Assembly: GCF_963678975.1 (NCBI RefSeq)
Contig: NC_089272.1
Coordinates: forward strand, 59,594,574 to 59,658,573
Length of the DNA: 64,000 nucleotides
Source: Dysidea avara
Lineage: Eukaryota; Porifera; Demospongiae; Dictyoceratida; Dysideidae
Direction: 5' to 3'
In this document: in pieces, positions 1-64,000 of the stretch
Layout: the number at the start of each line of letters is the position of its first letter
Position numbering within the stretch: the first letter of the stretch is position 1
Notes under the pieces: generated by a model
Told to the model about the DNA's origin: nothing
Database searches by the model: none
The model's input: only the letters and a program-made list of their open reading frames with translations
Position numbers and translations under genes: made by a program

Positions 1-3000
1 AGTGCTAATGGGGGTATGTGTATGGGCACCGTCATCATGGGAAGTAATGCCGATTCAAAAACTATTAGCTGTCTGCCACATTTCTATACTGATGTGCCGC
101 CTATTACATCCACTATGAAACAGTCAACTCTTCCTACCACCAGTATGATATCTCTTAAACAGGATAACTACAGGAAGCATGCTGAGGGAGAGTACAGATG
201 GCTAGAGAACACAAGGCATGTTCTGGAAGAAAATGCTGAGCTGGAGAATGTATCATGGGCTGCATATCATGCAGAGCATCAGGAATTGTGTGATCGAATC
301 ATCACACCAACAGCATTACTCCCCTTTTTTCAGGAGAACGCTCACACAGTTGCAATGATTAGACATTCAATGGACGTAGTAAAGAGTGCTGTTGAGCACC
401 TCAATACAGGACAGACTCCAGTTCCAACATTTGACCAGCCACTCTTTGCTTTGGCTAAACAAATCCAGTGGAAGTGGCCAGAGAAGTACGGAGAGAAAAA
501 GTTTGTTGTTATGTTTGGTGGCTTACACATCGAGATGGCAGCACTGAAGATTATTAGTGACTGGCTAGAAAGCAGCAGATGGGCACAAGCACTGGTTCAA
601 GCAGAAATTGCAACAGCAGGAATAGCTGTACAAGGCATCACATGTTATGCGCACAAGAAAGGCTCACCAAATTATAGCTGCTGCCTTATATACTCTGCAA
701 CACCATGCCTATGAAAATTATAGTCTTACCTGCTTGAAAGATGGTCAGACCCAGATGGAATTTGAGACCTGGTGTGATGAGAGAAAACAGAATTGTCCCC
801 AGTTTTAGTACTGGGCAACAACAATGGAGCTAGAAGTTTGTATTCTAACTTACGTGCGATCCCTAAGAGAAGCCAACTTTTCCATGTATCTAGATGCCTT
901 AACAGAACTTGTTCCCTGGTTCTTTGCACTAGACCACACGAACTATGCTCACTGGATACCAGTGCATTTAAGAGATATGGCTGAACTTCCCAAGACACAC
1001 CCAGATGTTTATGGAGAGTCAATATTGGTCATTTCACGGTGCAAAACACCAAGCGAGTTTTCTCAGCAATCCCTATAGACCAAGCACACGAACAAAATAA
1101 TGCCTGTGTAAAGGGTGATGGGGGTGCAGTTGGCCTCACTGATAATCCAAGTGCCCTGCAGAGGTGGATGATTTCTGGGCCAGAGGTTGCTAGAATAATT
1201 GGAGAATTTGAAAACTCTGATCAACAGGAAAATGGAAGAGTAAACACTCATCACCATGACCAAACAACAAGTGTGCAGACATCTTTTGCAAAAGATGTTC
1301 ACACTCTGTTGGCTGTTATTGAAGAGTTTGGAAACCCATTTGAAGAGAAGAGTCAGGACTTGCTTGTTCTTGATACAAAGGAAATTGCAGACTCTGCTGT
1401 ATTGAACACGATAAATAATGTAAAGCGCATTGGTCAGGATCAATTTGATGTTTTTACAAAAGAATGTTTCATAGACAAGACTAAGTCTATAGATGATACA
1501 ATTCGTCACAACAAGCTACCACTGCTTGGCACCCCAGCATCTAAAGCTTCCAAAGGAAAGCAACATTTGAACTCCCTGAAGTGTGATGTTGAACTCTTTG
1601 CAAGATTATATATCAGCTGTCAGACATGTGATGGAAATCTGGAAGAATTTTTCCGGCATGAAAATCAAGCATGTCCCCCAGCACTATCTGTTGCAGGAAG
1701 GGACATGCTAGTGTGTCTGGATGATCTTTCTGAGGCACAGTCTGAAGCAGCCAAAGTCTCCACTGTTGTCATTGACGGAGCTGCTATTGTTCAGATGCTG
1801 AAGCCAGGTGCTGCAGAGACATTTGAGCAATATGCTCATCAGGTCTTTCTCCCTTACATCTTAGGACATCTTCAACATGCATCACGGCTAGATCTGGTGT
1901 GGAACAGCTATGTAGCTGACTCTCTCAAAGCAACAACCAGGGCAAAACGAGGAAAAGGAGTACATCAACATGTTGCTGAATCTGCACCCATACCAGCAAA
2001 CTGGCAAGACTTTTTGCGTGTAGACCTCAACAAGAAAGAACTTTTTAGTTTCCTCTCAAAGGCACTTGTTGATTCGTTCAAAGAGAGTAACAAAGAACTG
2101 GTTGTCACAGATGGGGTTCAGGTTCTTTGTGTGCCACAACAACAAGACGCTTACTTAATTGGTCCGGCATGCAGCATAGAAGAGGCTGACAGTCGCATGA
2201 TGCTGCATGTTGCACATGCTGCACAACATGGCCATCATCAAATACTAGTACGTACTGTTGATACAGATGTTGTGGTGTTGGCAGTTATGGTAGCTGAAAC
2301 TCTACCAGCTAAACATGAAGTTTGGGTAGCATTTGGAGCAGGAAAAAATTTCCGATACTTGGCAGCCCATCAAATTGCAGCTTGTCTGGGATCAGAGAAG
2401 TTGCATGCCCTTCTTCTGTTCCATGCACTAACTGGATGTGACACCATGTCAGCATTTGTTGGACATGGCAAGAAAACTGCATGGGCTGTATGGAATTCAT
2501 TCCCAGAACTTACTAATACACTGCTGGAGCTAGCACATGCACCAACTGAGATTTCATAACAAGCCATGCGTGTCATTGAGAGGTTTGTCATTCTTATCTA
2601 TGACCGAACAAGCACCTGCACTGATGTTAACCAGGCTAGGAAGAAGCTTTTTGCAAAGACAGCATCTGTAAAGAGAATTCCACCCACACGCGCTGCTCTG
2701 GAGCAGCATGTCAAGCAAGCTGCTTTCCAAGGTGGTCATGTCTGGGGTCAAGCACTTACTCCAGACCCTGTACTTCCTAGTTGGGGTTGGATCAAGACAG
2801 ATGGTGACCTATATGAACCACACTGGACCACACTTCAAGAAGCATCGAAGACCTGTTATGAGCTGATCTGTTGTGGCTGCAAGAAGGGGTGTCATACCAA
2901 CTGCAAGTGCAAAAAAGCCGGTCTTCAATGCACTGCTCTCTGTAAGTGTGAGGGAGAATGTCCAATAAACTGAACAATGTTCAATTTTGTATCACACAGA

Positions 3001-3120
3001 GAGTTTATAATATATTATTCTAGTATTTATAACTATAATAATCAATCGTGCAGTAATTGTCTATTATAAATAAGATAAAATGATTAATATTTGCATTATT
3101 CATCATTCATGTCAATAAAG
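1..3120 (+). pseudogene. Broken repetitive ORF: PIN/FEN-like motif plus CXC tail
   Basis: Open segments at 16-714, 824-1078, 1039-2559 and 2566-2973 read as one large protein family broken in a few places; the left end lies outside the window. Seen: an acidic stretch DTDVVVLAVMVAET near 2263-2300 preceded by ADSRMMLHVAHAA, a LTGCDTMSAFVGHGKKTAW block near 2430-2480, and a cysteine-rich end at about 2866-2973 (CCGCKKGCHTNCKCKK, then CTALCKCEGEC), which resembles a tesmin/TSO1 CXC zinc motif. The acidic motif resembles PIN/FEN1-type nuclease cores. From memory, proteins with this layout occur in high copy in corals, sponges and other marine invertebrates, which suggests a mobile-element product rather than a host gene. 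I cannot assign a superfamily, so I treat it as a fossil. A polyadenylation signal AATAAA lies at 3114-3119. Confidence 0.6.
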
Positions 3121-3924
3121 ATTTAGCATGATTCTATAGAAGAAATGCAGTCATTTTTGTACAAAATTGTTGCCATGAACTTTTCATTGGTAGCAATGAA
3201 ATTCCTAATAGTGGTTTGAAATCATTTACGTGGCAGCCATTTTGTTAACTGTTGCTATGACTACTACGAGTACAATTGGGAGTGCCTCCATATCCAAAAA
3301 TAATTATTAGGTAATAATCTACATGTGTACCAATTTTGGTGCTTTTATCAAAAAGTGCACAATACTTTTGGTATGCCGCTGTACTATAGGGACTATGCAT
3401 GTGTGAGAGTGTCCCTGCATGACCCCCTGGCTTATTACAGTACATGTATACACATAGCACTGTTTGACTATAGCTTTATCATTATTACTGTATTTACTAC
3501 TACAATAGCAGACACTTGTTGGAATGGAGGAGAGGGTGGACACCATAACTTAGTAAAAGTATCAGGATATCCAAAAATCACAGAACATCTGAGGGAGGGA
3601 AATGCAAACAACTTGAACTTTATAGTAGCTAGGAACTACAACTATTTGAATTCTCTTTGGTACAATCAAGTCTTGCAATCATTTACATACAGGGTTAGAA
3701 ACTAAGGAAACTTTAATGTGTAAAATACAAGCATGCCAACATGGAATGCTTTAGTAGTTTATTTCACCGTTAGATGAACCTGAGAGCATTTTCAGTGTGT
3801 GTGTCTTGATTGTTCACATGCTAGTGGTGTCTCTGTTAGTTGTCAGTGTCCCTATGACTTATAAAAAAGCTTGTATGCAGTAAGTCAGTAGCATGACAGT
3901 ATTATTACTTATACAGGTCCAGGC
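3121..3924. other. Intergenic, no gene seen
   Basis: AT-rich sequence between the ORF remnant and the first fibrinogen-like gene. A 126-codon open frame at 3325-3705 has no recognisable motif, no good composition and stop-rich surroundings, so I do not call it. The last 75 bases before 3925 probably hold the promoter and 5'UTR of the next gene, but I see no clear TATA box. Confidence 0.5.
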
Positions 3925-3973
3925 ATGTCTGATTTTAAGATGCTTTTGGTTCTGTGTGGTTTGATCAGCTCAG
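3925..3973 (+). other. Signal-peptide exon of fibrinogen-like copy 1
   Basis: A 49-nt exon of 16 codons plus one base (phase 1). It has a start codon, a hydrophobic core and a donor (CAG|gtgaga). It is too short for ORF calling. It matches 25405-25453 on the other strand in length, phase, the opening MSDFKM and donor. Confidence 0.8.
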
Positions 3974-6088
3974 GTGAGAACTGTAACAGTGCTAATTGTA
4001 TAATGATACAAAGTGTTTACTGTATGTAAGGAGAAGCTATAAAACAGTATGAACCATCTCTGCTTGACTAAATTAAATCATGGATTAAATTTTAACATCA
4101 GTAGGCCTGTGTCAAATATGCCAGCATATTATTGGTTAGAGTGCTATGCTAGCATATTATGTAACTATGGAGCATAATATTATTGCCTGAAAATTGATCG
4201 ATACTTCCTAATAGAGCAGCCAGTGAAAAATGTAAACTGCAATAGAGTACTCATACGCTCTAATAGAACAGTCACTTTGCACTGAAATACTCTAATAAGC
4301 AGTTACTAAACCATGGTAGGAAATGTTGTTAAACTAGCAAGCGTAATGGAACACTGAAGAGTAAAATAGGAAAAATTTTAATTAGGGAAATTCCTGAAAG
4401 TATTTAGGGTAAATTTTGAGCATATTGACTCAGGCCTAAACATCAGACATGGTTGTATGATCTGTTTGTTTTAATAATGACATCCAGAGGGTTTAAGTTT
4501 CCTAGAACACACATTTAGCTACTTGAAAAGTTTGTACATAGCTAGATGCAGATAATTACTTTGTACATGCCACTTTGACTTCTCATATCAAAGGAAACCC
4601 AGTGATGATCAAGGCTACTGTCATGTAATATAGCTGTAGGCTGCCATCATCAAATTACTATAATAGGTCTGTTTTACTTAGTTTTTATGAACCTTTTATC
4701 GTGTAATTTCAACCATGCATTGATATATTATTAAACTGTACATCATTAGCTATTCTACAATCTTGTGAGCTAACAAATTCTATATGGCGTCCAATCTGTC
4801 TATAATCATTTTATTTATGAGTAATATTATAATTATACTGTTGGCTATATCATAAGCAATGCTACCACATGGGTTGAATTTATAGTTAGGTCTTGTATAA
4901 ATCAGGATACATTTTAGCAACTTAGAAAACAATTCTTAGCAATATTATTAGCACCTTTACTTTGTTCAGTTGCCACAATTGTTGGTTGGGACAAATTGCT
5001 TTGGCTGCTTGTTTTCTGGTGTAGCTGTCGCACATTGTTGAAAAATGAAATTTATTTTGTGTTTTTTTGTTATACGGTGTTTGTTTTTTGCAACAGTGAT
5101 CCTCAGTAATAAAGTGGTGATTGCTGCTGATGAGCAGTGTGAAGAGTATCGTTTTTCAACCCCTTTCTATCCTGGAGGGTCATGTGAAACCATCTATAAC
5201 ATGAATCCAGAGAGTCATGCCAGGCCAGGATATTACTGGATCACTGATGGGCCCACCCAGGTTTATTGTGGAATGAACTACACTGGATCATCTTGTGAGG
5301 ACATCTTTGCCAATAATCCAGAAACTCGTGACAAGGAGGGATACTATCGTATAAATGGTAATCAATGGACACTTTGTAACATAACTTCTGGTGACATCCC
5401 CACATGTGCTGGTGTGGGTGGAGGATGGAGAAGAATTGTTAACATCAATATCAGTGCAGGAGATGCTTGCCCTAATGGATGGCGTGAAGAGACAAACTCC
5501 GGTGTTAGTTTTTGTCGACTTGACAGTGATACTGGTAGTACTTGCTCATCTGCCTACTTCTCCACTAATGGAACAAGCTACCAGAGGGTGTGTGGTAGAG
5601 CAAAAGGATTTCAGAAAGGTGAAACTCTTGCCTTCCATGGTGATTCCTTTACTGGGGCGAGTAGTCAAACATCAATTGATGGCTACTATGCTGATGGACT
5701 ATTACTCACTTATGGTAGCCCTCGTCAACACATTTGGACATATGCTGCTGGATCTTTTGATAACCGTACTGATGGTGACTTCAGAACTTATAATTGCCCA
5801 TGTGCTGCTGATGGAGGAACAGCCCCTCCGTCTTTTGTGGGAACTGACTATTACTGTGAATCAGGATTTATTGACAGTGCGGTTTATACAGACTATTTAT
5901 TTGCTGACCCACTGTGGGATGGATCTGGCTGCTTTACCAGTAGATGTTGCGAGAATCGTGTTCAACCATGGTTTTCTCAAGTTTTGAATGAAACCACTAC
6001 AAGTGATATTGAAGCTAGGCTTTGTAGTCTTGGAGAAGCCTTTCGCAGATTTGTTATGATTGTGGAACTAGAATTATATGTTCAGTAA
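3925..6088 (+). CDS. Secreted fibrinogen-like protein, copy 1 (two exons)
   Basis: Two exons: 3925-3973 and 5097-6088, 346 residues. Exon 1 reads MSDFKMLLVLCGLISS plus one base, followed by the donor gtgaga; the acceptor at 5095-5096 (tgcaacag after a long T-rich tract) restores the frame as V-ILSNKVVIAADEQC. The same 49-nt exon recurs at 25405-25453, which supports this over the in-frame ATG at 5045 inside the intron. After the signal peptide come two short fibrinogen-like motifs (SCETIYNMNPE..GYYWI..VYCGM, then SCEDIFANNPE..GYYRI..LCNI), then a GVGGGWRRI domain, GSPRQHIWTYAAG, PLWDGSGCF, a CC pair and the end VELELYVQ. From memory this is a cysteine-rich extracellular family common in sponges and cnidarians; the ligand is unknown. 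N-x-S/T sites are numerous. No enzyme residues are recognised. Confidence 0.85.
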
Positions 6089-9000
6089 ACCTGGTATGGA
6101 CAGTATAAGCTTTTGGTTTTGCTTTGTGCTATTCACTTTACATACATGCAGCATTGTACAAATTTAAAAGCATTTCTATTATGCATTACAGTTAGTGTAA
6201 TTCCATGCAAAAGATTGATTTACATGGCTTAGTTACTATACCTACACAATCATACAACGCACTTTACTAAGTAACATTTACATATAATTATAAAGAAGAT
6301 TTCTCTCCAAGAAATTTTCTTTTATAACAATTATCATAGCATCACAGCCTGATGGATGTTCATTGTGTTACATGTTTACTATGAATAATTCTACATCAGA
6401 ATTGGCAATGGATAAATGTCTAGCTACAGTATGTGATCTAATTCTAGCCATCGTACAAACAACCAATTTTGCTTTTAGTATTTTAAAATGCTATGCCTCT
6501 GATAACAATATATATATAAAACTCTTTGTATATATCTGATGTAGCCATAACATTACTAGTGTTGCTATATACATTAAACTTGTTTTTGACACAGTTTTGT
6601 CTATTGCTCTGAAACCCATTACTATGCAGCCTCGATGTGGTGTACAGTAGTTGGTAAGCTGTAAGATTTAATTACAATTAGCCACAGGAAATTTATTTTC
6701 CTTGGTAAACAGGGTGTCATGTGACATTCCTGTGTGTACATTAACTACAGATTCATGCGTCGAGTACTAAGAGTAAATGGACCTTTTGCAGTGTCTGAAT
6801 GCAAATAAAAGCCATACATGTTATACTGTAACTAAGTCACATTAGAATACTTCTGCTGAAAAATCATTTAACACACAGTACATTAGAATATTTATCTTTC
6901 TTATGGTTTCATTTATAAAGTTCTGACTGTATAATGACAGGTATATACTACTTTTCTCACCAGTCCCAAGTGGAATACCGGGGAATATAGCACTTACAAT
7001 CATTGGGTCTAGTTCACGATGTTGAGTGGTTTTATATATATGTGATAATGGGAAGCAAGCATGTGGATGTAACACTGGTAATTCTAGCTTGTATAAGAAA
7101 TCTATGGAAACTATTAATAAAAGTGAAACATGCTTTTCAAGACTGTCCTGTGTCCAATGCATAGTGTAATAAAATTTTATAAGGAGTCAACTTAACTATT
7201 TAGGTGGTGGACAAGAGGCAGCACATTCAACAAGATAAATCTTGATGGTTGCAACCTATAAACCACTGCTGACTTTCAACATAATCTTGCGATGTGTATA
7301 TAGCTATTATGTAGATCATTTTATCATGAGGTCATTGCTCTAAAAATACACTTTCATGCTCCTATACATACCCACTGCATGCATATATGCACAGATTGCC
7401 CACAATCACATTCGCTGCATGTTTCATCCAATTCTTCGCAGCTAACAATGAGGAAGGTCAATGGAAGCCACGGCTTGCTGTAGCTATGTCATTCAGAATT
7501 AGAACAGTGCTTGTGCTCCATGGGAGACTTACCTGCAAGTATAACTATAATAAGACTGTCACAGCATCATGTTGTCACTGTTATCTTGATATCGTTTGTA
7601 GATATCGTCTCTCCCATTGTTTTCAGTTGCCAGCGACGCCATGCATATTATATTAGCTACGCTACTTAACCTTTGCTACACTAGTAGTAGTACGTAGCTG
7701 GCTACAGTGCTACACTCATTTGGCAGCTACAAAATAATACATGGATCAAGGTTATTTGCTGGCGAAAGGGATATAGAAGATATTGCAGGTGCTGAAGACG
7801 AATTTCCTGACTTTGACATTGATACTCTGCCAGTATTCCGCCAGTATTGAGTGTAGCAATGATACTCCGCCAGTATTCACTTACTGCTGAAGACGACTTT
7901 CCTGACTTTGACATTGGTTAAGTTAAGTATGTAGGTAGTAATAAGTATATAGTTAGGTAATAAGTAGTAGTATGGTGTAGCTTTCAGTATGTACATGTGT
8001 TATGTCAATAATTATTATTGCAGGTGGGGTCTATTCTACGGAACGGAACGGAACGGAATGATGGACTAAACTGCGGAACAGAATGCTTTCTCAGATTGAA
8101 GCTTGCAGCTTACCATTGCTGTACAAGTTATCAGTGGCACTTCCAGCAGGTAATCAAACGTACCCCAAGAAAGATAAAACGAATTTAGGGATCGATTGTG
8201 GGTTATTGTTTTTTTTGTGGGTTATTGTTGGTTGTCATTAGTAACGAAGTAAGGTAAGTGCGCCTAACTCCGGACAGTGTTTGCTTTCGGTGCTCTATCT
8301 CCGCCATGCAAGCGAATTACTCAATCCTTGAAATATGGTGATAAAGCCTATCCTATGGTGCATCAGTCCTACAAGTTTCATCAAAATATCTCCATCCTTC
8401 GAGGAGCTGCGCTCCAAAATTCAACAATGTGTAAATTTCGCGCATGCTCCTAACTCCGGACACTTTTTATCACGCCTGATACAGCACTTTCGAAGTTGAT
8501 TTCGAATTTTAAACACCACCACGTTAAACTTCCATCTATTGCCCACCTCGTACTCGATTTTGAGAGTCATAGTACCTTTCGTTTCCGAGTTTTGGGTATT
8601 TCAAATCTAGGTATATTTACGCAAATATTTATGCAGCATCAATGAGACTGGCTCTTACAAAATCGTCCATAGAAAGTGTTTGGCTGATTGTTTGCAAACG
8701 AAACTTGGTACAGTGGTAATTCATAGTTGTTCCTCTGTACTGTATGAAAATGAGCCAGATAGCTCTTTGAGTTTGAGAATAAGCAGTGATTATCGAAGCA
8801 TTTTTGATAATTTTGCCACACACGGCAATAAATAATCACCTCGTTTAGACAAACTACCAGGACTTTTAAGCTGATTTTAGGGATAACAGTATCATTGTAT
8901 ATGAAGCATTAACCACCTAACATTAGGCATTCCAGACCGATTTTTAAATTTTGGAAAAACGGGCTTTTTATATGCTCAATAGATAGAGTATTGATTGTCG

Positions 9001-11569
9001 ATCTCAGAAATATATAGTTTGTTTGGTTGGAATTAGCTACTTTGGCATGCACAGTGCTTAAAAACTGGAAAAAGATACATCATCATGCATTTTTTCTCCA
9101 GGGCTCCCCATACATTTTACAAGGAAAAATGGCACAATTGAATCAGGAAGCCATCTAGCGATCTGGACTATCTCGAAACTGCAGTTGCTCCTAGCTGCAA
9201 ATTTGTACATGTAATGAGAGTAACTTCAGGTCTTATTGGATCTCAGCGATCTTTGTATACTTTGTGGTGAGCAAATATGTTTCACCTACTGCACACGTCT
9301 CAATACAGTGGTGTATACCCATAGGCAAGTGGCTATCTCAAGTTGGTAAAAACATCAAGTTAGCAACTTATAAAGGTAAACAACTAAAGTGGAGGTGCCA
9401 CAATGATGCAACAATACCTAAGGTGGAGTTGTGGTTTCAATTATGGCATTGTTATGCCGACTTTGAAGTGGTTTATACTTTTGAGCTGATGACACAGCCA
9501 TCAGAAAATTGCTCTGGAGCTGATGACACAGCCATCAGAAAATTGCTCTGGAGCTGAAATGAATCGCTAATCCGAGTAAAGTAACTACGCACTTTAAAGT
9601 AAGCACCAGTGACTACCTTCCACCCGACAGTACGTTTTTTTAAGTTTTAAAGTATTCTACATACATTACAAGGTTTGAAAAGATTACAAAACAACACAGA
9701 ACTTACTTATATGTAACGCGCACGATAAAACTAAGATTTTCATGATGATCAGCGTGTGGACAAACCCCACAGCGATTTTCATCCTCATTGCAGCTCGGAC
9801 GACGGAACAATCCCAAGTTAAACACGAGTTGTCATTTTGTGCCAGCATATCTCCTACTTTATAACTGTAACTTAGCACTTATTGTATTTATTGTAACTTA
9901 GCACTCACTGTAATTTAGTACTCATTGTAATTCTAGCACTTATTGTAACTTACCACTTACTGTAATTTAGCACTAGTTGTAACCTAGCACCTATTGTAAC
10001 TTAATACTTATTGTAACTTAGTACTAATCATCATAGGCGATTCTAAGGGGGGGCTGTTAAAAAATAACTTTTTAAAAAATCTTGGAGAAAAGTTGCTGTA
10101 TAGATTGGCATTGTTATTTTTAGCATTTTTCATGTTTTTAGAACAAATTTTAGGCTGTTTTCTTTAAATTGCAAAAATCCTGCAGCTTCTGGGGGTTGCA
10201 CCCCCAGACCCCCCTGAAAATTCTACTTTATACTATAGCCAAACAACAATAGTTATGCTGTTCCCTTCTTGGCCCCCCTGTAGGTCAGGTCTAGAATCGC
10301 CACTGCTAATCAATATTGTAACTTAAATTATAGCACTTATGTTATTGTAACTTAAACTAGGCACTTATGTGTACGTACCTTGTACATTAGCGTAAAAACC
10401 CTGTTGGGTGTTTGCTAATTAATAAAAATAAAATAAAATAAATTAAAAAAAATATTAGAGCTCTCTCTAATATCTATGGTGCCAGGGTTCTATTGGGGAA
10501 TATACGGAGAATTTTTTTATTAAAAAATCTCGGATACTGGAATGCCTACTAACATTTCAAGTAAATGCTGCCGATAGTTTTGGAGATGGGATGCAATTTA
10601 TTCACATCATCTGATGCCCCGTATACGGAAACTCGGGTATTTATCGTGCTATAGCTATAGTGTACCAATGCATGCACTTCCAAAATTTCAAGTTTCACAT
10701 TTTGTTCAGGAATTGTTTAATTTTGATTATAGCTAGCTAGCTCATTTCAGATCAACAACTCGAAAAATTCTTGTACGAAATTTCAAATCCTTAAATTTAA
10801 AAAAAAAATTATGTTATAGCGAGATTTCAGAGCAAAAGGTAAGGTGGGTCAGGAGGCGACAAGACCACAGCATGCAATATGTATTTTTTAAAAACAATAG
10901 CTATGTATTAATAATTGAATGGGTCAGTGAGAAAAGGCGACATGTGCCATTTTAGATTTTCCATTTCTAAAAAAAATAGAATGGCTTGTTTTAGCCATGT
11001 GTTTAATGTTTTCACCAAGTAAACAACAGAGTTTAATCATGGCAATCTCAAATTATTAATTTTTAGCAAATATTACAACAATTCAATCAAGTCCCAAAAC
11101 TCTGTTTAATGCTCACTAGCTACATGGTCTCTTAAATTTCCAATGACACTTGTCCCCTTTGCCACTGGATCCTTCAATTAAATACGTACATTAATAATAC
11201 AGCGTAAGTAATAAATTGATGGTATGATTATTATTATTATTATTATCAACTTAATATCAAGTCTACCAGTTGGATACTAGAGGGTTTGTACCTTGATTTG
11301 CACGGAAGGCAGATCATGACATTATGGTTACCATGCAGTGTTTATTCTATAGGATTTCTTCTTTGGGGAATGTGAGGGATAACTGCCTGGGAGAAAGTCT
11401 ATATAGTACACTTATCCCAGTTCACACCCGTAAAAATATTTGCTTGTTATAAGAGTGCATGGTGATTTTCATAAACAGGTAAGGCCAGATCCTATGGCTG
11501 GTAGAGTTTAATGCATGAGTGTTGCTCAGTCATGTGCATGCACATGACAATTCTTTTACTACTACATGA
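6089..11569. other. Gene-poor stretch with short repeats
   Basis: No supportable gene. It holds a direct repeat of a GCTGAAGACGA..TTTGACATTG unit (about 7789-7820 and 7885-7915), a short (GGAAC)n run near 8040, two lines sharing CCTAACTCCGGACA (near 8262 and 8449), a 35-bp tandem duplication at about 9485-9555, a degenerate array of TGTAACTTAGCACTTAT units at about 9865-10031 that resumes at 10310-10380 beyond a MITE, and AT-rich DNA. Open frames of 60-106 codons here lack motifs and are not called. Confidence 0.5.
10032..10305. mobile_element. hAT-like MITE (CATAGGCGATTCTA family), copy 1
   Basis: Terminal inverted repeats CATAGGCGATTCTA and TAGAATCGCCACTG bound a 274-bp non-coding element. 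The flanks CTAATCAT (10024-10031) and CTAATCAA (10306-10313) look like an 8-bp target duplication with one mismatch, as expected for hAT. It is inserted in the TGTAACTTAGCACTTAT tandem array, splitting it. A second copy with a perfect target duplication is at 25011-25306. Confidence 0.8.
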
Positions 11570-13412
11570 ATGTGTTGAATATATAAACGATAATTATTTG
11601 TATGAGATATTGCTGTGGCTGTATGATACCACAACGCACTAGCAATCTAAAAGATCAAGTGGATAGTTTTCAAGAAAACAAGCTATGTACACTGTATCCG
11701 AGATGGAATATTCTAAACAAGGAATCTTTAAATATCTTGATCAAGCTAGCTTTAAATGTTAAGCTTAAGCATTTTGAGATTTTTGAGATTTCATCTGAGG
11801 GTATAATCATATTTTTGTTGGTTGTGCATGTTATTTTGAAGGCAAACTGGCTTAATTTTTTTTTTAATTTATACTTTCAAAGAATGACTTTAGCAACCAG
11901 TTGAGCATGCTGTTTTAAAATAAACTTAATTTTAGAAACTGGGCTTTCAGATACTGTATAGCCATCACTGTTTAGAAATTTTTGATTGTTGTATATGTAC
12001 CCTTGGACATTTTAAAATTTTATCATCTGAAAACATTTTTTAAGATTGTGTATACAATTCTTAACTTGTTTTTGTTTCATTAGTTTTCATCCACAATCAA
12101 AACAAACTTAACATATAAACTGAAGAGTCTATATAAACAATTAATTAGCACTTAGCTATAGCAGTTATGTTTATGAGCTTGAACCTAATTATATAATTAT
12201 GGCTGAGAGTCTGGAAATGAATGCTTTGAAAAAATACTAGAATTTCCTGAGTGAATATCGTAAATTGCTCAATGCTAACAGAAGTTCAGCAGGTGATTTT
12301 GTGTAGTCCACATGGTAGAGAGAACTTTGTATAGTTTGTAGCATAAAATAATGATAGACCATAACATTATTGCAAGGTTTGGCCAAAAAAGCCATTCAGA
12401 CTACAATAATAATTCTTACCCATGGAATCACACTATTTGAAATACATGGAAAATTGTAACGGAGAGTAAAAAACAACAAAAACATAATGACTAGAATATC
12501 TTTCACCACTGTAATGTTACTGAACATATAACTCTAGTTCCACAATCATGACAAATCTGCGAAAGGTTTCTCCAAGATACAAAGCCTAGCTTCAATATTA
12601 CTTGTAGTGGTCTCCTTTAAAACTTTAGAAAACCATGGTTGAACTCGATTCTCGCAACATCTACTGATAAAGCAGCCAGATCCATCCCACAGTGGGTCAG
12701 CAAATAAATAATCAGTATAAATAGCACTGACAATAAATCCTGATTCACAGTAATAGTCAGTTCCCACAAAAGAGGGAGGGGCTGTTCCTCCATCAGCAGT
12801 ACAAGGGAAATTGTAGATTCTAAAGTCACCATCTGTACGGTTATCAAATGCTCCAGCAGCATATGTCCAAATATGTCGACGAGGGCTGCCATAAGTGAGT
12901 AATAGCCCATCAACATAGTAGTCATCAATTGTTGTTTGATTACTTGCCCCAGTAAAGGAATCACCATGGAAGGCAAGAGTTTCACCTTTCTGATGTCCTT
13001 TTGCTCTACCACACCTCTGGTAGAATGTTCCATTAGTGGAGAAGTAGGAAGATGAGCAAATACTACCAGTGTCACTGTCAAGTCGACAAAAACTAACACC
13101 AGCATTTGTCTCTTCACACCATCCACTAGGACAAGCATCTCCTGCACTGATATTGATACTAACAATTCTTCTCCAACTTCCACCCACACCAGCACATGTG
13201 GAGATGTTATGTTACAAAGTGTCCATTGATTGCCATTTATACGATAGTATCCCTCCTTGTCAAGAGTTTCAGGATTATTAGCAAAGATGTCCTCACAAGA
13301 TGATCCGGTATAGTTCATTCACAATAAACCTGGGTGGGCCCATCAGTGATCCAATAATATCCTGGTCTGGCATGACTCTCTGGATTCCTGCTATAGATGG
13401 TTTCACATGACC
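11570..13412 (-). repeat. Tandem duplication, copy A (pairs with 17130-19000)
   Basis: From about 11570 the sequence (TTGAATATATAAACGAT..., AAAAGATCAAGTGGAT...) matches 17130 onward base for base with small indels, through the 3' flank and into the fibrinogen-like copy. Both units run in the same orientation, so this is a tandem segmental duplication of a gene with about 950 bp of its 3' flank. Copy A ends abruptly at 13412 where transposon sequence begins. Confidence 0.85.
12517..13412 (-). pseudogene. Fibrinogen-like pseudogene, copy A
   Basis: Clear near-copy of the gene at 18017-25453, matching from its second exon's NPESHARP motif to the end VELELYVQ. It lacks the N-terminal part of exon 2 and the signal exon, because the sequence is cut at 13412 by transposon DNA. 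Compared with copy B there is a one-base deletion near 13320, a 10-base deletion near 13207 (within GDIPTC), a lost codon in the RVCGRA motif and a one-base deletion near 12577, giving three frame changes. Two overlapping open frames (12546-13187 and 12617-13318) are products of these shifts. This copy is very unlikely to make a full protein. Confidence 0.88.
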
Positions 13413-14401
13413 GCAGGGGCGGATCCAGGAGCTGGCAAGGGGAGGGGCACAAACAGGCTAAGTTGTAGGTGGTTGGGGAGAGCAAATTCTCTTGGATTAT
13501 AGAAGCAGCAAATAATCACCTCTTAGTTAGGGTCCGCAATGCGAAAAATCGATATCCTCCAATCAACTACCTAGCTATTGTCATGTGTTAGGCTAAGTGG
13601 AACTTGAATAACACCAGCGTGGCAGCCAAGTTTGTCACTTTCTTCTGGTAGAAAACGATACAAATGTCCTAAAATCACGTGATTTTTCGTTGCAGCAGTT
13701 CGTAGGGTTCTTCGTATGCCACGATATTCACTCTCAACATTGTTCAAGTAGTCTTTCATCAACTTAAAGTATTGCTGGTTTGATTATATTGGTCAGTTTC
13801 CGGTGGCAGCACGATCTGTGCAGCTTTTTGGCGACAGAGAAAATGTTTCTTGCTCTGGAGCACAGGAAAAGCAGAGCAGCGACTGCGCCGTGGGTCAGCA
13901 ATGACCAGTACTAGGTAAAGTACCTGCATGCGGAGTATGGTTATAATTGAAGCTTGTTAGCCATCTGGCTGAGCCATCTATATGCTGAAATTCGGCCAAA
14001 ATGACGCGATTTCTGCAAACAAATACCAGAATGGTTGATACATCAGTGATACAGTCTCTAACAGCAAGGATACGAAGCTTATAAACAGCTAACAATACGG
14101 CTATCTCGCCCAGTAAACGCATAGAGCAATCCAATGCATGAAATAGGCACTCACGTGATTGAAATTCAAATCGCGGAAATACCTATGAAATTGCTTTCAT
14201 TTCTGAATGGGAGCCATGCACTGAGAGAGAACCATCATTGACAATTGTGATGAAAAGATGTACAACAAAACAAATAGGCATGTGAAACCTCGGACAGCAT
14301 GCGAACACAAAAAGTAGAGGACTACACTGTGGGCATGGCAAGGCAAAACAACAACAACAAAAAAGACTAGCTAATTACTGTAATTACAAAAATAAAACTG
14401 T

Positions 14402-15420
14402 CTAATTTGTGCACCACTCTGTACAGTTTCGTGCTAGAAAAATTCTCTGAGAGGCAGAGATACTGGCAGAGGCAGCAGCATCTAACCATTCCTTAATAAT
14501 GTGCTTCGAAATCCTTATATCAGCTTGAACGAAGTTTAACAAACTAGATAAATTCTTGATGGAAGACACTTGAAAATGACCAAGTACCGTGATTTCAATG
14601 GTGTCATAATAGTTAGCAATATTTAGGCGATCAAATTCAGCCAACAGCTGCAGATACTCAGTTTTGCTCTGCTTCCTATTGCGAGCAGACTGGATGTGAT
14701 GGATGGAGTCCAGAGGGCATGTTAGTTCCAACAGAGTGATGGAAGAACTCTGGGAATTATATATTACAATGTCTGGACGGTAGGATGTAATAAGGAGACT
14801 CATCGGAATTGTAGACTGTGGAGAATTATCAGCATGGAAATTAGGTATATCAGCAAACACTTTAACAAATGGGATGTCAGCAAATGCTTCAGAAAGTTTA
14901 GTGGCCAAAACACGAAGAACCTGATCATGACGGTAGGTATACTGCTGTTGATTTAATGCTGCAGGGCAGCTACTTAAAACATGAGCAGTTGTTGGGCGCC
15001 GTGAATCGCAAAGCAAACACTTCGCTTCACATAGGATGGACCATCTCTGTAAATTCACAGCGGTGGGTAGAGTGTCAGATGCTGCACAAAGGAGGAATGA
15101 CAATTGACCGGGGTGGAATCCCTTCAGTAGCCTGTTCCAAGTTTTACAGGAGCTCTCTAGTTCAGCGGAACTCTCAAACTTTGACTGAACAGTTAGTGAC
15201 TATAAATGATCTTTGCATTGAGCTGCTCCTTTTGTAAGTATTTGTGTTAATTGTTCACTCAGGCGTGGTCTGGGCCAGTGCAGGTGTGTTTTATGCTGTG
15301 ATGGCATCATAGGGAGAGTCTCAGACTGCTGGGTTAATCGAGATGTTGAACCTAATGCGCACAAACTGATTTTCACTTGATTCCAAGTGATTTTAATGTC
15401 ATTGGAATAGATTATGGTTG
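14402..15420 (-). mobile_element. LINE 3' fragment with restriction-like endonuclease domain
   Basis: The C-terminal part of a non-LTR retrotransposon ORF. Seen: a zinc knuckle CLLCDSRRPTTAHVLSSC (C-x2-C-x8-H-x4-C) followed by RPDIVIYN, 14 residues after the Asp, then the E of LLELTCP, then a lysine-rich helix. That order (CCHC then R/K-PD-x12-14-E) is the signature of REL-endonuclease LINEs such as the R2/NeSL groups. The 5' end is truncated, with LINE sequence starting near 15420 at the border with the inverted-repeat arm. One in-frame stop (TAG, 15200-15202) interrupts the frame. The reverse transcriptase core is absent. It lies in the loop of the long inverted-repeat element. Confidence 0.75.
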
Positions 15421-16028
15421 TATTTTCCGAGATTTGAATATCGATTACGTGAGTGCCTATTTCATGCATTGGATTGCTCTATGCGTTTACTGGACGAGAT
15501 AGCCGTATTGTTAGCTGTTTATAAGCTTCGTATCATTGTTGTTGGAGACTGTCTCACTGATGTATCAACCATTTTGGTATTTGTTTGCAGAAATCGCGTC
15601 ATTTTGGCCGAATTTCAGCATATAGATGGCTCAGCCAGATGGCTAACAAGCTTCAATTATAACCATACTCCGCATGCAGGTACTTTACTTAGTACTGGTC
15701 ATTGCTGACCCACGGCGCAGTTGCTGCTCTGCTTTTCCTGTGCTCCAAAGCAAGAAACATTTTGTCTGTCGCCAAAAAGCTGCACAGATCGTGCTGCCAC
15801 CGAAAACTGACCAATAAAATCAAACCAACAATACTTTGAGTTGATGAAAGACTACTTGAACAATGTTGAGAGTGAATATCGTGGCATACGAAGAACCCTA
15901 CGAACTGCTGCAACGAAAAATCACGTGATTTTAGGACATTTGTATCGTTTTCTACCAGAAGAAAGTGACAAACTTGGCTGCCACGCTGGTGTTATTACAC
16001 TTAGCCTAACACATGACAATAGCTAGGT

Positions 16029-16637
16029 AGTCACTAGCAAAGCAAACCAGGTTAATGGATTCTTGCGCCGTAACCTTCACCAATGCCCTGTTTCTGTTAA
16101 GAGCAATTGTTATAACTTATAAGATGATGGTCCGTCCCATTGTTGAATATGCATCCTCTGTCTGGGCCCCCCACACCCACACCAACATAAACCAACTTGA
16201 GTCCATCCAAAGGAGAGCAGCTAGATTTTGCTACAATGATTTTTCTGGATTTAGTAGTGTAACAAGAATGATGTCATCATTAAATTTACCTACCCTCGAA
16301 GAAAGAAGAAACAAGTCTAAGATAACTACAATGTATAAGATAATTAATGGCAATCTAAGTATACCCACAAATGATCTAATACCTAATCATCGTCCATCAA
16401 GAGAAGGTTATTATAAACAGCTTGACACTATCATTGATTCTTATAAATTTTCCTTTTTCCCTTCTACAATCAGACTCTGGAACACACCCCCCCCCCCCCC
16501 CCCCCCCCCTTTGTAATTCACTCCCCTACCTTAGATGAGTTTTGTACTAACCTGAACATTCATTATGATCACACCTGTGCATAACAATCTTTTTGATTTC
16601 TGCACAGTAACAAATATAATAATAAATATAATAATAG
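16029..16637 (+). mobile_element. LINE 3' end (CR1/L2-like), 5'-truncated
   Basis: Encodes the last part of a LINE reverse transcriptase: KANQVNGFLRRNL, then MMVRPIVEYASSVWAPHTHT, QLESIQRRAARFC, SFFPSTIRLWN. One frame shift lies near 16108. A run of about 27 C at 16483-16509 follows the LWN motif. The tail is an A/T-rich TAATAATAAATATAATAATA, typical of these elements. It is inserted near the end of the right arm of the long inverted-repeat element, since the arm sequence continues directly from before 16029 to after 16637. A relative lies at 20600-20801. Confidence 0.8.
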
Positions 16638-17129
16638 TTGATTGGAGGATATCGATTTTTCGTGTTGCGGACCCTACCTTAGTATTGTATTATTGCTATT
16701 TTGGCCTTTGTGAAGTCTTAAAAGGTTAGAATTTCTTTAGAACCAGCAATACGATAATTATTATTAGAGGCGCTTAGTACGCACGAAGGTGCTGGGTGAC
16801 AGTTTGACAGTTGCTTTAAGTTTTGTTTTAAGTATATAGTAGTAATATATGGATATTATATAAGTTATATAGATACTATTGATCATGGGCTGACAAGGTG
16901 TAGTATTTCAATCAAAAGAAGTAGCTATGGCTCCTCCACAAAGGATGGAGGGGGGGTAGCATTTGCCCCAAATGCCCCATCCTGGATCCGCCATTGTGTG
17001 TAATAAGGAGATATAATTGGTGGAGAGCAGCTATTGTTAGCAGGTAGTGACCCTTTTTTTGGTTTTCAACTTACAGCTGGCATGGCCCCCTCACTCTTTG
17101 GCCTGCCGGCTCCACCGCCCCTGCATAAT

Positions 17130-19000
17130 ATGAATGTTTGAATATATAAACGATGATAATTTGTATGAGATATTGGTTTGGCTGTATGCACTACCAATCC
17201 AAAAGATCAAGTGGATATCTTTCAAGAAAGCAAGCCACACTGTAGCTATCTGAGATGGAATATATTAGTGTATTTTTCCTGGCTATAGCTATATACATAA
17301 GGGAAAACAAGGAATCTTTTAAAATCAAGCATTTAGAGATTTAATCTGGGGATATAGTTATATTCTGTTTGTTGTGCATGCTATTTTGAAGGCAAACTGG
17401 CTTAATTGTTTCTTAAATTTACACTTTCAAGGAATGACTTTAGCGACAAGTTGATGTGATGTTTTAAAAACTAACTTAATCTCAGAAACTGGGGTCTCAG
17501 GTACTGAATAGCTATATCACTGTTTAGAATATTTTGATTGTCATATATGTACCCTTAAACATTTTAAAATAAAACCATCTGAAAACATTTTAAGATTGTG
17601 TATATAATTCTTTCTTTTCATCCAAAATTGTAAAAAAGTAAGCTGATAAATTAATTAGCACCTATATAAATAACTGTTGTACTTATGAGCTAATTATATA
17701 ATTATGGCTGAGAGTCTGGAAACGAACGCTTTGAAAATACTAGAATTTCCTGAGTGAATATTGTAAATTGCTCAATGTCGACAGAGGTCCAGCAGATGAT
17801 TTTGAGTAGCCCATGATAGAGAATTTTGTCTAGTTTGTAGTATAAAGTAATATTAGACCATATTGCAAGGTTTGGCCAAAAAAAGTGTTTCAGACTACAA
17901 TAATAATTCTTATCCATGGAATCACACTATTTGAAAATTCATGGAAAGTATACAACAGAGAGTCAAAAAAAACCTAATGACTAGAATATCTTTCAGTTGT
18001 ATCAATCACTGTAAAGTTACTGAATATATAACTCCAGTTCCACAATCATGACAAATCTGCGAAAGGCTTCTCCAAGACTACAAAGCCTAGCTTCAATATC
18101 ACTTGTAGTGGTTTCATTCAAAACTTGAGAAAACCATGGTTGAACACGATTCTCGCAACATCTACTGGTAAAGCAGCCAGATCCATCCCACAGTGGGTCA
18201 GCAAATAAATAGTCAGTATAAACCGCACTGACAATAAATCCTGATTCACAGTAATAGTCAGTTCCCACAAAAGACGGAGGGGCTGTTCCTCCATCAGCAG
18301 CACATGGGCAATTATAAGTTCTGAAGTCACCATCAGTACGGTTATCAAAAGATCCAGCAGCATATGTCCAAATGTGTCGACGAGGGCTACCATAAGTGAG
18401 TAATAGTCCATCAGCATAGTAGCCATCAATAGATGTTTGACTACTAAAGGAATCACCATGGAAGGCAAGAGTTTCACCTTTCTGAAATCCTTTTGCTCTA
18501 CCACACACCCTCTGGTAGCTTGTTCCATTAGTGGAGAAGTAGGCAGATGAGCAAGTACTACCAGTATCACTGTCAAGTCGACAAAAACTAACACCGAAGT
18601 TTGTCTCTTCACGCCATCCATTAGGGCAAGCATCTCCTGCACTGATATTGATACTAACAATTCTTCTCCATCCTCCACCCACACCAGCACAGGTGGGGAT
18701 GTCACCAGAAGTTATGTTACAAAGTGTCCATTGATTACCATTTATACGATAGTATCCCTCCTTGTCACGAGTTTCCGGATTATTGGCAAAGATGTCCTCA
18801 CAAGATGATCCAGTGTAGTTCATTCCACAATAAACCTGGGTGGGCCCATCAGCGATCCAGTAATATCCTGGCCTGGCATGACTCTCTGGATTCATGTTAT
18901 AGATGGTTTCACATGACCCTCCAGGAAAGAAAGGTGTTGAAAAATGATAAACTCCACACTGCTCATCAGCAGCAATTACCACTTTATTGCTGAGGATCAC
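17130..19000 (-). repeat. Tandem duplication, copy B (pairs with 11570-13412)
   Basis: The intact member of the duplicated pair: 3' flank at about 17130-18016 and the fibrinogen-like exon 2. Small deletions in the flank relative to copy A show that the event is not very recent. The duplicated block stops at the left with transposon sequence. Confidence 0.8.
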
Positions 19001-22000
19001 TGTTACAAAAAATCAACACCATAACAAAAACACACACAATGAATAATTACAATGCAACTACACAGAAAAGCAAGAAGGTCAGAATAACTTTAATCCTTAC
19101 TGACAGATTGTGGCAGTTAAGTAAAGTAAAGTCACTTATAATTCTTACTACAATGGTAGAGTTTTATTTATCGTAAGCCCTTAGCAAGGCTTGAGCCAAT
19201 AACATTGTGCTTTGAAAATAGCCTATTGTGCTTTTGAGAAGTGCAACTCAAACAATCAATCACATTATGCTCAAAATTAGCTTTCAAAAGTTTTAGAGCT
19301 GACTATTAAACCTGACTGCTATATTAGAGTATCTTGATCCTGTGTGAATAATCAGCCAAGAAACAGTAAAAATAATAACATTACACATTTCTTGAAATGA
19401 TAATGTGTTTTGCAGTATCTTTGGTATGCACATTGATCATCCTATTATGCTGCCATTGTTAGGGATGCGGCGATTATGCCAGCATAATTTCAGGCATCTA
19501 GGTATGTTGTTATGCTAGCATTTTGAGGTGATAATAAAGCTTTAACAGTAGGAAAATCTGCAGATTGCACAATTCCGTTAAAAAATATCGAGATACTCTA
19601 ATAGAGTAGTCATAAAGCTCTCACATTGAAATGGAATACTCTAATACAGTAACCAGCTAAAGAATTCAAGAAAATGGCCTGATACTAGCCTCGCGGGGCC
19701 AAACCGCCTTTTCTCTTTGCCATTGAGGCCATACCAAATAAATCTTATGTTTCTCGGATTATTTTACCCTCAAGGGTGACCTGGCAGGTCGAAAAAAAAA
19801 AAAAGAAAGAAAAGGATGGCACATGTAGCTATATTAAAATACATACATAGATTTATAACAATACTGTGTATTGACTCCCAGCAGAACATATATAGCTGCA
19901 ATAAATTATATGATCAGTGTGCATCTTAAAATACATGAGTTTTTAAATATCATTTGCATGTATAGCTATATGCCATGTTTGTGCTGTAGGCTATGTACAT
20001 AATAAGTAGCTGCCACACTATACCTGGATCAGCAAAACCTGCCGTGACCACAAAGTTCAAGTGAAGAGACAAACTTTATACATACCATTGGTATGTCCCT
20101 TCTCACTATTAGATATCAATTTATATGTTTAAATTCCATTAACATGTATGTTTAGCATGTCGAATCACTAAAGCCAAGTAGCCACTGTAAGCTATATTCC
20201 CATTACCTGACTCTTCTTCTTGAAATTCCGCCGGAGTGACTTTTCTAACCAGTGACCCAAATGTCTCTTCGCAGGAGCACTTCACTATTATTCTGTTTTA
20301 ACGATGACTGCACCTCGTTTCAAAACAACACTAAACGATTCGTGAAGCTGTGGTGCCAGTTTCATCAGCCATGTGAGTTCACATGAACCAATCATGTGAT
20401 TTTTATTTTTTCAGAAAAGTGAAATTGTTGACCCGCCGCATCCGAGAAACATAAAATTAATTTGTGATGGCCTGAGTAGGGAGGGAAAAAAGCGGTCTGG
20501 CCATGCGAGACTAGCCTGATACAGCAATAAACTGGCATTATTAGCGGAATAATGGGCGGCAATTCTCAAATGCAGTATTTCCTGATCATGAGTAGCCAGA
20601 AAGGCATTATTATTATATTTACGATTACTGTGCAGCAATCAAAAGATTATAACGCACAGGTGTGATCATAAAAGTTACTTAAGTTATTACAAAACTCATT
20701 AGGAGTAGAGGAATTAATTACATCAGCAGGGAGTTGGTTCCATAATTTGATGGTTGATGGGAAAAAGGAAAATTTGTATGCATCAATTGGCATTTACGTA
20801 TAGAGCTGCTGGATTTGCCTTGCTTGTGTTGACACGTGCTAGCTAATGCTGTAGTCTCGCGTGGCCAGACCGCTTTTTTTCTCTTTGTCATTGGGTAGGG
20901 AGAAAAAAGGGTCTGGAACAGTTCGAATCCCACAATCGTCTTGACACGTCACGAGGCTACGTCACAAGTATGCAACCCATGCGCTTAAACTCCATTGTAA
21001 CAAGAATGCCACAGCACAACAATAAACAAAGACTTAGCTTACCTAAACAGCTAACATTCGATTCAATCTATTATCGCCTCAAAGGCAGCTTTAGATGCTG
21101 ATAGGTTTATAAATACGCGCTTGAAATTGATTGACGCAAGCGGCTACTATTTGAAAACGCATCACGTTTCAGTTTGGTTAACACCCCCGAATTAACCGGG
21201 GAGTGACAAGACGAGTGTGGGATTCGAACTGTTCCAGACTCTTTTTCTCCCTACCCAATGACAAAGAGAAAAAAGCGGTCTGGCCACGCGAGACTAGCTA
21301 GTGCTGCACTTAGGGGGCATCTCCAAACTGATTTTGGTACGCTTAACGTCATAATTACGTTAAGGGGGGAGAGGGGCTCAGCCCATGACGTTATTAATTT
21401 TAAGTATTAAAGCAGTTATAGTGTAAACAGCTATAGAACAGAGAAAGTGACGTGATTAAACAGCTATACTGTTTGTAGACTAGTCTCGCGCAGCCAGACC
21501 ACTATTTCTCCCAACGGCGCTTATCGATTAGAGATTATAAGCGCCTGCTCGAAATAGGGTCTGGTACACTTCCAATGGGCCAGTTGTGACAGCACCCGGC
21601 AGGAATGTGAAGTGTCGATTACACCGCTCGAAAAGGCGTTAACAAGCACACGTAAGAATTCGCCATTGCATGCTGGTTCTTTTTTATTTAAATTTTAAGG
21701 GTGCATTATCAACACCTATAAATTCTAATCGAGGTGCTGTCACAACTGGCCTATTGGAAGTGTACCAGACCCTATTTCGAGCAGGCGCTTATAATCTCTA
21801 ATCGATAAGCGCCGTTGGGAGAAATAGTGGTCTGGCTGCGCGAGACTATTTGTAGACTATGTTGGCAGGTAAAGAATATAACGTTTGCCGTGCTTCTAGC
21901 TAGCTATTTCCAATGCATTGTTTCATAATGTGACGTTAGCGTCATTATGACGTTAAGCGTACCAAAATCAGTTTGGAGATGCCCCCTTACTAGCCTGACT

Positions 22001-25000
22001 CTGTACCATCAACTTCAACGGTACAAATTTTCCGAATGTTTCACACCTTAATAACAGATTGAAAAAGGGATTAGTGTTGATGCGCTGGCATCTCAAGTTT
22101 AGCTACCAATGGCTACTTGAAGAGATTCACTGTTAGTATTAGGCTGGATGCCATGCTCTAAATAACATCAGAAAGTCACATCAGCAGAGCTCTCAACTCT
22201 CACGCATCGAAGCAAAATCTCACTCTCTCACTCACAACACCCCTAAACTCACGCATTAATCTATCTAACTCACAGTAATGCTAATCTCGAACCAAAGCAG
22301 CGTTTCTTAGCATCACGTGATCACTCGTAGCTTGCAGCTTGTGTTCAGGGTACAGCTTGTATTCATGAGTGCAGCCACCAACCATCAACAGAAGCCATAT
22401 AAACAGAAAGTCTCCCATAGCCATTATTAAACTCATTGCACACACATCTTATATAGCTAACTATAATAGCTACACTGGCTTCAAATTATTTTTTAACATG
22501 TAATTATATGCTAACTCATTTCCATGCTGTATAGTTATTGCATGTATTCAGGTCATTATCTATTATAATCAAAACAGAGTTTTGTCATAAATGTAGTCCT
22601 GCAGCAGCAGTACTCAAATCTGCAAAGAAAGCAACATCAGAATATAACAGGGCACACAGCAGCAAACAATGAATTATATAATAGCTATGTATACATTATG
22701 CAATATAGTCCTGTGATGATTTTTATCCAAATATTATGAATTTTTGATCAAAATTGCATCTGAGAATTAGCTAAAGTCTTAAGTTCCAAACTTTTCCCAT
22801 GTCCAGACTCCCCTAGAGGCAAAATCCTTTGCATTTAGGAGTATAATTTACACACTGCAGGTGAGTCTCCTGCCCTCTACATAATCTCACTCATTTTCAT
22901 ACCAATCTCACTCATTTTCACTTATGTTCTCACTCAAAGTGATTTCCACCAGTTGAGAGTTCTGCATCAGAATCCACCTATCCAATACCCTAGTCTTCAT
23001 CCCAATGACATGATCACACAACTGAACTCTCTGCCAGTATTTAGGTCATGTAACTATCAAATGCAATAATAATTTTGCATGTGGCTCTAAAATTACAATA
23101 TGGGCGGGTGACAGGAAGCAAGGAATCTACAATTGGTAGCCTAAAAGATAGTGGAGAAAGAAATGGGACACAAATGCAAACAAAAAATAAGCCCATGATG
23201 CATGCACTGTCGGGTCAAACCACCGTTAGTACTATAGCCTTAACCATAGTCAAAATATGTTTGGCTGAAGGTATCAGTTAGTATGTTTTGCTACTATAGG
23301 GATCACGGAAGTTTCAGTTTTCTTGCCCAAAAATATCATCCAAAAGCCAGTCTCATTTTTTCTTCATGACAGCTTGGCGGTATTGGTTAGGAATAACCCA
23401 GTGCATAAATTTCTTCATAGGAACCCCAAACCCTTCCAACAAGTGTCTGTGAAATCAACCAGAATTTTCTTCTGACTAACTAACTATATGATTATGGATA
23501 AAATTTCCTTTGATTTCTAGAGGCTTAATCAAATGATCTAGAGAAGAAACCTGCAGCTGGCAACAAGGTTATTCATAAGTTAGTAAGCTGTGGTCTAGCC
23601 TGTGATTATTTACTATGTATACTTTCATCAATGAACATTCTGATTGATGCATGAATGTTACTGTGTGGGAAGGGTGAATATCAGTACTAGTGACCATGGT
23701 TTGACATTTTCTTTCACTCTTTCTTTGCTGAAATACTTAGTAGAGCAGCATATAGCACAAAAAATGGGCATTTTGTGAACTTTGTGATACAATTATGAAA
23801 CTTTCCACACTAATCACATAGTGATTCATACACTTAGTCTCAATAGTAGGAGTGCAATTAATCCCAAATCACATGGCCTTGTTTCTGTATTGCATGCACT
23901 GTAAAGTAGCCAATAAAATAGCAGAATAACAGAACCCTTTTAAGTGCAACATATGTAGACATTTTGAGTAGCCAATCAGAATTCCTGACCCATGAAGCCT
24001 TTTAAGTGCAACAACAAATGATGTAATACAAAGAAGGATGATGCAATCACCTGGTAGAAGTTAATGGCCACATAGAACTGGATAGATGTGTACTACAAAC
24101 CATGAAGGGTGGTCACTATGTGATTAGTAGGCAATCACACGCATTTTCGTGCAATTATGGAATAATTGTACGAGTTACAGTCAAAATTTCACGGGGCCAA
24201 GCCGAGTGCAATTTTGGCTGTTACGGGTACAATTACCTATACAAATTGTGCTCCTCATGACATTTTTTGATATAGAACCATCACAGATTTGACCTTTGGT
24301 GCCTCGGACCTTTAGAGACATTTTTTCACTAAAAATTAATCGTTTTTGTCTTTATCTCCCTGAGGCATTATTTTACACTGTAAAACATGGTATCAAATTA
24401 AAGGTGTTGATCGAAGAACTATATTGACTTTTGTCTGAAGTTTGTACTACAAAGTTATGATCATTTTTGTTGGTCATAAAATTCTTTGCCTTCGGGGTGT
24501 AAATTACTAATGGGCTAGTAATCCATAGAATTTCATGGTTAATAAAATGATCATAACTTTGGAATGCAATCACCTGTTGACTTCCAATAAAAGCAGAGTA
24601 TTTCGTTTTAGCAGCACCTTTAATTTGAAACTATGCAAAATGATGCCTCAGGTAGATAAAGACAAAAACAATGAATTTTCAATACAAAAATGGCTGTAAA
24701 GGTCACCAAGGTCAAATATGCGATGGCTCTATATCCAAAATATTATGTCACAAGGAGTACAACTTATATGGAAAGTTTCATAATTGTATCAAAAATTGCA
24801 CAACTATCGCACTAGGCCTCTCTACTAACTTGTGGCTTTGGTACATAACTTATTTTGTGGGTAGCCCTTGCCCACATATCCTTGGGTCTTTAAACAGCAT
24901 AAAAACCTTGCCAGTTTGTTCTAAATCTCTAAATCCATACTGTAGACATGGTGTTATTATACTTTACATGTCAGATGTAGCTGGATGCATATGACTACAG

Positions 25001-25453
25001 CATAGGCGATTCTAAGGGGGAGCCAGGGGGGACCATGGCCCCCCCTGTTAAAAAATAACTTTTAAAAAATCTTGGGGAAAAGTTGCTGTATAGATTGGCA
25101 TTGTTATTTTTAGCATTTTTCATGTTTTTAGAACAAATTTTAGGCTGCTTTCAAGCCTTTAAATTGCAAAAATCCTGCAGCTTCTGGGGGTTGCACCCCC
25201 AGACCCCCCTGAAAATTCTACTTTATACTATAGCCAAACAACAATAGTTATGCTGTTTCCTACTGCCCCCCCCCCCCCCCGGAGGTCAGGTCTAGAATCG
25301 CCACTGGACTACAGAGATAAAATGCCTAACTTTTAGTACATTTAATTTTGTTTAGCTACACCATTATTAAAATTAACATCACACCACACTGTTACAGTCC
25401 TCACCAGAGATCATCACTCCACAGAGAAGCAGAATCATCTTAAAATCAGACAT
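18017..25453 (-). CDS. Secreted fibrinogen-like protein, copy B (two exons)
   Basis: Exon 1 is 25453-25405 (MSDFKMILLLCGVMIS plus one base, donor gtgagg). Exon 2 is 18999-18017, after an acceptor tttgtaacag at 19000-19001. The phase fits: G|TG codes V, giving VILSNKVVIAADEQC. Protein about 343 residues: signal peptide, two NPE/GYY fibrinogen-like motifs, GGGWRRI domain, GSPRRHIWTYAAG, PLWDGSGCF, and the end VELELYIQ. It is over 90% similar by eye to the plus-strand copy at 3925-6088; it lacks the three residues TGA before SSQTSIDG. The 6.4-kb intron has taken in at least four MITEs, one LINE end and a palindromic repeat. An ORF read from GTG at 19000 is only exon 2; the intron sequence before it is out of frame with copy 1, which supports splicing. 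Confidence 0.82.
19686..20513. mobile_element. Mutator-like MITE, member 1
   Basis: Ends TAGCCTCGCGGGGCC and GGCCATGCGAGACTA, flanked by an exact 9-bp duplication GCCTGATAC at 19677-19685 and 20514-20522. It is 828 bp with no coding. The TAGYCTCGCG ends with 9-bp duplications are shared with 20852-21296 and 21481-21848. A 9-bp target duplication suggests the Mutator group; the superfamily is inference. Confidence 0.8.
20600..20801 (-). mobile_element. LINE 3' end fragment
   Basis: Read on minus, about 20801 down to 20600 gives DAYKFSFFPSTIKLWNQLP, then DVINSSTPNEFCNNL, then FYDHTCAL and a stop, followed by an AATATAATAATAAT tail. It matches the terminal segment of the LINE at 16029-16637. 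5'-truncated. Confidence 0.75.
20852..21296. mobile_element. Mutator-like MITE, member 2
   Basis: Ends TAGTCTCGCGTGGCCAGACC and its inverse, with about 90 bp of inverted repeat at each end (20852-20941 and 21207-21296). It is 445 bp. The flanks GCTAATGCTG and GCTAGTGCTG look like a degenerate 9-10-bp duplication. No coding. It carries the same ends as members 1 and 3. Confidence 0.75.
21313..21986. mobile_element. PIF/Harbinger-like MITE split by an insertion
   Basis: Inverted ends GGGGGCATCTCCAAACTG (21313) and its inverse ending at 21986, flanked by TTA on both sides (21310-21312, 21987-21989). TTA duplication with G-rich ends fits PIF/Harbinger. Without the inserted element at 21481-21848 and its 9-bp duplication it is about 297 bp. 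Confidence 0.78.
21481..21848. mobile_element. Mutator-like MITE, member 3, nested
   Basis: 368 bp, ends TAGTCTCGCGCAGCC and inverse, with an exact 9-bp target duplication TTTGTAGAC (21472-21480, 21849-21857). The inverted repeats extend about 120 bp, leaving a short loop. It is inserted inside the PIF/Harbinger-like MITE, so it is the younger of the two. Confidence 0.82.
24230..24790. repeat. Long imperfect inverted repeat
   Basis: Left arm about 24230-24420 and right arm about 24600-24790 are inverted copies. Examples: GTTTTTGTCTTTATCTCCCT and its inverse at about 24655; CACCTTTAATTTGAAAC and its counterpart near 24390. Non-coding. It lies in the large intron of fibrinogen-like copy B. It resembles a foldback MITE; its boundaries are not sharp and no target duplication is seen. 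Confidence 0.6.
25011..25306. mobile_element. hAT-like MITE (CATAGGCGATTCTA family), copy 2
   Basis: Ends CATAGGCGATTCTAAGG and TAGAATCGCCACTG, flanked by an exact 8-bp duplication GACTACAG at 25003-25010 and 25307-25314. It is 296 bp, about 90% similar to 10032-10305, and has a poly-C run near its right end. Non-coding. Confidence 0.88.
25405..25453 (-). other. Signal-peptide exon of fibrinogen-like copy B
   Basis: 49-nt exon: 16 codons plus one base, donor G|gtgagg. Same length, phase and opening MSDFKM as 3925-3973. The assignment to the exon at 18017-18999, 6.4 kb away, is inferred from phase and from the copy 1 arrangement. Confidence 0.72.
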
Positions 25454-26743
25454 GCTTAACCTATGCAAAGTGATATTATTCTCACAATACTGATATACAG
25501 CATACATACAAGCTTAATTCAAGCCACAGACAAACTAACTGAGACACCACTCCAGTCAGCACAAAATATCAAAATGGTTACAGTCACAACAGAATCACAC
25601 ACTATGCAACTATGTAGTTAAAGGATAGTTTCATTTGACACTAATGGTAAACACTTCATACATATATGTATGAACACCGGATTTATGTATGCAATTAATT
25701 GCATCATCCAATACAAAACCAATTCAACCAATGGAAAACAATCTATACATTACAGTTCTGTGTCTAATGAGCAATCACTTTCCTCATTCCTGTGCTATAG
25801 TGCGTAACTTGTATCCTAACAACTATTGTAGTTGTTCTCAGTGTTACTAAGTGATCATGCTAAACCCAGGAACATACATATTACTACACGATACACTATG
25901 GACATTGTCACGGTAACAAAGAGTCTTACATATATACAATGATCATATAGAACAGACTAACGTAATTAACAGAAAGAGCCTCGATACTGACAAGAGGCAT
26001 CTCACTGTTAGCTAGGAATTGAATATGGAATAATGGAAGCAATTTTGATAGAAAACAATGCAGTTAAAAATGAGGTCTTGTGCTGCCATCTTAATAATGA
26101 TTGTACAACTCATTATTTTGATGATGAAGCTTTAGGCCTGAGTCAGGTATGCTGACATAAAAAGCAACTAGCATAATTAATGCTCTAGTGGCATGATAGC
26201 CAATCTGCTGTTCACATACTACACATTTTTCTGTAATATTTTGATATGTGGGAGGAAATGACATAAACATGCCAAAAGGAAAAAACATATAGTTGCATCT
26301 TTCATTATTTGAATAGCACATTGTTATTGTTATTAAAACTTTACAGTGACTAGCACTGAAAGTCTGACAGCAACATGTGCTGCAGCCTTAGGATTACCTA
26401 ACCTAATTTCAAGGACTAATGACTTACAGCTGAAAAGGTGTAACAGAAAAAGGGCCAAAGTAAGGAAAAAAATGTCAACCCCAGGATTTATGAACCTTTG
26501 CTGCTACAGTGTTATAACTTTATATTATAATTAAAGGGTAGCTTAGAGTTGTTTTGCTGACCAGAAGTATAATTGATTTTTATAAATTGAAAATTGACTC
26601 AGCAATAAAGCAAACCCCCTATTGGTAAATTACAGACTGAGATTTATTCACATCGATAAAGTATGGAGATAATTTATAGAATCATTTCACTGCATATTTG
26701 TCTGAGTGGCTGCAAGGCCATGCATGTAGGTAGCTAGCCACCT

Positions 26744-26744
<1 letters not shown>

Positions 26745-26816
<72 letters not shown>
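26745..26816. repeat. (CA)n microsatellite
   Basis: About 72 bp of CA dinucleotide with one interruption (AAAC). The open frame through it on the minus strand is only repeat translation. Confidence 0.95.
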
Positions 26817-29261
26817 CCAGCCCCTGATGTGTCCCAAGCTGAGGGACATTATGTTCCCTACAATTGCACACAGCAATCACACTAATTATGCACATGAATA
26901 ATTAGTGTGCACACACAGTGAAACCTTATCAATAGCTAGGGCCACATATACGGGATGATCAAAAAATAATATGGTCTTGATAGTAGGGTGGTCCTATTCA
27001 ATCATACAGTACGAGGATCTGGCCACTATAACAAGGTGGTCACAATAAAGTGGTGACTGTTAGGAGAGGAATCAGATTAACTAATTGCTAAGTCATCATG
27101 ATCACTGAGGATCACATTTCAACTACAAATCATCCAGCCAGTACAGTTGATAAAATTAATGCTGATGGAAGGAACATCACACCCAGTATCACAGACACCT
27201 CAACTATTATTCTGTATGCCTTTTGTACAGAGAATTTTCAGAGAAGTGGAGCACTTGTTTTTCCAGCCATGCGAAATATTTATTCTCACATTTAAATTAT
27301 GCAACCAGATTTGAGGCTTTCATCTGAATGCAAAATGTTTTCATCTATATTAAACTCTACTGAACTTGACACCACAATTAAATTATTGACGTAATAGACT
27401 ACCAAATTCTACTCAAAATTAAGAATTGGCATATCTGGTTTCTGCATCAACTTTTCATAAGAACCGCAAGTGGAGGATTTATTACCATTGAATGGACATG
27501 GTCGCATGGAGTTGTTGGATGGGGTGGTGAAGCCACATACAGCTAGCTTATCTTGTTTGTTTTCAGTTGGAAACCATCTAAGTTCAAGTAACTACTCATC
27601 CTCTTTTACCTCTAACCATTGCAGGGGCAGATATAGGATTTTCAAAAGGGGGTGCTAAGCTGGGGCATCTATAGTGGGAGGGAAGAAAAGTGGCAACTAG
27701 TCAATACAACTAGTAGTACAGTGTGCCAGCATGTGGAGCATTGAATAAGCATTATGAGCCACTTTTATTAGTTATAAAAGTGAAATTGTTCCAGCAGTGT
27801 AGCGGTATCTAGCTTTCGTATTTTATAATTATAAAGGGCAGCATAAAAATAATGTTGCAGTATGATTTGAGTTTAAAGTTGAAGTTCAATGGGTCTAGGA
27901 GTTGGTATTTGTTCTTTATAGTTTAATGATGAATGTTGAGTAGTTGACTGTTCTATTAGAGTATTTTAATGTTCAACAGTTTTCCCCCTGAAATATAAAT
28001 TTGACCCCTCTTGTTGAGAGAATAGCTCACTCTTTCCATCTTTTCATTGTCCATGTATGTACTGTACTGTAGCTGTACTGTTAGATGTACTGTAGATGTA
28101 CTGTAGATGTACTATAGCTTCTACTATCTATCTAGCAAGAATTTTGGAGAGGGGCGCTTCAGCCCCCCATGCACCCCCTAAAATAGACACTCTTGCATTG
28201 ATCATGATTACTTCTTGCAACCTAGAGGGAGTTGCAAAGCCAGAGTCCAGAGATCTAGCTGAATTCCTAAACAGCATCATGTATATCTAGTACATCACAA
28301 TATCGTGTGATTGATTAAGTAACGTTCAGCTAATGCAGTGACCAATTCTCTGCTGTGCTAGCAAGCAAGGAGACATTATCTGCTGGCATTATAACTTTAT
28401 GTACACACACCCACCACAAGAATGTCAATTTCAGAATTGATGATTTAATGTGATACGTCCACAACACATGAAGGCACAAAAACAAGTGTGAGCCACACTA
28501 TAAACAGAACTGTGTTATAAAGATCTTTTTATGCACCACTGAAGTGATTGAACCATATACTACCCAAATCATAGCTACAGTATATTGCAAAGGCTTGGTT
28601 TCTGTTTTAAGATGAGAACTTTTGACTTCACAGTTTAATCAGCTAAACAGCAATTAGCTACTTGTAACACATTAAACTACAGGTATAGCTACATGTATAC
28701 AGAGGTTTGTTCACTAAGGGCTCAAGCAACTTCGTTCTTGTTCCATCACAACTGATGATACCAATCGATTTCTTCTCCATATCTCATTCTTGTACATAGC
28801 AATATTTAGTTGCTATTAGCTGCTTGCATGGACCAAAGGGTGTTAGTGCCAAAACAAAACCATGCATGCGTGTGGGGAATTGAGAATAGATTAAGCCTAT
28901 AATATGTTAGTGACCACAAAATTTTAATAATGACATTCTGTCCTCATATATCGCAGTACGTTAATTAGTTTACTTAACGTATTGTGATAGTGTTAATATC
29001 ATTATGTACTACCACTTAGCTATCACCTAATAAAGCAATGTAGTTGATCTGTATTGCAACACAACACAAATTTGGCACTCGCACACTAGGTGTCTAGCTA
29101 CTATGCAGAGACCTAAAGTTCACTGATCTAATTGTGCAAAAGGCAAACAGTGTACAAAAATAATGTACTTTCACTTGTAGAGATACAAATACAATAAGAC
29201 CACCCCGTCTGCTCAACTCATAAAGAATATTATTTTGTAAACTAGAATTAGTTTAGAGAAG

Positions 29262-29355
29262 AGCCACCAAACTTATACCCTCCCTGTGTGACCTACTATT
29301 ACACTGAAAGACTTCAGAGACTCAATTTTCCAAGTTTACTGTTTTTACACTTCTT
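29262..29355 (+). mobile_element. LINE reverse-transcriptase scrap
   Basis: Reads RRATKLIPSLCDLL and, after a frame shift near 29308, TERLQRLNFPSL, the conserved region after the polymerase core in CR1/L2-type LINEs (usual form: QRRATKLIP..L...ERL..L.LPSL). Very short and old. The 5' and 3' limits are not visible. Confidence 0.5.
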
Positions 29356-32300
29356 ATTGCATAAGCTGTGTCATACACCATACAAATTATTATAACTGAC
29401 GTAGCATACCATTGCATCATTGTTACACTCACTTTATAAATACATGCTCTTGTGGAACATGAGTTACAGTTGTAAAGTTGTTTTGTGTTGTGCTGTATAG
29501 CATGTATTGTTTTCTATGCATGTTATATTGATTTTTCTGGTGCAGAACCTTGTACAGACTCATATTTGTATTGATTGGTAAGGCAAGATTGATAATAAAT
29601 AGATAAACTATGTATCATATACACTAAGTGAATGAGTTTTCTCCTATGTCTTTCTTAACTGTTACAGTATATTTCAATCAAGTATTCTTGATTATGCCCA
29701 ATGATAATTTGCATATTCAAATAGTGTAAAACATTTGAAACTTACAGTTGCACATTCTAAAAAGTCAGCAGTTTTTGTAGCTGGTGATGGAATTTAGCTC
29801 AATTTCTATATACCATGGTGTCCAATGACTTTTGAATTTACCTATACATTAGTTGAGCACTTCATCTTCATAATGTGAGTGCTCAGTACTCCAATTGCAG
29901 GGAATTACTCAAATATATTATGAGTGCTGAGTGTGTGCATGCGTGCAAAGAACTTGTATTCTTCCCAGGGGCAGATCTAGGATTTATAAAAGGGGGGGCT
30001 AAGTAAAGGTATAATAATCTCTTGGGTAGAGGTGTGCAAAGTACACTTCCCAGCATGTGAAGCATGCTGGAACTAGGGGGGTCTGGGGGCATGCTCCTCC
30101 AGGAAAATTTTGAAACATAGATGCTAAAATACTGCAATTTGGAGACATTTCCACATAAAATTCATAATATTTTCTGCCTGTAGATATTTTATATACTGCC
30201 TTTAGATTATATGTATGGCTCTCTGAAGCATTTTGCTAATGGTAAAGTTTGGGTAGGTACAAACAGCCAAGTACATGATGCACCCCTCTCACAATTGCAC
30301 AACATTGAATAGGTGCATGTTAGAATAATAATGTTGAAAGTGGAAAATTTTGAAATTTGAACAATACAAAATTGAATCTGAGAGCATTTTCAATGGAAAT
30401 TAATTGTATACCTGAATTAAGTATTGCCATACATATTAACAACACAATTGCAAGTAGATGAATAAAGCCCTTTAAACAGACCAATGCACTTCATTGTATG
30501 TATAGGTGCAGGCAGATTTGGAAAAATTCCATAACAGAACCAACTACATGTTTCCAGTGAATGTTCTATTAGAGTAGTTAGCTAACTGCTCTATTAGAGT
30601 ATCTCAATCTTGTACACCTCCAATGCTGATCCAGGTCCTTGTTGCATAAACTTTAGCATAAATCCACTGATAATACCTTGGAAAGATGTTTATAAGGTGG
30701 TTTTATGAGTATTTGCATTATTAATGATTATATAATTATGCTAAGACAAAACTACTCAGCATAATTATTGATCAAGTAAAGCCTAAATATGAAGGGGAGG
30801 CTTCAGCCCCCAAAGCCCCCCTGGATCCAGCTATGTGATAGGTATACAAAAAGCAGACATGTGGGTTTACCAGCAGGTGAAAAATTCTAGGTACAGTATA
30901 TGGTATCACCATGATATTCTGACAACTTTAAAAAGTATTCAATATGCAGCCAGTGCTTCATTCTTTCATTATTACTCCATCCATAGCTATTACTTGAATT
31001 TCTACTAAACCACAACAGGTCCAACAGGTACAATGGTTAATCTATCAACATCGGCTTCTTCCCTTATGTGTATATAGGCATGACAATGTATTAAGCTTAT
31101 TTTGGGTCATGTTTGGGATACTGTGGCACCACCTCCAAATATTTTACAATGCTACTAACTAGATAGCTAGTAGAAGAAGGCTAATGTAGATATAGAAAGC
31201 AGAGGGTGTATTTTTCAAGGTGGAGGGGTTCCAACAGCAACTGCTAGCCAGTAGCAGGAGTCTTAGGGGCATAGCCCCCAATCGTTGAGTATTTCAAAAG
31301 TCCAAAACTCAACAGATTGTTTATATATTTCATGAATGAATTAGCATGTTATGTGATAACGAATCGGATAGCTCATATATTTGTAACCACTGCTGGATAG
31401 TGGAGTTATACATACAGACATGAATCCATGCACAAAATATATATAACAGAATGACTTACAAACAAGCATCATTTCTAACTAAGTGTACTAAGTACACCCA
31501 TGTGCATGATATATACAGAAGGTTTATTTCCATTAACTGCACATTGTAGTATTCAAGCTCACACTCAGTTTTACATTTACAGTGTCTGGTCAAGAAATAC
31601 TCCTTCCTCAGCATTCACATAAATATCCATTAAATTTTTGAGAATGAACTTCATTGTTAGAAATGTATGATTAGGCTTTTATTGAGCTCTATTAGAGAAT
31701 ACTTGATCGTTCTATTAGAGTATTTCAATCACTGCCAAGAGGACTTGGAATCACAGCACAAAAGTGATTGAGCAACATCATGCAGTATATCACCAAATAG
31801 TGACTCAAACCATCCAGTGAAGAGAGCTAGGACACAAGTAATAGTGTGTTAGGTTACTGCTGAAAGGGGTTTCCTGAAACCCTTGGAAACTCCCCCTGGA
31901 AAAACCTTGAAAGTGTGATCAAGATAATACCTTTTGAAGAACTGATTTGAGAGGTCATAATCATATTATTTGTGACTTGATAACACAGTCAAATGCTCTA
32001 ATAGGATATCATAGGATATCCAAAAGAATTTTGTTATACGTAGTACTGATAAAAGGACCAGTTTCTACATTGGGATCTCTCTGCATTCTTGAGCTCTGCA
32101 CTGCTGCCTCACCATTGTGTCAAACATTCTGCAATACCGAATTAAATAATTTATCATAATGTACTCCATACTGAGGGAAATTTCAGAGATAGTACTAGCC
32201 AGATGGAATGGAGGCCTCTTCTAAGTTTGGTAAAGAAGTGGTAGCATCAGTAAAACAGAATAAAAATATTGGTATAATGATAATATAGTACTTTTGTAGA

Positions 32301-33324
32301 AACTGAACATATTCATCTCAGTTAAGCAACTCAGTGTGATTAGTACAGTATATGAGTTATTGCATAATTCTGAACAATGAAATATAAAAGCAATGGAACT
32401 TCTCTAATAAAGCAGTCATGCAGGAGTTTTTATGTTTGTTATTATAAGCATGCGTTGTATATGCAATAATATTATGCTTTGCAAGTAATTGGGAACGTAT
32501 GGTCTACTATTACTGTATTATGTGTGTCTCTGCTAAGGAGGAATGGCTATGGTTTATGAACAGTCACGTAGTTGCAAATGATGAAACTACAGATTTCTGA
32601 TCAGCCAAGTGCCACATACTCATCTGATATCCATTACTCTATACACTTCTTTCATGTAGAAAAGTTGGAGGTCATGACAGGTAGAGTTTTTTTTTAATGA
32701 ATAGCATGCAATTGCACTGGATTTCATAAGCAGATAATATAAGATAGCATGATATTACTGCAAAATGTCTGTAATAGAGCTGTGCAATACTATTGATGCT
32801 ACCCAGTATCATGATGACAAGTGGCAATACTCTACTCCAAGATTCGGTATCGTAGGTATCAATTTTGCTATGTGATGATGTTGGGTCACATTTTCAATTT
32901 ATTTGAGTCAAGCTTTTGCATAATTATGATACAAAATTTGCATTTGACATTGCTAACAGGTTCATTTCTAGTGTACTCTTGACTCTACATTAAAAAATTC
33001 AAGCCATTTTCATGCTGTTAAATTTCCAGAAACTCGTGAGGCTTGCATTTCACCCAAAAGACTCTTGCTATTTTTCAAGGGTCATCTTCCCATATTTAAC
33101 TGTTTTAAAATTTTCCCATAGTACAACTTATATGGCATGAAGTCATAGTCCACAAGAAGCGACAGGGTAATTCTGTCACGTTATCAAATTTAATGTCCAG
33201 CCTGGAGTAGCTGTAGTCCATGCACTATACATTCACTAACATGAATGCGAGCATATACATATTGGTGGTAAAAAGGAGGGAAGTCTAAGCACTCCTTCTC
33301 AGCTGAGGGGGGTTTGCCTCCCTC

Positions 33325-33593
33325 CATAGGCGGCGGAAAGGGGGGGGCTAGGGGGCTAAAGCCCCCCCTCGGTCTGCTGAGGGGGGGCTTAGCCCCCCCT
33401 CAGAATGATATCACACCGAAATTATCTTTCTTGGAGTGGGGCTGAAAACTGTGATAAAGATCGAGATACTCTAATAGAGCAGTCACTCTAATAAAGTAGT
33501 CAGTGTGTAGCGAGCTATGAAAGGATTTTTATGTAGTTTATCAGCTAGGAATGGTAGCTAGTGAGGTGGAAAGCTCTTGTCAGTTGGTTGCGA

Positions 33594-33639
<46 letters not shown>

Positions 33640-33717
33640 GTCTCACCTTACCAAACTATAGAAATAAGTCTGGGTCAGCCCAGCCCCCCCTCATATCAAC
33701 TACTTCCGCCGCCGCTG
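33325..33717. mobile_element. hAT-like MITE with long poly-T
   Basis: Ends CATAGGCGGCGGAAAGG and CTTCCGCCGCCGCTG, flanked by an exact 8-bp duplication CCTCCCTC (33317-33324, 33718-33725). It holds GGGGGG/CCCCCC stretches, a pair of CTCTAATARA motifs (near 33470) and an uninterrupted run of about 42 T near 33597-33638. Non-coding. Confidence 0.85.
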
Positions 33718-34202
33718 CCTCCCTCACCTTATAATCATGAAATTATAGTATGAGATTTAGCCAAAGAAATAAGTAGCTAAATAATAGGACTCAAAGACCA
33801 TTAGATAATAGTTATAAAAATAAAATCCCCCTGCGTCTATCAACATCATGGTCTGAATGTGAGTCTACATGCAAACTATATATCTCTTTGGTATGATCAA
33901 TCATACATGCATTTATTAGCATACTAATACTGTGACTGCATTGTTAATACAGATAGGATTGTATGTGTTGAAATAAAACCAATATTGAACACACACCTGT
34001 AAACTATGTATAACTAATACTGCATATTGGTCGGGACAAATCTAGAACATCACACCTTTTCAATACAGCTGCTCTACAGCTTTGATATAGAGATTGCTCA
34101 TGTTTTTTTTTTTCAAAATAAAATAATGTTAACACATTTACATGACTTGAGGATTGCACAGGTATAATCATTTAACACATTGTTTTGTAATGCATAGCAT
34201 AC

Positions 34203-35309
34203 TCACTGGATGTAAAGCTCCAGTTGATCAACCAAGGGAGATGCAGCATTAAAAAGGAAAAATGAACATATTCTAGCTTCTATATCACTTGTAGTGATCC
34301 CACTCAACTCATAATAGAACCATGGTTGGGTAGTACTGCTGCAACAATGGCTTTCAATGCAACCAGATCTGTCCCACAATGGGTCATTGAAGTAATATGC
34401 AGATGTATCTTGAACATCAAGAGCTCCTGATTCACAGTAATAGTTAGTTTGCACAAAGGGAGGAGGGGCTGGCCCTCCACCAACAGCACAAGGACAGTTA
34501 AAAGTAGTATCTGTTAGATTATCATGTCTTCCAATGGTATAACTCCAAATATGTTGACGAGGGCTATCATAAGTGATTAATAGTCCATCACCATAGTAAC
34601 CATCGATTGTCATTTGACCACCAAAGTTGTATGCAAAGAATCCGACTGGAATCCCCTTCTGATATCCTCTTGCTCTACCACACACCCTCTGGTAACTTGT
34701 TCCATTAGTGGAGAAGTTGGCAGAAGAGCAAGCACCACTAGAGTCACTGACTACACGGCAGAAGCTAACACCAGAGTTAGTGTCTTTAAGCCATCCATTA
34801 GGACAATCCCCACCTGCACTGATATCGATGTTAGCAATTCTTCTCCACCCTCCACCGACACCAGCACATGTGGAGAGAAAGCCAGCAGCAATTTCTGTCA
34901 TGTTACAATATGTCCATTGGTCATAATTGATTCTATAGTATCCTGACTTGTCCACAGTTTCAGGATTACCATTGTAAATATTCAAACAAGATGATCCAGA
35001 ATAAGTCATCCCACAAAAAACTTGACTAGGGCCATCAAGGATCCAGTAATATCCTGACCTGCCTTGACTGTCTGGGTTCATATTGTAAATTTCTTCACAA
35101 GAATTACCGAGATTGAAAGGAGACTGAAACTGATAATCTTCACAGTAGTCAGTAGCCATCATCAGTTCCTTAGTGAGGATCATTGTTACAGTAATGTAAT
35201 AAACCACCAACATCATTACCAATAGTGATCTGAACAAGAGGACACAGTAACTACTGAGTGACTGTACAGGATACTTCTGTACAACATCTCCCACTAATGA
35301 GACTTCCAT
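34203..35309 (-). CDS. Secreted or membrane-anchored fibrinogen-like protein, divergent copy
   Basis: Single open exon, 368 residues from the first ATG. Same order as the other copies: SCEEIYNMNPDSQGRSGYYW, VFCGM, then SCLNIYNGNPETVDKSGYYR, then GVGGGWRRIANIDISAGGDC, DSPRQHIWSYTIG, DPLWDRSGC, and the end LELYIQ. By eye it is only about 55-60% identical to copies 1 and B, so this is an older duplicate. The N-terminus differs: a hydrophobic stretch VLLFRSLLVMMLVVYYITVT precedes MILTKELMMA and could be a signal peptide or anchor. The position that is a splice acceptor (cag) in the other copies reads caa here, so either the gene starts in this exon or another acceptor is used. The start is uncertain; an ATG at MMLVVYY is an alternative. 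Confidence 0.8.
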   Translation of the reverse strand: MEVSLVGDVVQKYPVQSLSSYCVLLFRSLLVMMLVVYYITVTMILTKELMMATDYCEDYQFQSPFNLGNSCEEIYNMNPDSQGRSGYYWILDGPSQVFCGMTYSGSSCLNIYNGNPETVDKSGYYRINYDQWTYCNMTEIAAGFLSTCAGVGGGWRRIANIDISAGGDCPNGWLKDTNSGVSFCRVVSDSSGACSSANFSTNGTSYQRVCGRARGYQKGIPVGFFAYNFGGQMTIDGYYGDGLLITYDSPRQHIWSYTIGRHDNLTDTTFNCPCAVGGGPAPPPFVQTNYYCESGALDVQDTSAYYFNDPLWDRSGCIESHCCSSTTQPWFYYELSGITTSDIEARICSFFLFNAASPLVDQLELYIQ

Positions 35310-35813
35310 ATATATTAAAGTTCATACTGTTATAGTATTATGAATATCCTATTGGTCTACTTTCTTGCACAGTCATCAATGTAACTACTGCAGGAAATCT
35401 ATTTTTGGGCATAGTGAATATGAATTGGAGAAGCAGGAAAAGAATTTTTCAAACGAAGTTTAAAGTGCACTTCTTTGAGGGTACCAAGCTATAACCAGTG
35501 ATCTAACAATAGCTATGTTATGCAAAGACTCATCATGTGGCCAAATTTAATATTGTACATAGCTGGGATGAAATAAAATCACTACTAGCTATATATTGCT
35601 ACACCCACTGACAGTGAATACAATGAATTTTGGTACACAAATTAATACATTCAAATGGTTCTCACTAAGAATCAGAATTCTAAATTATTGAACCAGTGTG
35701 ATGTGTTATTTTATTATAAAACGCTCTATTAGAACATTCAGGTATGTTATAAGGTTATATGCATGTGTGACAAGTTTTCTAATTCAACACATAACATGTA
35801 TGTACATTTCCAG

Positions 35814-35881
35814 TCAATCCAGAGTTGTTGAAGATACTGGAGGAGGCAAGCAGTGACAGTAGTGGATCTGTCAGTGATTAA
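35814..35881 (+). other. Candidate 3'-terminal exon of an unknown plus-strand gene
   Basis: After a good acceptor (tgtacatttccag at 35811-35813) the frame reads NPELLKILEEASSDSSGSVS-D and stops at 35881. The composition is protein-like, with an acidic and serine-rich tail. No upstream exon was identified. Function unknown; chance cannot be excluded. Confidence 0.3.
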
Positions 35882-36279
35882 GATGTGACACAATGGTGTG
35901 TATCTTGATGGGAGGAGCTACATAGGACCTCTTTATTATTATATAGAGACTCGCAAGATGCTCTTGGATGGCTGGACCAAGCATGTACTACACAAATAAT
36001 GAAAGCAGGCAGATGGCTCTAATGCAAGACTGTAATCTGCAGCTACTATTTCAAATAATATGCATTCACCTACTGTACCCACTCACTGGGTCAGCAGGCT
36101 AATTCAATACACCCAAAGTCCCACAAGGAGACAAGTACACGCATAGACATACATGTATATACTTTGCAAATCTTCAGTAGCCACACTTGAAGCAAATAAT
36201 GCATGTTGTCACACAATGCATGTAAAAATGTAAATATATACATAAATTAAGTGTACATAAGCTGAATAAACAGTGTCAT

Positions 36280-39200
36280 TTAAACTGGATCATTGTAATA
36301 AGCACTGACAGGTCTCAGATGCTGGTCTTTTTTCTTTTTTCGTCTACCGTCTAAAGAGGATGAAGGGCTAGTATTTGCACTTGTTAGATCCAGTGGGTAC
36401 AGCCCTAAGGCACTTTTTGGTCTCACAATGGGATGTTCATCATCGTCTCTGTCTAGCTCTTCCTGTGATTGTGGCGTACACTTGCTAACAGTCATCCTTC
36501 GAAAGTTTTGTACCCCACCAGGATATGGAGTGGAATAAACAAAACCATCCCTCTCTGGTACAAAGTCCTGTGTGGCAAGTGAATCCTCTTGAAGTTGTGA
36601 ATCTGGTCTGGCTGCAGCTGGCTTTTTTGCAGCAGGTGGATTTGTAGAATCATCAGGAGGGTTGATTGCATCAACAAAGACGGTTGATTCTCTTCCAACC
36701 GGAGACAAGCCATCTATAATATGTGAGTAATGGTCAGCACTATCACTCTTAGTTCGTTGGCTATCTGTAGGAGGTTTATCATCTGGAGTAGTGTGATGAA
36801 TTTGCCTTTGTCGTTTATGCTGCCGAGCCATTTTCCTGGCTGTACTTTCTTCAGTGTGTGTGCTGTAAAATGGATGAACAGCATTTGGTTGAGAAACAGA
36901 CTTCACTAACATTTTGTTTTTCCTAGTAGAGGTGTTTGGAGCTTTGTTCATTCTGCTAGTGGAAGGTTTTGGTATAGTGCGAATAACACCATCTGGGGGT
37001 GAATCTGGTACAGCATCAACCACGGTGGAGTAGTCATCAAACTCATTCGAACCTCTGACATCCTGTGAGCCATGGGTACTTTCTGATTTACGTACATTTT
37101 GTGAAGTTTGAATAACATCTTGTGAACGATAGACATCCAGTGAATACTTGGTATCCTGTGAATTACGGATCCCACTGTCAGCTGTGACAGCATCATGGTC
37201 AGAAATTGGGAAATACTCAAGTGGAACACTACAATGAAATGTAACATCATGTACACATAGAACAAATTAAATAAACTGTACAAAGGTATGATGTCACTAC
37301 TTAAGCACTGTTAGAAATAATGCACATGAAAATAAGCCTACATTATTATACAGAAATTCAGTGCCACGTCCAGCTAAATTGAAAACTTGATTTGTTTGGC
37401 ACACAACCAAATACGCAAACAGTATTTTAACTATTGTAGTATTATTGTAGTAAGGTATTTTCTGATAGTCTTGTTCACAGTATTCATCTTGTGGGCTTTA
37501 TAACAATTTTTTATTTTAGTATCAGTATAGGCGATAGGTAAATTGAATGAAGTTGTCATATGAAAATTTGTTAAGATTTATTTCATATCATGTTTTAAAA
37601 CTCATGTAAACATTAATTTACTGACATGATTTCACATTATAGATTGTACCCTATATGTGATGGCTGACCTTGATGGTCTACGATCATAACCTGCACCATG
37701 GAAAGGGTGTCTGTTAGCATCAACATGACAGTCAACTATCCCTCCTCTCTTTGGTCTGTTGTACTTAATCTGACGTCCTGAAAAGAGAATGAGATATTTA
37801 TCCACATGTCCATAAATATACAGCATAAATTATATCATATGTGCATAGGACTAGCGGTGAAAGGTGATCACTATTGATGATCCAGCTTACCCACTGATCT
37901 GAATGGTAACGTGGATTGAACCCAAATCTGACCTGGTTGTAACCCAGTTTAATAAAAGCAGAGGTATGACTTAGATTTTGACATCATATACTTTAGGACA
38001 CAATGTTGTATGCAAGACACCTGCATTTATACCACAAATTATATACACAGCTTGTAGAGCCATTACACTGGAGGAAGGATTGTTTGTGAATATCAAATGA
38101 ATAGTTACTAACACAAAGTGTTAAAATTGGTCCACGTAGCAGGTAGAAACCCACATGATTCTCATGGCTTCATATATGCCTACAAAGAGTGTGCTGTACA
38201 ATCCTGATAGGTAGGCGCGTACATAATATGCTACATGCGTACAAACAGCAACACACACTCAGAGCATGGTCGGCTGGGTGTGTGTTGCTGTTGCTGTGCT
38301 GGATGACCAAACACAGTTTCAACCATTCATAGGACTACCAGCAAATGAACTACAGGCCATTGCATAACATTAAACTGTCACATGAAATGCCATCACGCAG
38401 GTACACAGTTATAAATTGGTGCAATTCATTGTACAATTGTATACAAGGTTATTCAGCAACCAGATACATGGCACAACCTGATACATGGCACAACCAGATA
38501 CATGGCACAACCTGATACATGGCACAACCAGATACATGGCACAACCAGATACATGGCACAACCAGATACATGGCACAACCTGATACATGGCACAACCTGA
38601 TACATGGCACAACCTGATACATGGCACAACCAGATACATGGCACATTAAAATACAAAATATGTATCTAAGAAACTTTGATGAAATTGTCAAATATTTCCC
38701 TCTTAAAATTTTTACATTAAATTTATTTTAGTGCATTCTGTAATACAACCACTGAAAGTAATGCTGTACTGTGTTGTCTAATTCATCAAAATTACTGCAT
38801 AATTTTTTTTGCACTATACTATACAGGAGAAACTTCAAATTCTTGAAATACCACATCCTTTTAACATACAGCTTGGCTGTTTTGGATTACATAAAATTAT
38901 CACCAGCAACTTTGGTTTCTACTCTGATCTCATAACATGATCCCAAGAAGAGCATTTGAGTAGTTTCAATTTTCTGACAGATAACATAATCCATGTTGTA
39001 ACCTCATGGCAAAGCTATCTCCTTTCTCATTACCATAATGTGTTGATGCTGCATGTGTTGTCAGGGACTCATACATGCATGGTGAAATTCTGTCGGGAAG
39101 ATACCTGATAAATGGCACAGTGATCACAAATTTAGCAGGAAATTGTACATTATAGGCACACAGGTAGTTCCCATGTTATTATTATTATTATGATCTAAAC

Positions 39201-42200
39201 ATGTATTTCGACATCATGAAACACATTTGGTTTATGTTTTCAAACAGATTCAGATTTAATCAGGATATTTCAAAACAACAGATATATGGCTATCAGAATT
39301 GTGAAGCAATTCCTTGCAATAAAGTACTCTTATCCGGATTACTCTTCCAGGTAATGTTTTGTCTGAGTAGTAAAACATCTGGCTGGATCACATGTGATAA
39401 TCAACTACTCACACTCAACAGCACTTATACGTACCCACAAGGTTTCAGAATGAGCTGGTGAAATGAGTTAAATCAGACTACAATATGAGTTGTAATCGAG
39501 TCACCCAGCACTTTCATCATAGTAGTCATTGTGGATTAGACATTACAAGCACTATCTTAGAAAGAGAGAGCACAGACATGTGAAGTATATTTCAAGTGGA
39601 TTGAGGGTGAGATATGGATCCCAACCACCAGATCAGTGGGTCATCTGCATTCGGTCTCAACCAAAGGAATGCTTAACAGTTTTAGCCTTTAAATACTTTA
39701 CATTACAGAGCACAACCTTAATCTGTATACAGCTGCTTAATTAAACAGGCACAATTACCATATCTCCTTGTATAAAAGCCACATTTGATTAAACGCCTGT
39801 CTCGATTATAAGCCAGGGATTTTCCAGCACCTTTGGAAATTAAATGCCTGGCCTCAAATAGAGGCCCAGGCCATTACTTGAGTCTACTGTTAATGGTTTT
39901 AATTGCTTCTCTTGTTGCTGCTTCTTCTTCATACTTGAGTTTAGAGCCTTCTGAGGAATGGAGGTACTATGAGTGATCATGTGAGTAGTCCGGGCAACTC
40001 CACATGTATACAGATATGTATGAATATTTTCAAACCATTTTAAACCTTGCCTATATATTCAACACGGTGTATCATCACTGTTTTCTATGCTTACCAGCCA
40101 TTACAGTATTTCCATTCTACCATCACCTGAACTGATTCGCCAGGCATCAGTCGGACCAATCAAAAATAAATTCCCGGTTTCAAATAAAGGCCCTATTCAT
40201 TTACAGGCTGGGTCAAAAATGCTGATAAGGAAATAAAAGCCCAGGCTTTTATATGAAGAAATACAGTACTAATGCAGTACTGTACAGCAGGTTATATTAA
40301 TGGAGGTCAAAATTTGCTATCTTACAAAAAAAAGGCTGAAATTATATTTCCAAAGTGAATAGTAAAATTGCAATGTTACAGTGTGTAGACGTATCGATAT
40401 AATATATTGCCTCTGGTGTATCACAATACGGTGATATATTGCACGATACAAAGTGGAGTCTAAACAATGGTCTAGGTCATTTTTTAACTATTTTTTTCTG
40501 AGAAACATTACATACTATTCAGTTTAACCACAATATACAATAATTTGATTGTCAGCCATATTAACAAGCCACGATATGTGACCGGATTTGCAAAAAGGGG
40601 TCTTCCACACACATCCAATTCTATGAATTTGATTGTCAAAACAGATACAAACCTCACGTTTTCTCCATCAATTACCCTATGTTGGTTCTCACTACAGCCC
40701 AAATTTAAAGTCAATATCTTATTGTAATTTGAAATTATGAATCATCAAAGTTGGTATATTGGATGTGTGTGGAAGACCCCTTTTCGCAAATCTGGTCACA
40801 CAATGCAGATACATCATGATACGCAATATATTGATATGGTTTGACTGTGTATTGACACAGCGATATTACACTAAAATTTGCTATAGTATCTGAAGAAATA
40901 TGTAGCATTACAGAGAAATCGTTCATTGCTTACAGATTTAGTGATTGCAGAAATTTATGCTACGGTGCTATTGGCTACTTGGCAAATATTGAACTTTGTA
41001 CGTATGACACACTGCATGCATGCTAAGAATGATGACACATATTGAATTTATTGGTTAATAATCAATACATTACACGCCCCAAAATATGTAAAATGCTTAA
41101 AATGGTGTAAAAACACAGTAATTATCGTGTATTTTTGAAGCGCCCACAACATTATTTAGTGGTACCCACAAAAAACGGTCTGTTAATTACTCACATACCT
41201 CTAAGGAATACTCCACCTTACATGGGCCTAGCACAGTTTCTGACCCCAGTTTGTCACTTTGCCCAATGCATAATGTATTGTGGGATTCACTTGTTACCAA
41301 GACTATTAATTCACGTTAAACTAATTAGTCTAAACACAAAATACAGTCTGGAACATTGTGTACATAAAAATACACAAAATTAATATCAAGTCTTTCAATA
41401 TTATATTCCTTCTGCAATAAGCTAGAACACAGATATCCACATTAAAACAACTAGCTAGCTACATAGCTTGTTTTGTTCACTATAGCACTTAAAAAGAAGT
41501 GTCTTTAAAATCTGGGCCTAAAAGATCTGACAAATCCTATTATGTGATCAGCCGTACTTAATAGTACTGTGCAAAAACTTTCTAAAAGTGTTCAGATATT
41601 AGCCAGAAATGGTCGGAAAATGGCAGATGTCTGATCATAATTTCAGACTCTGAAACTTGATACATACCGTACCAATCACTGTGAAAACTTTGCATTATGC
41701 ATTTTATAGGCTGCTCTACAGAATCAATCACTATTGGTACATAGGAGACAGAATTACATTATGTATGTCACATCCTCTGGGTAGACAGTGGTATGGTTGA
41801 CATCATAAGAATGTAATAATATTGATCATTCACAGAACTACATATGGTGCACTTTTATATATGAGATCACTTTGAGAATATTCATTGACATATAATCTTT
41901 ATAGGTTACAATATTGTGACAGCTATCATACTGACCTAATACGTAACATGTTTTATTTATGGCACAAACAAAAGCCGAATCATATTAAAATGCATGACAG
42001 GAAATAGTGACAGGAAATAGTGACAGAAGAAACCAAGAAACCATTGATGATTAAGAAAGGCACACATAATCTATTGACTTCAAAAAACGTTCCATAAAGA
42101 AGTAGCTACGTACAATAGTAACAATGTTATTGTGTATGAAAGTGTATTCATATTGAATAGCTATTTTAACGATAGCTACATGAAACAATAACAACACACG

Positions 42201-43323
42201 TTTTAGCTACATAATATGTTACGATTTCAGCTTGGAAATTTATGCAACAAGAAGTGCAATAACAATTCTATTACTCCAGCTAAAATACCTGCTGTCTTTA
42301 AAAACAATTTAAGGGTATATATGTTGAGGACTGTAAAGGCAGTTCTAATGGAATGGCAAGTGTTGCTATGGTAAAGTGCACAAATATTAACTAATCGAAT
42401 TCCCCCAACTTTAATTAGTTAAAAATAAATACAAATATTCTCAAAACATTAATTAACTGTATTACGTACAAAGGCACAGAGTATCTACAACAACTTATAC
42501 AAATAATAATTACAGCTGCCACTCACTTAGGTCACGTATTCTTGTAAACAAGTAGTACCATGTACACGTCAGCATACAAAATAACAATAGGTTGATGATC
42601 AGTAATACCCCTAGCAGTGTCCATGTTAACCTCGCAGTATTGTCCACTTTACAACTCTCATCTGTGCATTGCGACTGGGCGGCAACTGTGTCAGTAATAT
42701 AAGCATTCAAAGTAGTTACAAACCTTTAATTTGTTAGGATACCTACACACTAGTACTGTAGGTCAAAGGGTATGTGTAGGCCTTGACAAAGTAGTGCAGC
42801 TGCCTGCCCTATATACAGTATATAGATATATTCAACTTGCAAATGCAGGACCCAGCCATACAAAACTTTTCCTGTCACAGTTCAGTTGCTGCGTGAGTAT
42901 ACCGATATATCCCAGGTCTGACTATACTCTGGCTGGGCAATGAAAGATGGCAAAGTGTCTAGTGGTAGTTAATTTGTTACCCTTTGATGTCAAGGAAATA
43001 TTTGGGTGTGTAAATTGTCAGACCTGCTCAGAGCTAATGTAGCTAAAGCTAATTTATAAGCTGTTCAACGATTAATGATCAGCTTAACTTAATACTCAAA
43101 GGGCCCATAACCGTCCAATGTGTGAATGAGTTTTACTATACGTAGCTACGTGACTAACCAAGTTAGCTAGCTATGTATGCATACCCATGAAACCTGATAT
43201 CGGCAACATGTGCCGCCGTGTAGCTGGTACTAACGTGTAGTCTCTTGAAAGTGTGTGGTTTAAACGCTAACCTTGTTCAACTGCAGCAGCCAACAGTAGC
43301 AGACTTGTCGGACACACTCCCAT
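36280..43323 (-). CDS. Four-exon type I membrane protein with SQD-repeat tail
   Basis: Assembled from splice sites and phase: exon 1 43323-43272 (MGVCPTSLLLLAAAVEQ, donor AAG|gttagc), exon 2 42685-42527 (acceptor gacacag, donor CTAA|gtgagt), exon 3 37777-37669 (acceptor cttttcag, donor AAG|gtcagc), exon 4 37228-36280 (acceptor cattgtag). Phases 1, 1 and 2 match at every junction; total 422 residues. Order: signal peptide; ectodomain of about 20 residues with two Cys (SQCTDESCKVDN); one membrane helix around LLGVLLIINLLLFCMLTC; basic juxtamembrane IRDLRRQIKYNRPKRGG; cytoplasmic tail of about 330 residues with SQD-type repeats (NSQDTK, RSQDVI, TSQNVR, GSQDVR), proline- and serine-rich low-complexity stretches, and a basic end (GRRKKKKDQHLRPVSAYYND). 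No known family is recognised. The larger introns carry a 17-bp minisatellite and MITEs. The gene lies 211 bp downstream of alpha-tubulin T1 on the same strand. Confidence 0.7.
38458..38644. repeat. 17-bp minisatellite, 11 copies
   Basis: Exactly 11 units of AACCWGATACATGGCAC (187 bp), differing mainly at the W position. It lies in intron 2 of the membrane-protein gene. Because 17 is not a multiple of 3 it gives open frames in all three minus-strand phases, which are artefacts. Confidence 0.95.
39756..40268. mobile_element. MITE-like repeat, TACNGTATWTC ends
   Basis: Inverted ends TACCATATCTCCTTGTATAA and, at 40243-40268, the inverse of TACTGTATTTCTTCATATAA, both followed by AAGCC. The interior has ATAAAAGCC and related words in both orientations. 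Non-coding, in intron 2 of the membrane-protein gene. Superfamily not assigned. Confidence 0.55.
40577..40800. mobile_element. Short MITE, TGTGACC ends
   Basis: 224 bp with about 45-bp inverted ends: TGTGACCGGATTTGCAAAAA at 40577 followed by GGGGTCTTCCACACACATCC, mirrored at 40758-40800. Non-coding; the two small open frames across it mirror each other. No target duplication is clear. Confidence 0.7.
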
Positions 43324-43533
43324 TCCCAGAAGCCTTACGGATGGTGAAGAGCGCTATTAATACACTTACAGCATCAAGAGCAGCTTTATAGTCACGTTAG
43401 CTGACAACACGTCGTCATTTTTTCAAGTGCCGCATGCTTTGTTGTGAAGGCAGCGTTCCAGGTACTGCCTATACTGACCTTAACTAGCTGTTATACCATT
43501 TATGTGCATATATGAATATATTTATAAAAACAT

Positions 43534-46500
43534 TCAACTGTCATATGAATCATCATCATCTGTGTCTGTAATAGTCACACTAGTTATATCATTGTAGTCT
43601 TTCTCAAGGAAGGCTAGATCTTCACGAGCCTCAGAGAATTCACCTTCCTCCATACCTTCTTTGATGTACCAATGTATGAAGGCTCGCTTGGCACACAATA
43701 AGTCAAATTTGTGATTAAGACGAGACCATGCTGCAACAATGGCAGTGTTATTTGTCAGTGAACAAACTGAACGCTTTAGTTTGGGCATGTTCTCACTGGG
43801 GATCACTGTGGGAGATTGGTAGTTGATTCCAACTTTGAAACCAGTGGGACACCAGTCTACAAAATGAACTGAATGCTGAGATTTAACAAAATCAATGGCT
43901 TCATTCACATCCTTAGGTGTCACGTCACCTTGGTAGAGCAAACAGCTGGCTATGTATTTGCCGTCACGAGGGTCACACTTCACCATCTGATTGGCTGGTT
44001 CAAAACAAGCCTTTGTGATGTCAAACACGTTCAGCTGCTCATGGTAACTTTTCTCTACTGATATCAATGGTGCAAATGAGACCAGAGGAAAGTGGATACG
44101 AGGATAGGGTACAAGGTTAGTTTGGAACTCAGCAAGACTGGTATTCAGAGCACCATCAAACCTTAATGAAGCAGTGATTGAGGACACCACCTGAGCAATC
44201 AAATAGTTTAAATTTTTGTATGTAGGGCGTTCCATGCCCAAACAGCGATGACATGCACGATACAATGCCTCGTTATCAAAAACAAATGAACAATCACAGC
44301 ACTCCATTGTAGCATGAGCAGTTAGAACAGAATTGTAGGGTTCAACAATTGAAGTGGAGACACGAGGAGCTGGGTATATGGCAAACTCCAACATTGGCTT
44401 CTTTCTGTAGTCACAAGTAAGCCTCTCCATCAACAGGGAGGTAAAACCAGACCCAGTACCTCCACCTAAGGAGTGGAAAATGAGAAAACCTTGTAATCCA
44501 GTACACTGGTCAGCCTGGAACAATACACCATCACAGATAATATAGTACACATTTTGTCTTACCAGTTTACGAATTCTGCTCATGACCAGTTCAATTAGTG
44601 TCTTCCCAACAGTGTAGTAACCACGAGCATAATTGTTAGCAGCATCTTCTTTACCAGTGATGAGTTGTTCAGGGTGGAACAACTGATGGTAGGTGCCAGT
44701 CCTCACCTCATCTGTGAAATAAGAATAATCACTAAAGTTGTATAAATATGCGCATTAATGTAACCATATATAGAAGACAAAGTTTAGAATGTCAAACAAT
44801 ATTAAATTAAATTTTGTTTTATTAAAAGTGCATTGAAGGAAATGTGAGATACGAGCTTTTTATGTACATCACCTTGGAAAGATTGTTTTCCTCCCTGATT
44901 TTGACTTTGTGGTCGAGACAAGGGATACAGTACCCTTCTATGAATTCTCCTGTTTATGGAGAACATGATAGTACAAGATTCAACTCCATATATTATCGTA
45001 TTTGTAAGCTACAATTGATTTATTAGAAGCCTGCAATTTATTTCCCCAATAGTTGCTATACAAATCGATATTTGCAGTTACTGTATTTCGTAGTGCTGAA
45101 ATTCTTTAGCATATGAAGTACGTATGGCTGGAACAAATGTACAAATACATGCTTCTTTTGAAAATGTTACCGAAGTTTCGAAGAAAGCTTTGATACAAAC
45201 GTCATGTCAACAACTAGTGAACACAATTGTTGGTACACTGTAGTAGTACAAACACTTTGTTATAAATCCAGTATAACCATTGTTTAAACTATAACAAACA
45301 CATAAATTCCAGTTTACATAAGGAGTGACAATACTTGTGCAACTGGTTTAACATGTTAGTATCCATGGTAGCAAATCTTGGTGGGGTAAAGCAGCATCCG
45401 AATGTTAACTTGTCTCAGCTCTAACTGAAACTTTAACAGAGAATGACCTCTATCCGAAATGACGTCACGGAATAAAATGGCTGCTAATAGTGGGGGGACT
45501 TAAATATTTTCGAGTACAGGCACCTATGGAGAAAATTTTTTGATCGATCATATTTCTGCTGAGATAGAAGATACGGAGCTCTAACTATCAGGTATGGTTA
45601 TAAATAATATAAGGATGAACTTACACTATAGTCGAAATCTACAATCAAAAAGCTTCCAAAAGATGCATAAATGATTCATTCAAATGTCTTATAACCATAC
45701 CTGTTGGCTGTAGCTCCGTATCTCTTTTCTCGGCTGAAATATGACCGATTAAAATTTTTTCTCCATAGGCGTCTGTACTCGAAAATATTAAAGTCCCCCA
45801 CTATTGGCGGCCATTTTATGTTTGTGATGTCATTTCGGATAGAGGTCATTCCCTTAGCTATGCAGATACTAGAAAAATACAAATTCAAAAATGCGCAATT
45901 ACAATATGCCACAGATCCTGTTGCATATATTTACTAGTTGGTATATACATATTTACAATTTGTCAAATTCACCTAATTTTATCATTTATCTCACATGTAA
46001 AGTATAACAGGAAATCAAATATTGAAAATTCATTGAAATGTAGCAGCAGATATTACATTACAGAGTGAACAAATGAAAACATATTCATGTTGTTAAATTT
46101 CATTAAGTCCTTCTATGAAAACCTCTCTTAATTAGTGGCCATTTTGTTATCATAGTATATTAGCAGCTACCCCTTTAATAAGATCACCTCATTATAGTGA
46201 CTGTGTTACAAATAAGTCCCAAACATAGCTAATGTGTACTTCATGACCTCATTAATAAGACCACCTCATTATAGTGACCATGTCAAGTAGGTCCCAAACA
46301 TAGCTAAGGTGTACATCATGACCTCATTAATAAGACCACCTCATTATAGTGACCATGTCAAGTAGGTCCCAAACATAGCTAAGGTGTACATTATGACCTC
46401 ATTAATAAGACCACCTCATTATAGTGACCATGTCAAGTAGGTCCCAAACATAGCTAAGGTGTACATTATGACCTCATTAATAAGACCACCTCATTATAGT

Positions 46501-49500
46501 GACCATGTCAAGTAGGTCCCAAACATAGCTAAGGTGTACATTATGACCTCATTAATAAGACCACCTCATTATAGTGACCATGTCAAGTAGGTACCAAACA
46601 TAGCTAATGTGTACTATGACCTCATTATAGTGACCAAGTTAAGAGTAAGTGCTAAGCATACCACATAACAGGTTACTTTTGAAGGAGATATATTTTCGAA
46701 TTGCGAAGGTTCTATGAAAATTTAACTCTCCGAAAAATTTAGATATGGTTAATCTGCTAAGCCTGGAACTCGTTCAGTGCTCAGTCTCTACTATGTGTGA
46801 ACCCATGCTACAGAAGTGTGTAACTGCTGAACCAGGGGCGCATGCAGGAATTTTGAAAAGGAGTTTGCTTTTCCACTTCAGCTAAGTGACTGTTATATTA
46901 GAGTAGTTTAATTTCCTGACTGCTTTATTGGAACATTTTGATCTTTTAACTAAAATCATAAGCTATAAGCAAGAGTTCATAATATTAGAAGATACTGTAT
47001 TTATGAACTCTTGCTATAAGTGTTGCTATTGTGTGAGAAACTAATGTATTTAACTAAGATAAAAATTTACAATGCATCCTGTTCCATGATAGATTCCAGA
47101 TTCTGGAAACCTGAGGTTTCAATTTCTTAATGTTTCAAGTAGTATGTAAAATCCAAAGGGATTTCCCGAAACCCCTGGAAACCCCCCTCAGTACGTCCCT
47201 GTGAACTACAATTACAATTGTCATGGCTTTGCATTGTTATTTTCAAGCCTATTGCTAGTAAGGCAACTGGACCCTAAAGCTACCTGAGATGTCACTCGGC
47301 TTAAGATTTCGCTCTGCACATGGACATGTGCAACGATTCACTCTCTCATAGTTTCAGTCTTGTCTGCAAAACAAAATTTTCCCTAGCATAATGGTCCATG
47401 TTTCATTGTAGACAAAGCTATGACCCTTTATCATTTTGTATTGTTACACATGGCCACCATCTTGACAATAAAATCTGCTATGCACTACCAAAATTATTTT
47501 CATTGGTGCTATGCACGACATTTGAGCATTTCAAAACAAATCTTACAAAATTAACTTTACCAGCTGCTCTTCAAAACCTTCCCTTTCGAAATTAACATTA
47601 TCTGAACGAATGTGTACTTCATGACCTCATTATAGTGACCATGTCAAGTAGGTTCCAAACATAGTTAAGGTGTACTTCATGACCTCATTAATAAGACCAC
47701 CTCATTATAGTGACCATGTCAAGTAGGTCCCAAACATAGCTAAGGTGTACTTCATCACCTCATTAATAAGACCACCTCATTATAGTGACCATGTCAAGTA
47801 GGTCCCAAATATAGCTAAGGTATACATCATGACCTCATTAATAAGACCACCTCATTATAGTGACCATGTCAAGTAGGTCCCAAATATAGCTAAGGTATAC
47901 ATCATGACCTCATTAATAAGACCACCTCATTATAGTGACCATGTCAAGTAGGTCCCAAATATAGCTAAGGTATACTTCATGACCTCATTAATAAGACCAT
48001 TTTACTGTTGTGAATATGCCCAAAATAGTGCAGAAGTGTATTTTCTAGCGTCTGAACAAAGTGAAAGAGCAGGAAAATAAGCTCCCACATGAATGGGGTG
48101 TGGTATTGCGTCATGTCATCACGTGACGCAAGGGTATTTATATGTGTGTAGTGTGCATTATATTCAATCTATGCCACGTGTACAACGTAAGTAGGTTGGC
48201 CCCCTCCCTCCCTCCCTTATTTTCCTTAACAGATTGTTAGGTAGATGATGATGAATTGGATGGAAAGATTATGGACTTGATTGTGATTGGACACAACTTG
48301 TTTTTAGATTTGTCACGTGTTTTATGCATACATTGGGGTGGCGCTCTTTTTGGGTTTTTCCCTGGTGGTTAAAAAAAAAAAAAAGCCACCAGGTTTTTCC
48401 TAGAGTAGTCTTGGGCTGGACTGCTATGAATTTTTTTGTTAGTTTATTATGAATTTGCAAGCCCCTACCCCATTTTTATTCCAAGTTTTCATTGTATAGT
48501 AGGAATTGTCGATTGTGTGTGAGATGTAATCAGTTGTTAATAATGACAGCCAACCCCTAGTGGTGGCACAACCCAGTTAATCATATGGTAACTGCATGTG
48601 TTGGGGTGTAAGGATACAAGTGTTGTGGGAGATGAGTATTCCGATATGTGATTATTCAGTTGGCATGACGTTATTGAATTTTTGCGTAAGCTACGCTGAG
48701 ATAGATGAAGCCAAGCTTAAACGTTAACGTATTTTACAAATAGCTGTCAGACTTAACCTTACTCCCTAACAAAGGTTTCAATACAAATACATGTACATGC
48801 TTAAAGGAATTGAATATCCGGTCATGTTGTTCACAAAATAAATACTGTTGCTATTTTTCAGCACTACCCCAAATAGTGCTGAGCAGTTTTGATACCTGAA
48901 AGATGATATGATATTGTTACTTGATATTGCAGTATAACTATACCTACCTTACCATTTTAGACCCCACTACTAGAGTCACATACAAAAATACAGTCTCTAA
49001 ACATTTTTCTCAAAGCTGTGTTAGTAAGCTTATCAGTCCATATCCTTTAAAAACTACTGTTTTTAAAATCCATGGTATTGCGGTGTTATAGATTTAGACG
49101 GTATCAAAACAGATACCGCGATTTAACTAAATACTTAGTATATTGCACAGCACTACACATAGCTAAGAATAATTTTAATGATCTCAGTAACACCAAGTTG
49201 CATGAAATTATATGTTCCAACATAGATCATTTACACCCCCGGGATAGGAATCTCCACATACTTGCTGTACTTACATGCTGGACTATCTGCACAGTTAATT
49301 GGTGTTAACCGGGAGGAGAAAAGTCTGATCCATTGTTCTGTAGTGAATTTCGTGTTATTTGATACAGCAACTTGTTCTTTACTTTGAATAAGGCGGAAAG
49401 GTGATTGTGGATGCAAAAAAGTGACAAAACTCGCTGACAGACTTAAGCAATTAAAACTATGGCTAGCTGTAAGTCTTGAATTGTTCACTCTAGGAGCGTC

Positions 49501-52500
49501 AAATTCAGTCCGTAAGTGTAACTTGGGATAAGGAATCAAACCAACAAAGTCAATAGTCCATGTCTCCATGTTCAAATCTTGCCGCTTGAATGGTGGTGAC
49601 AAATTTTGGCTAGCTCTACCCGCCTGAAACAACATCCTCTTAACTTACAGTTTGCTTTGTGTACTTATCCATCTTTTGTTAATCAAACTGAAGTAAACTC
49701 ATTGCCCGTACTGTCCATTAAACAGAGAATTAATACACTAAAGTCAAGTTACTGATGCATCAATTCATAGGTCTCTTTGTAGAAAGGTGTCGAAGGAGGT
49801 GCAGATGGAAGTGTTAAAAACAGAAGATTCCAATCCTGGGGGTGTAAAGTATCTATGGTTCCAACAAACCTGCCATATTTCAAGCTCAATGCACACAAGC
49901 ATCACAATTATTTTTGACTTTAAAATATTCTAATATTGCATGGAGGGCATACAAGTACACATCAAACTATCTATATCATGTGCTGGGATCAAGTTACTGC
50001 TATTAACACACATCCGTCATGAATACGACTACTACATGGTGACACATAAAAACACTATCATATGTTCAATGTGTTGTAAAAATAAACTATCAGGATGTCG
50101 TTGAAGTGTGATCAACTGATAACAAAACTTCTAAACAATGTCAAGCACTTCTTTTATGGGATATTACACAACGTTTCAACATAAATTACAATCAGGGTCA
50201 GTATGTCAATGATAGAGGACTTGCACGCGTGAAGCAACTGTTGCTAGGCAGACATGTTTCGGGACAACTTTCTATGGCGCATATTGGGTCAGAATGAAGG
50301 TAACGAGATTTATTTACTAAGCGCTGGGTATAGTGGCACTGGGAAGCAGGGCTGGTTTCGAAATAGAAGATCTTATCATTGGCTTCGTGAAATAGGTGGC
50401 TAATTAAATTTCGATACATTACTCACCGATTTTAACTTCATCGCCTTTTTTAACGAGCTGTGTGGTATTTACAACACAACTCAACACTGATTCACTTCAT
50501 TACAGCCTGTACCAAATCCTGAGAAAGCGCTTTTCAGCCAAAACACTGTCCCGAAACATGGCCGACAGCTACGGTTGCTTAGCAATTACGATGATTTACG
50601 TCACGCTGCAAGTCCTCTATTCCTCAAGTTAACAAACTGTTGGTAAGAAACACTATAGGGCACATGCACTTGTGCGTATCGTAAAGTCGGGTTGTTAAGC
50701 GCATGCACTTACAATTTTCGGAGAAAACTTTTTGTAAAAATTGTACTTTCAGTTAGGCGCATACGCCTAATAAATATAATTGTGGTAGAACCACCACATT
50801 GTGAGAGTAGCTAATAGTCGCCTCGCCAGTGTGTAAGAATATTTGACTCCATTTCTGGGTGAAATCCTTCGTGATAAACAAGATTATCCACACTATCCAG
50901 ATGGCTGATTTGCTGTATACATAGTGAAGGGAGATCTCAAGGGAGACGTAAGTGCTTGAGGAGACATTAATTTTTCAGTACTCTCAGGTTTTCTTGACGT
51001 TCCTTGCTGTGTGTAGCTTTATCGTTGCATTTGCCAATGTGCGCTTATCATCCACGGTTAGTTACAAGAAATGTGTATGCGCTTAACAGATGCATGCGCT
51101 TAACAACCCGACTCTACAGTATACACTACCTCAATAAACAGTGCCAAGAGTTCCCAACAATCTATAAAGTAGTTTTCCTCTGTACAAAGTCACTGAGTAA
51201 TTTAAATCAATTCAGCACCCTTATAGGTGATAGAGAATTGTTGATAGGTGTTGACTGAGGTAAAGTCTTTGTACACTATGAACTCAATCCACAATGACAT
51301 CATGAACACAAGATGGCCAGGACTAATTTACAGGCGCCTATGGAGAAATTGTTTTTATTGATCATATTTCAGTCATGAAGCAAGATATCAATCAGTAGAC
51401 AATAGGTAAGGGTAAAAGTTAACAAAAAAACATTGCAAACGAGTGTATCTCGAAGCATGTGATACAATTCATCAACCGTACCTGTTTCTTAGAGCTCGAT
51501 ATTTTCTTCCTTGGTTGAAATATGATCGATCAAAACAATTTATTTTTCTGTACATTACATCCCAAATAACGTGGCCATCTTGTGCTCAAGACATCATTGT
51601 GGAAAAAGTCCATAGGACATACTATAGGTGTTTATACTCTACATCACTCAGACTAACCTAACTGTCCATTGTATGCAAGTGTTGGGAGGGAATTTTTATT
51701 ATTAAGTAGTGAGGAACTATAGCAGATTCAGCAAAATCACTGAGCCTAAAGGTACATGTACCCTCTCAATGTAATTTATCCATGACATCACCAAAATACA
51801 AACACACTACTGCATATATAGTACACTGTTAATATCAAACCATAATGATAAATGTATCGGTAGGCTAAGTCAGCATCTTGGCATCTACACGCAGAATTAT
51901 AGTTTTCTGTATTCATCAACTAACGTGTGCTACATTGAATTAAACCGAGTCACATCTGGGTCAACAGTACTGACCCAGTTTCAACCCTGTCGTGTACCTG
52001 TACAATATTTGCTTGTTGACCACTGTGACAAAATAGTTACACAATTTGCCTACACTAAAAATTGGCCACTCAGAATTGTGTCCTTTGTGATCATCAACGT
52101 TTATCGTATAAGTATTGTGTGTTGGTGCAATGTAATCAGAATGAAATTCTGTTGCACACAATTTCTGTGCCCTCATAACGTGTGCTAAGAGCTAAATTTT
52201 GGGCACATCACTAGTATATTAAGTAAACAGGCCATCCGATAGGTAAATGTACTGAATGGTCATTCAGTGGGCATTAGTGTTGTGCGATAATCGTGAATAA
52301 TCGATTATCGAGAAAAGTCATTATTGTTATCACGAAAAATTACATTATTGCATCATCATGATAATAGGAAATTTCTGGATACTTATGTAAACTACATGTG
52401 ACCAACTTGAAAAGAGAAAATTATACAACTCCAGGTATAATTCTACAAATACTTTTAATGATACTGGTTAACTATAAAGCAAGCACAACTACATAATAAG

Positions 52501-55298
52501 TGACACAGTGATAATTTATTAGAGACATTTACAGTATCTAATTGGTATTTACATGTGTAGTCAAGTATTATGATGATCGTGATAATGAGGTACATTATTG
52601 CAATAATATAATTTTCATTATCGCATACCCCTAGTGGGCATAAAGCCAAAACACATTTCCTATAAATGGGCATGGCTCGAGTCATACCTAAAACTTCAAT
52701 ACACCCCACACGTTTCCAATAAGTGGGCGTGGTTTGCAAAAGATCGTTTCTGTGTGAGTTGAAAATGAGAAAAACAAAAGAGAAGAGATCCTGATGAGAA
52801 CCTAAACCAAGGAAAAACTAATATGTTTCTTTGGGAAGAGAGCAAGTAATAATGTCTAAATGGCAGCACAATAGTGTAGCTACACAGCTATTCTAATGTT
52901 ATACTAATGTAATGATGCAATGGCTTTATGGAGAAATATAATACACCTCGCAGAAACCCCTTTCAAAAATCCTAGATCCGCAACTGGACTATAGTACACA
53001 ATCTTGATAAGTAGGTGTGGCTCATAAAAACCTTGGTTGTTGCACTGGGGTATGACATGTACATACACTTCCACGTCATCAAGCTAATTAATCACGATTA
53101 CAAAGCCGGTCATATATGATAAAATGTGGCCAGGTTGGTACACAATGTACACAGACTAAATTGGTAGATGTTATAACAAAAGAAAATTTCAAATGTCAAA
53201 CCAAAGGAAATTGTAACCACCAATTTTATTATACCAAATGATCATCGCAGTCTCCTCCAGGCTAATAGAGGGATTGCACGCGTGATGCATTATGTTTTTC
53301 ATAAAATGTTTAACAAAAGTTGCTTGTCAGACATTTGTAAGGTATGCGAGTAAAGGCTACAGCCATTCTCAATGGTTCAGTGTAGAATGGAACAGGTTAG
53401 TCGTTGTACAAAGTGTTAATGTTCACGACTGATTGATGAAAAATTGATATTATGCTTGTCCAACTTAGTACTAGTGTTTAATGTTTGTTCTAACCTTGTC
53501 CTAGCTTTTTGACAGAGATTTTCTAAGCATGGTGACAATTAAAGTAAGTGCATTCGCCCCGTTGCGTTCCATTGAAACGTAAACCTCACAAATGTCAGTC
53601 TAGCAACGGTTGTTAAGCATTTTTCGCGTGCAAACCCTCTATAGTAAACACTAATAGCACCACATGTGACACATGGGTATTCACTGTAGGCCAGTTTGCA
53701 ACTGTCATCAAATCATAAATTCACAGTTGATTTTAATTTGTTCCAAATCACCAAATCAAGGACAATGGTAGATCCAGGATGGGGCATTTGGGGCAACCCC
53801 CTTCCCTCTATGGAAGAGCCGGGGGTAGCCAGCGCCCACGCAAAAACCCAACATAGTGTATGAGAGTCCCAATATTTCAAAAATATTTCTCTATTTACCC
53901 AACATAGTGTATGAGAGTCCAAAAATATTTCTCTATTTAAGTAAATACTCTAATTTCGTTTTTATCGTGATGTTTTTACCTCAAGTTTTTGCTAATACTT
54001 ATATAGGAACACCTGAGAGAAAGAGTAGTTGGGAACTTCAGAAGAGACACAGGCATACTTTGCACTGTCAATTTGAAACGTTGTATAGAGCGGCGACCGT
54101 AATTGAACTCATGAACGGACGAAAACTAGAATACCCTATTTTGTACATAATTCAGGATTTCCAAATATTTAATGGATTTCTAATTGGATTTCTCAGATAG
54201 TGTACGAGAGTCCCAAGACGTTGGCTACCCCTTGGGAAGAGCCATACTTCCTTTGATAGAAATATTATACACCTTGTCAGACCAAACTCAATTTGTGTAA
54301 CTCATGATAACTGCATATACCACCATTTATTTCAAACTCACTTAACACAACTGTCAAACTGTCGCTCAGCATCTTTGTATGTACTAAGCACCTGTAAAGT
54401 GTTGCTGGTTTTTAAGACTTTCATAGCCTTTAAATAGCTTTAAAGACTTACAACCATCTACAAAGGCCACAATGACAAAAATCAACTTAATATAGTGTGA
54501 TCATTGCCACTTAAATAGTACAACAACTAACAAGAGAGCCAGCTCTCCCCAACCACCTACAACTTAGCTAGCCTGTTTGTGCCCCTCCCCTTGCCAGCTC
54601 CTGGATCCACCCTAGCTGAAGGACCACAATAAAACAGTACAAAGAAGTCACAGGTCAAACACTTGGAAAAGCTCCAAGTCACAGGTCAAGACAATTTTTT
54701 TTTGGATTTTCTAGTCACAGAGCTATGTAATGGATGCTTGCATACAACGGTACTGCCTCTAGTGCCACTCCTCAGTTACCGTAGGTGGGGAAAGTTACGC
54801 GTGGGAAAAGTTTTGCAAATTGCACTCTACTTTGTATACTGGCGTAAAAGTTTCACGATGCTGATTTTGCATACTAATTTATTACTGTACAAATACAAGC
54901 ATGTAGAAACTAACCGGTGTAAAAGTTTCGCGATAGCTACGTACTGTAATCGCGAAACTTTTCAAACGCGTAACTTTCCCCGCCTACGGTAATTTATTGC
55001 CAACTATTACATTACCTATAACTGAAGGCTCCAGGTCAACGAATATCGATCGTGGAACGAACTTGCCAGCTCGAGTACGACTGAAAAAGGTGCCCATGGA
55101 GGCATTCTCACTCCACCTTGGCTGTGCTCTATCCGCTTGCACTTGTCCATCAGGATCAACGCCATGTTCTAGACAATACAACTCCCAACAGGCATTCCCA
55201 ACTTGTACGCCAGCTTGACCTACGTGTATGGAAATGCACTCACGCTGTGGTGGAAGAGGTTAATAGTTACATACGCACAATAGTACATGGCGTACCAT
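43534..55298 (-). CDS. Alpha-tubulin T1, divergent, with 10-kb intron
   Basis: Exons: ATG only 55298-55296 (donor gtacgc), 55244-55016, 44711-44563, 44514-43534; 453 residues. Signatures: [67 protein letters not shown]. Exon 2 to exon 3 joins as SVI-DEVRTGT in phase across a 10.3-kb intron filled with repeats; no other N-terminal exon was found nearby. Divergent features: the K40 loop is replaced by [20 protein letters not shown] with no matching lysine; the residue equivalent to D251 is Ser (SLAEF) although the catalytic Glu254 equivalent is kept; the C-terminal tail ends [10 protein letters not shown], without the usual EEY. It could be a specialised tubulin. Pairing of the first two exons with the rest is inferred. 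Confidence 0.78.
45441..45851. mobile_element. Foldback MITE, GAATGACCTCTATCC ends
   Basis: Arms of about 180 bp in inverted orientation: GAATGACCTCTATCCGAAAT at 45441 and its inverse ending at 45851, then TATTTTCGAGTACAG and CTATGGAGAAAATTTTTT on both arms. The two overlapping open frames of 77-78 codons are mirror reads. A divergent relative is at 51286-51606. Confidence 0.75.
46172..46638. repeat. 75-bp tandem array 1
   Basis: About six units of 75 bp (GACCTCATTAATAAGACCAC, CTCATTATAGTGACCATGTC, AAGTAGGTCCCAAACATAGC, TAAGGTGTACATCAT). Central units are nearly identical and the edge units are degenerate. In T1 intron 2. A second array of the same unit starts 970 bp further right. Confidence 0.95.
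47611..47999. repeat. 75-bp tandem array 2
   Basis: About five units of the same 75-bp repeat as 46172-46638, same orientation, with its own shared variants (AAATATAGC, GTATACATC), so it has amplified separately. Confidence 0.95.
49275..49623 (-). other. Candidate internal exon, unknown gene
   Basis: 349 nt open on minus, bounded by an acceptor gttgtttcag and a strong donor CAT|gtaagtac. It reads [20 protein letters not shown], then [20 protein letters not shown], and continues about 75 further residues to INCADSPA. The IPYPKLHL piece recalls the tubulin VPYPRIHF strand, but the rest does not align, so I do not call it tubulin. It lies inside the T1 intron on the same strand. No partner exon is certain. 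Confidence 0.33.
49749..49835 (-). other. Candidate terminal exon, unknown gene
   Basis: After the acceptor tacacccccag the minus frame reads [28 protein letters not shown], then a TAA at 49751-49749. The composition is protein-like but it is only 28 codons, and its phase does not join to the candidate exon at 49275-49623. A chance open stretch is possible. Confidence 0.22.
50215..50617. mobile_element. MITE with TA-flanked GAGGACTTGCACGCG ends
   Basis: Inverted ends GAGGACTTGCACGCGTGA and TCACGCTGCAAGTCCTC with TA on both sides, which fits Tc1/mariner-type insertion. About 403 bp. Further inverted matches (CAACTGTTGCTAGGC, ATGTTTCGGGACA) extend the arms. Related to 53268-53639. Confidence 0.72.
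51286..51606. mobile_element. Foldback MITE, relative of 45441-45851
   Basis: Inverted arms sharing AATCCACAATGACATCATG and its inverse (CATTGTGG at the right), CAAGATGGCC and GGCCATCTTG, and TTGATCATATTTCA with its mirror. The words CGCCTATGGAGAAA and GATCATATTTC are shared with the element at 45441-45851, so they are diverged members of one family. Confidence 0.65.
52275..52633. mobile_element. hAT-like MITE, GCGATAAT ends
   Basis: Ends TAGTGTTGTGCGATAATC and CATTATCGCATACCCCTA, flanked by an exact 8-bp duplication GTGGGCAT (52267-52274, 52634-52641). 359 bp, rich in ATTATCG/CGATAAT words. Non-coding. In the T1 intron. Confidence 0.85.
53268..53639. mobile_element. MITE with TA-flanked GAGGGATTGCACGCG ends
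   Basis: Inverted ends GAGGGATTGCACGCGTGA and CGCGTGCAAACCCTC with TA on both sides. 372 bp; the ends match those of 50215-50617, so both belong to one family. Non-coding. Confidence 0.7.
54541..54615. repeat. Solo copy of CAGGGGCGGATCCAGG-type end
   Basis: CTCCCCAACCACCTACAACT...CTTGCCAGCTCCTGGATCC is the inverse of about 13423-13490. A fragment of the same hAT-like family that begins the composite insertion at 13414. Confidence 0.6.
54776..54992. mobile_element. MITE with TTACCGTAGG ends beside T1 exon 2
   Basis: Inverted ends TTACCGTAGGTGGGGAAAGT and its counterpart ending CCCCGCCTACGGTAA at 54992, with inner repeats of AAAAGTTTCGCGAT in both orientations. 217 bp, ending 24 bp from the T1 exon 2 donor. 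Confidence 0.7.
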
Positions 55299-55584
55299 TT
55301 TATATGCTATAAGTAAAGAAGCTACTCATTTCCCATGAATCCATCGCCTTCTACCGTCTTACCACAGCTACGTACCAGATCTAGGTTCGTCACATACCTT
55401 GCCCCTGGCATTTATTTAGAACTGAATAAAAGTCGGGCGCCGACAGACTATTAAATTAATTTTTTGACACAGTTGCAAAATGTTTTTAAAAATTTGTAAA
55501 AAAAAACAAAAAAAAACATTAAACGTCTGGTAAGTAAACCTGCACCTATCCTATTGACTAGAATACTCCAACATTTCATAAACT

Positions 55585-57840
55585 CTAATACCCTTCATCA
55601 TCTCTCTCCTCTATGCCACTGGAAGGGATCACTACTTCTTCATAGTCCATCTCTAGTGCAGCAAGATTCTCACGAGCTCAAGCAAACTCGTCACTTTCCA
55701 TACCAACTCCAACAAACCAGTGAACAAACGCACGCTTTGCATACATCAGATCAAATTTGTGATTCAGACGGGCCAAAGCTTCAACCACAGAGCTGGTGTT
55801 TGACAGCATACAGACATTAGTTTAGCCTGGTCACCACCCAGGACCACGGCAGGAGTTTCATGATTGATGCCAACTTTAAACCCAGTGGGACACCAGTCAA
55901 CAAACCGAACGGAATGAAATCCTTTAACTTTGGCAATAGCAGCATTCACATCTTTGGGTACCACATCACCACGATACAGCAAGCAACAGGTCATGTATTT
56001 TCCATTATGGGCATTACACTTTAACATCTGATTGGCTGGTTCAAAACAGGCTGTGGTGATGCTCTCAATGTCCATTTGCTCATGGTGAGCCTTCTCAGCA
56101 GAGATTAATGGAGCATAGGTTACCAGTGGGAAGTGAATGCGAGGGTAGGGTACCAGGTTGGTCTGAATGTCATTGGGGTTAAAAATTTAGTGAATCCTCA
56201 AACCTCAGCGAAGCAGTGATTGAAGACACAACTTGGGCAATCAGACGATTCAAATTAGTATAAGTTGGACATTCAATATCCAGGTTATGACGACAGATGT
56301 CATAGATAGCCTCACTGTCAACCATGAAGGCACAATCAGAGTGCTCCAAAGTGGTATTGGTGGTCAGGACAGAGTTGTATGCTCAACAACAGCAGTGGAG
56401 ATCTGAGGAGCTGGGTAAACTGAGAGCTCAAACTTGGACTTCTTGCCATAGTCATCAGCAAATTGATTCATCAACAGGGATGCGAATCCTGACCCAGTAC
56501 CTCCACCAAATGAACGGAAAACTAAAAAAAACCTGTAATGCAGTACACTGCTTGGCCTATAATAGAATATGAAAATTTTCATTAGTCATACAATGGGCAG
56601 TGACTGCATGTTGAACCCTTGCAACTGGATCAAAATGGAATCAAGTGACACAGGGCTTATTTGTACTGAATCAAGCAATCAAGGAGTTTTACCCCTTATC
56701 CCTGTCCTTTTACAAATCCTATCCATAAAAATCTCTTAACACCATTTATACTTTTGTTTGTTACAAATGTCCCTACATGAGGAGCTCATAAGCGCCACAA
56801 GGCATATACCCTGGGGACAAGTTTTAATATGCATTGATAGTACAGTGCAATGCAAATCTACATTAGCAATATTCTGCTAACGAAAATGCTTGATCCCAGT
56901 CACAAGTAAGGCCATATCTATTTGAAAAGTTGTTGTTCGGACCTGACCTACCCAATTTTGCACAGATTTTAAGAAAAGAAAAAAAATTGACCACGTGGCA
57001 CCTTAAAAATTGTTGCAAAAGATCAAGATACTCTAATAGAACAGTCAGTTGGTACAATTTGATCTCAAATATAATGCTAGCTATCTGTAAATGTAAAACC
57101 AGCATGTTCCTCACCCCTGGTGAAGAAAATCTATGATAGCATCAGTGCAGTGCTCATTGAACTGATAGCTATGTTTATCCATTATTATAGTTAGTTAGCT
57201 GTTTTTTTTTTTGGTTTTTTGCCTACCAACTGACCCATTTTGTTGTAAAATACATCCGAGTAACAACTTTTCAAATAGGTATGCCAATTCAGCAGGCAAC
57301 AGCTACATCATAATAAGTTGTATCAGTACACATACCAGCTTGCGAATGCTGTCAATGGTTTCATCCAACATTCCCTTGCCAATAGCATAAAAACCAAGCA
57401 AATAATTACTTGCAGCGTCTTCTTTTCCTGTTACGAGTCGGTCAGGATGAAACAGGTGACGGTAAGTGCCAGTTCTAACCTGGTCTGTGAAACAACAGGC
57501 TGTAAACAATATGTGTACATCACTCTGTCAATACTCTGCACATGTGTACATCACTCATTAACTGTTGGCTCTAAGTCTACGAATAATGATCGGGGCACGT
57601 ACTTCCCGCTTTCAGATTCACTAAAAAAGGTGCCTCGAGAATCATTACACTCGTGTTCATTCTGAAACAGTTTACCGTCAGGGTTAATTCCATGTTCTAA
57701 GCAGTACAGCTCCCAACAACTGTTACCAATTTGTACCCCAGCCTGGCCAATATGAAGGGAGACACACTCGCGCTATTGAACATGTGACAAAATATAACAC
57801 GAGAATACAACGCTTTTCCAAGTTGACCATTTCACATATT
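55585..57840 (-). pseudogene. Alpha-tubulin pseudogene T2
   Basis: Same four-exon layout as T3: ATG 57840-57838, exon 2 about 57772-57556, exon 3 57484-57336, exon 4 56556-55585. It is clearly dead: the exon 2 donor is lost (GTTAATGAGTGA where T3 has GTTGTTG|gtgagt), the exon 1 donor is weak (gtcaac), a one-base insertion near 56185, a one-base deletion near 56379, a short deletion near 55818 (missing NR of LNRSVCML) and a stop in the [12 protein letters not shown] helix near 55680. ADQCTG has become AKQCTA. The intron before exon 4 is alignable with that of T3, so T2 and T3 are the youngest pair in the array. Like T3 it has Asp at the catalytic Glu254 equivalent (NDIQTN) and no K40. Confidence 0.88.
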
Positions 57841-58163
57841 CAATCTTGCCGTGTGATAAATCCCATAGCTCCAATCCCCATCTCGCACCACAGTCGTAAA
57901 GGCATTAATTCGAAATCAACTAATCACCGCGGGGCAGGGCGCGTATGCATTAAAATCCCCCTCAGTGACTTAGTCGATGTTTTTTTTTTTACCTATTTCG
58001 TTATGTGACACAAATTTGGGAAATCAACACTTTCATTTATAAAAATAAATTTCAATAAAAATATATTGTACATAAAACATTTCTGGGCAGATGAGACTAC
58101 AGGCCCGCACTTATCTGATTCATTTGATATGTTATACATTCTTGCCCCTCTCTTTCATACATT

Positions 58164-60436
58164 CTAATATCCTTCATCGTCACTATCCCCTATGCCAAAG
58201 GGAGAAGTCTCCACTTCTTCATAATCCTTCTCCAGTGCAGCAAGATTTTCACGAGCAAATGAAAACTCTCCGTCTTCTATACCAACTCCAACAAACCAGT
58301 GGACAAATGCACGCTTGGCATACATCAAATCAAACTTATGATTGAGACGTGCCCAAGCCTCAGCAACAGCAGTAGTGTTTGACAGCATACAGACAGAACG
58401 GTTTAGTTTAGCCATGTCACCACCTGGGACCACTGCAGGAGCTTTGTGATTAATGCCAACTTTAAACCCAGTGGGACACCAGTCAACAAACTTTATGGAA
58501 TGAAGTCCTTTAACTTTGGCAATAGCAGCATTCACATCTTTGGGTACCACATCACCACGATACAGCAAGCAACAGGCCATGTATTTTCCATTATGGGTAT
58601 TACACTTTAACATCTGATTGGCTGGTTCAAAACAGGCTGTGGTGATGCTCTCAGTATCCGACTGCTCATGATGAGCCTTCTCAGCGGACATCAAAGGAGC
58701 ATAGCTTATGAGTGGGAAGTGAACACGAGGGTAGGGTATCAGGTTGGTCTGAATGTCATTGAGATCAAAATTTAGTGAACCCTCAAACCTCAGTGAAGCA
58801 GTGATTGAAGACACAACTTGTGCAATCAGACGATTTAGATTACTGTATGTTGGACGCTCAATATCCAGGTTACGACGACAGACATCATAAATAGCTTCAT
58901 TGTCAACCATGAAGGCACAATCAGAGTGCTCCAAAGTGGTACTGGTGGTCAATACTGAGTTGTATGGCTCAACAACAGCAGTGGAGATCTGAGGAGCTGG
59001 GTACACTGAAAACTCCAACTTGGACTTCTTGCCATACTCAAAAGAAAGTCTATCCAGTAACAAAGATGTAAAGCCTGACCCAGTACCTCCACCAAAGGAA
59101 CGGAAAACTAGAAAGCCTTGCAATCCAGTACATTGCTCAGCCTAAAATAATATTGGAAAAATTCATATGGTCAAACAATAATCTGTGTGACATACACATT
59201 GCCTATTAGACACTTTCAAAATGGTTTCTATTTCTACTAAGGCCATACCTATTGTTTGCTTGGACCGACAAACCCAATTTTGCAGATTTTAATTAAGAAA
59301 AGAAAAAAGATCACGTGACACCTTTGTAATGTATCAAGATACTCTAATAGAACAGTCAGTGGGTAAATGTTTAATCTCTCAAAGTAACATTACGGATATC
59401 TGTAGGCATAGATCACCCAAAACCAGTACCCCTCACCCCTGACTAGAACTTCAGTCCCACCTACAGTTCATTGAGCTGTGTATGTTACTAGCTATATGTT
59501 TATAAATTATCCGTTTATAATTGATTGTCTATAGTATGTACAAGTTGGGCTGGATCCTGAAAAACAGCTAAAATAAAAAAGTGGATTTGTCTCAAGAAAA
59601 TTAACATTTCAGCCAACCAGATGATGAGTGGTGGCAGCAAAGGGTCAACAACAGACACATGTGGTTTGGCTCCAATACAAGTTTGGGAAAGGGTTGTAAT
59701 GGACAAAACACTTTTATGACTTCCCATAGGAAATGTATGGTGAAAATTTTGATTGGCCGTAAATATTGTGATTGCGCATTTGAACGAAAAGATTCTGAAA
59801 TATTTTAGCAGGTCAAGCAGCACTACAAATGAGCCAAATTTCAAGATCGTGTGAAATTCCAACCATTAGTTATATTAACTTTTTATAGGATCCAGCTCAA
59901 TGCATGTGTAATATGACATGTCTACAAGTACAGGAGATACACGACACAACAGCAACAGCAACACACACACACCAGCTTGCGAATGCAGTCAAGGGTTAAA
60001 TCCAACATATCCCTGCCAACAGTGTAAAATCCACGTGAATAGTTGTTTGCTGCATCTTCTTTGCCTGTTATGAGTCGGTCAGGATGAAACAGGTGACGAT
60101 AAGTGCCAGTTCTAACCTCATCTGTTTAACAGCAGTTTGTAGATAAATTATACATTACAACCAACTCACCAACAACGGTTGGTTCCAGGTCTACGAGCAG
60201 AGCTCTGGGCACGTATTTCCCGCTGTCAGATTCACTAAAAAAGGTACCCCGAAAATCAGTAGCTTCCAGTTCATTCTGGACCAGTTTACCATCTGGGTTA
60301 ATTCCATGTTCTAAGCAGTACAGCTCCCAACAACTGTTACCAATTTGCACCCCAGCCTGGCCTATGTGAAGAGAGACGCACTCGCGCTATTGAACATTGC
60401 GATAAAATGTGAAAAACCTTTATGTAAGCTTACCAT
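58164..60436 (-). CDS. Alpha-tubulin T3, divergent
   Basis: Exons: ATG only 60436-60434 (donor gtaagc), 60386-60170, 60121-59973, 59141-58164; 448 residues, all frames open. Signatures: REC...[74 protein letters not shown]. Odd features: the loop that carries K40 in ordinary alpha-tubulin reads [17 protein letters not shown] with no aligned lysine; the segment DLTEF holding catalytic Glu254 reads DLNDI, so Glu is replaced by Asp; the tail is short, [15 protein letters not shown], ending GY instead of EEY. Exon 3 donor is a GT-rich repeat (gtgtgtgtg). Alpha-tubulin pairs with beta in microtubules, and the Glu drives GTP hydrolysis on the beta partner, so the Asp may slow it (inference). Confidence 0.88.
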
Positions 60437-60730
60437 TTAATCTTGCTGAGATCAGTGCATTAAGTTTTCAGCTAGGTTTTCAGGTTCCTGCTCACTCCAT
60501 CGTAGTGGTGGGCATTAATTTGGATTAAAAGTGATGTAAATCATAGTATCAAGAGTTAATAATAGTGGAGTTAACTCTTGATAGTATACATGTGTAAATA
60601 AAGCATTGAGCCTTGTGGGCGTGCCCATAGTAGAATTCCATTCTATATTATTTGCTAAAATATATTGCAGGCCTTCATTCTATAATAATATTTATATACA
60701 CAAATAATACTTTTCTTTCACACAATGATT

Positions 60731-62239
60731 CTAATATTCTTCGTTTTCCTCGTCATCATCAGCAGAAGGAGCAGACACTTCTTCATAATCTTTTTCCAGA
60801 GCAGCAAGATCTTCACGAGCCTCAGCAAATTCACCTTCCTCCATTCCCTCACCAACGTACCAGTGAACAAATGCACGCTTGGCGTACATCAGATCAAACT
60901 TGTGGTCAAGTCGAGCCCAAGCCTCAGCTACTGCACTGGTGTTTGACAGCATACAAACTGCACGCTTCACCTTAGACAGATCTCCACCTGGAACCACAGC
61001 AGGTGTTTCATGATTGATGCCAACTTTGAAGCCAGTGGGGCACCAGTCCACAAACTGGATGTTCCGTAGCCCCTTCACTTTAACAATAGCAGCATTTACA
61101 TCTTTGGGCACCACATCTCCACGATACAGCAAACAACAGGCCATATACTTGCCACTACGGGCATCACACTTTAACATCTGACTGGCTGGATCAAAGCAGG
61201 CTTTTGTGATAGTATCAGTGTCAAGCTGCTCATGATAAGCTTTGTCTGCAGAGATTATTGGAGCATAGGTGACCAGAGGAAAATGGATGCGAGGGTAGGG
61301 CACTAGGTTAGTTTGGAATTCATTCAGGTCAACATTCAGTGAACCCTCAAACCTCAATGAAGCTGTAATCGAAGACACAACTTGGGCAATCAGACGGTTG
61401 AGGTTGGTATAATTCGGACGCTCGATGCCCAGGTTACGACGACAGATGTCATAAATAGCTTCATTGTCGACCATGAAGGAACAGTCACAGTGTTCTAATG
61501 TGCTGTGAGTGGTCAGGATGGAGTTGTATGGCTCTACAACAGCAGTGGCGATTTGGGGAGCTGGGTAGATGGAGAACTCCAGCTTACACTTCTTGCCATA
61601 GTCTGCAGAGAGGCGTTCCATTATTAGAGAAGCAAATCCTGACCCAGTGCCACCACCAAAAGAACGGAACACCAGAAAACCTTGCAGTCCAGTACACTGG
61701 TCAGCCTAATAAAAATACTCAAACAACAAACAGCTCAGGTTGTAGTAATCTTACCAGCTTGCGGATCTTGTCCAGTGTTTGATCCACCAATCCTTTACCA
61801 ACAGTGTAGTGGCCACGAGCATAATTATTTGCAGCATCTTCTTTACCAGTGATGAGTTGTTCAGGGTGGTATAGCTGACGATAGGTGCCAGTTCTCACCT
61901 CATCTGTTAATCATCCACACATGTTTAACAAGTAATAAACACTAGTTAACAACTGCTGACCTATCACAGTTGGCTCCAGGTCAACGAATATTGCTCTAGG
62001 AACGCATTTACCGCCGGAAGCGTCGTTGAAGAAAGTGCTATGGGAGTCGTGAGTGTCGCCAACTTTCTCGTCCTTTAGTTGGCCATCAGGTTTAATCCCA
62101 TGTTCCAGACAATACAACTCCCAGCAACCATTGCCTATCTGAACACCGGCCTGGCCAACGTGAACTGATATACACTCGCGCTGCAAGTAGAGAGAAACTG
62201 AGTATTATGAATAACGTGTGTAATTCTACTTACCACCAT
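60731..62239 (-). CDS. Alpha-tubulin T4
   Basis: Exons: 62239-62237 (ATG), 62180-61961, 61903-61755, 61705-60731; 448 residues. Signatures: [78 protein letters not shown] with the catalytic Glu present, and the tail DDDEENEEY with terminal Tyr. The lysine in [16 protein letters not shown] aligns with K40 although the loop is one residue shorter than usual. The first exon reads ATGGTG|gtaagt: splicing straight after ATG would use gtggta, a poor donor, while the better gtaagt gives MVREC. The adjacent stop of T5 is 295 bp upstream. Probably a functional tubulin. Confidence 0.92.
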
Positions 62240-62533
62240 TTCGCTACAAAGAGCTCGTTGGAAAGTGATGAATAACCAGAAGGCTTCATCTTATAAACGC
62301 TAGAAGCCAAGCGATGTCTACCACGCAATTTGATATCAAACCTCAGGTAGCACACCATATCCTTTTGTAGCAACAGGAACGGTGCAAAGAATGATGCACA
62401 AACTCGAGCTCGCACTGATTTGATATCGATTGTGGTATTTGATTCCTGATTAAACAAAACAAGGAATATACACATGAACATGTTTATTAAATGCTATCCC
62501 ACTAGGGACCAGTGTTCAGTTTAAAAATGTGAG

Positions 62534-63715
<1,182 letters not shown>

Positions 63716-63826
63716 CTGTGGAAAGGATTATTTTATGAAATCAATTACAAGGACATGTTGCTGTCAGATCTTCAGTGCTAATCACCGTAAAGTGCTAATA
63801 ATAATAAACACTTAGGCTTAAAGGAA

Positions 63827-63920
63827 AAAAATCCATCCCTCCTGGAGACCAAGTGTGGCACTTAACTAGACATTGGGTGGCCTGCAGTTTGAATCCTGGG
63901 GTTGGAGGGATTTTTTTTCC
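63827..63920 (+). other. tRNA-like hairpin, possible SINE head
   Basis: TCCCTCC near 63835 and GGAGGGA near 63905 could pair as a 7-bp acceptor stem about 75 nt apart, and the stem extends outward as AAAAAAATCCATCCC/GGGATTTTTTTT with one bulge. Between them AGTTTGAATCC is close to a tRNA B box. The A box is poor and the T-stem has mismatches, so this is at best a decayed tRNA-derived sequence. Confidence 0.25.
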
Positions 63921-64000
63921 TTTCTTTGGCCCTTTTCTGTTTCACCTTATTATTAGCTAGGTTAAGTAATCATTTAAAGTCTCCAGTTCTTGTTAGGTAA

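Follow-up and report, generated by a model that had tools for sequence, protein, structure and literature searches.

We find that four separate open pieces on the minus strand of the window (the whole stretch of 64,000 nucleotides analysed here) are very probably the exons of one animal gene, predicted from genomic sequence, that encodes a single-pass membrane protein. Joined, exons 1-4 give a frame of 1269 nt including the stop, or 422 amino acids, with no internal stops, and the three introns have GT-AG borders and phases 1, 1 and 2. This bears out the original prediction, which had proposed a four-piece join at such sites and in these phases, and we regard it as a strong gene prediction. 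In-frame stops are present upstream of the exon 1 ATG. The gene may already stand annotated in public records. Its parts, in gene order, are:

43272-43323, minus strand: exon 1 (52 nt), ATG and an N-terminus resembling a signal peptide, MGVCPTSLLLLAAAVEQ; donor AAG/GTTAGC (phase 1)
42686-43271, minus strand: intron 1 (586 nt)
42527-42685, minus strand: exon 2 (159 nt), end of the signal, short ectodomain (Cys24, Cys29), single helix at about residues 37-64 (Cys54, Cys58) and start of a basic stretch
37778-42526, minus strand: intron 2 (4749 nt), holding a 17-bp minisatellite
37669-37777, minus strand: exon 3 (109 nt), remaining part of the basic juxtamembrane region; the first RPxS word opens with the final residues of this exon
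37229-37668, minus strand: intron 3 (440 nt)
36280-37228, minus strand: exon 4 (949 nt), tail predicted to be disordered, in which decayed hexapeptide repeats of SQD(V/T) span about residues 130-164, and the stop
3' part of exon 4: a further pair of RPxS..Y words close to the C-terminus, which reads NDPV

Neighbourhood, splice sites and chance tests

The window also holds members of a large Cys-rich family, apparently secreted as judged by eye, and a row of four alpha-tubulin-like frames, the first of which alone was scanned against Pfam:

34203-35321, minus strand: Cys-rich family member
5042-6088, plus strand: Cys-rich family member
12546-13318, minus strand: Cys-rich family member
18017-19012, minus strand: Cys-rich family member
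43534-44754, minus strand: alpha-tubulin-like frame
58164-59141, minus strand: alpha-tubulin-like frame
60731-61705, minus strand: alpha-tubulin-like frame
62534-63541, minus strand: alpha-tubulin-like frame

Scoring 110 of 854 candidates in its own genome gave the protein of the 34203-35321 frame at least 116 matched stretches, its own among them, many of them on C1 and C15; neither of the two family members scanned against Pfam had a match over the cut-off. The tubulin-like frames are presumably of the alpha kind. The one adjoining the candidate gene (43534-44754) ends in DDDDSYDS, and the other three end in DEGY, NEEY and GEEY. At 985-2559 on the plus strand there is a 524-residue open frame without a Pfam match; it has 44 matched genome stretches, itself included, its best other genomic copies are 94-95% alike, and it looks like a mobile element. 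Tandem Repeats Finder places the 17-bp minisatellite of intron 2 at 38457-38645 (11.1 copies, 96% matches). Arrays of a 75-bp unit lie at 46175-46627 and 47624-47999, with 6 and 5 copies and 96-97% matches, and apparently share their unit.

As a reference for the splice sites, we tried 44 neighbouring exon pairs from chaperonin and myosin genes of the same genome, located by family matches. An intron was obtained from 31 of the 44, and 13 were dropped for having no site pair that scored above 2. The generic score that later served for judging had also selected these training sites, which biases the training range towards it; read with this bias, the donors and acceptors of the three candidate introns score inside the range of the 31 training introns, with the sole exception of the intron 2 acceptor, which at 6.7 lies slightly above the best training acceptor (6.5). 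A GTTAG-type donor, as in intron 1, is present in 3 of the 31. When ranked among all GT or AG on the window's minus strand, donor and acceptor fall at the 98.9 and 92.4 percentiles for intron 1, at 97.6 (GTGAGT) and 99.9 for intron 2, and at 97.0 and 87.2 for intron 3.

Between 42726 and 46700, 137 candidates for a first exon are in phase. Five of them have a strongly hydrophobic start (>2.0), and of these the proposed exon 1 is alone in having a donor that scores above zero; a better donor than that of exon 1 is found in five other candidates of the 137, all inside the tubulin frame. Exon 3 ranks 7th among the 128 internal-exon candidates at 35000-44000 that cleared loose filters on their sites; of the six with a higher rank, five fall inside exon 4 and one inside the span of the 34203-35321 frame. 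A whole-chain search of the region, using the pattern of a signal-like first exon, a helix exon and a third exon ending in phase 2, returned one chain, identical to the one first proposed. With thresholds that were set when this case was already known, 0 of 70 decoys yielded a chain under strict and 2 of 70 under loose settings, the decoys being mutually overlapping stretches as long as the region, taken from the window on either strand.

If the pieces were instead two transcription units, exons 1-2 would encode a 75-residue membrane microprotein terminated at 42510, and another protein would start in or before exon 3. Exon 2 on its own does, as had been noted before, run past its GTGAGT donor to a stop after SEWQL (42510); there is also an in-frame ATG at 37826, 17 codons before the first full codon of exon 3, and at 4749 nt the intervening intron is long. 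However, two such units would leave the acceptor of exon 3 (99.9th percentile) and the donor of exon 2 (97.6th) without a purpose, the phases fit together at the junction, and few decoys yield chains (0/70, 2/70). We consider separate units quite unlikely.

Codon usage was scored with a table that excludes four stop-rich loci. Exon 4 comes to 0.092 bits per codon, more than any stretch of intron 2 (at most 0.045), and one antisense frame of exon 4 scores 0.069. On the synonymous-only score, exon 4 (-0.024) falls among the intron values (up to 0.005) and the neighbouring tubulin frame (0.042) above them; the codon score of exon 2 is slightly negative (-0.047 per codon). The codon-usage signal is too weak to decide the matter.

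The predicted protein and the search for relatives

Residues 1-20 are signal-like, with no basic n-region, and are followed, before the helix, by QSQCTDESCKVDNTAR. The helix, LTWTLLGVLLIINLLLFCMLTCTWYYLF, starts at about residue 37, reaches a mean hydropathy of up to 2.53 over 19 residues, contains neither Asp nor Glu, and leads into TRIRDLRRQIKYNRPKR; a helix of equal strength is found in 7 of the 361 open stretches of at least 50 residues in the window. A basic stretch lies C-terminal to the helix. By the positive-inside rule the basic side of a helix is the cytosolic one, and from these two points we predict an N-out, C-in (type I) orientation. The joined frame and its hydropathy support the topology that had been proposed, namely a signal-like start, a single helix, a basic juxtamembrane stretch and a long tail. 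An ectodomain of about 20 residues with two Cys had been part of that proposal; the two Cys stand, and the length would shrink to about 16 residues if the signal is cut after residue 20.

Signal cleavage would fall after Ala20, and the two lumenal Cys might form a loop or a disulfide-linked dimer. Within the helix end, Cys54 and Cys58 form CMLTC, a CxxxC spacing, and could possibly be acylated. With about 16 residues, the ectodomain is too short for a folded domain of ordinary size, so that ligand sensing by the candidate protein alone is unlikely, and any ligand-binding part would be supplied by another protein.

We searched the genome assembly (550,814,596 bases, 108 contigs) for related sequences. 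The whole protein gave four matches at E<=10, which are its own four exons, and no paralog; exon-4 DNA has a single match. The helix-juxtamembrane piece gave five, three of them own exons and two weak (24-25%, E 0.43 and 4.0), which we took as chance. For the joined protein no Pfam family came over its cut-off, and no PDB chain was found at E<=10. The only Pfam family at E<=10 was DUF2615 (PF11027), which we take to be SMIM14, at residues 20-78 with E 0.61 and 10.6 bits against a cut-off of 23.4. We rejected membership because this match is under the cut-off and one over the cut-off lies elsewhere in the same genome (C14); the latter covers profile positions 2-31, a part that the candidate protein leaves unmatched.

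Against prokaryote genomes and viral contigs, scanned in case host contigs had strayed there, the exon-4 frame gave 39 and 3 pattern matches, respectively, and, as expected, no relatives, and Rfam gave nothing at its gathering threshold over the whole window. Literature on TRAPs, DAP12/ITAM evolution, sponge orphan genes and sponge genomes contained nothing on the candidate protein among the matches listed, and we found none that joined transmembrane adaptor proteins with sponge, SH2 domain and tyrosine kinase. Within its own genome, Pfam, PDB, and prokaryote and viral contigs, the candidate protein appears to be an orphan, in agreement with the first reading of the DNA, in which no family was recognised.

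The tail and its possible functions

The tail is predicted from its composition to be disordered, with six of six tested stretches (partly overlapping) on the disordered side by charge-hydropathy. An AlphaFold2 model of the exon-4 frame alone agrees, with a mean pLDDT of 44.3 and no residue at 70 or above; it was made from a single sequence with no alignment, and as such models are often poor, its low pLDDT is weak evidence for disorder.

Several short words recur in the tail. SQD, the only one of these recurrent words that was not defined post hoc, occurs 3 times against 0.21 in shuffles. The rest were defined on the tail itself, so that their rarity is overstated: S[QL][DN][VT] occurs 5 times against 0.08, RPxS 4 times against 0.31, and a Tyr follows within seven residues in three of the four RPxS words (RPSSVPLEY, RPKSALGLY and RPVSAY) against 0.06 in shuffles. 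Patterns set post hoc around the D(A/G) stretches 173-181 and 274-281 were likewise commoner than in shuffles (2 against 0.02; 7 against 0.82). The general basophilic site [RK]xx[ST] was not significantly raised in the tail (13 against 9.27 in shuffles), and neither PxxP nor [ST]P was significantly above shuffles.

In the DNA, the five S[QL][DN][VT] words start, by eye, with YTCAC and follow one another at spacings of 18, 18, 21 and 36 nt. From these starts and spacings, the SQD words most simply go back to an 18-nt unit whose repeats have decayed. In exon 4, no array was picked up by Tandem Repeats Finder, and the whole tail aligned with itself scored at best 40, short of the 44 that marks the 95th percentile for shuffles. 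The best account of the SQD words is that they are decayed copies of a short unit rather than a sign of any one pathway.

The explanation that we favour, with roughly even confidence, is that this four-exon gene, seen a single time in the assembly, encodes a type I single-pass protein that serves as a membrane-anchored, disordered docking platform regulated by Ser/Thr phosphorylation. The tail would be a flexible platform at the membrane, and the RPxS(A/V)..Y words would be targets of basophilic kinases and, in phosphorylated form, would bring in partners from the cytosol. The SQD repeats would derive from duplication of a short unit and might act as a spacer or in low-affinity multisite docking. 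The earlier suggestion of a signalling adaptor or co-receptor fares unevenly: the shape is TRAP-like, but ITAM spacing, enrichment of tyrosine motifs and CxxC are missing, and we regard the signalling-adaptor reading as no more than plausible.

A TRAP-like adaptor would have its tail tyrosines phosphorylated by Src-type kinases, would thereby recruit SH2 proteins, and would use its ectodomain as a dimerising stub. The shape fits the description in PMC2803307 of a short ectodomain, one helix and a long tail with several tyrosines, and the candidate tail has 13 tyrosines, including those in YNRP, YSTP, YNDP, YYN, YSTV and YSHI. However, the counts of YxxPhi (3 against 2.33 in shuffled tails), YxN (1 against 0.51) and YxxP (3 against 1.20) are matched or exceeded in 42%, 41% and 11% of the shuffles, the membrane-proximal Cys are spaced CxxxC and not CxxC, and no such family appeared over Pfam cut-offs or in PDB. 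Since the tail shows no excess of tyrosine docking motifs over its shuffles, we do not favour a phosphotyrosine adaptor, possible as it is, and we think its TRAP-like form unlikely.

YxxPhi sorting words and class III PDZ ligands are familiar motif classes, and a protein of membrane trafficking or polarity might use both, with the C-terminal D-P-V as a class III type ligand. The C-terminus NDPV and the words YFPI, YSTV and YSHI point in this direction, and YxxPhi sites are found at Tyr112, Tyr173 and Tyr274. YxxPhi is, however, not enriched and a single terminal match is weak, which leaves this role very unlikely. Control of the protein by ATM/ATR-type kinases through a predicted SQ/TQ cluster, by rule at least three SQ/TQ within 100 residues, is scarcely probable at all: the tail has nine [ST]Q against 3.22 in shuffles, and SQ at 130, 142, 149 and 161 form such a cluster within residues 130-162, but these four of the nine all lie inside the decayed repeat, and the joined topology places the tail in the cytosol, not the nucleus.

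If the gene is real, it adds another orphan membrane protein, seen a single time in its genome and probably from an early-branching animal, with a shape that elsewhere serves signalling platforms. Alone, the candidate gene overturns nothing; it is a sound gene prediction and no surprising discovery.

Comparison with known systems

In DAP12 and CD3 zeta, a single helix follows a short ectodomain that contains Cys, and in DAP12 this ectodomain comes after a signal. In general likeness, unaligned, the candidate is similar to these ITAM adaptors, with a Cys-bearing short ectodomain and then a single helix. An ITAM consists of two YxxL/I about 6-12 residues apart, and ITAM adaptors carry an acidic residue in the helix. 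In contrast, the candidate has no YxxL/I pair at ITAM spacing, has no Asp or Glu in its helix, and has a much longer tail.

TRAPs are described in PMC2803307 as having a very short ectodomain, a single helix and a long tail with many possible phosphorylation sites, and a juxtamembrane CxxC is attributed there to LAT, LIME, NTAL and PAG and not to LAX, SIT and TRIM. Judged from its sequence, the candidate is like the TRAPs (LAT, PAG/Cbp, SIT, LAX, TRIM, LIME, NTAL) in its short ectodomain, one helix and long tail; as a TRAP it would also be phosphorylated by Src or Syk kinases and recruit SH2 proteins. It differs from them in having no match over Pfam cut-offs or in PDB, no CxxC and no enrichment of tyrosine motifs, with RPxS and SQD words instead. 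It is conceivable, if rather improbable, that the protein is a lineage-specific animal transmembrane adaptor, independent of vertebrate TRAPs, in which RPxS(A/V)..Y and duplicated SQD words would replace tyrosine motifs and the two-Cys stub would couple it to a receptor. If real, the candidate gene could help ask whether adaptors with a stub ectodomain arose repeatedly.
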